Shown here: positions 1-43,537 of the stretch, piece by piece
How the letters are laid out: each line of letters starts with the position of its first letter
How positions within the stretch are numbered: the first letter of the stretch is position 1
IMG/VR virus record: IMGVR_UViG_3300008113_000264
Location: 1 to 43,537 of that record
Direction: 5' to 3' (one strand)
DNA from: a virus
DNA length: 43,537 nucleotides
Notes under the pieces: model-generated
Told to the model about the DNA's origin: nothing
What the model saw: only the letters and a program-made list of their open reading frames with translations
Databases searched by the model: none
Position numbers and translations under genes: made by a program

Positions 1-72
1 GTGTAATAGTATTTGTTGGTGTAATAGTATTTGTTGGTGTAATAGTATTTGTTGGTGTAATAGTATTTGTTG
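1..72 (-). repeat. Perfect 18-base tandem repeat, four copies
   Basis: Four identical 18-base units that on the minus strand encode TPTNTI repeats, continuing into looser TPT-coding repeats up to about 560. Confidence 0.95.
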
Positions 73-1633
73 GGGTTTCTGTTGGTGTTGGAGTGCTGGT
101 AGGTGTTGGAGTGTTGGTAGGAGTTTCAACTTGAGTAGATGTTGGAGTATTTGTTGGAGTTTCCGTAGGCGTTGGTGTAATAGTATTCGTAGGAGTATTT
201 GTTGGAGTTTCTGTAGGTGTTTGAGTTGGAGTTTCTGTAGGCGTGATAGTATTTGTTGGTGTTTGTGTTATTGTTTGTGTTATTGTTTGTGTTGGTGTTT
301 TAGTTGGAGTTTGTGTTTTAGTTGGTGTTTTAGTTTGTGTAGGGGTTTTAGTTAAAGTTTTAGTTGGGGTGTTGGTAGTTGTATTAGTTGGGGTGTTAGT
401 AGGGGTTTCAGTATTTGTTGGCGTAGGTGTATTAGTAGGGGTTTCAGTATTTGTTGGCGTAGGTGTATTAGTTGACGTATTGGTATTAGTAGGTGTAATT
501 GTATTTGTTGGTGTATTTGTTGGTGTTTTCGTATTTGTTGGAGTAGGTGTTGGTGATGGACAAATATTAACATCATTACATTCAATACAACCGTCAACCC
601 AGTAATTGTAATATACTGGTTTAGTATTATCCCAAGTTTTAGTTGGTGTTGATGTTAATGATATGGCAACTACCTGATAACAAATTCCGTCAGTACCAAC
701 CACAATGTAACCTCTATCACCATCAATATCAGGTGAATAGATTGTCGGTAATTTCATAATCCCAATACCAAATCCGGTAGAACAACAACTAATTACATCA
801 AAGAATGAAAAGTTGGTTGTTGGTGTTACAGTTGGAGTATTAGTTGATGTTACAGTATTAGTTGGAGTATTGGTTGGTGTTTCTGTAAGTGTTGGAGTGG
901 TTGTAGACGTTGGAGTTGGAGTTGGTAATACTGAGTTTGAGAAATCATAAGCATAACCCGACATATTACAATTGAAAGGTGTTGCAAATGGGGTTGGTGT
1001 TGGAGTATTAGTTGTGGTATTAGTTGGTGTTACAGTGTTTGTTGGTGTGTTTGTTGGTGTGTTGGTAGGAGTTTCAGTTAGAGTAGGTGTTGAAGTTTTA
1101 GTTGGCGTATTTGTTGGTGTATTTGTAGATGTTTGTGTCGGAGTATTTGTTGGTGTGGTGGTTGGTGTCTTAGTTAAAGTATTTGTTGGTGTATTTGTGG
1201 GAGTATTCGTTGATGTTTGTGTTGGAGTATTTGTTATTGTATTTGTAGGTGTATTTGTTGAAGTTTTTGTAGGTGTGTTAGTAGGTGTATTTGTTGAAGT
1301 TTTTGTCGGCGTGTTAGTTGACGTATTTGTAGGTGTAATAGTATTTGTAGGAGTGTTAGTAGGTGTTTTTGTAGGTGTAATAGTGTTTGTCGGTGTGTTT
1401 GTCGGTGTTTGAGTTTTTGTTGGTGTATTCGTAGGTGTAATAGTGTTTGTCGGTGTGTTAGTTGGTGTGTTTGTTGAAGTTATTGTATTAGTTGGAGTCT
1501 TTGTATTAGTCGGAGTGTTAGTTGGTGTTTTTGTATTAGTCGGAGTTTGAGTAGGTGTCGGACTAGGACATGGGTGTTGTGAATTACAAGTAATACAACC
1601 TGTTGATTGGTCTAAATCCACATAAACATTATT
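1..1633 (-). CDS. Thr-Pro-repeat surface/tail-fibre-like protein, downstream segment, cut by window edge
   Basis: This frame is open from the window edge to about position 1633 and lies +1 relative to the 772-aa protein that starts at 3950. It has no convincing start codon, so it is probably the continuation of that protein after a frame change. It holds long Thr-Pro-Thr linkers and two folded-looking modules. One (about 561-830) begins with a Cys-Cys pair (DVISCC), carries GICYQV and ends in [12 protein letters not shown]. The other (about 921-1003) contains [11 protein letters not shown] third module just inside the frame ends [17 protein letters not shown]. The role is inferred to be an extended virion surface or receptor-binding fibre in which Cys-rich domains are spaced by stiff Pro/Thr linkers. 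Enzymatic activity is not suggested by anything visible. The C-terminus lies outside the window. Confidence 0.6.
921..1003 (-). repeat. Near-identical duplicate of 2161-2243 ([10 protein letters not shown] module)
   Basis: About 80 bases shared with 2161-2243 with only a handful of differences, encoding the same [19 protein letters not shown] module. Confidence 0.9.
985..1561 (-). repeat. TPT-coding repeat tract
   Basis: Degenerate 12- to 24-base units encoding TPTN/TPTK-type linkers. Confidence 0.9.
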
Positions 1634-3950
1634 AGGATTTCCAATATCCGATACTGTTATCACAACATGAGATAACACCAAACATAATATATGGTGTTGT
1701 TGGTGTAACGGTTTGAGTTGGAGTTTTAGTTGGGGTAATTGTATTCGTTGGAGTATTAGTTGGGGTGATTGTATTAGTTGGGGTCTTAGTCGGAGTAATA
1801 GTATTGGTTGGCGTATTAGTTGGAGTATTGGTTGAAGTAATAGTATTAGTCGGAGTATTAGTTGAGGTTATAGTATTTGTTGGAGTGTTTGTTGCGGTGT
1901 TTGTCGGAGTTTTAGTTGGTGTATTTGTTGGTGTATTTGTAGATGTTTGAGTTGGTGTTGAAGTTTTAGTATTTGTTGGAGTTATGGTATTTGTTGGTGT
2001 ATTTGTTGGTGTGGTAGTAGGTGTCTTAGTTAAAGTATTTGTTGGGGTATTTGTCGGTGTGTTTGTTGATGTTTTCGTTATAGTTTGGGTTGGAGTGTTT
2101 GTCGGTGTGTTTGTTGAGGTGTTAGTTGGTGTTGAGGTTTGAGTTGTTGTTGGTGTTGGGGTTGGTAAAACTGAGTTTGAGAAATCATAAGCATAACCTG
2201 ACATATTACAATTGAAAGGTGTTGCAAACGGTGTTGGTGTTGGTGTTTGGGTTGGAGTATTCGTATTAGTAGGTGTAGGTGTAGGTGTTGAAGTATTTGT
2301 CGGAGTACTTTTAGGAGTTCCTGTTGGGGTTACAGTATTTGTTGATGTGATAGTGTTGGTCGGCGTAATTGTATTTGTTGGTGTAATCGTATTTGTTGGA
2401 GTATTTGTTGGAGTTTGTGTTTGTGTAGGTGTTTGAGTTTTAGTATTCGTAGGTGTGATAGTATTTGTTGGTGTTATTGTATTTGTAGGGGTAATTGTGT
2501 TTGTAGGTGTTTTTGTTGGAGTCTGAGTTTTTGTAGGCGTTTGTGTAGACGTTTGTGTAATAGTTTGAGTAGGTGTTTGTGTAATAGTTTGAGTAGGTGT
2601 TTTAGTTGGTGTCTGTGTTGATGTATTTGTAGGTGTTTGAGTAGGTGTTTCAGTAGGTGTTTGAGTAGGTGTTTGTGTCGGTGTTTGAGTAGGAGTTTCA
2701 GTCGGTGTTTGAGTTGGAGTTTCGGTTGGCGTTTGAGTTGGAGTTTCGGTTGGCGTTTGAGTTGGAGTTTCGGTTGGCGTTTGAGTAGGTGTCTCTGTAG
2801 GTGTTTGGGTTGGAGTTTCTGTTGGTGTTTGGGTTGGAGTTTCTGTATTAGTAGGGGTTGGAGTTTGAGTTGACGTTTCTGTTGGTGTTTGAGTAGGTGT
2901 CTCTGTTGGTGTTGGTGTAGAAGTTTGCGTTGGGGTCTCTGTTGGTGTAATTGTGTTAGTCGGCGTAATTGTATTAGTTGGTGTTGGTGTAGAAGTCTCT
3001 GTAGGTGTTTGAGTAGGTGTTTCAGTAGGTGTTTGAGTAGGTGTTTCAGTTGGCGTTTGTGTTGGGGTTTGTGTAGGTGTTTCAGTTGGCGTCGGAGTTT
3101 GCGTAGGGGTTTGAGTAGATGTTTGCGTAGGTGTTTGAGTTGTTGTTGAGGTTGGTGTCGGTGTAACACATATATAATTTGGATTACGTATAAAACAATC
3201 GTTACATGTGTTACCACAATCATCCATTGATACTACGTTATTTGCAACGTATATTAATGGTGATGTTGTTGAAGCAATATTTGTTGCACAACCTGAGAAT
3301 CCTGAACTTTCAATGAAGTAAACCCCCGATAATGGTGATAGATTACCCGGTATTGAAGTTAATCTAAATTCAAGTAAAGGGTCACAACAACTTCTAAATG
3401 ATGCAACCACAGGTGGTAGTGTCGGTGTGACTGTAGGTGTTGGTGTAGGAGTTTTAGTTGGTTCAGGACAAGAACCATTAATACAAACTTGAGAAGTACT
3501 ATATGTTGTACCACCATCCGATATTGTAGGTCTTGAACCACACAAATATAATATTGTATTAGGACTTATTGTTGATTCAATATAAGAACCGTCACATTGG
3601 TACAAACTATATGTTAATGTTCTTGTAGGACTTTGGTTAATAAATTGAATACATTGACAATTGGATGGTGTTTGAGTTAAAGTGGGCGTTGTTGTTGGAG
3701 TTGGAGTTGGTGTTGGTGTTATTGAACACGGTAAATACAATATTTCCTCACACCCTTTTGAATCAGTAACTATTACAACAACTTCATTATCTAACGGTGT
3801 TCCAAAAAATTCAGGTACTTGAATTGTTAAAACAGGTGGAACTGAAACAACTCCTGTAAGAACGACTTGACAATACGATAATGTTTTATCGCAAATTGTG
3901 ATATCATACGGAGAATATCCCGTTAAACTTGTAATACTAATATAACTCAT
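1632..3950 (-). CDS. Thr-Pro-repeat surface/tail-fibre-like protein (772 aa to a premature stop)
   Basis: The N-terminal ~80 residues look like a small folded domain, possibly for virion attachment. It is followed by a Cys-rich module starting NCQCIQF, a short Pro-Thr linker and a second Cys module (SCCDPLLEF to [12 protein letters not shown]). A tract of some 300 residues made almost only of [11 protein letters not shown] and TPTN units follows, then a [10 protein letters not shown] module and another TPT tract. The frame stops soon after [14 protein letters not shown]. Comparison with the homologous module near 561-830 shows that the expected continuation is in the +1 frame, so the product is probably truncated or the sequence carries a lesion. 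The ATG at 3950 is preceded by TATTTAT 10 bases upstream and an A-rich stretch. Orientation and linkers match the next two genes. A fibre or adhesin role is inferred. Confidence 0.7.
1696..2160 (-). repeat. TPT-coding repeat tract
   Basis: Degenerate repeats encoding TPTN/TPTK linkers between the [10 protein letters not shown] module and the next Cys module. Confidence 0.9.
2161..2243 (-). repeat. Near-identical duplicate of 921-1003 ([10 protein letters not shown] module)
   Basis: Second copy of the module; see 921-1003. Confidence 0.9.
2225..3165 (-). repeat. Long TPT-coding repeat tract
   Basis: The longest tract, about 310 codons. It contains three perfect copies of a 24-base unit (2711-2782) encoding TPTETPTQ-type octads. 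Confidence 0.9.
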
Positions 3951-3960
3951 TTCTTATTTA

Positions 3961-3967
3961 ATAAATA
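3961..3967 (-). promoter_or_regulatory. TATTTAT motif (late-promoter candidate)
   Basis: TATTTAT on the minus strand, 10 bases before the ATG of the 772-aa Thr-Pro gene, in the ~100-base gap after the LamG gene. Nothing else is apparent in the gap. Confidence 0.45.
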
Positions 3968-4051
3968 CCAAGGGTTAGGTATTTCATATAATATTTTAAT
4001 AAAAAAAATAACCTTGAATAAAAAAAATTAAATAGATGATTAAGTTGTGAG

Positions 4052-6316
4052 TTACAAACCGTAATTTGTTTTAGTTGTGTTGAAGTTTTGTAAGACTTGT
4101 CCGGAGGTTAATCCTACGTTATATATTTGAACCCCACCTAATCTATAAGAACAAGAGGTTGTTGTTGTGGTCAAATCCGTAGTGGATGGGTATCCGAAAT
4201 TGAAATACATTGGTAAACTACTACCATCATTGTATGGTGTTTCTCTTGAATAAGTTGATATTCCAACCATTGCTCCGTTTACATACGCGGTAAGTGTGGT
4301 TCCATTATATGTCCAACCAACATAATACCAATTATTCAGAGAGTGAGTAATAGATGATGTTATTGGTGCTGGACCATTGATAGTGTATGGCCAAACTCCG
4401 AATAAAAATCTATCACTAGAATCCCTTTGAATTTGAACATCAAACCAACCAAAGTCAGGTGCAAGAGACCCTTGTTCAGAATAAATCACACCATTTGATG
4501 TCGGATAAATCCAAAGAAAAATAGATTGAGTAGTACCTGTGTTAACAGGTGATAAATATGGGTTGATGTCAGAAGTGTTTATGTATTCGGACGAACCACC
4601 CTCAATAGTTAAATATTTTGGTGATGCGTTAGTGTATGAAATAACCCCTGTCATTTCTCCGTTTATATTCCCTTGTAAGTCAGTTATTACTGACCCCGTA
4701 CCATTATAAGAACTATTATTTTGAATATCCCAATTCATTATTAAACCTGAACTAACTAATTCTGTTGTTGGTGTAACTGTTGGTGTTATTGTAGGAGTCA
4801 CTGTTGGTGTTGGAGTTTCGGTATTAGTTGGTGTGGGGGTTGGGGTTTCAGTTGGAGTATTAGTCGGAGTTTCAGTTGGAGTATTAGTCGGAGTTTCAGT
4901 TGGAGTATTAGTAGGTGTTTCAGTAGGAGTTTGTGTTGGAGTATTAGTTGGAGTTTGTGTTGGAGTATTAGTTGGAGTATTAGTTGGAGTTTCAGAATTT
5001 GTTGGTGTTGGTGTTACATCAAAAATATCTGTACTAGTTGGGGTAAGTGTTGGTGTATTTGTTGGTGTATTTGTTGGTGTATTTGTTGGTGTAGGTTGTG
5101 GAGGTTTTGAATATGGACAATTTATATCAAACATCATTTGACAGATACTATTTGATAAAAATTCAGTAATTTCATTATCTGAAAATACGTATTGATTATC
5201 TACCGACTCAAATATTAAATTTTGTAAATTATTTGTATATTGACTATAACTTAAACCAAATGGTGATTTAAATTTAGATAATAATACCATACCAAAAAAC
5301 ATATTTTGTCCGGCAATTATGTAACTTGAATCTAACTGTGATGGGTCATCTATCTTTCTTTTGTCAATAAGTTTAACAATATTACTACCCCACGTATCAC
5401 CCGTAATAGTAAACCATACATAAGTGATTGATGGTGATAAACCTAATGTGTTGTAATTATTATATGAATGCCATTCACCACCAATACCGTTACCACAACC
5501 ATAAATACCGTCAGATATTGATGCTGAACGTAATCCAAAACCTGGAAATCCTGATTCACCCGGTGAAAATTGGGTAACTGTTGAACCAAATCTCATCAAA
5601 CTTAATTGTGGCCAAACAACTCTAGGTCCAACAAAATAATTGTTACCTATTGTACCATAAACTTTTGGTCCGCCCTCATTAATTAAAATGTAGTTACCAC
5701 CATTAAACATATTAAAACCACCGTTGGTAATACTAATAACACCAGGAATGTATGCGTATAAATAATGATTATTTAACTGTGAATAATATGTATACGAGTG
5801 TAAATTCCACCAATTATAATATTGGTCAATACACATTAATTGAGTTGGTGTTGGTGTTACTGTACTTGTAGTTGTTTGAGTTGGTGTTTGAGTTGGTGTT
5901 TGGGTCGGAGTTGTTGTATTAGTAGGTGTTTGGGTTGGTGTCTGAGTAGGTGTTTGGGTTGGTGTTGTTGTATTAGTAGGTGTTATTGTTGGTGTGATTA
6001 AACAAGGATTTTGTGTTATTGTTACTGTTGGTGTTGTTGTCGGAGTTGTGGTTGGTGTTTTAGTTGGTGTTGTTGTCGGAGTTGTGGTTGGTGTTGGTCT
6101 GTAAACATTTAGTATATTAGGACAATTATCACCAACAACTAATATTGTATAAGTACCATAAACCTCACGTGGAGGTGTTAAATTTGATGGGTCAAATTCA
6201 AATGGTAAGGTAATTTGACCTAAATTAATAACAACGTTATCATTATCAGGTTTAAATAATACCTCAGATAATTCACCATCATAATTTATACTTGATATAA
6301 TAATTTTTTCACTCAT
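4052..6316 (-). CDS. Thr-Pro-linked virion surface protein with C-terminal LamG-like domain
   Basis: 754 aa. Residues 1-72 form a small N-terminal domain comparable in position to that of the 772-aa neighbour. Residues 74-160 are a TPT linker. Residues 160 to about 430 form a Tyr/Asn/Gly-rich globular region of unknown fold that ends near [12 protein letters not shown] second TPT linker precedes residues 519-754. This last part resembles the concanavalin-like LamG/Laminin_G_3 fold: [10 protein letters not shown] at its start, an SIFLWIYP strand, then [20 protein letters not shown] and a closing LGGVQIYN strand. Such domains usually bind glycans or act as fibre tips. The start lies 2 bases downstream of the TAA of the 1031-aa gene, so the two are probably translated together. 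Receptor binding is inferred, not shown. Confidence 0.75.
4763..5095 (-). repeat. TPT-coding repeat tract
   Basis: Linker preceding the LamG domain. It includes two perfect 24-base units (4847-4894) and a partial third. Confidence 0.9.
5837..6097 (-). repeat. TPT-coding repeat tract
   Basis: Linker after the N-terminal domain of the LamG protein. Confidence 0.9.
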
Positions 6317-6318
6317 AC

Positions 6319-9300
6319 TTAAAAGTTATTTTCAACGGCAAGACATATTTCACCACTCATTGATATCAATTTTGACATATCAGCAAATGATATAAACGCT
6401 CTACCTTGTTTACCCCAACTTCTTCCCCAACTATTTTTAATTCTAAATTGTTGTTTAACTAAATCAACCCCATTTATAACATATGCGTGTCCACCAACAA
6501 TTCTACCCGTCGCTTTGATAAGTCCATTAGTGTCAGGGTAAAACATATTTTGATACCAATATGTACCCACAACAACAGGTCCTAAATTATAAACAGTGTT
6601 AATTAATGTGTTAACATCAAATGCCCAATAGTATGATTTAATTTTACCTGTATTTAATAAATACTTAGCACCCGCTCTGACCGAAGTTCCCGCATAATTT
6701 TCACCTGGCCACTCATCAATTTTTTGAGCTTCATTATAGATTAATGTTGGATTAATTATTGGTGGAGTATTATCGTGAGTAATCGGTCCGTCTTCAATCC
6801 AATGTGCCCAAGCATATCCAACACATTGTGGTGTATTACCTTGATTACCCCACCATTCTTCATCACCCCAATATTTAAATGTGGGTAAACCTGAAGTTGA
6901 TGGTGTTGGTGTTATACTTTTTGTTGGTGTAGGTGTATTAGGTGGATTTTTTGTTGGTGTAGGTGTTGGTATAGGTTTTTTAGTTTTAGATGGTGTAGGA
7001 GTTGGTCTTGGTCTTATAAAAATTTTTGTCACTATAGGTTTTGCTTGAAATGTAAAATGGTCATTTATTAAAAATTTATCATCCCTAACGTCTCTATGAT
7101 ATAATCTACCTAATAATGTTACGTTAGGTTGTAATTGACCGTTTTGTAATACATATGTAAAATCGTTAGGTAAACAAACTTCAGTTGAACAATCGGGACA
7201 ATCAGGATTATACATCCTAAATGTATTTTTTAATAAATTAAAGTTATGTTTTACTTCGGGTGCTGATAATGGTGACACATACATTCTAAATTGTGATATA
7301 CCACCCTCAAATGTTCCAGCAAAATTTTCGTTAATTAATATATTAGTATTTAACTCGCTAAATGTAGTGCCCGATAAATCTTTACTTGATAAACACTCAG
7401 GGTCTTGAATATATGGACCGTTAGGTAATGTTGTTGATGAAAAAGTTAAACTTTCTCTTAACCCTTGAGTACCACCACCCCAAGAAACATTAAATGGAAC
7501 ACCTATTTGTTTTTCTTTATCGGTATTTAAACCTCTTGGAATTACCTCCTCAAAATTTTCAATTACATCAAATAACTTTCCATTTATGTAAATTTTTAAT
7601 CTACCATTTCTATAATTTTTTTCTTTTAACCATTCTTCATTTAATTTAACAAGTTCAACCTCATCAGGTTTTGGAGAACCTGTCTGAGTATATGGAACAG
7701 TAATTAATGATATTGAATTGTGTGATAGTGATTCTAATGTGTGTTTCTCAGTAATATCACCTAAACCACCGCGATAATATAAATCACAATCATTTAACCA
7801 AGTATATCTCTCCCATACGGCATTGAATTGAAACCAATGTTCTTCATTTAAAAATGTTGGATTTAAAGTTTGACATCTATCATAAATCCCTTTTTCGGTA
7901 CAATATGTTGTTACAGTATATCCTGTTTGATATGTAATACCTGTTTTCACACAATTATTAAGTACATCATCAGGACCTACCTGAGACCCATCCAACAATG
8001 ATACGGTAACACAATCACCCGTTAATGTTAACACTCTAACACCAATTTTAGGATTTTTAGGGTCACCACATAATTTAAATGCTAAACAATTTGATAACGA
8101 ATCATCCAAAGGGTTGGACTCGCAAGTATTTTCAATTGATGATTTTGTTATTGTTTCACCAATTAATGTTGTTGTTGTCGTTGTAGTATAATTGGTTGTT
8201 GTCGTTGTAGTATAATTGGTTGTTGTTGTTGTAGTATAATTGGTTGTTGTTGTTGTAGTATAATTGGTTGTTGTTGTTGTGGTGTAATTAGTTGTTGTTA
8301 ATGTTAAATAATTAATTGTTGTTGTTGTGGTATTATAAACTGTACAAGTGTGTATTTTACATTCCCAACCACATGTGTCATATGTTTCAGGTGTACAACC
8401 ACAACCTGAACAAGTCGTAGAACCTGTTTTACAAGTTGGTTCGGTTGAAGGTTTATTACAAATATCACAACCATAGTTTACATGTGGGTCGTGAATGTTA
8501 TTTATAGACCTAGGCGGGTAAACATATATACATCTACTATCAGTATGGGCGGTTGTACAACAAGAACATGTTTGTAGTTTTTCTTGTAACTCAGTTGTTA
8601 CTCTGGTGTACCCTGTTAATCCACTTGGTGAACCATCAGCATGGTGGTAAAATTTATTTTCGGCTCTAGTACCTATATAGAAAAATATGTTTTTATTGTT
8701 AGGGTAAATAACATTTAATGTTGTTTCATCATCCTCCGGTTCATATTCGTCAAATAATCTAGGTTTTAATAAAACTTCAACTGACCATCCTTTATTCATC
8801 CTTTGAGGAAAAATATCATAATCATATCCAAATAATTTATAAAATCCCTGATAAAATCCACCATATAATTCGTGGTAATTCCCTTCATACGGACTATTTT
8901 TACTAACTACTTCATATAAAACAGTTTTATCAAATCCTGAAAATCTAATGTTATTTGAGGTGTATCCCGTAACTTGAAATAATTTTAATCGTCTATCAAA
9001 GTGATATCTATCAAATTTTAACTCGTCATTAAAAAAACCATTTGTAACAGTAATTGATTCTCCTGTCATTGATGTTACAAGACCATTATCAATACCTGTT
9101 AAACCGACATCACATAAAGTTGATGATGAAAAACAAGTTTCAGTTGATGACGAATAGTAATTTTGAGAAACAAAAATATTATTAAAGTTATAATTTTTAT
9201 AATCTAAAGTTAATTTTTGAGACGTTAATGAGTTGTTAATATCAAAGTAAAAAGGTAATCTTTGACCGTAAGTTTGGGCAATAAGATATGGTGAGAATAC

Positions 9301-9414
9301 GACTTCTTGATTAAAGTCTTTCTCATCTGAAGTTAAAGACATATCGTGGGAATCTAAATTAAGTTTTACCCCCCAATTGTTCCCGTAATATTGATTAATA
9401 TTCTGACCTATCAT
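6319..9414 (-). CDS. Large virion protein: LamG-like region plus C-terminal papain-like (C1) cysteine protease
   Basis: 1031 aa. The N-terminal two-thirds look like a LamG-type beta-sandwich ([67 protein letters not shown]). It is split by a Cys-rich insert (about residues 280-355) and an Asn-Tyr/Thr repeat tract. A short Pro-Thr linker (about 800-840) leads to residues 843-1031, which match the C1A papain family. Visible are the oxyanion Gln863 next to catalytic Cys864 ([11 protein letters not shown]), His976 ([11 protein letters not shown]) and Asn994 ([11 protein letters not shown]). There is no obvious propeptide. The ATG at 9414 is preceded by TATTTAT at 10 bases. The gene is first in a minus-strand unit with the LamG and Thr-Pro genes. 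A tail or fibre-borne protease acting on host surface proteins or on its own maturation is inference. The protease assignment itself is strong. Confidence 0.85.
8171..8290 (-). repeat. 24-base tandem repeat encoding NYTTTTTT
   Basis: Five 24-base units. Units 1-2 are identical, units 3-4 are identical, and unit 5 is diverged. Confidence 0.95.
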
Positions 9415-9424
9415 CTTTTTTATG

Positions 9425-9431
9425 ATAAATA
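9425..9431 (-). promoter_or_regulatory. TATTTAT motif (late-promoter candidate)
   Basis: TATTTAT on the minus strand, 10 bases before the ATG of the papain-domain gene. Confidence 0.45.
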
Positions 9432-9444
9432 CTCTAAACCGAAG

Positions 9445-9451
9445 TATTTAT
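9445..9451 (+). promoter_or_regulatory. TATTTAT motif (late-promoter candidate)
   Basis: TATTTAT on the plus strand, 14 bases before the ATG at 9466. Together with the site at 9425 it forms a divergent pair, each pointing toward its own gene. Confidence 0.45.
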
Positions 9452-9465
9452 TAAATAAAAATGAT

Positions 9466-10314
9466 ATGATATCATATAATACAGAATATTTTGTTAATAA
9501 TTGTTACTTTTATTTAGAAGAAAAAGGTAACAAAGTGTCGTTGTATTATTCAGTAGAGGACACTTTAACTGAATCAAGAAAAAAACACGAAAAAGTAGAA
9601 TTTGAAAAAAAAGATGTTAATCAGATTAAGTCAGTTATTAAGAAAGTTTTAAACAATAAAAAGAAATACTCAAAGTCTGAAATAACAAAATTACTTAAAC
9701 CTAAAAAAACGTCAGGTGAAATTGATGAATTGGTGGATGGTGACGGTGTATTCAAGGGGTCTGACATTCCAATTATAAATCAAACATTAGCCCCTCGTAA
9801 AACATTAGATGTGACAATTAGGTCAACAAGAGGTGCGGTAGACCCTGCAAGGATTGGTTATCGTATGTATTGGAGAGAAAGTGATGAAGAACGTGATGAT
9901 ATAGTTTCAGAGATTGACTATGAAAAAGCGTTTGGACGTGAGGAAACAGAATTTCTTGATTATGACGACACTGTTGACACATTAGAGGATATGGGGGTTG
10001 ATAACGCTGAAGAACGTGCAGACCAATTTGGAAAATTACCGGGTGAAGAAGTTGAAACTGATGAGGACGGTGACCCTATTTTAAAACAACGTTTAGTTGA
10101 AAAAGATACGTTAGAGGAGGAACAGAAACAAAGAATGGTTAAAATGTTAGAAGATATTGTTGCAAAAAAATCTAAATCTAATTCTGACGTTATTAAAAAA
10201 GAAACACCTATTAGTAAAATTTTATTAAAAAATATTAAATCAATTAAGAAAATTGCTGATAAAGAAGGTATTAGTATTTCTCAACTAATTAAAGCTTTGA
10301 AAAACAATGAATAA
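9466..10314 (+). CDS. Unknown acidic/coiled phage protein
   Basis: 283 aa when started at the ATG at 9466. The frame is open further upstream to 9391, but that stretch overlaps the start of the divergent 1031-aa gene. The 9466 start also follows a TATTTAT motif by 14 bases, so it is preferred. The sequence is Lys/Glu/Asp-rich. It begins with a short region that resembles a beta hairpin (FYLEEKGNKVSLYYSVED), followed by helical stretches and a C-terminal Lys-rich helix containing ISISQLIKAL. I do not recognise a family. It overlaps the next gene by 8 bases, so it is the first gene of a five-gene unit. The position next to the fibre genes and the late-promoter-like motif suggest a virion or assembly role, with low certainty. 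Confidence 0.6.
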   Translation: MISYNTEYFVNNCYFYLEEKGNKVSLYYSVEDTLTESRKKHEKVEFEKKDVNQIKSVIKKVLNNKKKYSKSEITKLLKPKKTSGEIDELVDGDGVFKGSDIPIINQTLAPRKTLDVTIRSTRGAVDPARIGYRMYWRESDEERDDIVSEIDYEKAFGREETEFLDYDDTVDTLEDMGVDNAEERADQFGKLPGEEVETDEDGDPILKQRLVEKDTLEEEQKQRMVKMLEDIVAKKSKSNSDVIKKETPISKILLKNIKSIKKIADKEGISISQLIKALKNNE

Positions 10315-10774
10315 AGAACTTTACGGAAATATAATCCCATTACCTGAAAATGTTGTTAATTATTTACAACAATGTTTTGAAGCCGCTAGTGGTGACGAAT
10401 CGGTAGAAGGATATAAAAGAAATAAAGAATTACGAGAAAAAGGGGAAGTTAGTTATCAACAATTAAAACGAATGAAAAATTGGTTTGATAATTTCAACGG
10501 ACACGAGAATGATAAGCCGTATATTTTAAACGGTGGTCATTATGTAAAAAGTTGGGTAAATGATACTTTAACATCTATGAGGGATGGTAATAGATTAGGT
10601 AAAGAAATTAAATCTGTTGTTTTACCAAATCAATTTAACCAAGAACATCAGAAAGATGATTTAAGTAGTTTAAATAGACCAAGTAAATCTCACAACTCAA
10701 CAGTTGGTCAATATAATCTTGAAATAACTGAGAGTTTGAAACGAATAAACGATTTGATTAAAAAAATAATTTAA
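10307..10774 (+). CDS. Unknown phage protein (155 aa)
   Basis: Compact, mostly helical protein. It has a conserved-looking core: QLKRMKNWFDNFNG, then KPYILNGGHYVKSWVNDTL. The C-terminal helix EITESLKRINDLIKKII is amphipathic and resembles the C-terminal helix of the 219-aa protein at 29453-30112. No catalytic motif is evident and I cannot name the family. The start overlaps the end of the preceding gene by 8 bases. The next gene begins 2 bases after its stop, so it is part of a tightly coupled operon. It may be a minor virion protein, based only on context. Confidence 0.6.
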   Translation: MNKELYGNIIPLPENVVNYLQQCFEAASGDESVEGYKRNKELREKGEVSYQQLKRMKNWFDNFNGHENDKPYILNGGHYVKSWVNDTLTSMRDGNRLGKEIKSVVLPNQFNQEHQKDDLSSLNRPSKSHNSTVGQYNLEITESLKRINDLIKKII

Positions 10775-10776
10775 TT

Positions 10777-11073
10777 ATGCCAGTTAATGAACCTTTAAAT
10801 TTTGAACAACCAAAAAATAAATTGTCAGATATTGCTGAACAAGAAAGAAAAAAACTTTTACCTAAAAATGATTATGAGAAAGATGTGGACCAATATTCAT
10901 CAGTACACCCTGACGCATTAGCCACAGGAGATGCTCAAGGTAAAGGTACAGGTGGTGATTTGGATACTTATAATGATGGCGCGGGTGCTATCCAAGATAT
11001 TATTGAAAGAAAATCTGAAATTGTATTTAATCAATATAAATCAAACAATCCATATACTACACCAAGTGCGTAA
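10777..11073 (+). CDS. Unknown phage protein (98 aa)
   Basis: Small hydrophilic protein. A Gly/Asp-rich middle (GDAQGKGTGGDLDTYNDGAG) is probably flexible, and a C-terminal helix follows (AIQDIIERKSEIVF). There is no membrane segment or signal peptide. Its stop TAA and the ATG of the next gene overlap as TAATG, suggesting translational coupling. The function is unknown. The family is not recognised with confidence. Confidence 0.55.
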   Translation: MPVNEPLNFEQPKNKLSDIAEQERKKLLPKNDYEKDVDQYSSVHPDALATGDAQGKGTGGDLDTYNDGAGAIQDIIERKSEIVFNQYKSNNPYTTPSA

Positions 11074-11465
11074 TGAAACTTTACAATACATTTAAAAATC
11101 TTATTTTAGAAGTAGCGTCAGTTGATTCAATTGTTGATGCGATTAAAAATAAGAAAAAAATTGTCATCTATTATGATGGGGACGAACCTGGAGGTGGTGG
11201 TTTACGTGAAATAGAACCTGTTTGTTTTGGTTATAGTAAAGCGGATAACCCAATAGTAAGGGCTTGGGATTCTGAAGGTGCTTCACATACGGCTTATAAA
11301 GGTGAACAACCATTACCGGGATGGAGAATTTTTAGAGTTGATAAAATAATGTCTTTTAAAGACACGGGTGAAAATTTTACTGAAGTAAGACCTGGGTATA
11401 ACCCAAATGGTGATAAAAGTATGACTACCGTAATTATTAATTCGGTATTTGATAATTTAACTTAA
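11073..11465 (+). CDS. WYL-like domain protein (130 aa)
   Basis: The first ~20 residues (MKLYNTFKNLILEVAS) look like a separate amphipathic tag. Residues about 28-105 resemble the WYL/SH3-like beta-barrel of bacterial regulators: KIVIYYDG, LREIEPVCFGYSKADNPIVRA, then GWRIFRVDKI. These match the usual strand-turn pattern of (I/V)xIxY, RxIEPxxLG, xxxRAW and (F)RxDRI. The helix-turn-helix usually found before WYL in cellular regulators is absent, so this is a WYL-only protein. WYL domains bind nucleic acid or nucleotide ligands and regulate attached partners. What this one binds is unknown. It is coupled to the gene before by TAATG. The assignment rests on pattern recognition only. Confidence 0.5.
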   Translation: MKLYNTFKNLILEVASVDSIVDAIKNKKKIVIYYDGDEPGGGGLREIEPVCFGYSKADNPIVRAWDSEGASHTAYKGEQPLPGWRIFRVDKIMSFKDTGENFTEVRPGYNPNGDKSMTTVIINSVFDNLT

Positions 11466-11476
11466 TTTAAAAAAAT

Positions 11477-12097
11477 ATGACAAGCGAACAAGATTTAATG
11501 ATGAAATTGGTTACCGCTAAAAAAATTATGAACAAACATAATGAAATAGGTAGAGGAGGAATACCGGCTGAAAGACCATCATCACCTGTTGTTGAAGAGT
11601 ATTCAGCAACAAATTCAAGATACAATATTCCCCAAGAATATATGAATGAATCATTAACTATGGGACACACACAAAATGATGATATTAATTATCCGTTACT
11701 ATCTGAATCACATGTTACTCAAATGAAATCATCACAACCATTAACTAATGATAGAATATTATCCTCAAGGTTACCTGATGAAATCAAACAATTAATGATA
11801 GAACACCCAATATCTCAACCTTCAAACCCTTTGACTTCAGGACCAACAATTAGTGATGAGTTAGTGGAAAAAGCGTCAAGATTAATGGGAACTCAAAAAC
11901 CTAAATCACAACCTCAGTCTCAATCACAACCATCTAATGAAAGTTTAAAAGATATGATTCGTGAGGCGGTTAGAGATGTATTATCTGAGAACGGATTAAT
12001 TACCGAATCAGTTTCTAAATCTAATGATGTTTTTTCATTTAGAGTTGGTAAACATGTTTTTGAAGGTAAAGTTACTAAAGTAAAAAAAGTTAGTTAA
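11477..12097 (+). CDS. Unknown, probably disordered phage protein (206 aa)
   Basis: The sequence is rich in Ser, Pro, Gln and Asn and is likely disordered through its middle, including a KSQPQSQSQPSN linker. The ends look structured: an N-terminal helix (EQDLMMKLVTAKKIMNKH) and a C-terminal part with a helix ESLKDMIREAVRDVLSE followed by a small beta segment (FSFRVGKHVFEGKVTKV). The layout, a helix plus a short beta tail after a flexible linker, resembles minor core or scaffold-associated proteins, but no family is recognised. It is the last gene of the unit. A strong terminator begins 25 bases after its stop. Confidence 0.55.
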   Translation: MTSEQDLMMKLVTAKKIMNKHNEIGRGGIPAERPSSPVVEEYSATNSRYNIPQEYMNESLTMGHTQNDDINYPLLSESHVTQMKSSQPLTNDRILSSRLPDEIKQLMIEHPISQPSNPLTSGPTISDELVEKASRLMGTQKPKSQPQSQSQPSNESLKDMIREAVRDVLSENGLITESVSKSNDVFSFRVGKHVFEGKVTKVKKVS

Positions 12098-12122
12098 TTT
12101 TATAACTCACATATCTTAGTTT

Positions 12123-12148
12123 AACCCACCTAATTTGGTGGGTTTTTT
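12123..12148 (+). terminator. Rho-independent terminator
   Basis: Inverted repeat AACCCACC / GGTGGGTT with a six-base loop, followed by a run of six T after the stem core. It ends the 9466-12097 operon and separates it from the glycan and nucleotide operon. Confidence 0.85.
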
Positions 12149-12159
12149 ATTTTTCTAAA

Positions 12160-12188
12160 TTGACTTATTAAAATACAACGTATATACT
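12160..12188 (+). promoter_or_regulatory. Sigma70-like promoter
   Basis: TTGACT and TATACT are separated by 17 bases in the gap between the terminator and the glycosyltransferase gene at 12239. This matches the general bacterial -35/-10 layout, and the 141-base gap holds nothing else obvious. The host is probably a Bacteroidota species, whose main promoters differ (TTTG and TAnnTTTG), so it may be read poorly or may be an early phage promoter adapted from elsewhere. The resulting leader would be about 45 bases. Confidence 0.4.
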
Positions 12189-12238
12189 TTAATTACAAAT
12201 TGGTTTATTAACCGATATTAAATAATTTAAATAAAATT

Positions 12239-13450
12239 ATGAGTAAAATTAAAGTATTAGTAGTACCATCAGACAAAACAGGTGTTGGGAAATTTAGGTC
12301 GGTTGACCCTCACACGTATTTACAGGATATGTATCCTGATGATTTTCACGTAGAAATTGATTACGAACCAAAAATAAATGATTTAAACTATTGGAAACAA
12401 TACCAAATAGTTCATGCTCATAGGTCTATTGGTCACGATTATGATTCAGTACCATTATTGATTAATAAATTAAAACAAATGGGTATTATAGTAATTGTTG
12501 ATATTGATGACTATTGGTTACCAACAAAAGAACATCCTATCCATCAAATAATTGTGCAAAATAAGTTACATACTAAAATTGTTAATAACCTAAAAGCCGC
12601 TGATTATGTAACAACAACTACTAAATTTTTTGCCGATGAAATCAGTAAGTTTAATAAAAATGTTATAGTGTTACCTAACGCGATTAATCCAAATGAACCT
12701 CAATTTAATCAACCAACATTTAAGTCTGATAGGATTAGAATTGGGTGGTTAGGTGGTTCATCACACGAGCATGATTTAAAGTTATTAGAAGGTTTTGTGG
12801 GTAAAAATGTATCAATTAATGATAAAGTTAGATACGTTTTATGTGGTTTTGATACTAGAGGTACGATAACTGAAATCAATAAAGTGACAGGTGAACAAAA
12901 ACAAAGACCGATTAAACCTAACGAAACTGTTTGGTCAAGATACGAAAAAATATTCACTAATAACTATAAAATTCTCAGTGAAGACTACAAAAAATATTTG
13001 TTAGAGTTTGTTGAGAAACCTTATGAATCTGATGAGGATATCTCATATGAAAGAGTATGGACAAAACCAATTAATTCATATGCCGCTAACTATTCAAAAT
13101 TTGATATATCTTTAGCACCAATTAAAGACCATATCTTTAACAGAATGAAATCTCAACTTAAAGTTATTGAAGCGGGATTTTATAAGAAAGCATTAATCGC
13201 CTCAGAAGTTGGTCCCTACACAATTGATTTAAAACATTGTTTAAAGAATGGTGAATTTGTTGATGGTAACGCAATGTTAGTTGATAAATCACGTAATGGT
13301 GATTGGGCGTACTACATCAAAAAATTAGTTAACAACCCTAATCTAATTGAGGATATGGGTAATAGATTATATGAAACGGTTAAGGACGTTTATAGTTTAG
13401 AAACCGTAACTAAAACAAGAGCTGAATTTTACAAATCTTTAATTAAATAA
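12239..13450 (+). CDS. GT-B-fold glycosyltransferase
   Basis: 403 aa, a normal length for a GT-B enzyme. The N-terminal Rossmann half carries VLVVPSDKTGVGKFR and VDIDDYW (residues 87-93), a segment typical of phage and bacterial GT4-like proteins. The linker to the second half runs VIVLPNAIN, then RIRIGWLGGSSHEHDL (about 166-180). The C-terminal half has KSQLKVIEAGFYKKALIAS, the position of the acceptor/donor-binding EX7E-type segment. It would transfer a sugar from a nucleotide donor. The acceptor could be a virion protein, phage DNA or a host surface glycan. The gene is first in a long plus-strand operon and is followed after 2 bases by the exonuclease gene. Fold assignment is firm; donor and acceptor are unknown. 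Confidence 0.8.
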   Translation: MSKIKVLVVPSDKTGVGKFRSVDPHTYLQDMYPDDFHVEIDYEPKINDLNYWKQYQIVHAHRSIGHDYDSVPLLINKLKQMGIIVIVDIDDYWLPTKEHPIHQIIVQNKLHTKIVNNLKAADYVTTTTKFFADEISKFNKNVIVLPNAINPNEPQFNQPTFKSDRIRIGWLGGSSHEHDLKLLEGFVGKNVSINDKVRYVLCGFDTRGTITEINKVTGEQKQRPIKPNETVWSRYEKIFTNNYKILSEDYKKYLLEFVEKPYESDEDISYERVWTKPINSYAANYSKFDISLAPIKDHIFNRMKSQLKVIEAGFYKKALIASEVGPYTIDLKHCLKNGEFVDGNAMLVDKSRNGDWAYYIKKLVNNPNLIEDMGNRLYETVKDVYSLETVTKTRAEFYKSLIK

Positions 13451-13452
13451 AA

Positions 13453-14184
13453 ATGATAAAAATACCATTAACTAAGATTTTATTCTTAGATATTGAAACC
13501 GTTGGGATTGAAAAAGATTACGACACTTGTCTTGAAAAAAGACCTGAGATTGCAAATCAATTTATGAAGTATTATGATTGGTTTCAGAAACGATTTCCTG
13601 AAGACCATATTAATCCACCAAACAATATTGATGAAAGAACTAAAAGGATTAATCAGGTTTTTAGTAAAAGAACCGCATTAGTTCCTGAGTTCGCTAAAAT
13701 TGTTTGTGTTAACGTTCAGTTCGTAACTGATAATGGTGATGTTAAATCACAATCATTTTCAGGTGATGATGAAAAAGAACTATTACGTAATTGTAAAAAA
13801 GTCTTAGATAAATGTTATAAATTGGATTTTCATATCTGTGGTCATAATCTAAAGAATTTTGACATTCCGATGTTGGCAAAACGAATGATAATCAATGGCA
13901 TCTCACCTTCAATTATGTTACCATCATACGATACTAAACCTTGGGAAGTTAAAGCGATTGATACTAAAGATATTTGGCAATACGGTGCCTACACTTCAAT
14001 TGGGTCATTAGATTTGTTATGTACATCATTAGGAGTTCCTTCACCAAAAGAAGGTGACGTGACGGGTGATAAAGTACACACCGCTTATTGGAATGAGGGT
14101 AAATTAAAAGAAATCACTGAATACTGTGAACGTGATGTTAAAGTATTAATTGATATAATCATAAAACTTAAAGAATTGGAATAA
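13453..14184 (+). CDS. PolB-like 3'-5' exonuclease (DnaQ superfamily)
   Basis: All three exonuclease motifs are visible. Exo I is LFLDIET (Asp13, Glu15), Exo II is GHNLKNFDIPML (Asp137) and Exo III is EYCERDVKVL (Tyr224 to Asp228). The layout and 243-aa length fit the stand-alone predicted PolB-like 3'-5' exonuclease family (DNA_pol_B_exo2) rather than a full polymerase. It should remove nucleotides from DNA 3' ends with two metal ions and may serve proofreading, repair or DNA processing in replication. Its ATG lies 2 bases after the preceding stop, and its own stop overlaps the dUTPase start. Confidence 0.88.
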   Translation: MIKIPLTKILFLDIETVGIEKDYDTCLEKRPEIANQFMKYYDWFQKRFPEDHINPPNNIDERTKRINQVFSKRTALVPEFAKIVCVNVQFVTDNGDVKSQSFSGDDEKELLRNCKKVLDKCYKLDFHICGHNLKNFDIPMLAKRMIINGISPSIMLPSYDTKPWEVKAIDTKDIWQYGAYTSIGSLDLLCTSLGVPSPKEGDVTGDKVHTAYWNEGKLKEITEYCERDVKVLIDIIIKLKELE

Positions 14185-14774
14185 TGAAAAACGAATTTTT
14201 AAACAACGAAAATTTTAAAGACCTATTTGATTCTGAATTATTAAATGATGATGATTTGGATTATGATAAGATACTAGAAGAGACTGGTCTTGATTTAAAA
14301 GAATTGGAAAGAGAATTTAATGATTATAGTCCTAAACTACCTTTGGAATATAAAAAACTTTCCGATAATTCAGTAGAACCTACCTATAATTATGAAACCG
14401 ATTCAGGATTTGATTTATACTCAACTGTAGAGATTACAATACCCCCTTTTGGTAGAGTTTTAGTACCAACAGGGTTATCATTTAATATTCCTGATGGGTA
14501 TGAGATACAAGTTAGAAGTAAAAGTGGATTAGCAATTAATCAAGGTTTGATGTGTTTAAATTCGCCAGGAACTGTTGATAGCGGATATGTAGGTGAAGTT
14601 AAGGTAATTATTTTCAACACTAACAATGATGAGGTTGTAATCAATAAAGGTATGAAAGTTGCTCAAGCGGTTTTATGCCCCGTAGTTAATGGTAAATGGG
14701 TTGATTTAGTAAAAACTGATAAAGAATTCTCTAAAGATAGAGGAGATAAAGGATTTGGTTCAACAGGAATATAA
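14184..14774 (+). CDS. dut: dUTPase (dUTP diphosphatase), trimeric type
   Basis: The C-terminal ~135 residues carry the five conserved motifs of trimeric dUTPases in order: SGFDLYS (74-80), RSKSGLA (111-117), GTVDSGYVGEV (129-139, with catalytic Asp132 and Tyr135), GMKVAQAVLCPV, and RGDKGFGSTG at the C-terminus for active-site closure. It hydrolyses dUTP to dUMP and pyrophosphate, keeping uracil out of phage DNA and supplying dUMP. An acidic N-terminal extension of about 55 residues (rich in Asp, Glu, Asn and Leu) is not part of the enzyme fold and is longer than in usual family members. Its role is unknown. It overlaps the exonuclease gene by 1 base. Confidence 0.93.
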   Translation: MKNEFLNNENFKDLFDSELLNDDDLDYDKILEETGLDLKELEREFNDYSPKLPLEYKKLSDNSVEPTYNYETDSGFDLYSTVEITIPPFGRVLVPTGLSFNIPDGYEIQVRSKSGLAINQGLMCLNSPGTVDSGYVGEVKVIIFNTNNDEVVINKGMKVAQAVLCPVVNGKWVDLVKTDKEFSKDRGDKGFGSTGI

Positions 14775-14775
14775 G

Positions 14776-15528
14776 ATGAATAAAATAATATTATCCGTAG
14801 GTGCTGATGATAGATATCTTCAAAACCCACATTTAAAAAACTATTTCAAATCAATTAGTCAAAACTCAAACTTTGACGAAAATGCGTTAGTTTATTTAGG
14901 TAATAATGAAGTTCAACTTGATTATGAAAACATTAAAGTATTCAAAGTTAATCCTGAATCAATAGTTAAGAAAAATAGTAATAATTGTATTCAACATGGT
15001 GAATTTTTAAATTCTAAAAACTTTGATAACTATTCTGATTCTGACATAATTGTGTTTACTGATGGTGATATGACATTACAACGAAATTTAAATGAGAATG
15101 AAATTAAAATCTTACGAAATTTAAATGATGATGACGTATACATTGGTTACAATCAATCACCAAATGACACATTAGTTAATGAATATTTCAGGTTACAACC
15201 AACTCAACATATACCTGAAATGTTTAATAATATTGGTAAAATTAAAGTTTATAACACCGGTGTTGTTGGTATGAATAAAAAAACTTGGAATAAACTTAAA
15301 AATAGATATATTGAATTATATGACTCAATTAATCAATTATTTAGACATTACGCTAAACAACAATGGTTAATCTGTTATATTATTGGAACTGAAAAATATA
15401 ATATAATTGAAATGGGTTATGAAGTTCATAATCATACACATTATCCCTCTCCAATTGGAACAACTAACGAAAATGGTTTAGTTAAATACAATGGTGAAAC
15501 GGTGTTATTTAAACACAGATGGTTTTAA
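14776..15528 (+). CDS. GT-A-fold glycosyltransferase-like protein
   Basis: 250 aa from the ATG at 14776, just after the dUTPase stop. A longer in-frame start at 14755 would overlap dut and is less likely. The sequence begins with a Rossmann-like strand (KIILSVGADDRY) and carries DIIVFTDGDMTLQ with a DxD metal and nucleotide-sugar motif at residues 96-98. The downstream segment KVYNTGVVGMNKKTWNKL is typical of GT-A enzymes that position the acceptor. It is probably a nucleotide-sugar transferase of the viral glycan cassette. The next frame opens within its last codons and the methyltransferase starts 10 bases after its stop. Donor and acceptor cannot be read from the sequence. Confidence 0.65.
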   Translation: MNKIILSVGADDRYLQNPHLKNYFKSISQNSNFDENALVYLGNNEVQLDYENIKVFKVNPESIVKKNSNNCIQHGEFLNSKNFDNYSDSDIIVFTDGDMTLQRNLNENEIKILRNLNDDDVYIGYNQSPNDTLVNEYFRLQPTQHIPEMFNNIGKIKVYNTGVVGMNKKTWNKLKNRYIELYDSINQLFRHYAKQQWLICYIIGTEKYNIIEMGYEVHNHTHYPSPIGTTNENGLVKYNGETVLFKHRWF

Positions 15529-15538
15529 AAATAAATTT

Positions 15539-16204
15539 ATGGAAAATTTACTAGCATTAATAAAAAATTTAGATATTAAAAAAATTGACGAATCTGAATT
15601 AGAAAATTTTTTACCTAATTTAGGTATGAATAATGAAAATTTAAATGAAATGCCAAAACATTTAAGTAAATATTATGGTAAAGGGTTAAAGTTTTGGCAA
15701 TACCCAAATCAATTCAGTAAATATTTAAAATATTTGACTAATAAAAATATAAATTCATATCTTGAGATTGGTTGTCGATGGGGAGGTACATTCATTATAA
15801 CTTCAGAATTTTTAAAATTGAGTAATAGTGATGTGAAATTATTTTGTTGTGATTTAATACCAAAATCTGATGTTTTAACCGAATATTCTAATCATCAAGA
15901 ATATGTTTTTATAAGAACAAGTAGTTTTAAGTTAGATAAAAGTATGATACCTCACAATATTGATTTAATATTAATTGATGGGGACCATACTTATAATGGT
16001 GTTAAAAACGACTTTCAAGTATCTAAACAATTTAACCCTAAGTACGTTGTGTTTCACGATATTAAAAGTTCAGTGTGTCCCGGTGTCGTTAAATTCTGGA
16101 ATGAAATAAAACAAGATTATCCCCATTATGAATTTATAGACCAATATGACAGTGTTAATGGTGATTTCTTAGGGATTGGTGTTATTGAATTGAATAATGA
16201 ATAA
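15539..16204 (+). CDS. Class I SAM-dependent methyltransferase (Methyltransf_24/CmcI-like)
   Basis: 222 aa from the ATG at 15539. The frame is open back to 15491, but this overlaps the preceding gene. Motif I, which binds SAM, is YLEIGCRWGGT (74-84). An acidic strand end follows at LFCCDL, and the characteristic LILIDGDHTYNGVKND (143-158) and VVFHDI segments match the Methyltransf_24 family. Members often methylate sugars or small hydroxyl or amino groups and are frequent in capsule and phage glycan clusters. The setting between a glycosyltransferase and UDP-galactopyranose mutase supports sugar O-methylation, which remains an inference. Its end overlaps the mutase start by 8 bases. Confidence 0.82.
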   Translation: MENLLALIKNLDIKKIDESELENFLPNLGMNNENLNEMPKHLSKYYGKGLKFWQYPNQFSKYLKYLTNKNINSYLEIGCRWGGTFIITSEFLKLSNSDVKLFCCDLIPKSDVLTEYSNHQEYVFIRTSSFKLDKSMIPHNIDLILIDGDHTYNGVKNDFQVSKQFNPKYVVFHDIKSSVCPGVVKFWNEIKQDYPHYEFIDQYDSVNGDFLGIGVIELNNE

Positions 16205-17288
16205 ATACGATTATTTAATTGTTGGGTCAGGATTATTTGGGTCTATATGTGCTCGAGAATTAACCGATTTAGGCCTTAAATGTTTAGTCGTTGAAAAACG
16301 AGAACATATTGGTGGTAATTGTTATACTAAAAAAATTGAAGGTATTGATGTTCATGTTTACGGAGCACACATCTTTCATACTTCAAATAAAGAAACTTGG
16401 GATTATGTTAATAGATTCGTGGAGTTTAATAATTACAGACATCACGTTATTGGTAATTATAAAAACACTTTATATTCATTACCATTTAATATGTTCACGT
16501 TTAATAAACTTTGGGGTGTTAACACACCTGAAGAGGCTAAAAATAAAATTGATAGTCAAAAGTTTGAAGGTGTACCCACAAATTTAGAAGAACAAGCCTT
16601 ATCTATTGTGGGTGAGGATGTTTATAATAAACTAATAAAAGGGTATACTGAAAAACAATGGATGAAATCCCCCAAAGAATTACCATCATCAATAATCAAA
16701 CGATTACCTGTTAGATTCACATTTGATAATAATTATTTTTTTGACACATATCAGGGAATCCCTAAAAATGGTTATACTGAATTATTTGAGAAGTTATTAG
16801 ATAATATTGAAGTTAAACTTAATACTGACTTTTTTGATGACGTTGATTACTATAAGTCAATATCATCACATATAATATATACAGGACCAATTGATAGATA
16901 TTTTAATTATTCGTTAGGTAATTTGGAATATAGACCATTGAGATTTGAAACCGAAATTGTTGACACCGAAAATTATCAAGGACATTCGGTTATCAATTTT
17001 ACCGATATTGATGTACCATATACTAGAATAATTGAACATAAACATTTTAATGTTTCCGAATCAAAAAAAACGGTCATTACTAAAGAATACCCAATAGAAT
17101 GGGATATCAATCAAGAACCTTATTATCCGATAAACGATAAAGAAAATCAGTTACTATACGAAAAATATAAACAATTAAGTTTAAAAGAAACTAATGTATT
17201 TTTTGGTGGTAGACTTGCAGAATATAAATATTATGATATGAATCAAGTGGTTGACTCGGCACTTGAGTTTATTCATAACATTTCATAA
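16197..17288 (+). CDS. glf: UDP-galactopyranose mutase
   Basis: 363 aa, the normal length for bacterial enzymes. The FAD Rossmann motif is LIVGSGLFGSICARELTDLG, followed by VVEKREHIGGNCYT. The family signature VHVYGAHIFHTSN comes next, then YSLPFNMFTFNKLWG, GYTEKQWMKSPKELP and the C-terminal GGRLAEYKYYDMNQVVDSAL that closes on FAD. The enzyme interconverts UDP-galactopyranose and UDP-galactofuranose in the cytoplasm using reduced FAD. UDP-Galf is then used by galactofuranosyltransferases, so one or more neighbouring glycosyltransferases may be Galf-specific. No truncation or missing motif is apparent. Confidence 0.95.
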   Translation: MNKYDYLIVGSGLFGSICARELTDLGLKCLVVEKREHIGGNCYTKKIEGIDVHVYGAHIFHTSNKETWDYVNRFVEFNNYRHHVIGNYKNTLYSLPFNMFTFNKLWGVNTPEEAKNKIDSQKFEGVPTNLEEQALSIVGEDVYNKLIKGYTEKQWMKSPKELPSSIIKRLPVRFTFDNNYFFDTYQGIPKNGYTELFEKLLDNIEVKLNTDFFDDVDYYKSISSHIIYTGPIDRYFNYSLGNLEYRPLRFETEIVDTENYQGHSVINFTDIDVPYTRIIEHKHFNVSESKKTVITKEYPIEWDINQEPYYPINDKENQLLYEKYKQLSLKETNVFFGGRLAEYKYYDMNQVVDSALEFIHNIS

Positions 17289-17296
17289 ATTTAAGT

Positions 17297-18805
17297 ATGA
17301 TAACAATAATTTACTCAACACATAAAGATAAAGAATACAATGATAAGTTTAACGACCATCTTGTATTAACATCAGGACTTCAATGGGTACAAGTTTTACC
17401 CTATGTAAATCATAACGAATACTCATTATCCGAACTTTACAATAAAGGTATTAAAGAATCAAAGTACGATATTATAGTTTGTTGTCATAATGATATTAAA
17501 CTTGAGAAAAATTGGGGTAAAAAATTATTAGAAGATTTTTCTAATAACCCCGAATTCGGTATAATAGGAAAGGCTGGAAGTAGTTATTTTCCTGAGTCAG
17601 GAGTTTATTGGGAACGAATGAGTCAGACTATGGTTGGTCAAGTTTATCACCATCCTGAAGGTCAAAAAAAATGGTTGAGTACGTACTCACCAAAATTACC
17701 TTTTATAATACCTGTGGTAACTATTGATGGGTTGTTTATTGCTTTTGATAAAAGTAAGATTAAACATCAATTTGATGAGTCGTATGGTAAATTTCATTTT
17801 TATGACCACGGATTTTGCATTCCTAATTATTTGGACGATGTTAAAATTGGTGTAACATCATCATTTGAAATAACCCACCAATCGGTTGGTCGTCCTAATA
17901 CAGAGTTTTTTGAATCTAAAGAAAGGTTTATTGAAAAATGGGGTAAGTATTTACCATTAGATTTAAAACCTGAAAGTGTATTTGTTCCTGAAATCAAAGA
18001 AAAACCTATTAAAAATATTGGCAAAGTTGCGGTAATAATACCAACAAAAGGTAAAGTTGAAATGTTATTAGATTGTATTAACTCACTCTATAAACATTGT
18101 AACCCTAATTTATTTGATGTGTTTATTGCCGATACAGGGTCAAGTGATAGTGAAAAACAATTGATTAAAGATAATACACAACATATTGGTAACATCAATT
18201 TAATTGAATATGATTATTACAATTTCGCTAAAATAAATAATGATGTTGTAAAAAACCATATATCTGACAAATATGAATTTTTATTATTTTGTAATAACGA
18301 TATTAAAATACTTAATAATGTGATTTATGGAATGTTAAAAATTTTTAAAGAAAAAAATAAAGTAGGGACTGTTGGGTGTAGATTACATTTTGAGGATAAT
18401 ACAATTCAACACGACAGTATCTTACTTGTTTTAGATAAAACTAAAAATCTTGGACTCACACATAGAAGTCTTGGTAATTATTTTAATTACCATATAAACA
18501 CTTCAGAAGTACCGGGGTCTACCGCAGCATTAATGATGATACGTAAAAAAATATTTATGTCTTGTGGTATGTTTAATGAAAATTATGAAACTTGTTTTGA
18601 AGATGTTGAACTTAATTTAAAATGTTTAACTCTTGGGTTAAAAAATTATTATGACGGTTCGTTAGTTTCGTATCACTTGGAAAGTCAGACAAGAAATGAC
18701 AATGATGACACTATGGAAAAACAAGATAATGATTATGTTAAAGGATTATTACCGTTTATTAATTTAAATTTTGATAAAATTAATAAACAAATAATGGTTT
18801 TATAA
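17297..18805 (+). CDS. Two-domain GT-A glycosyltransferase
   Basis: 502 aa with two GT-A-like units. The N-terminal unit (about 1-225) starts MITIIYSTHKDKEYN and has DIIVCCHNDIKLEKNWGKKL, with the metal-site region as HND. It also has TIDGLFIAFDKSK and resembles the Glyco_tranf_2_5 group. The C-terminal unit (about 240-500) is a GT2 enzyme with VAVIIPTKGKVEMLLDCINS, FLLFCNNDIKILN, PGSTAALMMIRKKIF and FNENYETCFEDVELNLKC. This arrangement is like rhamnosyl or galactofuranosyl transferases that extend a glycan. It follows glf by 8 bases, so Galf transfer is a natural guess but unproven. The preceding and following spacing suggest that it ends one segment of the operon. Confidence 0.82.
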   Translation: MITIIYSTHKDKEYNDKFNDHLVLTSGLQWVQVLPYVNHNEYSLSELYNKGIKESKYDIIVCCHNDIKLEKNWGKKLLEDFSNNPEFGIIGKAGSSYFPESGVYWERMSQTMVGQVYHHPEGQKKWLSTYSPKLPFIIPVVTIDGLFIAFDKSKIKHQFDESYGKFHFYDHGFCIPNYLDDVKIGVTSSFEITHQSVGRPNTEFFESKERFIEKWGKYLPLDLKPESVFVPEIKEKPIKNIGKVAVIIPTKGKVEMLLDCINSLYKHCNPNLFDVFIADTGSSDSEKQLIKDNTQHIGNINLIEYDYYNFAKINNDVVKNHISDKYEFLLFCNNDIKILNNVIYGMLKIFKEKNKVGTVGCRLHFEDNTIQHDSILLVLDKTKNLGLTHRSLGNYFNYHINTSEVPGSTAALMMIRKKIFMSCGMFNENYETCFEDVELNLKCLTLGLKNYYDGSLVSYHLESQTRNDNDDTMEKQDNDYVKGLLPFINLNFDKINKQIMVL

Positions 18806-18808
18806 CTA

Positions 18809-18829
18809 TATTTATGTATAAGAGTTTTA
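18809..18829 (+). promoter_or_regulatory. Possible promoter element shared with the bS21 gene
   Basis: TATATTTATGTATAAGAGT, about 30-40 bases upstream of the PhoH-like gene, closely resembles TATATTTACAATAAGAGT upstream of the bS21 gene at 35414. Both sit at a similar distance from a start codon, in otherwise non-coding gaps. They may be one promoter class distinct from the TATTTAT sites that lie 10-15 bases from starts. Confidence 0.3.
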
Positions 18830-18856
18830 ACTTTTATAAACGTTTAAAAACAATTT

Positions 18857-19633
18857 ATGGGTAGAGGACGTAAACCATCTGCCACCCCAACGTCGGTGGA
18901 AGACAAAACAACAAAAGTAATTGTTGTTGAAAAAAAAGAGTATGACGCGGCAAAAATTTTGGAAACAATTAGCGTTAAAGTCCAATGTAAAAACGAAAGT
19001 CAAAAGAAATTAATAAAATCAATTAAAGAAAATGAGATTACCATAATCTCAGGATTTCCGGGGACAGGAAAAACATTTATGGCATGTGCTGAAGCACTTA
19101 GAATGTTAAAAAATCACGAATTCAAACAAATCATTTTAGTAAAATCGGTAACACCACTAAAAGGTGAAGAGACAGGTTTCTTACCTGGTGACCTTAAAGA
19201 AAAATTGGAACCGTTTATGATTTCATTCATTGATAATTTTGAGAAAATTATTGGTGAAACTGCAACTGCAAAATTAAGAGAATCGGGACTAATTAAAATT
19301 CAACCATTAGGTTTCATCAGAGGACGTTCAATTGACAATGCTATAATAATTGCTGACGAATGTCAAAACATTACGTTAGATAATATGAAAACATTATTAA
19401 CACGTATTGGTGATAACTCTAAAATGGTAATTCTTGGTGATACAAAACAAAAAGATATTAAGAACAAAAAAGAGTCATCGTTAGAGATTGTTTACAAAAT
19501 GTTTGACGGTGAAGAAAGTTTTGGTTGTATATCAATTAATAATCCTGACCACATAGTTAGGAACAAAATTATTAAGATAATTGAGGAAAAATTTGACCAA
19601 TACGAAGAAGAACACCCTAATAGGAATAGTTAA
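18857..19633 (+). CDS. phoH: PhoH-like P-loop ATPase
   Basis: 258 aa. Walker A is SGFPGTGKT (about 65-73), Walker B is AIIIADECQN (about 162-171), and a sensor-like GDTKQKD follows at about 190-197. This is the standard order for PhoH-family ATPases, which are widespread in phages. The N-terminal ~40 residues are basic and low-complexity (MGRGRKPSATP). PhoH proteins are ATPases proposed to act on RNA or in phosphate-starvation responses; the role in phage infection is not settled. The start is preceded by a 51-base gap with a promoter-like motif and a tiny leader frame. Confidence 0.9.
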   Translation: MGRGRKPSATPTSVEDKTTKVIVVEKKEYDAAKILETISVKVQCKNESQKKLIKSIKENEITIISGFPGTGKTFMACAEALRMLKNHEFKQIILVKSVTPLKGEETGFLPGDLKEKLEPFMISFIDNFEKIIGETATAKLRESGLIKIQPLGFIRGRSIDNAIIIADECQNITLDNMKTLLTRIGDNSKMVILGDTKQKDIKNKKESSLEIVYKMFDGEESFGCISINNPDHIVRNKIIKIIEEKFDQYEEEHPNRNS

Positions 19634-19669
19634 TATTTACAAAAAAAATAATATAAATATATTGGGTTT

Positions 19670-20287
19670 ATGGAAAAGCCCAAATTTAAAATAGGAATTG
19701 ATGTGAATGGTGTCCTTCGGGACACCGTTCTTAAAATAGAACAGACATATCAAAAGTTTTTAATTGAAAAAACTGATGGTATTGAAGAAGAAGATTCTTT
19801 TATATATGAAATGAATCTACCCGTTAACTCAACTGATTTAATAAATCATTTTAAGTTTAAATCAAACGAAGAATTTTTTTCATTTATGTATGAAGAATTC
19901 CCGATGGAAATTTTCGGTCATGCACCATCTAAGGAATATAACACATTTACCGACCTACAACAAATTTATTTAAATTATCGTGACGATAACGATTTATTAA
20001 TCGTTTCAAATGAGATTGGTAAATCCAAACCTGCAACGTTATTTTTCTTATCTAAATTTGGTTGTCAGATAGAAAAAGTAAAATTTTTTAGTGATGTAAC
20101 AATTAATTCGCTATGGGATGAAGTTGATATTTTACTTACATCCAATCCTGACCTATTATTAGAGTATCCAAACAACATAATTGTTATAAAATATGAAACA
20201 GAATTTAATCAAGATATTAAATCTGAACATACAATTAAAACAATTAAAGAGTTAGATGATAAATTAAAACAACTATTAAAATGTTAA
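19670..20287 (+). CDS. HAD-superfamily phosphatase-like protein (possible deoxynucleotidase)
   Basis: 205 aa. The HAD nucleophile motif is KIGIDVNGVLRDT with Asp11. The usual second acidic residue at +2, which acts as general acid/base in HAD phosphatases, is Asn13. Motif II is LLIVSN (Ser113), a Lys-rich segment GKSKPATLFF follows, and motif IV is SLWDEVDILLTSNP (Asp150/Asp153). The size and cap arrangement recall 5'(3')-deoxyribonucleotidases found in large phages. A nucleotide-pool role beside dUTPase is plausible, but the Asp-to-Asn change could reduce or alter activity. It overlaps the next gene by 7 bases. Confidence 0.65.
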   Translation: MEKPKFKIGIDVNGVLRDTVLKIEQTYQKFLIEKTDGIEEEDSFIYEMNLPVNSTDLINHFKFKSNEEFFSFMYEEFPMEIFGHAPSKEYNTFTDLQQIYLNYRDDNDLLIVSNEIGKSKPATLFFLSKFGCQIEKVKFFSDVTINSLWDEVDILLTSNPDLLLEYPNNIIVIKYETEFNQDIKSEHTIKTIKELDDKLKQLLKC

Positions 20288-20541
20288 CAATTTTAAATGA
20301 ACATTATTATTTGGATTTAGACCAAATGGAAAATTTTATTAATATACCTACTGAATCATCAGGAGAAACACAGACAATTAGTGTTGTGAAATACGAAATG
20401 TGTAAAATGATGGTGGAGATATTAATGACTGAAAGCGAAGAACTTGATGAAACACTAGGTAAAAAAAGTAGTGAAATATCAATACCGTTTAAACTAGCGT
20501 TTAACACCCTAATAAACAAAAAAATATTAAATAAATATTAG
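20281..20541 (+). CDS. Unknown phage protein (86 aa)
   Basis: Small, mainly helical protein. It has no membrane segment, signal peptide or recognisable catalytic motif. A Met/Glu-rich central helix (KYEMCKMMVEILMTESEEL) is followed by a hydrophobic C-terminal helix (FKLAFNTLINKKIL). It overlaps the HAD gene and is followed after 1 base by a glycosyltransferase, so it is within the operon. The function is unknown. Confidence 0.55.
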   Translation: MLTILNEHYYLDLDQMENFINIPTESSGETQTISVVKYEMCKMMVEILMTESEELDETLGKKSSEISIPFKLAFNTLINKKILNKY

Positions 20542-20542
20542 T

Positions 20543-21604
20543 ATGAATCAGGAACAAATTAGTAAATTAGAGGAATCTGTTGAAAATTTAAAATCTAAGA
20601 AATCAAAGATACTTTTCTTAGTACAGGACACTAAAGGTAATCCTAAAGCGTCGGTTAGTTATATATACCATTTAGCAAAATCATTAAATGAAAATGGTTA
20701 TAATTCAATTTTATTGTATGAAGAACCAGGATACACAGGTGTCTCAGAATGGTTAGGTGATGAATTTTCTAATTTACCACACGAAACAATTAAAGGGTCA
20801 CCATTACAAATATCACCTGAAGATTTAATTGTAATACCTGAATTGTATGGTTATATGATGCCAAATCTTTCTAAAATCCCTTGTGGAAAAATTGTATTAT
20901 CACAGGCTTATGATAATGTATTAGAAACATTACAACCTGGTGAGAATTGGAGTCAGTTTGGTTTCCTTAAATGTATTACAACAACTAATGAACAAAAAGA
21001 ATACGTTCAAGGTATTATGAAACACGTTTCATATGATGTATTAACACCATTTATATCTGACGAGTTTTCACCTTCAAAATTACCAGCAAATCCAATCGTA
21101 TCAATTCACACGAGAGACCAAAGAGATACAATTAACATCATTAAATCATTTTACTTAAAATATCCACAATATAGATGGGTAACATTTAAAGATATGAGAG
21201 GGTTAAGTATTAAAGAGTTTTCAAACGGACTTAAAGGTAGTTTTTTATCGGTATGGGTTGATGAGGTTAGTGCTTACGGTACATACCCATTAGAATCTAT
21301 GAAATCTAATGTCCCTGTATTAGGTTTAGTCCCTAATTTATTACCAAGTTGGATGAACGAAGAAAATGGTTTTTGGGTGAATAACAAAACACAAATTGTT
21401 GATTTTATTGCGGACATTTTACAAAATTGGCTTGAGGACAGTCTTGACGATAAACTTTTTGAGTCTATGTCTGAAACTGTAAAATCATTACCAACTAAAG
21501 AAGAATTTTATAATAATTCGGTTAAATTATTTGATGAATACATCACAACAAGATTATCATCATTTGAAAATCAATTATCTAAACTACAAACAATTGAAGA
21601 ATAA
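20543..21604 (+). CDS. GT-B-fold glycosyltransferase
   Basis: 353 aa. The N-terminal half is Rossmann-like (SKILFLVQDTKGNPKASVSY, then YHLAKSLNENGYNSILLYEE). The C-terminal half contains VSIHTRDQRDTINIIKSF and the donor-site segment DEVSAYGTYPLESMKSNVPV (about 233-252), typical of GT4-type enzymes in which Glu contacts the sugar. It probably belongs to the same glycan pathway as the surrounding transferases. The last residues overlap an open frame of the next gene, whose better start lies 1 base after this stop. Donor and acceptor unknown. Confidence 0.7.
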   Translation: MNQEQISKLEESVENLKSKKSKILFLVQDTKGNPKASVSYIYHLAKSLNENGYNSILLYEEPGYTGVSEWLGDEFSNLPHETIKGSPLQISPEDLIVIPELYGYMMPNLSKIPCGKIVLSQAYDNVLETLQPGENWSQFGFLKCITTTNEQKEYVQGIMKHVSYDVLTPFISDEFSPSKLPANPIVSIHTRDQRDTINIIKSFYLKYPQYRWVTFKDMRGLSIKEFSNGLKGSFLSVWVDEVSAYGTYPLESMKSNVPVLGLVPNLLPSWMNEENGFWVNNKTQIVDFIADILQNWLEDSLDDKLFESMSETVKSLPTKEEFYNNSVKLFDEYITTRLSSFENQLSKLQTIEE

Positions 21605-21605
21605 T

Positions 21606-22412
21606 ATGAAAGAAGTATTTGACGTATCGGTAATTTTACCAATTAAATCGGCATTAAGTGTAGGATTTATTGACTATTTTGAAAAATCAATTGAGTCCTT
21701 AAAAACACAAAAATTATCAATTAATGAATTAATAATTGTACATACCCCTGAAACTGCATTGGTTGAATTTATTAATAATTTTGATTATGGAACTTTAAAT
21801 GTAAAAAAATTAGAATGGACTGAAGAACCTAGTTATTCATCACAAATTAATTATGGTGTTAAAAATTCGGCATCTGAATGGGTTTCATTTTTTGAATTTG
21901 ATGACGAATACTCTGCGATTTGGTTTAATAATGTTGACAAATATGTTAAATCATATCCTGAAGTTGACGCTTTCCTACCAATTGTTGTTGATATTAATGA
22001 TAAAGGTGTTTTTGCAGGTTTCACTAATGAAGCAACATTCGCGGCTAATTTTAGTAATGAAATTGGCGTGTTAGATAATGACACATTACTACAATACCAA
22101 AATTTCCAAACATCGGGTATGGTAATTAAAAAATCAAAATTTATTGATTACGGAAATCTAAAGTCATCAGTTAAGTTAACATATGGTTGGGAGTTTTTCT
22201 TACGAATGACACACAATTCTGTGAGAATTATGACTATTCCAAGAATAGGTTACAAACATATGAATCTAAGAGAGGGGTCAATATTTTGGAATTTTAAAAA
22301 TGGTGAAGATAGAATGACGGAAGATGAGGTTAAATTTTGGGTTGACTCGGCTAAAAAAGAATATTTCTTTACGAATGAAAGAGCCATAAAATATGAACCT
22401 CAAGAAATTTAA
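21606..22412 (+). CDS. GT2-like glycosyltransferase
   Basis: 268 aa from the ATG at 21606, chosen because the longer frame (from 21531) overlaps the preceding gene. The N-terminal strand VSVILPIKSALSVGF is followed by SLKTQKLSINELIIVHTP and VSFFEFDDEYSAIW, in which FDDE is the position of the DxD-type metal site. Later parts include GMVIKKSKFIDYG and GWEFFLRMTHNSVRI, typical of GT2 acceptor regions. It is probably another member of the glycan cassette. Its TAA overlaps the ATG of the sigma factor gene (TAATG). Confidence 0.7.
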   Translation: MKEVFDVSVILPIKSALSVGFIDYFEKSIESLKTQKLSINELIIVHTPETALVEFINNFDYGTLNVKKLEWTEEPSYSSQINYGVKNSASEWVSFFEFDDEYSAIWFNNVDKYVKSYPEVDAFLPIVVDINDKGVFAGFTNEATFAANFSNEIGVLDNDTLLQYQNFQTSGMVIKKSKFIDYGNLKSSVKLTYGWEFFLRMTHNSVRIMTIPRIGYKHMNLREGSIFWNFKNGEDRMTEDEVKFWVDSAKKEYFFTNERAIKYEPQEI

Positions 22413-23158
22413 TGGAGGGATTAGACTTAACTAGTATATCTGAAGTTGAGAAAAAAAAGAAAGGAAGAAAATCATCACAAACAAATTATTTTGATACAAG
22501 AGAGGAAATGGCGGTTTTAGATTATCTATCCGCCACTACTTTTGAAGAAAAAAATAGAATATATAATGATTATTTAAGAAAACCTTTAGATAAAATGATA
22601 TCGTCAATTATTAGACGATATAAGTTATATAGAAAAGATATGGATTTTTATGAAATCCATATAGATACTCACTCATTCTTGATGACTAAAATTGAAAAAT
22701 TTAAACCGTCAAAAGAAAAAAAGGCATATTCATATTTTGGTACAATATGTAAAAATTATTTAATGGGGCAAATCATTAAAGACCAAAAAGAAATGAATAG
22801 AAAAATATCTTATGAAGATATATCATATGATTTAGAAAATAGTAATGAATTCTCATATCTAATTGAGGATGATGTTTTAGACGCAACAACAATAATTAAT
22901 AATTTATTAGTTGAACTTGAAGAATTTTTAAAAGACGAAAATTTAAGTGACAATGAAATTAAATTAGGACAGGCCTTACATCAAATTTTTGAGAACTATA
23001 GTACCATTTTCATTGGTAATGATAATAATAAATTTAATAAAAACATAATTCTTTTATCGTTAAGAGAAATGACAAACCTTTCAACTAAAGAAATTAGAAA
23101 TTCTTTAAAGAAATATAAATCACGTTATTTTTCAATGATTCAAAAAATGGTTCAGTAA
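22412..23158 (+). CDS. Small sigma factor, probable late-transcription sigma (T4 gp55-like)
   Basis: 248 aa. The central region resembles sigma-70 region 2: KMISSIIRRYKLYRKDMDFYE with a following DTHSFLMTKIEKFKPSK, then KAYSYFGTICKNYLMGQII (104-122), the hallmark found in phage gp55-like late sigma factors. A downstream segment (about 190-245) ending in TNLSTKEIRNSLKKYKSRY is a possible remnant of a region 4-like or clamp-binding part. It would direct host RNA polymerase to late promoters. The gene comes right before the baseplate and tail genes. Assignment to sigma-like proteins is good; the gp55 equivalence is inferred from sequence and context. Confidence 0.75.
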   Translation: MEGLDLTSISEVEKKKKGRKSSQTNYFDTREEMAVLDYLSATTFEEKNRIYNDYLRKPLDKMISSIIRRYKLYRKDMDFYEIHIDTHSFLMTKIEKFKPSKEKKAYSYFGTICKNYLMGQIIKDQKEMNRKISYEDISYDLENSNEFSYLIEDDVLDATTIINNLLVELEEFLKDENLSDNEIKLGQALHQIFENYSTIFIGNDNNKFNKNIILLSLREMTNLSTKEIRNSLKKYKSRYFSMIQKMVQ

Positions 23159-23160
23159 AA

Positions 23161-23167
23161 TATTTAT
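23161..23167 (+). promoter_or_regulatory. TATTTAT motif (late-promoter candidate)
   Basis: TATTTAT in the gap between the sigma factor and the 124-aa gene, only 5 bases from the ATG. This is closer than at other sites, so a promoter role here is less sure. Confidence 0.25.
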
Positions 23168-23172
23168 AGGTT

Positions 23173-23547
23173 ATGGGAAGACCAACAAAAAAAGAAATTA
23201 ATTTAAGTAAAGAATCTATTCTTTCATTAATGCAAGAAATATATAATGAATTGGTAGAACAAAGAAATACTGCTATTAGAATTCAAAACAAAATGTTATC
23301 AATGATGAAAGACCCTGAAGATATGACTCTGATAGGTCCTGTTATTGAAAAACAACAAAAGATAGTTAACGATTGTGTTGAAAAAAAATTATCACTATCT
23401 AAATTACAGGCGAGTATTTGGGAAAAAAGCAATCAAAACGTACAGGAAAGTTTCTCAATATCAGATATTGATATGGATGATGATATTATCAAAAGTTTAA
23501 TTGAAAAAGATACAAATACAGATAATTCATATAAAATGAAAAAATAA
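23173..23547 (+). CDS. Unknown helical phage protein (124 aa)
   Basis: Largely helical. It has a Lys-rich start (MGRPTKKEINLSKE), a long predicted coil (ILSLMQEIYNELVEQRNTA, then KMLSMMKD) and an acidic C-terminus (DIDMDDDIIKSL). No enzymatic motif is visible. The TAA overlaps the next ATG (TAATG) and the following gene is a probable tail or baseplate protein, so it may be a small assembly or virion protein. The family is not recognised. Confidence 0.6.
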   Translation: MGRPTKKEINLSKESILSLMQEIYNELVEQRNTAIRIQNKMLSMMKDPEDMTLIGPVIEKQQKIVNDCVEKKLSLSKLQASIWEKSNQNVQESFSISDIDMDDDIIKSLIEKDTNTDNSYKMKK

Positions 23548-25448
23548 TGTCAGATTTAAGTTCAAGTTATAAACAAGTTCAAGACAAGATTAATGCGACC
23601 AAATCGTATAATCAATTAAAATCTCAGTATGACAAAATAAAAAAGACTGCTGGTGGTTCTTTTGATGAAGCAAAATCTGATGTAACTCAATCTTTGGATA
23701 AGTTAAAAAATTTAAGTAAAAGTTATGAGAGAGAGTTAAAAAACCAATTTGAACAATTACTTGATATTAATTCTATTTTAGGTGGTAAAGGTGGTAACAC
23801 GACTTCACATCTAAAAAAAATAATGATTAAAACTTTAAGAATTATTGAACCAAAAATATCCTTAATTTTAAATGAAGAAATTTTAAGTGCTTTAGGTTGT
23901 GACCAACAACAAACTTTTGTGGCAAAATCAATTTATGTTAAAGTTAAATCAGTTGATTTGGCAAGATTATTTACAAAAGACCCTAACTCCAAATATGGTA
24001 AAGCGTTCTACGAAAAATCACCTATTAATATTCAGAGTACACCGTTCTCAATGAATAAAGAACTTTACCAAAGAATACAAAGTGGTAATCCGTATGACAC
24101 AGATAATGGTCAATTATATTATGGACGTTCAGGTCAACCTCTTTTTAATATCCAATATGTTGAGACTAACGACCTTGGAGAAACAGGTCCTTGGTTTAAA
24201 GTTGATTTACAAAATAGAGCAAATTCGGTAAACAATGTTTTTGAGTTTATGACCGATTATTACAAAACAATTAAAGTTGTTGATTTTAACTCAATAATTT
24301 CTTGGATTATTGATGCAATTACAGGTGCGGTATCTATTAATGGGAATATTGGTATTGCACAACTTAAAGATATGAATAAATTCGCATTAATTCTACAAAG
24401 AATTTTAGGTTTGTGTTTTGATAACCGTAAAGAAATTGATGTTAGTGGTAATGCAAAAGTTGGTGAATACGATGATATTGACGAATCGTTTTTTGAATTT
24501 ACGGATATTGATTTGAGAAATATTGATTCAAGAATTGAAAATGTTAAAAATGGTGTTGTTGAATTTGTAACTTGTGATAATGTAAAATTACCTGTTGATA
24601 GTGAAAGTATTATGGATTCTTTGGGTGATTTATTATTTGTTAAAGATGATGATTTAGATAACGCGATTGACAACTTAACTAAAAAAATATCGGATAACAA
24701 TAATTGGAAAGGTTTAGGTTTAGATGTATCAATACAGGCTGAAATTGATTTAAATTTTGTCAAAAACTTTGCTAAAGGACTGATTTTATCATTAGTTTCA
24801 CCAAAAGTGTTATTACCGATATTTGTTATGTTAAAGGCTATAGGTCAAGAAATATCTGATTTAGTAGAATCTTTATATGATTTTATGAAAAGATTCAAAA
24901 AATTTGTTAAAAACATAATATCAAGAATAGGAGCAATTTTTGTTGAAGTTCTTTTTAATATTATTAAAAAAGAAATTAGGTCGTTACTACAATCAACAAT
25001 TATGGATTTAGCGAAAGAAAAGGCTAATAAAAAAATTATAATGGTATTAAAATTAATACAATTATTAGTGACTGTATCTCAATTTATACAAGATTGGAGG
25101 AAATGTAAAAGTGTTGTTGATGAAATACTGTGGTTATTAAAAATCGCAACAACAGGTTGGGGTGGTGAACTATCCTTACCATTATTAATGGCTAGTAAAT
25201 TACTTGACGGTGCCTCAACCGTAAGAGCGTTTACCGCAACAATTGAAGAACTACAAAAAATAGGTGTCCCAACAGGTGATATGCCAGATGGTAGTCCTAA
25301 TCTAAGTGTGTTAAGTATGTTTTCACAATTAAAAGGGTCTATGGGTGAAATGGCTGAAAATGGTAAAATACAAGTTGCAATACCACCATTAACAATTACT
25401 CCAGCAGGTTTAACAATACCTGCAAGTGGATTTGGTAAATCGTTTTAA
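23547..25448 (+). CDS. Large tail/baseplate-region protein, unknown family (633 aa)
   Basis: The N-terminal ~80 residues are coiled (KINATKSYNQLKSQYDKIKK). The centre is mixed alpha/beta. Residues about 395-520 hold hydrophobic, Phe/Ile/Leu-rich helices (KGLILSLVSPKVLLPIFVML, EVLFNIIKKEIRSLL, ALKLIQLLVTV-like) that could be membrane-active or buried. The C-terminus is Gly/Pro-rich (IPPLTITPAGLTIPASGFG). A tail-tube initiator, baseplate hub or membrane-puncturing component is possible from its place before the OB-fold baseplate gene. I cannot match it to a T4 protein. It is coupled to the preceding gene by overlap. Confidence 0.55.
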   Translation: MSDLSSSYKQVQDKINATKSYNQLKSQYDKIKKTAGGSFDEAKSDVTQSLDKLKNLSKSYERELKNQFEQLLDINSILGGKGGNTTSHLKKIMIKTLRIIEPKISLILNEEILSALGCDQQQTFVAKSIYVKVKSVDLARLFTKDPNSKYGKAFYEKSPINIQSTPFSMNKELYQRIQSGNPYDTDNGQLYYGRSGQPLFNIQYVETNDLGETGPWFKVDLQNRANSVNNVFEFMTDYYKTIKVVDFNSIISWIIDAITGAVSINGNIGIAQLKDMNKFALILQRILGLCFDNRKEIDVSGNAKVGEYDDIDESFFEFTDIDLRNIDSRIENVKNGVVEFVTCDNVKLPVDSESIMDSLGDLLFVKDDDLDNAIDNLTKKISDNNNWKGLGLDVSIQAEIDLNFVKNFAKGLILSLVSPKVLLPIFVMLKAIGQEISDLVESLYDFMKRFKKFVKNIISRIGAIFVEVLFNIIKKEIRSLLQSTIMDLAKEKANKKIIMVLKLIQLLVTVSQFIQDWRKCKSVVDEILWLLKIATTGWGGELSLPLLMASKLLDGASTVRAFTATIEELQKIGVPTGDMPDGSPNLSVLSMFSQLKGSMGEMAENGKIQVAIPPLTITPAGLTIPASGFGKSF

Positions 25449-25449
25449 T

Positions 25450-25665
25450 ATGGATAAAAAAGAAATTTCTGAAAAAGTAACTAAAATTATTAAAGACTAT
25501 AAAAATAGTCCTAATAAAGATTTAATTTTTGTGATGGATATATTAAACAAAGATTTTGAAACCACAAAAGATAGTCTAATGAAATTAACACATCATTTAG
25601 ATAGTATAGAATTAACATATAAAAATATCTTAAACGAATATAACTCAAGAGTAAATGGGAAATGA
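25450..25665 (+). CDS. Small helical protein (71 aa)
   Basis: Started at the ATG at 25450, 1 base after the previous stop; the longer frame from 25426 would overlap. It is a helical protein with charged heptad-like spacing (DKKEISEKVTKIIKDYKN, then TTKDSLMKLTHHLDSIELTY). There is no known motif. It overlaps the baseplate gene by 11 bases, so it is probably a chaperone or minor component of that structure; this is inference from position. Confidence 0.6.
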   Translation: MDKKEISEKVTKIIKDYKNSPNKDLIFVMDILNKDFETTKDSLMKLTHHLDSIELTYKNILNEYNSRVNGK

Positions 25666-27253
25666 TAATTCAATTAGTAATCAAGCGGATGGTCAAATAA
25701 TGTTTCAAGGGGTTGTTATTGATGAAAATGACCCAATGATGTTAGGTCGTCTAAGAATTAGACCTGAAACTAAAGATTACCAAGCAATAATTAATTCAAT
25801 TCCTGATTGGAATGAGGAAAGAGATGCTTGGACTGCCATTGACCCTGTTTTATTTTTACCGTTATTACCATTCTCATTAAACATAACACCAATTAAAAAT
25901 GAGTTGGTTAACATAATTTATCAAAATAAAAATGTTCCGTTCACCAATCAATTTTATTTACCAGGTCCGATATCATCACCTATGGTAAATTCGTTTGAAT
26001 ATTATGAGGCATCAAAGAAATTTTTAGGAACGGGTCGTAGAATATTAGATAGTTTATCTCTTAAAAATAAAGATAATTCATATGTTAACAAAGAGGTTGA
26101 GGGTGTATTTCCTGAACCAAAAGATAATGCTATATTGGGAAGAGGTACTGCCGATGTTATTGTGAAAGAAAATGATGTATTAATACGTGCGGGTAAATCT
26201 AACACATTAACTAAAAAGAAATTACCTGTTGGTAATGTTAATAGAGCCTTCATTCAGTTATCTGAGTTTAGAAACAAAAAAGAAAAAGGTGATGTTGAAG
26301 AACAATCAAGAGTACAGACTGATGTAAAAGTTATTAAGAAAATGATAATGTGGAACATTATCAATTTAGAAAGTAATGGGACGTTTACAGGTGATGTTGG
26401 TTTATACACATTAAAACCAAGTGAAAAAATTAACAGTAAAAATTTTAGTGATAGTACTATAACAACATTAACACCAGGTACTGATTACACAGGTCCAATT
26501 GAACAAGTAACATTCGCATCACAAACTAAAGAAAATGTTGTAAGTATTATTAATAATTTTATATACAACGTATTTGACCCGGCAAAATATCCTAAAGGAG
26601 GTATAACTAATGTTCAAAATGTAAACCCATTAAGTACATTTCCATTTGTCGTTACACCATCAAAATTGACTTATGAAGTTGGTATTAGATTTAAAGAGAC
26701 ACCATCTAGTTCAGACATTACAGAAATTAGTAACTACACATATTTTTACAATAATATAAAACCATCAACAAATAATATTAATAAAGGATTTTTTAAAGTT
26801 TGGGAAAATTTAAATGGTAATTTTAAAACTTCACCCCCCGTTAAATTAATTAACGACATTATTCAATTATATGAGTATAACCCATTACAAAAAATAACTT
26901 ATGCAACAATGGGGGCCCAAAAAGTTTATTTATTGTCTCAAGATTCTTCAGGTCCTAAAGGTAGAATTTCATTGGCGGAAACTTTATATGGGATACCTCA
27001 AGATAGATTTGTTGGTGGGTCAGGGTCTAATGATAATAGTATTGAAACGTTAACATACCCAATGGTGAGAGGTGATGTGTTAATTAGTTTATTAGAAAAA
27101 ATTGTATCATTCATTGCAGGTCACGTACATTCAGTTTCAACAGTACCACCTGTTCCAATATCATCCGGTAATGGTCAGAGTATTAATGAAATATTCTCAT
27201 TACTTGCCGACGCACAAAATACAATTCTAAATGAAAATATTAGGATTAATTGA
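25655..27253 (+). CDS. Baseplate hub/spike protein with gp5-like OB domain
   Basis: 532 aa. Residues about 15-38 (MFQGVVIDENDPMMLGRLRI) match the N-terminal OB-fold of T4 gp5-type hub proteins, whose signature is GxVxxxxDPxxxGRxRV. A region at about 160-185 (ILGRGTADVIVKENDVLIRA) resembles repeat beta-strand elements found in spike proteins. The C-terminus contains AGHVHSVSTVPPVP followed by a helical end. No lysozyme-like domain is visible, unlike T4 gp5. It should sit at the centre of the baseplate and help puncture the envelope. A TATTTAT motif and the next tail gene follow directly. Confidence 0.7.
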   Translation: MGNDNSISNQADGQIMFQGVVIDENDPMMLGRLRIRPETKDYQAIINSIPDWNEERDAWTAIDPVLFLPLLPFSLNITPIKNELVNIIYQNKNVPFTNQFYLPGPISSPMVNSFEYYEASKKFLGTGRRILDSLSLKNKDNSYVNKEVEGVFPEPKDNAILGRGTADVIVKENDVLIRAGKSNTLTKKKLPVGNVNRAFIQLSEFRNKKEKGDVEEQSRVQTDVKVIKKMIMWNIINLESNGTFTGDVGLYTLKPSEKINSKNFSDSTITTLTPGTDYTGPIEQVTFASQTKENVVSIINNFIYNVFDPAKYPKGGITNVQNVNPLSTFPFVVTPSKLTYEVGIRFKETPSSSDITEISNYTYFYNNIKPSTNNINKGFFKVWENLNGNFKTSPPVKLINDIIQLYEYNPLQKITYATMGAQKVYLLSQDSSGPKGRISLAETLYGIPQDRFVGGSGSNDNSIETLTYPMVRGDVLISLLEKIVSFIAGHVHSVSTVPPVPISSGNGQSINEIFSLLADAQNTILNENIRIN

Positions 27254-27260
27254 TATTTAT
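27254..27260 (+). promoter_or_regulatory. TATTTAT motif (late-promoter candidate)
   Basis: TATTTAT located 14 bases upstream of the ATG at 27275, in a 21-base intergenic gap. Same spacing as at 9445 and 28734. Confidence 0.45.
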
Positions 27261-27274
27261 ATGTAAAAGATATA

Positions 27275-28732
27275 ATGTCAATTAATAATTCATATTTTAG
27301 TAAAAATAATACCATAATTTCAAATAGTTTTACAAACACAGGAAGAAATCCTGTTATGGAACTATTTTACGGGTCAGTTATTTCAACACAATACCCAAAT
27401 GGTTACAGTAGATTTATTTTTGATTTAGATTTAACTTTATTATCTAAGAAATACACTGACGGTACAATATCAAAAAATTGTAGTGATACGGTGACTCACA
27501 CTTTAAGAATGACAAACACAATTTCATTTAGTGAGGAATTTTTGAACACAAGAACATCACAATCAAGACAACGAGCGACTTCATTTGATTTAATATTATT
27601 TAGAATTCCTGAAGGTCAAATTTGGGATGAAGGTGTTGGATATGATTTCGCAGATTTAATGTATGAAAATAGACCAATAGATAAATCATTTTCTGATAGA
27701 CCATCTAATTGGTATCAAACAGATACATTATATACTTGGAGTGAACCTGGTATATACAACAACAAAAACAACGGTGCATTTAATTATGATGACTTAGTTA
27801 TTGTTGACACACAACATTTCCAATTTGGTAATGAGAACATTAGTTTTAATATGACTAATGAGATAAACTCAATATTAAATGGTTCACTAACAAATGTAAC
27901 AGGATGGGGAATCGCATTTAAACCTCAAGTTGAGAACTTGTCAGGTTTGACCGATAACTATGAAGTACAATTTTTTACAAGACATACTCAAACATTTTAC
28001 GAACCATACTTAGAAACCTCTTACAATGATGTTATCGAAGATGACCGTAATTTATTTACATTGGGTAAAGTTAATAAATTATATTTATATTTATATGACA
28101 ATGGAGAACCAATTAGTTTGGATTCTAATCCAACAGTCACTATTTCTGATACAACAGGTTCGCCTATTTCAGGTTTAACCTCTATATCAACTTGTCAAAG
28201 AACTAAAGGTGTTTATGAAGTGGTAATACCACCTCTTATTGGTTATAAAACACCTTGTATGTTTTCTGATACTTGGGGGGATTTATATTTGAACGGATTC
28301 AAAATTCCTAACATAACTAATGACTTTACAATTCAACCATTTAAAAATTCAATTCAAATTGGTACTACCTCATCGGCCGAACCTAAATTATATGGATTTG
28401 ATTTTTACGGAATAAAACAAGATGAAAAAATCTTTAATACCGATGTACGTAAAGTTGGAGTCATTATTAAACAAGCGTATACAACAAAAAAATTATTATT
28501 AAAAGTTGACGCTTATTATAGAATTTATGTTAGAGAAGGACAAACTGAAGTTGAAGTTCAAAATTGGACTAAAATAAATAGAACACCAAACGAATATTAT
28601 TTTGTATTTGATACGAGAGATAAAATCCCCAATGAATATTATATTGATATCAAAGTGGAAAGTAGTGGTGAAATAAATACATATAAACGAACATTAAAAT
28701 TCCAAATTGTTAACATAAAATATTTGGAGTAA
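27275..28732 (+). CDS. Probable tail/baseplate structural protein (485 aa), unknown family
   Basis: Predominantly beta-strand composition, rich in Asn, Thr, Tyr and Asp. Visible pieces include SRFIFDLDLTLLSKKY, RATSFDLILFRIPEGQIWDEG and a C-terminal half of immunoglobulin-like strands (VNKLYLYLYDNGEPISLD, YYFVFDTRDKIPNEYYIDIK). No catalytic motif is seen. A wedge, sheath-like or fibre-connector role is plausible from its position beside the OB-fold hub gene. No T4 counterpart is recognised. A TATTTAT motif and A/T-rich leader precede it. Confidence 0.6.
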   Translation: MSINNSYFSKNNTIISNSFTNTGRNPVMELFYGSVISTQYPNGYSRFIFDLDLTLLSKKYTDGTISKNCSDTVTHTLRMTNTISFSEEFLNTRTSQSRQRATSFDLILFRIPEGQIWDEGVGYDFADLMYENRPIDKSFSDRPSNWYQTDTLYTWSEPGIYNNKNNGAFNYDDLVIVDTQHFQFGNENISFNMTNEINSILNGSLTNVTGWGIAFKPQVENLSGLTDNYEVQFFTRHTQTFYEPYLETSYNDVIEDDRNLFTLGKVNKLYLYLYDNGEPISLDSNPTVTISDTTGSPISGLTSISTCQRTKGVYEVVIPPLIGYKTPCMFSDTWGDLYLNGFKIPNITNDFTIQPFKNSIQIGTTSSAEPKLYGFDFYGIKQDEKIFNTDVRKVGVIIKQAYTTKKLLLKVDAYYRIYVREGQTEVEVQNWTKINRTPNEYYFVFDTRDKIPNEYYIDIKVESSGEINTYKRTLKFQIVNIKYLE

Positions 28733-28733
28733 C

Positions 28734-28740
28734 TATTTAT
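28734..28740 (+). promoter_or_regulatory. TATTTAT motif (late-promoter candidate)
   Basis: TATTTAT 14 bases upstream of the small gene at 28755, followed by an A-rich leader AATAAAAAAAAGAT. Confidence 0.45.
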
Positions 28741-28754
28741 AATAAAAAAAAGAT

Positions 28755-28922
28755 ATGGGAAACGTAAGTGCAAATACTGAGACTATCGTGTGTGTATATA
28801 ACTGTAGTGGAGAAACTATGGAAATTATACCACCACACCCTGTTTATTCTGATTTAACGGGTGGAACTGTAACACAATTAAATATGATTACATTAGGCGG
28901 TATTAATGGTTTAAACGCTTGA
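28755..28922 (+). CDS. Small unknown protein (55 aa)
   Basis: Short frame MGNVSANTETIVCVYNC... to LGGINGLNA, stop TGA. It holds two Cys four residues apart (VCVYNC) and is otherwise uncharged and beta-prone. It has its own TATTTAT motif and A-rich leader upstream and a strong terminator 22 bases after the stop. These make it a genuine last gene of the baseplate unit despite its size. It could be a small decoration or assembly protein; nothing more can be said. Confidence 0.6.
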   Translation: MGNVSANTETIVCVYNCSGETMEIIPPHPVYSDLTGGTVTQLNMITLGGINGLNA

Positions 28923-28944
28923 TAGATATGTGATTAAGATTTTT

Positions 28945-28974
28945 AAGGGGAATTCTAACATTCCCCTTTTTTGT
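28945..28974 (+). terminator. Rho-independent terminator
   Basis: Inverted repeat AAGGGGAAT / ATTCCCCTT with a six-base loop and a trailing T run. It ends the baseplate unit. Confidence 0.85.
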
Positions 28975-28989
28975 TGTTTTTAATTTTAG

Positions 28990-28997
28990 TATGTTTG
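28990..28997 (+). promoter_or_regulatory. Bacteroidota-type -7 box candidate
   Basis: TATGTTTG matches the Bacteroidota consensus TAnnTTTG. It lies between the terminator and the gene at 29013, 15 bases before the ATG. A TTTG lies about 16 bases upstream, shorter than the usual spacing. A TATAAT at 29001-29006 is an alternative core. Confidence 0.35.
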
Positions 28998-29012
28998 TAG
29001 TATAATTAAACA

Positions 29013-29426
29013 ATGATGAGTGTTAAGAGATTTTTTAAGAGGATGTATGTTAGGTATCTAAAAGTTGTAAGATATCAAGTTAGTAATGAAACAAATAAAT
29101 TAACCGACAATGAACGAATTACTAAAACAATTTGTATGAAGTTAATTAATCACCCACTGTCAAAATTTTTGATAGCACCATTATCAGGTAAACGATATAT
29201 CAAGAATGAGTCATTAAACATATTTGTGGTTTTAGACGATAAAAGAGTTAGTATAACGAATCATGTTTATCATTATGATGTTACTATACCACAAAGAGAA
29301 TTTGATAGATTGGCGTTGATGTTTGACAATAAAACTGAGAACATTAGACAATCATTTGAAAATGATATGAAGTCACAGATTGTTCACTCATTGTCAACAA
29401 TCTTAACTAAGATAAGTAACTTATAA
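29013..29426 (+). CDS. Unknown basic protein (137 aa)
   Basis: The N-terminus is strongly basic (SVKRFFKRMYVRYLKVVRYQ). The middle is beta-rich (LNIFVVLDDKRVSITNHVYHYDVTI) and the C-terminal helix contains MKSQIVHSLSTILTKI. No domain is recognised. It is flanked by terminators on both sides and faces the convergent gene at 29453, so it seems to form its own transcription unit with a separate, possibly host-type promoter. A regulatory or early role is possible but not shown. Confidence 0.55.
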   Translation: MMSVKRFFKRMYVRYLKVVRYQVSNETNKLTDNERITKTICMKLINHPLSKFLIAPLSGKRYIKNESLNIFVVLDDKRVSITNHVYHYDVTIPQREFDRLALMFDNKTENIRQSFENDMKSQIVHSLSTILTKISNL

Positions 29427-29429
29427 TAA

Positions 29430-29460
29430 ATAACCCCATCTAAACAGTGGGGTTATTTTA
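29430..29460. terminator. Bidirectional terminator between convergent genes
   Basis: Stem AACCCCA / TGGGGTT with a nine-base loop. It is flanked by A/T-rich runs on both sides and overlaps the last codons of the minus-strand gene. Confidence 0.75.
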
Positions 29461-30112
29461 TTTCTTTAATAATTTCTTTAATAATCATTAATAGTTCATT
29501 CTCATTTAATCTTATAATTTTTTTATTAGTGTTATGTTCATTAATTGTATGAACTTTATGTTTCTTTTCTGTATAAGACCCATCTTTATTTTTTTCCCAC
29601 ACACCAACAACTCTTTTTATATTATTTCTTAATGAACTTTTTATTTTTTTATGATTTATTTCGGTATTAACAAATTCAGTAAATGGTTCCAAATAATTTG
29701 ATTCCCATTTTTTCATACCAAGTTCTAACGGTCCGTTGTAAGCACCCGCACTTGTTGTTGTATCCATTTCTTTCAATGGAACAATTTTATTTTTTTTACC
29801 GGGAAATTGATTTATAACACCACCTTCATCGTCATTTAATTCAGGATGGTTTTTAAGATAATCGGATATTCTTTTTGATTTTGACTCAATTTTTTTAATT
29901 TTCTTTTTTGGGGTATCCATTTTTCCATCATAACTATCATATTCTAACATAGCATTAATGTATTTTGAAACAGGAATTGTAAACGGTTCTAAATCACTTT
30001 TGTCAAACTCTCTTACTCCGGGTGATAAAGGTGTTACATATGAACCCCTACTACCTGAACTAGTATTTGTTGATTCATTTATGTGGATTTTATTATTATT
30101 CATAACTATCAT
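29453..30112 (-). CDS. Unknown protein with duplicated LEPFT motif (219 aa)
   Basis: Contains two copies of a segment of the form SxGxYxxPLxxGxxxxxxxxLEPFTxxV: residues about 19-48 (ending SDLEPFTIPV) and about 121-148 (ending SNYLEPFTEFV). Lys-rich helical stretches lie between and after, and a C-terminal amphipathic helix reads KIIRLNENELLMIIKEII. The listed start could instead be the second ATG (MNNNKIHINES), 9 bases downstream. A TATTTAT motif lies 9 bases before the first ATG. No family is recognised. A virion role is guessed from the motif upstream and the C-terminal helix. Confidence 0.55.
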   Translation of the reverse strand: MIVMNNNKIHINESTNTSSGSRGSYVTPLSPGVREFDKSDLEPFTIPVSKYINAMLEYDSYDGKMDTPKKKIKKIESKSKRISDYLKNHPELNDDEGGVINQFPGKKNKIVPLKEMDTTTSAGAYNGPLELGMKKWESNYLEPFTEFVNTEINHKKIKSSLRNNIKRVVGVWEKNKDGSYTEKKHKVHTINEHNTNKKIIRLNENELLMIIKEIIKEIK

Positions 30113-30121
30113 TTATACATT

Positions 30122-30128
30122 ATAAATA
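30122..30128 (-). promoter_or_regulatory. TATTTAT motif (late-promoter candidate)
   Basis: TATTTAT on the minus strand, 9 bases from the first ATG of the 219-aa gene (18 bases from the second). On the plus strand the same site reads TATAAATA, the classical T4 late box, so it could serve the gene at 30138 instead or as well. Confidence 0.4.
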
Positions 30129-30137
30129 TCTAATAAT

Positions 30138-30365
30138 ATGGAAGAACAAAACTTATATGGTCAACTTTTTGGTAAAATACCATTATTCACTAAAGAACAT
30201 TTAGAAACTATTATAAATACAGTTGATAGAGAACGAGCGATTTATTATTTAATACAAGCGGTTGGTCACGCATATGACTCAGGTGCATTTACATTAGGTG
30301 AGTGTGAAATATTATCTAAATCAATTAGAATATTAACACAGGAAGACACGGATTCTGATAAATAA
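30138..30365 (+). CDS. Unknown small helical protein (75 aa)
   Basis: Helical protein with a central segment RAIYYLIQAVGHAYDSGAF and an acidic tail (EDTDSDK). No known motif is visible. It is the only gene of a short plus-strand unit between two minus-strand blocks, with a terminator directly behind its stop. A small DNA-binding or regulatory role is possible but unsupported. Confidence 0.5.
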   Translation: MEEQNLYGQLFGKIPLFTKEHLETIINTVDRERAIYYLIQAVGHAYDSGAFTLGECEILSKSIRILTQEDTDSDK

Positions 30366-30394
30366 AAAAAGGTCAGATTTCTCTGACCTTTTAA
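30365..30394. terminator. Bidirectional terminator
   Basis: Stem AAAAGGTCAGA / TCTGACCTTTT with a four-base loop; A run on the left and T run on the right. It serves the 75-aa gene and the convergent major capsid gene. Confidence 0.85.
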
Positions 30395-30413
30395 TATATC
30401 TTTAAGATATTGA

Positions 30414-30545
30414 TTATCTCAATTCTCTTAAATCAAATGTACGAACACCATCAACTGTGATTCTCGCGTAGAAACGGTTGTTAACCATTTTCTTAGCGTA
30501 TCTCGTCATTATACCTTTGATTGGTGTAAAGTTGAATGGGTTGTA
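30414..30545 (-). pseudogene. Detached C-terminus of the major capsid protein
   Basis: This frame lies -1 relative to the capsid frame and encodes YNPFNFTPIKGIMTRYAKKM and then NNRFYARITVDGVRTFDLRELR before a TAA at 30414-30416. It is the expected end of a gp23-like capsid protein (compare FQPxxGFKTRYG in T4-like capsids). It has no start codon. The segment that should link it to LLDTG in the upstream frame (a strand with the YAPY pattern in relatives) is absent. So it appears disconnected by a frame-changing deletion; a single-base error is a simpler alternative. Confidence 0.8.
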
Positions 30546-32173
30546 CCTGTGTCTAACAATGATGTTCCTTTGTGACCGATTAACACTGTGTTTGGTGGGA
30601 AGTAAGGGTCACGGTATACTTGGTATCTACCAGATAATGTACCGATTCTCTCAATACCCATGTTGAATTGGTCTTGTTCAGGAGACGCGTTAGATACGTG
30701 GAAGTATTCTAAATCGTCAAAGATTGCAGAAATTTCAGAAGAAACAACAATCCAGTTAGCTCCACCTCTCAATGTTGATTTGTGAATTTGTGCTGATAAT
30801 TGGTTAATAGCCGTAATCAACGTTTGATTCCAATCTTTTTGAGTGTATGAAGTAGCCAAACCTGATACTCTTCTCCATCCGTTGTAATCCCAACGTAAGT
30901 TCCAAGCCGCTCCTTTACGTAAATCTCTCAAGATTTCACGGTCAATCTCAGCTGCAACTTGTTCAGACAATAACGCAGTTAACTCAGCTTCCGCATCAAT
31001 GTTGTGGAATGCTGCAACGTCTTGTGCTAATTCAGGAGACCATTGTGCTCTTAGTTTTCTTTCAGTAACAGATACTGTAACAGAATCTAAATCAAAAGAA
31101 ACCTCACCAATTCTGTCTTCAAACTCTAAGTTTGCATAACGTTTAAACACTGCAGTAAATGATGTTGCAGTATCCGCAGATGTAATAGTTGTACCTGTGT
31201 AACCATCTAAAGTACCTTCACCACAAGTCGCACATACAGGACAAGATAAGTCAACTTCTAAATAGATGTAACCTCTAGCGTCACAAATATTTTTAAATGA
31301 ACCACCGTTACCTGAAGATGGGAATGTAGTTTGAATTGTATCACCATATTTAACGATACCTGAACCATATTGTTGAGTTACAACTCTAAATAATAATGGT
31401 GTCGTTTCAGTTAATCCTGAAAAACATGCTGACGCTGCGTCAATATCTAAACCAGCACCTTTAGTGATAACTAAATCAGATAAGAAAGTTTCTGTATCCA
31501 TTTCGTTTCCATCAGGACCGATTAATTTTCCAGCACCATCTTCGTTAAATCCTGACATTTTGATGATAATTTTTCTTACAGTTTCACCATCATATTCAGT
31601 AGTTGCATCAACTAATGAACTACCTGACCATACTTGTACTAAAGTGTCGGCAGTTACCGCAGTAAATGCACCTTTAGAATAGTCAAATAAACCTGCCGGG
31701 TCTAAACCTGGTTCAGAACCTTCGTAAAATAAATCATAAAGATTTTTTTGGTAAGCGTCTGCACCTGAGTAACCTTCGTTTGGTGTTGCAGGACCGTTAG
31801 GTGCTCCGTAAGGTCTGTAATGTTCACCATTGTCATAACCTTGGATTTTAGGTACGAAGTAGAACAATTTACCGATAGGTAAGTTCATTGCTTGTACAGA
31901 AACGATATCGTTCGCTAACAATTTAGAGAATACACGTCTAACGATAGGGAAAACCACAGTTTCAAACGCTCCGTTTGAACCTTCTGATGTTGCCTCGTTA
32001 ATTAAGAAAGACGCTTGGTTTTCGTATAATTGTGCTACGTTTTCTTTTAAGTGACCTTTAAGACCGTCTAAGAATCCTAATTTGTCCCATTTGTTAATTG
32101 TATCTTCTTTGATAACTTTAAGGTGTTTTAAACCGATGTTACCAACAAGACCTGATTCTAATAATGCTCCCAT
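30509..32173 (-). CDS. Major capsid protein (T4 gp23-like), out of frame at its C-terminus
   Basis: 554 aa as read. The order of features follows T4-like capsids: an N-terminal helical part, FPIVRRVFSKLLANDIVSVQ, MNLPIGKLFYFVPK, then a long beta-rich centre. Next come SFDLDSVTVSVTERKLRAQW, AELTALLSEQVAAEIDREIL and VSSEISAIFDDLEY, and then RYQVYRDPYFPPNTVLIGHK and GTSLLDTG. After that the frame runs into a short unrelated tail (TTHSTLHQSKV) and stops. It forms the head shell after prohead cleavage. The real C-terminus lies in the -1 frame at 30414-30545. Gene order (scaffold directly upstream, then protease and portal further upstream) supports the assignment. No TATTTAT is visible, only an A-rich leader with AAATAAATAAC. 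Confidence 0.92.
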   Translation of the reverse strand: MGALLESGLVGNIGLKHLKVIKEDTINKWDKLGFLDGLKGHLKENVAQLYENQASFLINEATSEGSNGAFETVVFPIVRRVFSKLLANDIVSVQAMNLPIGKLFYFVPKIQGYDNGEHYRPYGAPNGPATPNEGYSGADAYQKNLYDLFYEGSEPGLDPAGLFDYSKGAFTAVTADTLVQVWSGSSLVDATTEYDGETVRKIIIKMSGFNEDGAGKLIGPDGNEMDTETFLSDLVITKGAGLDIDAASACFSGLTETTPLLFRVVTQQYGSGIVKYGDTIQTTFPSSGNGGSFKNICDARGYIYLEVDLSCPVCATCGEGTLDGYTGTTITSADTATSFTAVFKRYANLEFEDRIGEVSFDLDSVTVSVTERKLRAQWSPELAQDVAAFHNIDAEAELTALLSEQVAAEIDREILRDLRKGAAWNLRWDYNGWRRVSGLATSYTQKDWNQTLITAINQLSAQIHKSTLRGGANWIVVSSEISAIFDDLEYFHVSNASPEQDQFNMGIERIGTLSGRYQVYRDPYFPPNTVLIGHKGTSLLDTGTTHSTLHQSKV

Positions 32174-32208
32174 TTTTAGTTTTTGTTATTTATTTGTTTT
32201 TGTTTATT

Positions 32209-33732
32209 TTATTTTTTAATCTTATCCATCAAATCTTTCATTCTTAAAAATTGTGGATTTTCATAAGTTTTTGATTCAATTAAAGTAACTGCTGAACCTG
32301 TAGAAGGTGTTCTTTCAATAGTTCTTTCAACTGATTCGTTAATTGATTTTGAACTAACATTTGAATTTGAAAGTTCGTTTTTAATACTTTGATATAAATT
32401 TTTAGATTCTTTAATAGTTTCAACACTATCAAATCTTCTTAATATATTTATTTTCTCTTGTTTTGTTGTAGTATGTTCTGTGAATAAACGAGTAGCGTAT
32501 GCTAAGTTTGAATTAAATACCGCAACTTCATTAAGTTTATTTCTAAAGACATTAAGTGCATTTCTATACTCTTCGTTCTTTTCTCTCAACAATCTTAATT
32601 CACCTCTATCTTGTGACTCAGAAATTGCGTTGTTAACTTTAGAGTGTGCTCTTGGTTTTGGTAAACCACCTTTTCTGAAATTAGAACCATTACCTAATGT
32701 TCTTGCAGCTTCACTAGTTTCACCACCTCTTTTACTTGTTTTTGGTTTAACTTTAAACTCACCGTCTAAATTTTCACCATCTTTATAAGTAAATTTAGCT
32801 TTACCAGTACCAACTGATTTAGGACCTTCTTTCATTTTAGTTTTAAATCCTTGACCTTGATTAGGTTTTGAATCATACTTAAATTTAGGTTTACCCATAC
32901 CTACACCTTTAGGTTTAGTTGATTTCTTAGATTCCATAACAGGATATTCTTCTTCTTCATCATATTCTGAATATGACTCATCACCAAGTCCTGATAAATC
33001 TAATGAATCATCTTCACCAATTTCAAGTTCGTAGATAGTTTCACCTTCCATAGGTTCTTCTTCACTATCGTACACGTCTTCGTAGAATTCATTTTCCATT
33101 TCATCTAAATTGTAATCAGTATTGTCATCTTCTTCTTGTTCTGAAAATACTCTTTCAATTATAGATTCAATAGTTTCTTCACCATCAGCATCAGTCTCAT
33201 CTACTTCATCATAATCACTTTCGTAGAATTCTGATTCATACATGTCCATATCTGATTCGTTCCATTCTTCTTCCATATCGGATTCTTGTACTATCATATA
33301 TTCTTTATTTGTTGAATTATCTTTTAAGCTGATATTTGCACCGTCTTTTTTAACGATAACTTCATCATCAGGACTCAATAATTGAAATACTTTTAAAACT
33401 TCCTCATCAGATGGTAAATTACCTTCATTATCAGGTTGTGTTAAATCTATAACATCTTCGTCCCCTTCTTCGTTATCAGTATCCATTGATAACTCGTTGT
33501 CTTCCATATCAACATCATCAACTTCAGTATCATCAACTTCAGTATCTGTGTCAACATCGTCAACGGGTTGGTCAATCTCTTCTTCTTGTTCAAATAGAGA
33601 TTCTTTTACAAGTTCTTTGATTTCTGACTTCATAGTAGATGCCAGTATTCCTTTTGCATTTTGAGCGACTGCCTCTTCCAAATTTTTCATTTGAATCATA
33701 GCCTCTTCAACTAAATTTTTTTCTTTTCCCAT
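32209..33732 (-). CDS. Prohead core/scaffolding protein (gp22 position), very acidic
   Basis: 507 aa. The N-terminal helix (NLVEEAMIQMKNLEEAVAQN) is followed by a long Asp/Glu-rich region (about 50-270). A basic repeat stretch contains GVGMGKPKFKYDSK and SVGTGKAKFTYKDG, and the C-terminal part has helices including LRLLREKNEEYRNALNVFRN and LNEVAVFNSNLAYATRLFTE. This composition and the position between protease and capsid gene fit a gp22-like scaffold. The C-terminal helical block recalls T4-like core proteins. It forms the inner core of the prohead and is normally degraded by the gp21-like protease. A TATTTAT motif lies 22 bases before the ATG. Confidence 0.8.
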   Translation of the reverse strand: MGKEKNLVEEAMIQMKNLEEAVAQNAKGILASTMKSEIKELVKESLFEQEEEIDQPVDDVDTDTEVDDTEVDDVDMEDNELSMDTDNEEGDEDVIDLTQPDNEGNLPSDEEVLKVFQLLSPDDEVIVKKDGANISLKDNSTNKEYMIVQESDMEEEWNESDMDMYESEFYESDYDEVDETDADGEETIESIIERVFSEQEEDDNTDYNLDEMENEFYEDVYDSEEEPMEGETIYELEIGEDDSLDLSGLGDESYSEYDEEEEYPVMESKKSTKPKGVGMGKPKFKYDSKPNQGQGFKTKMKEGPKSVGTGKAKFTYKDGENLDGEFKVKPKTSKRGGETSEAARTLGNGSNFRKGGLPKPRAHSKVNNAISESQDRGELRLLREKNEEYRNALNVFRNKLNEVAVFNSNLAYATRLFTEHTTTKQEKINILRRFDSVETIKESKNLYQSIKNELSNSNVSSKSINESVERTIERTPSTGSAVTLIESKTYENPQFLRMKDLMDKIKK

Positions 33733-33754
33733 TTAAGAATGTAGTTTTTTAATA

Positions 33755-33761
33755 ATAAATA
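33755..33761 (-). promoter_or_regulatory. TATTTAT motif (late-promoter candidate)
   Basis: TATTTAT on the minus strand, 22 bases upstream of the scaffold ATG, in a 156-base gap after the DUF4494 terminator. Confidence 0.4.
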
Positions 33762-33837
33762 TTACTAAAATTTAAAAAATCTTAATTGATAACTTGATTA
33801 TGTTATTTTTTTTTATTATTTGGTTTTTTTGGGCATA

Positions 33838-33868
33838 AAAAAAGGAGGGTGTTTATCCCTCCTTTGGT
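33838..33868 (-). terminator. Rho-independent terminator of the DUF4494/protease unit
   Basis: Stem AAAGGAGGG / CCCTCCTTT with a seven-base loop. On the minus strand the T run follows the stem, so it ends transcription coming from the prohead protease and DUF4494 genes. Confidence 0.8.
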
Positions 33869-33888
33869 AATTATTGAATTCAAAGATT

Positions 33889-34104
33889 TTATTCTATCAC
33901 CTCATCAATTTTGCTTTCAACAATTCCTGTTATCCTCCAATCCATTGTATAGTTCTCGTATACCTTAGTAACTTTAGCCTCAACATCGGTAGGACTATAA
34001 CCTAAAACTAATTTTTCTTCTCTTACTTTTTTTACTTTACCTGATTCAGTATCTAACAAATCAGATGTGATTTTTGCCACAAAATATTTTTCTCCTTGTT
34101 CCAT
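33889..34104 (-). CDS. DUF4494-like protein (71 aa)
   Basis: Small alpha/beta protein. The pattern EKYFVAKITSDLLD...GKVKKVREEKLVLGYSPTDVEAKVTKVYE matches the DUF4494 family (a short strand, a Lys-rich turn, a second strand, then an A-E helix), which is known mainly from Bacteroidota and their phages. The function is unknown. It follows the prohead protease gene after 6 bases and is followed by a terminator. It supports a Bacteroidota host. Confidence 0.65.
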   Translation of the reverse strand: MEQGEKYFVAKITSDLLDTESGKVKKVREEKLVLGYSPTDVEAKVTKVYENYTMDWRITGIVESKIDEVIE

Positions 34105-34110
34105 ATTATA

Positions 34111-34833
34111 TTATTTTCCCAAATAATCGGACAATCTTTTCATTAAGTCAAGGGATTTATTACCCGATTCACCAACATGTCTGTCAACCGACATTCTTTT
34201 TTCTTCCTCAAGGTTTTCCTCATACATATGTTTATCATCTTTATTTAAGAATAAATAAGCACCTGGTGTTGACGGTGAAGATACTAAGTCAAAACAAATT
34301 AACTCAAAGTCATCTTGTACTTCGTTTTGTTCACCAACTTTTTTAAGTGAACCAACACCTCTTGATGATATACCTAACGTAACACCTTGTCTTAAATAAT
34401 TTGCAGCCATATCTCCTTTAGTTGATACAATACCTCTTTCGTGGAAACCTGGACTAGTTAACAATTTAAGTTTACCCATTAAAGTATTACCTTCCCACCA
34501 TACTTCAGTAATAAGGTGTGATACTCTATCTAAATCAATCAATGATGATTCGGGGTGATTTAATTCAGAAAGTGATGTTCCTTTCTCAATCATTTTTTTG
34601 TAGTTGTCCGCTTCACGTTTTAAAATACGTTCAGGATATACACGACCATTTCTGTTGGGTGTATTATATTTTTGTAGAACTGCATAAAATTCAAACGGTT
34701 TAGAGTGGTCTAAGAAATTATTAGACTCTAAAATATATGAATTGTGTCCTGTTTTTGGTGAAATGAAACCTGCATCGTATTCAATTAAAATACCTTTGCC
34801 GGTCTCATTTGGATTTAAAATTCGTAAACTCAT
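34111..34833 (-). CDS. Prohead core protease (T4 gp21-like, peptidase family S77)
   Basis: 240 aa. The family pattern is clear. RNGRVYPERIL near residue 61 is followed by SELNHPESSLIDLDRVSH with catalytic His93, LMGKLKLLTSPG, and TLGISSRGVGSL with the nucleophile at Ser156 or Ser157. The acidic member is probably in ELICFDLVSSPS (Asp182). It cleaves the scaffold, capsid and other core proteins during prohead maturation, normally after its own activation. Its place between portal-region genes and the scaffold gene is as in T4. A TATTTAT motif lies 15 bases before the ATG. Confidence 0.92.
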   Translation of the reverse strand: MSLRILNPNETGKGILIEYDAGFISPKTGHNSYILESNNFLDHSKPFEFYAVLQKYNTPNRNGRVYPERILKREADNYKKMIEKGTSLSELNHPESSLIDLDRVSHLITEVWWEGNTLMGKLKLLTSPGFHERGIVSTKGDMAANYLRQGVTLGISSRGVGSLKKVGEQNEVQDDFELICFDLVSSPSTPGAYLFLNKDDKHMYEENLEEEKRMSVDRHVGESGNKSLDLMKRLSDYLGK

Positions 34834-34848
34834 CGTAATGTTTTAATA

Positions 34849-34855
34849 ATAAATA
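34849..34855 (-). promoter_or_regulatory. TATTTAT motif (late-promoter candidate)
   Basis: TATTTAT on the minus strand, 15 bases before the protease ATG, between it and the stop of the 153-aa gene. Confidence 0.45.
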
Positions 34856-35317
34856 TTAAACATATTCAAATAATGACGTTTCTTTTTTTGTTTTAGATAG
34901 ATAAAAATTAAAATAAGTATTTGATTTGAAGTTATCAAAGAAAATTTGCGATGTAATCTCTTTAAGAATGTCCTTGAGTTTTTTATCTTTAAAATCAATT
35001 GTTTCATCAGTTAGATAAAAATTAATTTCAAGATTCATAAATGATTTTTTGTTTAATGATAATCCGCTAGACCTTAAATCTAAATCAACAATAAACTTAT
35101 CATCAAATATTTTACGATTAATTTTGTCGTAGACAGAATGTTTTATGGCTCTACTTAGGTTTAAAACAACTCTTGACCAATTTTCAGAATCTTGTATGGG
35201 TTCAACCCAAGTTTGGATGTTTAGATAAACAGATTTTAAATTAACCGAATCCACTGTTCCGTATAATACTTTTGCGGTTTTAAAACCTTGTATTTTACAC
35301 GTTTTCCCTTTTTTCAT
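34856..35317 (-). CDS. Unknown protein in head block (153 aa)
   Basis: Alternating beta strands and helices: KVLYGTVDSVNLKSVYLNIQ, WVEPIQDSENWSRVV, KFIVDLDLRSSGLSLN and LEINFYLTD. No catalytic residues are apparent. The family is not recognised. It lies between the gp67/68-position gene and the protease gene, and its ATG is preceded by a 96-base divergent gap shared with the bS21 gene. It may be a small head or assembly protein. Confidence 0.6.
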   Translation of the reverse strand: MKKGKTCKIQGFKTAKVLYGTVDSVNLKSVYLNIQTWVEPIQDSENWSRVVLNLSRAIKHSVYDKINRKIFDDKFIVDLDLRSSGLSLNKKSFMNLEINFYLTDETIDFKDKKLKDILKEITSQIFFDNFKSNTYFNFYLSKTKKETSLFEYV

Positions 35318-35361
35318 TATTTTTCATACGATATAATGTTTATTTTTCATAATAGTAAGTA

Positions 35362-35380
35362 TATTTACAATAAGAGTCAA
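35362..35380 (+). promoter_or_regulatory. Possible promoter element of the bS21 gene
   Basis: TATATTTACAATAAGAGT-like segment located about 35-50 bases before the bS21 ATG. It closely resembles the element upstream of the PhoH gene (18809). A promoter role is inferred from that similarity. Confidence 0.3.
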
Positions 35381-35413
35381 AATTGTAAATAATTACGTTT
35401 TAAATTAAAAATT

Positions 35414-35605
35414 ATGATAATAGTTAAGGTTGATAAAGAAAAAAATATTGAAAAAGCATTAAAACAATATAAAAGTAAGATTATTAAGACAAGACAAATG
35501 TCCAAGTTAAATGACGGAAAGGTATATATCAAACCTTCTGTAAAAAAAAGAAACGTACTTAACAATGCTAAGTACGTTCAAAAAAATTATAAAAATATAG
35601 ATTAA
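35414..35605 (+). CDS. rpsU: Ribosomal protein bS21
   Basis: 63 aa, the normal size of small bS21 proteins. The start MIIVKVDKEKNIEKALKQYK matches the family beginning (V+V, ENxxxALKRFK pattern). The segment VYIKPSVKKRNVLNNAKYVQ matches the flavobacterial type of C-terminal half (KPSVxKR, then AxYxQ). Tyr54 corresponds to the residue which, in Flavobacterium ribosomes, helps hold the anti-Shine-Dalgarno tail in the bS21/bS18/bS6 pocket. Phage bS21 probably replaces or supplements host bS21 on 30S subunits. It is the only plus-strand gene in the head block. No Shine-Dalgarno precedes the ATG. Confidence 0.9.
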   Translation: MIIVKVDKEKNIEKALKQYKSKIIKTRQMSKLNDGKVYIKPSVKKRNVLNNAKYVQKNYKNID

Positions 35606-36322
35606 TTATAAGTTTTCGTTTAAACTTTTTAGTTTGTAATAATTTAACTTATCGTATTTTTCAGTTTCTAATTTAGTGATAGTTTCATTAATTCTTTGAC
35701 CCACTTCATAATCAGTATTCTCACGACGAATACCTGTTAATTTCTTAATAACAGATTCTTTAATAGTTGAATATTTTGGTTCTAACTCACTATCATCAAC
35801 TGATAGTAAAGTTTTCAACTCCTTACGGTCAGATTCGGATAAAGTTTCAACATAATCAGTTAAACTTTTATTAGCCATATTAACAATTGTAGTCAATGGT
35901 AAATTAACGGATTCTTTAACAACTTCAGGTTGTTTTTTTAATGATTCTGATAATGTTTTTTTACTTCTTATTTTATGTTCTAATGTTAATACGTTATCTG
36001 AAAATAAAGTATCAACAACTTCATATTGATTTTCAGTTTTAGTATTTTTAACCCACTCTAACAAATTTTTTAAATCAGTTGGTTTTATTTTATTTACAGT
36101 ATTTTCATAAATAACGATAGACTCATTAATGTAGTCATTAACAATAGATTCATTTAATCCTTTATTAGATGTTAATTCATCATATAAATAAAACAATTTA
36201 TTAATGTTTTTATTATTTAAAACATATTTTTTAAAATTAGACATTTCAGTTTTAAACGTCCCATTTTTATATGACTCAATTAATATTGAGTCTATTTTAG
36301 ATTTAATAATACCAAATTTCAT
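35606..36322 (-). CDS. Probable prohead core or head-assembly protein at gp67/68 position (238 aa)
   Basis: Almost entirely helical, Lys/Glu/Asn/Ser-rich: SIVIYENTVNKIKPTDLKNL, TLSESLKKQPEVVKES and SDRKELKTLLSVDDSELEPK. No enzymatic motif is visible. It lies between the portal gene and the protease region, where T4 has the small core proteins gp67 and gp68. Helical composition fits a core component that is cleaved during maturation. Its stop abuts the bS21 stop with no gap. A TATTTAT motif lies 15 bases before the ATG. Confidence 0.55.
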   Translation of the reverse strand: MKFGIIKSKIDSILIESYKNGTFKTEMSNFKKYVLNNKNINKLFYLYDELTSNKGLNESIVNDYINESIVIYENTVNKIKPTDLKNLLEWVKNTKTENQYEVVDTLFSDNVLTLEHKIRSKKTLSESLKKQPEVVKESVNLPLTTIVNMANKSLTDYVETLSESDRKELKTLLSVDDSELEPKYSTIKESVIKKLTGIRRENTDYEVGQRINETITKLETEKYDKLNYYKLKSLNENL

Positions 36323-36337
36323 TTTTCTTTTTTATTA

Positions 36338-36344
36338 ATAAATA
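36338..36344 (-). promoter_or_regulatory. TATTTAT motif (late-promoter candidate)
   Basis: TATTTAT on the minus strand, 15 bases before the ATG of the 238-aa gene, in the 22-base gap after the portal gene. Confidence 0.45.
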
Positions 36345-38204
36345 TCAATCTTTTAGAAGTTTGCTTAAACTACGTTCAATATCACCTAAAGAATTTTTAC
36401 CTTTAGATAAATCAATGTATGTTTCCTCATTTAATAAATCTTCATTTTCTATTAAGATTCTTAAATTATCTCTTTTAACGGATTCAGGAGTCACACCTGC
36501 CTCACCACCAGGTTCAGGTCCTGTTGGTGGTGGAGGGGCCATTCCTCCTCCCATGTCACCTCCCATGTCACCTCCCATATCACCTCCCGGAGGTGGTGGT
36601 GGTGTCGCTCCCGCTGCGGCGGTTTGAGTTCCACCTGATTTACTACTATATAATTTGTCAATATTATCAAACATACCTGTATGTGTGATAATTGTTGCGG
36701 TATTTGTTAATTCAGCACCAACGGCTTTTTCAATACGTTGTTGTTGTAAATCAAGTTTAATATCTTCATCTGAAAATCCTAAGATATGTTTTTTCGCCCA
36801 ACTTATTGATGTTGGTGCGATACCCTCAATTGCGGTAACTGCATCTTTATATAGTAACATTTTTTCTTTCCAAACATCAATTTTTAATAAATCAGCCTGA
36901 CTTGAAGGGTTAGTTAATGTTAAAGTAAAATTGGATAACTCATCTTCAAATCCTAATAAGAATAAATGAATAATAGCAATCTTATTTAATTCACCAATAA
37001 TACTTTTTTGTATTTTATTAATTGTTCTTGCAAAACGAATATCCATTAATGATAAATCTTTACCACCACCTACAGGTTCTTCAAACCCTAAGAATGCTTT
37101 AGGAACACGTAACGCAGTCAATAGTTTCTTTTGGATATATTCAATATCGGCAATTTCACCTAAGTTTGCGGCTCCTGCCAAAGTATCAATTGGATTTGGT
37201 GCTGCCGGGTCACGAACAGGGATAAAGTAATCTTGGTCAACCGCCATTTGGTTAAACCTCATATCTACGTTACCTGTTTTAGAATCTACTACTTGGTCAC
37301 GTTTGAATTTGTTCGCAACACGTTGTACGTATGGCTCAACATCTTTGTCATCCATATTACCTACGAAAATTTTAAATACTCTACGTTCAGGTGCTCTTGA
37401 CGTTCTATAAATTAACATCGCATCTTCAGCCAACATTAACTGTTTCCAAATACGTCTTGCTTTTTCTAACATAGAAGTACCATACGGTAATTTTCTATCA
37501 TCACCTAATAGACGAAAATGTGCGACTTCCCATGAATTGAATTCCATATCTTTAGCCTTCCATTTAAATCTAAGACCTTTGTTTTCCGCAGGTTCTGAGA
37601 TATTTTGTTCTCTGGCTGGCATCCCACGTTCAAAACGTTCAATTTCAATATTCGGTAATTGCATACAACCAACAATACCTTTTTCAGCGTCCAATTTTAA
37701 ATAAACAAAATTATCACCATACTTACAAGTATTTCTAATCCACATAGGTAAGTTAATGTTGATATCTAACGCATTATTAAATAAATCGGTTAATACTGAT
37801 TTAATACGTTTTGATTCTGAGTATATTTGTAACATGTGACCATCTTCATCAACTGTTGTTGACTCTTCAGAGTATATGTCTAAGGCTGCCGAAATTTCAG
37901 GTGTAAACTCCATTGACTCATAATCATAGAATGATGCCAAACGTGTTGGTTCATAATAAACCGCTTGAGTATATAAATTATTTTCAATCTTTGTCCATTG
38001 TGTAGATAGAAAATAACTTTGTTGTGCTTGTAATTTTTCCTGTTCGTATTCTTGTTTTGATGTAGTTTTTAATAATTCTTTCTTATCAAAATTATACGTT
38101 GGGTAATCCTGATTTAACAATGAATTTGGTCCAAATGTTTGGGATAATCGTTGCCAAACCGTTAGGTTATTATTATTGTTATTATTGTTATTATTTTGTT
38201 CCAT
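36345..38204 (-). CDS. Portal protein (T4 gp20-like)
   Basis: 619 aa, somewhat longer than T4 gp20. Core family features: EFTPEISAALDIYSEESTT near the start, LPMWIRNTCKYGDNFVYLKL, FNSWEVAHFRLLGDDRKLPY with GTSMLEKARRIWKQLMLAED, RRVFKIFVGN, DYFIPVRDPAAPNPIDTLAG, and the C-terminal-domain helix MDIRFARTINKIQKSIIGEL. It forms the dodecameric vertex ring for DNA entry and head-tail joining. Odd features are an N-terminal run of ten Asn after MEQ and a C-terminal Pro/Gly tail with a repeated MGGD unit (about residues 530-560). A TATTTAT motif lies 41 bases before the ATG, farther than at other sites. Confidence 0.92.
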   Translation of the reverse strand: MEQNNNNNNNNNNLTVWQRLSQTFGPNSLLNQDYPTYNFDKKELLKTTSKQEYEQEKLQAQQSYFLSTQWTKIENNLYTQAVYYEPTRLASFYDYESMEFTPEISAALDIYSEESTTVDEDGHMLQIYSESKRIKSVLTDLFNNALDININLPMWIRNTCKYGDNFVYLKLDAEKGIVGCMQLPNIEIERFERGMPAREQNISEPAENKGLRFKWKAKDMEFNSWEVAHFRLLGDDRKLPYGTSMLEKARRIWKQLMLAEDAMLIYRTSRAPERRVFKIFVGNMDDKDVEPYVQRVANKFKRDQVVDSKTGNVDMRFNQMAVDQDYFIPVRDPAAPNPIDTLAGAANLGEIADIEYIQKKLLTALRVPKAFLGFEEPVGGGKDLSLMDIRFARTINKIQKSIIGELNKIAIIHLFLLGFEDELSNFTLTLTNPSSQADLLKIDVWKEKMLLYKDAVTAIEGIAPTSISWAKKHILGFSDEDIKLDLQQQRIEKAVGAELTNTATIITHTGMFDNIDKLYSSKSGGTQTAAAGATPPPPPGGDMGGDMGGDMGGGMAPPPPTGPEPGGEAGVTPESVKRDNLRILIENEDLLNEETYIDLSKGKNSLGDIERSLSKLLKD

Positions 38205-38245
38205 AAAAAAAATTTAATTGATTTTATCAATAATTAAAGCTTACA

Positions 38246-38252
38246 ATAAATA
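38246..38252 (-). promoter_or_regulatory. TATTTAT motif (late-promoter candidate)
   Basis: TATTTAT on the minus strand just after the terminase stop and 41 bases before the portal ATG. Spacing is longer than for most sites. Confidence 0.3.
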
Positions 38253-38714
38253 CTAACGAACTCCAAATAACCACCCATACTTATTGTAGTCTTCTCTTGA
38301 AACTTGTTGACTATTAAATTGATTCATTCTTTCTTGATAATATGGAATAACCGGGTCAAAATTTATTATTTCTTTTGGTGATTCATTATTATTAACTGAC
38401 CAAGATTCCATCATAGCCTTGGCTTGTTCTGTTACTTTAGTTAATTTTGAAAATGATGTTTCACCAACATAAGTCGCCATAGCAATTGACATAAGTAAGT
38501 CATCATGTCTTCCTTTTTGGTGGTCAGGTCTTCCGTTTATATAAACAAAAGAATCCATTTCATTGTATAAACGATGACTATAAATTTTGAACTCGTGTCT
38601 CATTGCCTCTTCATATGACGCAATAATTTGAACACGTTTATTGTTAAAATTTATTCCGGGAATTTTTTCAGCAGATTTTGGGTTGTATTTCCAAGTATTA
38701 CCTAAATCTTCATC
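38253..38714 (-). pseudogene. Terminase large subunit, C-terminal nuclease segment (separated by frame change)
   Basis: Open frame without its own convincing start. An internal ATG exists at 38603, but the homology begins upstream. It encodes EDLGNTWKYNPKSAEKIPG, then FNNKRVQIIASYEEAMRHEF, KIYSHRLYNEMDSFVYINGR and PDHQKGRHDDLLMSIAMATY. This is the terminal part of the T4-like terminase nuclease; HDD holds the last catalytic Asp. It is the direct continuation of the 419-aa fragment in the -1 frame. A stretch of about 20 residues between DITGGM and DEDLG, present in relatives (a helix plus strand after the second acidic motif), is missing. Confidence 0.85.
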
Positions 38715-39961
38715 CCCCCTGTGATATCCACAACGATAAATGCTGAATACATATTAGCCCATTTATAACAAACTTCCGCCATTGTATCAGGTGGTAATTT
38801 ACCGACAAATTCCGCTACTTGTTCTCTCGTATCAAAATCAACAACTTGAAATGAACTAAAGTCTTCACTGTCACCTCTACTAACGTCAACCCCCATTATA
38901 TATTTGTGACCAACAACAGGTTCTTTCCATATCCATAATTGGTTACCTAACATTTTATTTTGAGGTTCTTTAAGATAATTTTCTTTTATCTTAGACATTA
39001 ATTTAGAATCAAATACATTATCCCCTGAACCAAGGAAATTACACTCTAACTCTTGAGAAACTTTACGTTTATCGTATTTAAGTTTCTTAACCATTTTTTC
39101 AAACCAATCTGAACAAGGTTTGTAACCATTACTAATTAATTCTTTGGCTATGTCAAAATTTCTATCTTCAAATTCTATCTCAGACCAACTAACTATTTTT
39201 TCAGGTCCGTATTCTTCTTTGTTTAATAGATAATGAATTGCATCATCGGTTTTAACAAAATATAAGTCTTTAGTATAACGAGGGTCACGATACCAATACA
39301 TTTCTGTAATTTTGAAATCGTTCATACCTCTTAACGCTTGGTCGTAAATTTCGTAATAGATTGGGTCATTACCGTTAGGTGTTGATACAACAATTACCTT
39401 ACCACCCGTTGATAACGACGCCATACACGCAGACCAGAAATCACTATCGGCTTCAATAAATGCCGCCTCATCAAATACAAGTATTGTTGGGGTAAATCCA
39501 CGTAAGGCATCTTTTGACGTTGCCACCGCTTTAACTTCACAACCATTTGTTAATTTATAATGTTTTGTAGATTTCTTATTTGGGTCTATTTGAACATCAG
39601 TCCAAGACGGCCACTGAGTAACAAAGGCACGAATTTTATTGGCCATTTCTATTGAGGTGTCCAATTTATTCGCAATAATAAGAATTTTCTCAGGTTTTGT
39701 TTTTTTAGCGAATGCTAATTTTTTAGATATCCAAGCCGAGGTTACTGTTGATACACCTGCCTGACGATATTTTAATGCAATGTTCTCATTATAATTTTCA
39801 TAATCCTCTAATAATGTAATTTGGTCGGGGAATAATTCTAATGGAACATATTTTGATACTGTATTATCGTATGTTTGTAAGTAAGTACTTAGAGCATATG
39901 TTGTATCTTTCATACATTTCACATACTCTAATAGTACTTGTTCTCTAGTTAAATTTGACAT
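38702..39961 (-). CDS. Terminase large subunit, ATPase and first half of nuclease (T4 gp17-like)
   Basis: 419 aa up to a TAG. The ATPase is complete in outline: a Walker A-like YRQAGVST (65-72), Walker B ILVFDEAAF (Asp164, Glu165), and the coupling motif VVSTPNGNDP (191-200). The RNase H-type nuclease begins at YIMGVDVSRGD with Asp359 and continues to IVVDITGGM, where it breaks off. It is the motor that packages DNA into the prohead and cuts it. The break lies at a run of six G. After it the frame should shift by -1 to join 38253-38714. The ATG is 3 bases after the upstream gene's stop. As it stands the nuclease is not intact. Confidence 0.92.
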   Translation of the reverse strand: MSNLTREQVLLEYVKCMKDTTYALSTYLQTYDNTVSKYVPLELFPDQITLLEDYENYNENIALKYRQAGVSTVTSAWISKKLAFAKKTKPEKILIIANKLDTSIEMANKIRAFVTQWPSWTDVQIDPNKKSTKHYKLTNGCEVKAVATSKDALRGFTPTILVFDEAAFIEADSDFWSACMASLSTGGKVIVVSTPNGNDPIYYEIYDQALRGMNDFKITEMYWYRDPRYTKDLYFVKTDDAIHYLLNKEEYGPEKIVSWSEIEFEDRNFDIAKELISNGYKPCSDWFEKMVKKLKYDKRKVSQELECNFLGSGDNVFDSKLMSKIKENYLKEPQNKMLGNQLWIWKEPVVGHKYIMGVDVSRGDSEDFSSFQVVDFDTREQVAEFVGKLPPDTMAEVCYKWANMYSAFIVVDITGGMKI

Positions 39962-39963
39962 TT

Positions 39964-41457
39964 TTAATCTTCATCTTCATCATCAAGCCAAGATAAATCT
40001 TCATCCCAATCATCATCATCATCGTTGTTGTTATCGTTTGTTTGAGGTTGTTCAGGTTGTGACTGAATTGGTAATTCTCTCAATTTCTCAACTTGTGCTT
40101 TAGCACCTTGTGCTAGTTTATTTACGAATTCTTGAGTTCTTGGGTCATTTTTAATTAATCCTTCCGCCAACGTTTTAATATCATCAGGGGATAATAAACT
40201 AATTTTATTGATTAAGTAAAGTTGAATTATATTTTGACTTTGAGTGTCATTAGATACAAAGTTATTAAATTCCGCAGGCATTATTTGTAATAATCGTTTA
40301 TAAAACGCTTTACCTAATAACGAATCCCAAACCTCACCAGGTAATGTGTCTTCAGAACCTAATATCATATTCGCTTGTTTTTCATCTTCAGGTAAACTAT
40401 CCCAAACCATAAATTGGAAAACACCTTTCATTAATTCGTGAATTAACAACGGTAATGTAGCACCTTTAGCATTTATAATATAAGGACCGTTAGGTGTCTC
40501 AGGTTCATCTATTGATACTTGACCTAATTGACCTTGACCTGACGACGCCATTTGTTCTATATTAGGATACACCCAATATAAATGTTCCATAGTAGCCTGT
40601 GAAACTTTATATAACTCATTTAATTCAGGGTCTAACTCAGCAATTTTATCATCTAATTGTGTAAATAAATGACCTAAGTTAAATGCCGCACCTTGAACTA
40701 ATGAATTAACAAATCTTCTTTTATTTTTTTGACCTTCAAATTCTTTCATTGCAACATCTTCCATTTTCTTTGCAACGATTTCTTCACCTTTTTCCCAATC
40801 AAATTCAACACCCATATCTTCAAATTCTTGTGCGAATTTTTCCAACTCTTCTTTATGTTGGTCTGCATTTTTAAATGCTTTGACAATTTCTTCTCGTGAA
40901 AAATTTTCAGGTTTTGTTCTCATCCCTTGAACCATTCCTCTTGGTCCTGAAATTAATTCGGCTTTAAGTTTAATAACATTTTTATATCTTGGAGAATCTA
41001 AACCGAAATGTTTTGAAACTAATTCTAAAGCCATTTGTTCTATCTCCTTTTTATGTCTCATTTGTCTACCAACAATCTCTTGTAAACCACCCATAGCGGT
41101 TCCCATCAACTGCATATAAACTTGTTGAGGATTACCTTCAACAGGTGAATTATCACCCATTGCTCTTTTAACCTTTTCAACAGAGTCTTTAAATGATTCA
41201 CTAGATAATAATTCTATTAACTCATTTGATAAACCCATCTTAGAATATGGAGTTTGTCCACCTTCAACAGACCCTTGTAATTGAGGGTTCATTCTCGCAC
41301 CTCCAACGTCAGAGTAATCAATCGGGGCTTCATTTAACCTTCCTTTAACCATATCTAAAAGTTTTTTTTCTGATTTAGTAAGACCTTCATTAATAAATTT
41401 TGTCTCTAAAACATTCTTAATTTTTAGGGTTTTTTCAATGTTGTTATTTAAACTCAT
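39964..41457 (-). CDS. Unknown large virion/assembly-block protein (497 aa)
   Basis: Helical in most of its length. It has Gln/Glu/Lys-rich segments, a central MRHKKEIEQMALELVSKHFG, a segment ATLPLLIHELMKGVFQF that looks buried or hydrophobic, and a highly acidic C-terminus (DDDDDWDEDLSWLDDEDED). HELMKG is not a complete metalloprotease motif (no HExxH). No family is recognised. It is located directly upstream of the large terminase gene, where T4 has the small terminase gene, but it is too large for that protein and lacks the expected features. A role in packaging or head structure is possible. An 11-residue segment near the start (GGARMNPQLQG) is Gly-rich. Confidence 0.6.
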   Translation of the reverse strand: MSLNNNIEKTLKIKNVLETKFINEGLTKSEKKLLDMVKGRLNEAPIDYSDVGGARMNPQLQGSVEGGQTPYSKMGLSNELIELLSSESFKDSVEKVKRAMGDNSPVEGNPQQVYMQLMGTAMGGLQEIVGRQMRHKKEIEQMALELVSKHFGLDSPRYKNVIKLKAELISGPRGMVQGMRTKPENFSREEIVKAFKNADQHKEELEKFAQEFEDMGVEFDWEKGEEIVAKKMEDVAMKEFEGQKNKRRFVNSLVQGAAFNLGHLFTQLDDKIAELDPELNELYKVSQATMEHLYWVYPNIEQMASSGQGQLGQVSIDEPETPNGPYIINAKGATLPLLIHELMKGVFQFMVWDSLPEDEKQANMILGSEDTLPGEVWDSLLGKAFYKRLLQIMPAEFNNFVSNDTQSQNIIQLYLINKISLLSPDDIKTLAEGLIKNDPRTQEFVNKLAQGAKAQVEKLRELPIQSQPEQPQTNDNNNDDDDDWDEDLSWLDDEDED

Positions 41458-41464
41458 ATCTTTT

Positions 41465-42172
41465 TTATTTTTTATTTTGTTTGATTGAATTCCATTGTAA
41501 CCAATTTGGTAATTGGTTTTCAGTTAATTCTTCATCAAGTTCTTCAATGATAGGTGATTCTGTTACTAAATTTTTAATAGTAGTTATCAAATCATTTTTA
41601 GTCATTGATGGATGAATATGTTTTTCCACTAAATTAGTTATTTTTTCCTCAAGTTCACCCTCACCAAACGTTAAAGTTGGATAAGTTTTATTAACCGCGG
41701 ATATATAATTGTTGGCCATTTTTTGTTTTGCTAATGTCATTAATGGTGATGTCTCTTCATTCGCGTGAATTGGTAGACCTTTATGTTTTGTTGACGCGAA
41801 ATCTTTAACATCTTTTTTTGACATATCTTTTGCGGCTTTACCGGCTTTACCTTTCTTAGGTAGTTTACCTTTTTGCATTGCTCTAACTACACCAAAAAAT
41901 TCTTGTTGTTTTTGTGAAACCGCCTTTTCGTCTAAATCATCCTCAGTTACTTCCATAGTTCCAGGTGAATTAGGTACGGGTTTTAAATCAACTTTAGTTT
42001 GTCCGGGTTTAAGTGTCACCGAACCACCTTGAGGTCCAACAGTTGTTTTTTGTTGTACTTGTTCTGTTAATTTAATATATAAACTATTAATTTGTTCGTC
42101 GGTCATTCTGTTTAATATTGATTCACTGATTCCGTGTTTAACCAATATTATTTCTTTTTTTTTAAGATTCAT
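41465..42172 (-). CDS. DUF3008-containing protein (235 aa)
   Basis: Residues about 84-137 match the DUF3008 pattern: VSQKQQEFFGVVRAMQKGK, a basic KKGKAGKAAKDMSKKDVK segment, then DFASTKHKGLP. This family is common in phage genomes and often forms part of head or tail-associated proteins; its function is not known. The N-terminal part has a short helical region and a Pro/Gly-rich linker, and the C-terminal part is helical (TKNDLITTIKNLVTE). It overlaps the following gene's frame by 11 bases at its own start. Confidence 0.7.
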   Translation of the reverse strand: MNLKKKEIILVKHGISESILNRMTDEQINSLYIKLTEQVQQKTTVGPQGGSVTLKPGQTKVDLKPVPNSPGTMEVTEDDLDEKAVSQKQQEFFGVVRAMQKGKLPKKGKAGKAAKDMSKKDVKDFASTKHKGLPIHANEETSPLMTLAKQKMANNYISAVNKTYPTLTFGEGELEEKITNLVEKHIHPSMTKNDLITTIKNLVTESPIIEELDEELTENQLPNWLQWNSIKQNKK

Positions 42173-42572
42173 ATATCATTTTTTTTTCAAACTCCAAAAC
42201 GATATCTCGTTCATATAATTTATCTTTAACCGATTGTTCATCATCACCAAATCTAAAAACTAATCTTTTTTCAGTTTCAAAATCAACATAATCAGTTTCA
42301 TCTTCCCAAGATAAAGCGATAACACCGTCCACCGCATCTATCATTGAAAAATAGTCAGAGTTCTGAATTACCGACATTTTTATTTTATCGTTTTTCAGAA
42401 CTCCTACTTTTGTAATAAAATTAATGTCGGGTGGTGAAGGGTAACCGTTTGACGGTTTTGATTCCCACGATTCTCCCCAAACATCTGTCAAACTATCAGA
42501 AAATATAAATTCGTAAATATTATCATTCTTATAGTTAGGACCTAATTCATTTACATATATCAAATAACTCAT
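42162..42572 (-). CDS. Unknown phage protein (136 aa)
   Basis: Starts MSYLIYVNELGPNYKNDNIY and is rich in aromatic and acidic residues, with beta-prone segments (LTDVWGESWESKPSNGYPSP, VDGVIALSWEDETDYVDF, KRLVFRFGDDEQSV). No known motif is seen. It overlaps the acidic upstream gene as ATGA, suggesting translational coupling. Probably a small virion or assembly protein; the function cannot be stated. Confidence 0.6.
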   Translation of the reverse strand: MSYLIYVNELGPNYKNDNIYEFIFSDSLTDVWGESWESKPSNGYPSPPDINFITKVGVLKNDKIKMSVIQNSDYFSMIDAVDGVIALSWEDETDYVDFETEKRLVFRFGDDEQSVKDKLYERDIVLEFEKKMIYES

Positions 42573-43537
42573 ATAATATCACCTTTAGGTGTTATACGTA
42601 TTCTTTCATTTTTATGTTCAAAAACTAAGTTGTTATTTTTTGTTTTACCTAAAAATTTAATATTAGGATATTGTTTAATAGTTTTTAATGAAACCATTTC
42701 TTGAACAACGTTAGTTGATGATGATTTAACTTTAGATACAGTGTCTCTTTTTTGTTCGTTAATCAATTTTTCAGTTTTACCAGGTTTGAAATATTTTTCT
42801 AACACTTTATCAACTTTAGATTCTGAATAAACTTCTTCATACGTTTTTCTAGGTCTTCTAGCACCGTGTTTTGGATAATTAGACATGTCTTCATCATCTT
42901 CTTCTCTGATGTTATCAAATACATCATCAATGTCTGACTTATCTATTTCATATAAATCGTGTAAATCATATTCATCATCATTATCATCATCGTCATGTCT
43001 ATGTCTACCGTGACCATATTTTTTATTAAATTTATAGATTGACATTGAATCGTCATCTAAGTTATCGTGAGATAATCTCTTAGGTAATCTTCTAAACTCA
43101 TCACTTGAATAGTCTCTATTTCCTCTTGCAATTTTAGTTTCAAAATCATCAAAACCTTCAGCCATTTCTTCACCTGATATATCAGACCCCATTTCTTCAT
43201 CGTCCATACCCATTTCATCATCACCCATTCCTTCGTCATCCATACCATCTTCTTCAGCACCTTCTAATTTATCAACAATTGACTCAATATCGTTTTCGTC
43301 CATATTATCAATATCTAAAGCCGATAGAATAGAATTGATGACATATTTCATATCTTTTGAAGACATTTCTTCTTCTTCATCACCATTAAATTCTCTAATT
43401 TTTTGAGCTAATTTACCTGTTAATTTTTGAATTGATTTTAATGTGACTTTTTCTTCTTCATCATTTTCTTCATCACCCATATCATCAGGTAATTCATCAA
43501 CACCTAAATCATCTTCAGGTGCGGGTGCCGGAGCGGG
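42569..43537 (-). CDS. Acidic head-block protein, N-terminus beyond window
   Basis: Open at the right edge of the window, so it is a partial gene. The visible N-terminal part is Pro/Ala then Asp/Glu-rich (PAPAPAPEDDLGVDELPDDM), followed by a very acidic region with Met-Gly-Asp-Glu repeats (about 43150-43290) and a His/Asp-rich stretch (GHGRHRHDDDDND). The C-terminal ~100 residues are mixed and include a basic helix (KVDKVLEKYFKPGKTEKLI) and a small beta domain (NIKFLGKTKNNNLVFEHKNE). Composition fits another scaffold-like or core protein. An internal ATG at 43480 is not a supported start. Confidence 0.6.
   Translation of the reverse strand, partial: PAPAPAPEDDLGVDELPDDMGDEENDEEEKVTLKSIQKLTGKLAQKIREFNGDEEEEMSSKDMKYVINSILSALDIDNMDENDIESIVDKLEGAEEDGMDDEGMGDDEMGMDDEEMGSDISGEEMAEGFDDFETKIARGNRDYSSDEFRRLPKRLSHDNLDDDSMSIYKFNKKYGHGRHRHDDDDNDDEYDLHDLYEIDKSDIDDVFDNIREEDDEDMSNYPKHGARRPRKTYEEVYSESKVDKVLEKYFKPGKTEKLINEQKRDTVSKVKSSSTNVVQEMVSLKTIKQYPNIKFLGKTKNNNLVFEHKNERIRITPKGDII

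Follow-up and report, generated by a model that had tools for sequence, protein, structure and literature searches.

What does a papain-type cysteine peptidase do at the end of a large phage protein, and what keeps it in check? This question is raised by a gene in virus record IMGVR_UViG_3300008113_000264. We analyzed the whole record (positions 1 to 43,537; 43,537 nt), which we refer to as the window. Its GC content is about 27 to 37%. The portal, major head protein, prohead protease, and terminase encoded in this 43.5-kb record matched T4-type families, and the source virus is a freshwater T4-like phage. Judged by its portal and head protein, the virus has Microcystis phage Mel-JY01 and Flavobacterium phage immuto among its closest cultured phages, although both are distant. 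Three large genes lie together on the minus strand (6319 to 9414, 4052 to 6316, and 1632 to 3950), and the first of these encodes the peptidase. The relevant features are as follows.

6319 to 9414, minus strand: peptidase gene, encoding carrier, strap, and C1A peptidase, 1031 aa (open reading frame with ATG start; full-length relatives aligned)
7138 to 9414, minus strand: carrier of the QNINQY type, residues 1 to 759, visually LamG-like toward the end (carrier kept in full-length relatives)
7054 to 7113, minus strand: strap, residues 768 to 787, candidate inhibitory segment preceding the core (conserved in relatives)
6889 to 7053, minus strand: Pro/Thr-rich linker between strap and core, residues 788 to 842 (sequence; pLDDT of about 50 or lower)
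6319 to 6888, minus strand: C1A peptidase core, residues 843 to 1031 plus stop (Pfam, PHROG, profile, AlphaFold2, and Foldseek)
6841 to 6843, 6823 to 6825, 6487 to 6489, and 6433 to 6435, minus strand: catalytic residues Q858, C864, H976, and N994 (read back from the sequence)
9424 to 9451, minus strand: upstream signal, TATTTAT 17 nt and inverted ATAAATA 37 nt before the ATG (also in many relatives)
4052 to 6316, minus strand: adjoining gene, 754 aa, Pro/Thr-rich, with a Laminin_G_3 domain at residues 575 to 699 (Pfam)
1632 to 3950, minus strand: Pro/Thr-rich gene, mostly repeat (open reading frame)
34111 to 34833: prohead protease (T4-type family match)

Identity and conservation of the C-terminal peptidase

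The initial annotation had placed a papain-like protease with a complete Gln-Cys-His-Asn set at the C terminus of the 1031-aa protein. Our results bear out both points. We found that Gln858, Cys864, His976, Asn994, and Trp996 follow one another in papain order. The spacing of 6 between Gln858 and Cys864 is the same as in papain, where these residues are Gln19 and Cys25. Pfam Peptidase_C1 (PF00112) matched at 21.8 bits against a cut-off of 20.7 (C-terminal half only), and it matched all 31 full-length relatives. The family phrog_16701, annotated as "peptidase," matched residues 846 to 1028 (E = 1.4e-49) and also matched peptidases on other carriers.

Structure prediction, which the initial annotation had proposed as a check, gave a papain fold. 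In an AlphaFold2 model built from 52 sequences, the pLDDT of the core was mostly 86 to 97. With the predicted core, the best solved match in Foldseek was xylellain of Xylella fastidiosa (3ois; 3.5e-10), with other papain-family enzymes next. An alignment-profile search also returned xylellain first (1.2e-12), followed by cathepsins. Xylellain is thus the best solved match by both profile and fold, and its catalytic residues come in the identical order, although it shares only 20 to 22% identity with the window peptidase. In line with a xylellain-type assignment, a segment of the D-x-R-D type precedes the core, as it does in bacterial C1 and stand-alone phage enzymes. Taken together, sequence comparison and modeling show that the C terminus is a C1A (papain) peptidase, probably of the xylellain type, with a predicted papain fold and an intact catalytic set.

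The four catalytic residues are kept in all 61 distinct complete viral relatives that we examined. The median pairwise dN/dS was about 0.19 in the core, compared with 0.34 in the strap; by this measure, the core is shown to be under purifying selection. Because of the 61/61 conservation and the low dN/dS of the core, an inactive relic is very unlikely, and we rejected that reading.

Phage C1A enzymes are not new, since short xylellain-type C1A peptidases acquired by Myoviridae and Siphoviridae were reported in 2023 (PMC10380794). In the open literature searched, we found no paper on a C1A protease fused to or displayed on a phage virion protein. The earlier description of such proteases as little described is partly right, as cultured phages carry stand-alone copies of the enzyme itself. 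The stand-alone members of phrog_16701 in Xanthomonas phage XacN1, Stenotrophomonas phage RAS14, and Streptomyces phage Muntaha share the strap and are 36 to 43% identical to the window peptidase. They are 214 to 240 aa long, lie at varied places in their genomes, and lack a carrier, whereas the window protein has one. What is new here is the display on what we infer to be a virion protein, the swapping of carriers, and the retained strap.

A conserved strap ahead of the core

The initial annotation saw no propeptide and expected another control of activity. We likewise found no Pfam match to an Inhibitor_I29 prodomain in the 1031-aa protein or its relatives. A conserved N-terminal strap had been overlooked, however, and this is a candidate control element. 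Its consensus, LGRxxxxDxRDxxYLI, is present in 61 of 61 complete relatives, stand-alone ones included. Arg9, Asp14, Arg16, Asp17, and Ile22 of the segment are invariant in the 52-sequence alignment. The distance from the strap Asp to the catalytic Cys ranges from 38 to 105 residues among the relatives.

The stand-alone phage enzymes start with a looser version of the strap (GRxxxHDxRSRxY in the actinophages), and bacterial C1 peptidases have LPDLPDxRDRxY at the same position. Because these enzymes share it, the strap belongs to the enzyme and not to the carrier. It is conserved even where a Pro/Thr-rich linker parts it from the core, as in the window and some relatives. In most relatives that linker is short or missing, and the trait changed at least three times on the tree.

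Leite et al. 2013 (FEBS Lett. 587:339; cited in PMC10380794) reportedly found that part of the xylellain N-terminal sequence blocks the active site. The strap occupies the position of this segment, which makes it the leading candidate for activity control. AlphaFold2 docked the strap with a pLDDT of only 62 to 66. By analogy with xylellain, the strap would inhibit the peptidase and keep the enzyme latent, a reading to which we give slightly better than an even chance. Xylellain differs as a cellular enzyme without a virion-protein fusion, and in the phage proteins a long Pro/Thr linker can lie between strap and core.

Carriers, expression, and probable virion location

The peptidase family is widespread in viral contigs, with 154 confirmed in one scan. 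We found that the strap and core are always C-terminal in the relatives and that the N-terminal part varies among at least five kinds of module or is missing. Most relatives carry the QNINQY/LamG-like module; others carry one of two Ig-like modules (MASTVV... and MPSVV...), FFIKK, IQRTDNK, one of two further modules, or nothing. In four loci (L002, L003, L005, and L120), an upstream open reading frame without a peptidase encodes residues 1 to 357 of the QNINQY protein; in a separate one, an Ig-like module precedes the LamG-like tail, the strap, and the peptidase. In L012, the second part of the QNINQY protein has its match in an open reading frame that lacks the peptidase, which a different gene encodes. 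In L111 and L116, a gene of its own, close to a stand-alone peptidase, encodes the FFIKK module.

On the core tree, we counted about 12 carrier changes without the incomplete row L102 (13 with it), where the minimum possible is 6. We checked 12 large related viral records, and every one had a single C1 match. The carrier changes and the single copy per virus therefore argue that the function is kept while the carrier changes and that the target is something other than the carrier itself. Such a pattern, one copy on many carriers, suggests that selection acts on the function independently of its carrier.

A search for a cellular source of close relatives among 84,980 genomes gave one match, a 3.1-kb contig in a bacterial bin (L124), which may itself be viral. 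The C1 peptidases of plasmids are distant from the window peptidase (23 to 33%).

The initial annotation had called the fusion partner a LamG virion protein. The fusion itself is confirmed, and relatives show it as well. The LamG part of the claim found no profile support. There was no Pfam match to LamG in the 1031-aa protein at E ≤ 1, and a Laminin G-like domain (PF13385) matched 2 of the 31 full-length relatives, with a best E of 0.044. A profile-profile comparison with the LamG domain of gene 4052 to 6316 aligned two short landmark motifs only, at 1 to 3% probability. By eye, the LamG-like parts of the carrier are NGK (around residue 610) and a 22-residue fragment (about residues 704 to 725). 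The full-length model was poor (mean pLDDT, 47), and a fold search with this model returned solely peptidases, and not LamG, among the 50 matches listed. A LamG domain in the carrier is thus unproven, and the clear LamG lies in gene 4052 to 6316.

The carrier also contains a Cys-rich block (8344 to 8568; residues 283 to 357, with CSCC, CDIC, CSGCGC, CGWEC, etc.) that is kept in relatives and is possibly metal binding or disulfide rich. A 24-base tandem repeat at 8171 to 8333 encodes a Thr-rich stretch of NYTTTTTT; relatives have other Pro/Thr- or Cys-rich stretches. The region from 1 to 3950 is marked by a strong GC skew and by very long Pro/Thr repeats that include many tandem arrays. Glycosyltransferase genes occur near Thr-rich proteins in the window (12239 to 13450), in L008 (10439 to 11686), and in L023 (9940 to 11184), and it is conceivable that they glycosylate the Pro/Thr linkers.

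The virion part of the claim fared better. The peptidase protein is probably located on the virion, judging from its gene context, the adhesin-like nature of the carriers, and an upstream signal common to morphogenesis genes. Gene 4052 to 6316 matched phrog_8510, "virion structural protein," via its LamG region. The N-terminal module of this gene is present in most of the relative loci, mostly directly downstream of the peptidase. LamG lectins are described on jumbo-phage tail fibers, and NlpC/P60 enzymes are described as tail associated (PMC7824862). The likeness of our locus to those fibers is the LamG of gene 4052 to 6316 beside the peptidase gene; that paper describes no peptidase with the lectins, and the LamG profile support is absent from the peptidase protein. 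None of the cultured phages were found to encode the LamG-like carrier, FFIKK, ASTVV, or gene 4052 to 6316 modules, so the virion location is one that we infer.

The upstream signal belongs to an inverted repeat (ATAAATAC...GTATTTAT, 9424 to 9451) between divergent genes that occurs at the same place in many relatives. The repeat resembles two opposed T4-type late promoters or a hairpin. Many relatives keep the TATTTAT signal with the inverted ATAAATAC ahead of it. Of the 36 window genes checked, 10 have TATTTAT in sense 12 to 48 nt before the start, against an expectation of about 1. The starts of these genes are 3950(−), 9414(−), 18857, 23173, 27275, 30112(−), 33732(−), 34833(−), 36322(−), and 38204(−), and the genes include the portal, the prohead protease, and the peptidase gene. 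From 10307 to 18805, none of the 10 genes checked had the signal. The peptidase gene has TATTTAT in common with morphogenesis genes, the portal and prohead protease genes among them. Late, virion-type expression can be argued on this basis; judging from the motif, the gene is likely expressed late, in the manner of morphogenesis genes.

Possible roles of the peptidase

We propose that the C1A protease is catalytically competent, acts in trans, and is displayed on a probable tail-fiber or decoration protein. The cassette would move as two parts, strap and catalytic core. The carrier would hold the enzyme on the virion surface, and the strap would most likely lie over the active-site cleft, with latency lasting until virion assembly or contact with the target. 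The most likely activity would be cutting of host envelope or extracellular-matrix proteins during adsorption. As a whole, the proposal of a virion-displayed, strap-latent, trans-acting xylellain-type protease is tentative, and we put it a little below an even chance. A host-surface protein as the target is about as tentative and falls just short of even. The fuller version, in which a self-inhibited, single-copy cassette moves among unrelated virion carriers and cuts host surface proteins to open the cell for entry, is rather unlikely. The carrier-less stand-alone relatives, several of them in lysis cassettes, weigh against display, since they need none. Hints of a virion location are the phrog_8510 match of gene 4052 to 6316, the recurrence of its N-terminal module, and the shared TATTTAT.

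These lysis cassettes suggest an alternative, that the peptidase is a lysis or cell-wall enzyme whose substrates are envelope proteins or peptides linked to the cell wall and which acts at entry, as a tail-associated lysin, or at progeny release. In Gordonia phages GMA2 and Lilbeanie, lysin and holin genes flank or adjoin the stand-alone relatives; in Arthrobacter phage Mufasa8, the relative follows lysin A. Endolysins and LysA proteins were among the weaker matches in a viral fold library. However, these three phages encode lysins in addition to the peptidase, and the copies in XacN1, RAS14, Muntaha, and Thonko are outside lysis cassettes. The NlpC/P60 and CHAP enzymes, which sometimes sit on phage tails, also have a papain-like fold (PMC7824862). 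Those are different families that act on peptidoglycan, and we found no Pfam match to either in the 1031-aa protein or its relatives; in both sequence and fold, the peptidase is nearest to C1A enzymes that cut proteins. We consider this alternative unlikely.

The peptidase could instead process phage proteins during assembly, cutting its own carrier or sister fibers, for example, in a self-release at the Pro/Thr-rich linker. It lies at the end of its carrier and frequently follows a long linker rich in Pro/Thr or in Thr, which would fit this, as would the adjoining genes for other long-linker proteins. However, neither the presence nor the length of the linker is conserved in relatives, the carrier is often swapped while the enzyme stays single copy, and stand-alone forms exist. 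For head processing, the phage has its own prohead protease (34111 to 34833). This role is thus quite unlikely. It is very improbable that the domain is no longer an enzyme and serves as a papain-fold cap for binding or fiber folding; conserved C-terminal caps are frequent on phage fibers and catalytically dead papain-fold proteins are known elsewhere, but none of the 61 complete relatives has lost Gln, Cys, His, or Asn, nor has any of the more distant stand-alone phage copies that we examined.

The preferred reading, a displayed protease acting on host surface proteins, would bear on how phages enter cells. Phage surface enzymes are mostly polysaccharide depolymerases and cell-wall lysins. 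If the proposal is true, protein layers (S-layer, matrix proteins, and pili) may also be degraded at entry by many freshwater T4-like viruses, and the enzyme would be a proteolytic counterpart of the capsule depolymerases. The single copy kept on changing carriers suggests a conserved job, which may be the cutting of host surface proteins. The strap raises a testable question, namely, how the protease stays quiet inside the producing cell. We found no gene for a cognate I42 (chagasin-type) inhibitor in the window or in 12 related viruses. On a Priestia megaterium plasmid (L126, 496 to 1690), a C1 peptidase gene is directly followed by a gene for an I42-type protease inhibitor.

Follow-up and report, generated by a model that had tools for sequence, protein, structure and literature searches.

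A reversed bS21 gene in a phage head-gene block that probably doubles as an antisense terminator

A gene for the ribosomal protein bS21 lies backwards within the head-gene block of a virus from IMG/VR, and its stop codon directly adjoins that of the convergent gene CN, with zero intergenic nucleotides. This raises the question of how such a gene is accommodated in the block, and what the conservation of its C-terminal part reflects. The window analyzed here is the whole stretch of 43,537 nucleotides (record IMGVR_UViG_3300008113_000264). It is a 43.5-kb fragment; contigs that carry relatives are as long as 282-318 kb. The following features are relevant:

30509..32173, minus strand: major capsid protein gene
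34111..34833, minus strand: prohead (head maturation) protease gene
34856..35317, minus strand: g153, the first minus-strand gene past bS21
35352..35380, minus strand: TTGACT-17-TACTAT, promoter-like, preceding g153 within a candidate leader block conserved in relatives
35414..35605, plus strand: phage bS21 gene, 63 amino acids, ATG start, from an ORF with profile and structure-sequence matches
35606..36322, minus strand: CN, convergent hypothetical gene, stop codon 26 nt before the hairpin described below
36345..38204, minus strand: portal protein gene, an upstream gene of the transcript that the putative terminator would end
38702..39961, minus strand: large terminase (TerL) gene

The product of the 63-codon frame matched Ribosomal_S21 of Pfam (PF01165; 33 bits, cut-off 27, E=4.8e-8) and PHROG 21469, 'ribosomal protein S21'. 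It aligned with Flavobacterium johnsoniae bS21 (PDB 7jil) at E=6e-8 and, because residues 1-57 align without a gap, its Tyr54 corresponds to Tyr54 of F. johnsoniae. A score of 22.3 with the NCBIfam equivalog TIGR00030, below the cut-off of 28.95, marks it as a divergent protein. In a tree built from a short alignment it groups with bS21 sequences, phage and Flavobacterium proteins forming two separate groups. A preliminary description of this DNA had recognized a reversed, phage-encoded bS21 inside the head-gene block and a retained Tyr54; matches, alignment, and gene map agree with both. The flavobacterial character that it ascribed to the C-terminal half holds in outline (S42, R46, A52, Y54, Q56), with departures from the host consensus at residues 47-50. 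Residue 54 is Tyr in 82, His in 17, and Phe in one of 100 distinct relatives of the phage protein, and close relatives of the window's bS21 carry His54 in place of Tyr54. A search of an annotated phage collection for bS21 returned weak matches only, nearly all in huge uncultured phages.

The opposite strand encodes TerL, portal protein, the hypothetical CN, g153, protease, and major capsid protein, and this block is common to relatives of the window with a TerL at least 75% identical. The bS21 arrangement, including Tyr54, is already published for Bacteroidetes jumbo phages, of which the window is a further member (Chen et al., 2022; PMC9723584). That paper describes the layout and discusses the aromatic residue 54 and SD-poor hosts. 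CN occupies the position given there for bS21_CN/fam498 and is a candidate equivalent. Elsewhere in the window, surface-sugar genes comprise a UDP-galactopyranose mutase gene (PF03275, E=7e-83) beside glycosyltransferase genes (16197-17288, 12239-13450, and 17297-18805, all on the plus strand). A PolB-type 3'-5' exonuclease domain (PF10108) forms a separate small gene (13453-14184, plus strand), and a 1031-aa protein (6319-9414, minus strand) has a C-terminal papain-like peptidase domain (PF00112 weak; phrog_16701, E=1e-49).

Leaders of the window's genes show no excess of Shine-Dalgarno (SD) matches (mean longest match 3.39 nt, against 3.31 nt in shuffled leaders), as had been stated before. 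In 94% of phage bS21 leaders, the SD match does not exceed 5 nt. Host rpsU genes (77 distinct ones from Flavobacterium) were collected with the F. johnsoniae bS21 sequence as query, and a match of at least 6 nt, mostly 8 nt, precedes 77/77 of them; the genome contig collection queried with the phage bS21 protein gave no relatives. In Flavobacterium, Tyr54 of bS21 stacks on A1534 of the 16S tail, and the SD of rpsU drives autoregulation when ribosomes lack bS21 (PMC9976891). Since the phage bS21 mRNA is SD-less, it should escape this SD-dependent control. Judged by its leader, the phage gene has probably shed the autoregulation of rpsU, which suggests how phage bS21 could be made outside it. 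The preliminary description had overlooked both this missing strong SD of the host rpsU type and the antisense stem to which the following paragraphs turn.

Codons 46-56 of the phage gene, Tyr54 included, form an inverted repeat that is near-perfect over codons 47-55:

35541..35550, minus strand: U-tract following the hairpin (CTTTTTTTTA), the antisense reading of Lys/Arg codons 43-46
35551..35579, minus strand: antisense hairpin of 13 pairs with a 3-nt loop, bS21 codons 46-56, RNA MFE -14.5 kcal/mol
35573..35575, plus strand: Tyr54 codon TAC, pairing with the Val48 codon GTA (35555-35557) in the antisense hairpin

The minus-strand RNA reads GAACGUACUUAGC AUU GUUAAGUACGUUU, then CUUUUUUUU. Its stem is AT-rich, and its MFE lies at z -6.3 relative to dinucleotide shuffles. 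The hairpin begins 26 nt past the CN stop codon, and most related hairpins begin 25-44 nt past it; in E. coli, full efficiency was reached by terminators separated from the stop codon by more than 27 nt (PMC4824070). A stable hairpin, an immediate U-tract, and a place downstream of a stop codon, the criteria of an intrinsic terminator, are thus found together at this site. The rest of the window's coding DNA contains three antisense terminator hits in 37.5 kb. Terminator-like hairpins also occur at other gene boundaries (29428-29458, 30367-30392, and 33841-33865), some in both directions, and intrinsic termination seems to be normal in this phage.

Other signals were sought around the gene. 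A search after the bS21 stop revealed no strong plus-strand terminator. Rfam gave nothing at gathering threshold in the window, and nothing up to E=1 around the bS21 locus. A possible operator, the inverted repeat ATTTACAAT..ATTGTAAAT upstream of bS21, was dismissed because it is poorly conserved in relatives.

The repeat could mean little for transcription. The gene might encode just an ordinary phage bS21 that replaces host bS21 and favors SD-less phage mRNAs, the inverted repeat being a by-product of its amino acids and of Lys-/AT-rich coding. Such a reading can point to the published precedent for the whole arrangement and for Tyr54, and to antisense U-tracts that come free from Lys codons; Lys codons yield no U-tracts on the plus strand, so that a plus-strand control is uninformative. 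What speaks against it is the choice of codons. IMG/VR was scanned with an amino-acid pattern degenerate at every codon, and therefore blind to pairing, and of the 30 distinct coding sequences (CDS) on the 49 contigs recovered, 30 pair. Together with neighbor-based samples, 31 distinct CDS of this type are at hand. Codons 48 and 54 are complementary in 31/31 of them (GTG-CAC 18, GTA-TAC 12, ATG-CAT 1), and Tyr/His54 changes only together with codon 48. N47 is invariably AAC, a codon share of 28% in the window's usage, V55 is invariably GTT, and the rare codons AGC, CTC, and AAG are used where they pair. Paired-position counts, set against per-sequence synonymous-codon nulls, gave p values from 0.006 down to <5e-5.

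Compensatory change points in the same direction. Of all cells, 97.2% are paired, versus 25-46% in slid controls, and two pairs changed on both sides in 8 cells (0/500 shuffles), although kinship inflates such cell counts and they overstate independent events, the flanking-gene trees requiring only about three Tyr/His switches as judged by eye. The covariation score is 0.233, against 0.175 +- 0.013 in shuffled and <=0.093 in slid alignments. In this clade, residues N47-V48-L49-N/S50 equal the reverse-complement reading of codons A52-K53-Y54-V55, in place of the host type A-Q-I-Q. As far as comparison of these genes can tell, the hairpin structure is maintained by selection.

These alignments also bear on the strand. 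The plus-strand version of the hairpin folds too, more weakly (-10.2 versus -14.5 kcal/mol antisense), and lies near the bS21 3' end, where it might act in the bS21 mRNA itself, e.g. in 3'-end protection or ribosome slowing, and not as an antisense terminator. Yet the U-tract is found on the minus strand only, and non-Watson-Crick positions comprise 17 G.U in minus-strand RNA (A.C on plus) versus three of the reverse kind, with four mismatches; taken as independent events and counted by eye, about six wobble deviations favor the minus strand versus one the reverse. A role in the plus-strand mRNA appears decidedly unlikely, also in view of the contigs lacking bS21 considered below.

Neighbor-based sampling through the protease and CN widened the comparison to 122 distinct phage bS21 CDS, scored for a hairpin plus U-tract against a null in which synonymous codons were shuffled within each gene. 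Antisense terminators inside the CDS were predicted at <=-7 kcal/mol in 57% (shuffled: 14%), at <=-9 kcal/mol in 52% (4.6%), and at <=-11 kcal/mol in 41% (1.6%). The codons occupied vary by clade (46-56, 39-48, 22-30, 41-53, and 51-62, plus one case each at 28-38 and 15-21). Compensatory change is also seen in the 39-48 class, and class E (codons 51-62) is less convincing. Convergent stops lie at most 10 nt apart in 118/122, usually overlapping by four nt, which leaves no intergenic room, and 250 nt scanned on either side of bS21 in the same sample contained no terminator at <=-8 kcal/mol. Roughly 43% of the related genes lack a strong antisense terminator both within the gene and close by; either the arrangement can do without one, or other clades end the transcript by different means. 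An unrelated bS21 phage carries a two-way terminator that overlaps the last bS21 codons and the stop (bS21 nt 174-198). In host Flavobacterium rpsU, antisense terminators at <=-9 kcal/mol were predicted in 0/77. That the positions differ between clades, and that none as strong occurs in host rpsU, is a further difficulty for a mere by-product of bS21 coding.

Contigs that have lost bS21 allow the two layers to be viewed apart. In L235, a single metagenomic contig, bS21 is reduced to roughly its final 20 codons and has no start. The hairpin is perfect, its U-tract is longer, and it is joined directly to the promoter-like leader block of g153, which is also kept; the neighbors of L235 in the flanking-gene tree carry intact bS21. 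In L238, an AAG to TAG change at codon 51, within the loop, cuts bS21 before residue 54 and leaves the stem perfect; this stop codon may be a sequencing error. L083, a near twin of L238, has an intact gene. L213-L217 carry the convergent gene but lack bS21, and a canonical GC-rich terminator follows 25 nt after CN; PF01165 is absent from the L213-L217 records searched, one of them of 282 kb. L238 and L213-L217 are metagenomic contigs as well, and L236 was excluded as a possible contig-end artefact. By these examples the putative terminator is retained or replaced when the bS21 protein is lost. Such a CN homologue without bS21 contrasts with the published absence of CN in two bS21-less outgroup phages.

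Persistence of the hairpin after loss of the ORF (L235) is hard to reconcile with the repeat as a by-product of coding, which together with the synonymous-codon nulls, the rare codons found only where they pair, and the 31/31 complementarity of codons 48 and 54 makes an ordinary bS21 and nothing else an unlikely explanation. The same contig, and the CN-directed terminator of L213-L217 in the absence of bS21, also speak against action in the plus-strand mRNA. Perfect inverted repeats can furthermore be protein sites, and the outer arms AACGT..ACGTT are nearly invariant in this clade, which would suit an operator, packaging, or repressor site in the DNA. Strand-asymmetric wobbles and an attached U-tract are at odds with such a site, as are the unrelated sequences that other clades have at different codons and the GC-rich terminator that takes its place in L213-L217, and a DNA-binding site is thus highly improbable.

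It is probable that the locus carries two overlapping functions in the same DNA, a phage bS21 on the plus strand and an intrinsic terminator on the minus strand. RNA polymerase coming from portal and CN would pass the CN stop, about 26 nt, the 13-bp hairpin, and the U-tract, and stop, so that the portal-CN transcript would end within bS21, in the 3' third of this oppositely oriented gene. The terminator would be written into bS21 since there is no space between the two convergent genes. It would split the portal-side transcript from the g153-protease-capsid transcript, with g153, protease, scaffold, and capsid genes transcribed from their own start behind the conserved promoter-like block. bS21 itself would be transcribed in the opposite direction, and termination would keep antisense RNA off most of it. 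Phage bS21 most likely enters the host 30S late in infection, keeping the aromatic residue 54 of Bacteroidota, which by analogy with F. johnsoniae probably still contacts the 16S tail.

The preliminary description had linked Tyr54 to the anti-SD pocket. The residue is indeed kept, but overlap with the stem and the relatives with His54 weaken a reading in terms of the pocket alone: codon 54 forms half of terminator base pairs, and its conservation here is therefore not readable as protein constraint alone. The fuller proposal, that the reversed bS21 doubles as the terminator of the portal-side head operon, and that antisense terminators arose repeatedly at different codons, so that ribosome-contacting residues, including the Tyr/His54 stacking on the anti-SD, are partly dictated by the hairpin on the other strand, is the reading we lean towards with some reserve. 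It would offer an account of how the head block accommodates a gene in reverse orientation, and a concrete alternative reason for the conservation of part of the phage bS21 C-terminus. The locus would also be a clean case of a protein and a putative antisense terminator that share codons, with natural experiments that lose one and keep the other.

In the jumbo phages of Chen et al. (2022; PMC9723584), a reversed bS21 likewise lies in the TerL-portal-protease-MCP block, flanked by a hypothetical gene on each side, with Tyr54 or another aromatic residue kept and a diverged N-terminal helix. Their genomes are of about 300 kb, from freshwater, and the predicted Bacteroidetes hosts are usually without SD sequences. 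The authors put forward the hypothesis that phage bS21 enters ribosomes late, replaces host bS21, and favors phage mRNAs, and remark that the head-gene block is not one operon, with which the split into two transcripts proposed here is consistent; unlike the present analysis, they mention no terminator or hairpin. They also report similar RNA levels for bS21 and its opposite-strand neighbor; if the reads did not distinguish strands, part of the bS21 signal could come from antisense 3' ends lying within the gene. Unstranded reads over bS21 may thus in part reflect where the convergent transcript ends, a point that concerns the published evidence for late expression. A search limited to open-access literature found no earlier description of an antisense terminator inside a phage bS21 gene. 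Host Flavobacterium rpsU (PMC9976891) shares the bS21 family and Tyr54 with the phage gene and differs in its strong SD and in having no strong antisense terminator. Intrinsic terminators at convergent coding regions (TransTermHP, PMC1852404; tR2 position study, PMC4824070) likewise consist of a hairpin and U-tract past a stop codon, whereas the putative terminator here sits where the neighbor's conserved C-terminal part is encoded, and its evolution is coupled to that of the amino acids, a pattern seen repeatedly and at several codon positions. In the antisense 'backmasking' of degradation motifs in yeast ORFs (PMC5041482), codon choice also informs the RNA of the other strand; there the signal is a statistical enrichment of short protein-binding motifs, in contrast to the one discrete structured terminator proposed here.
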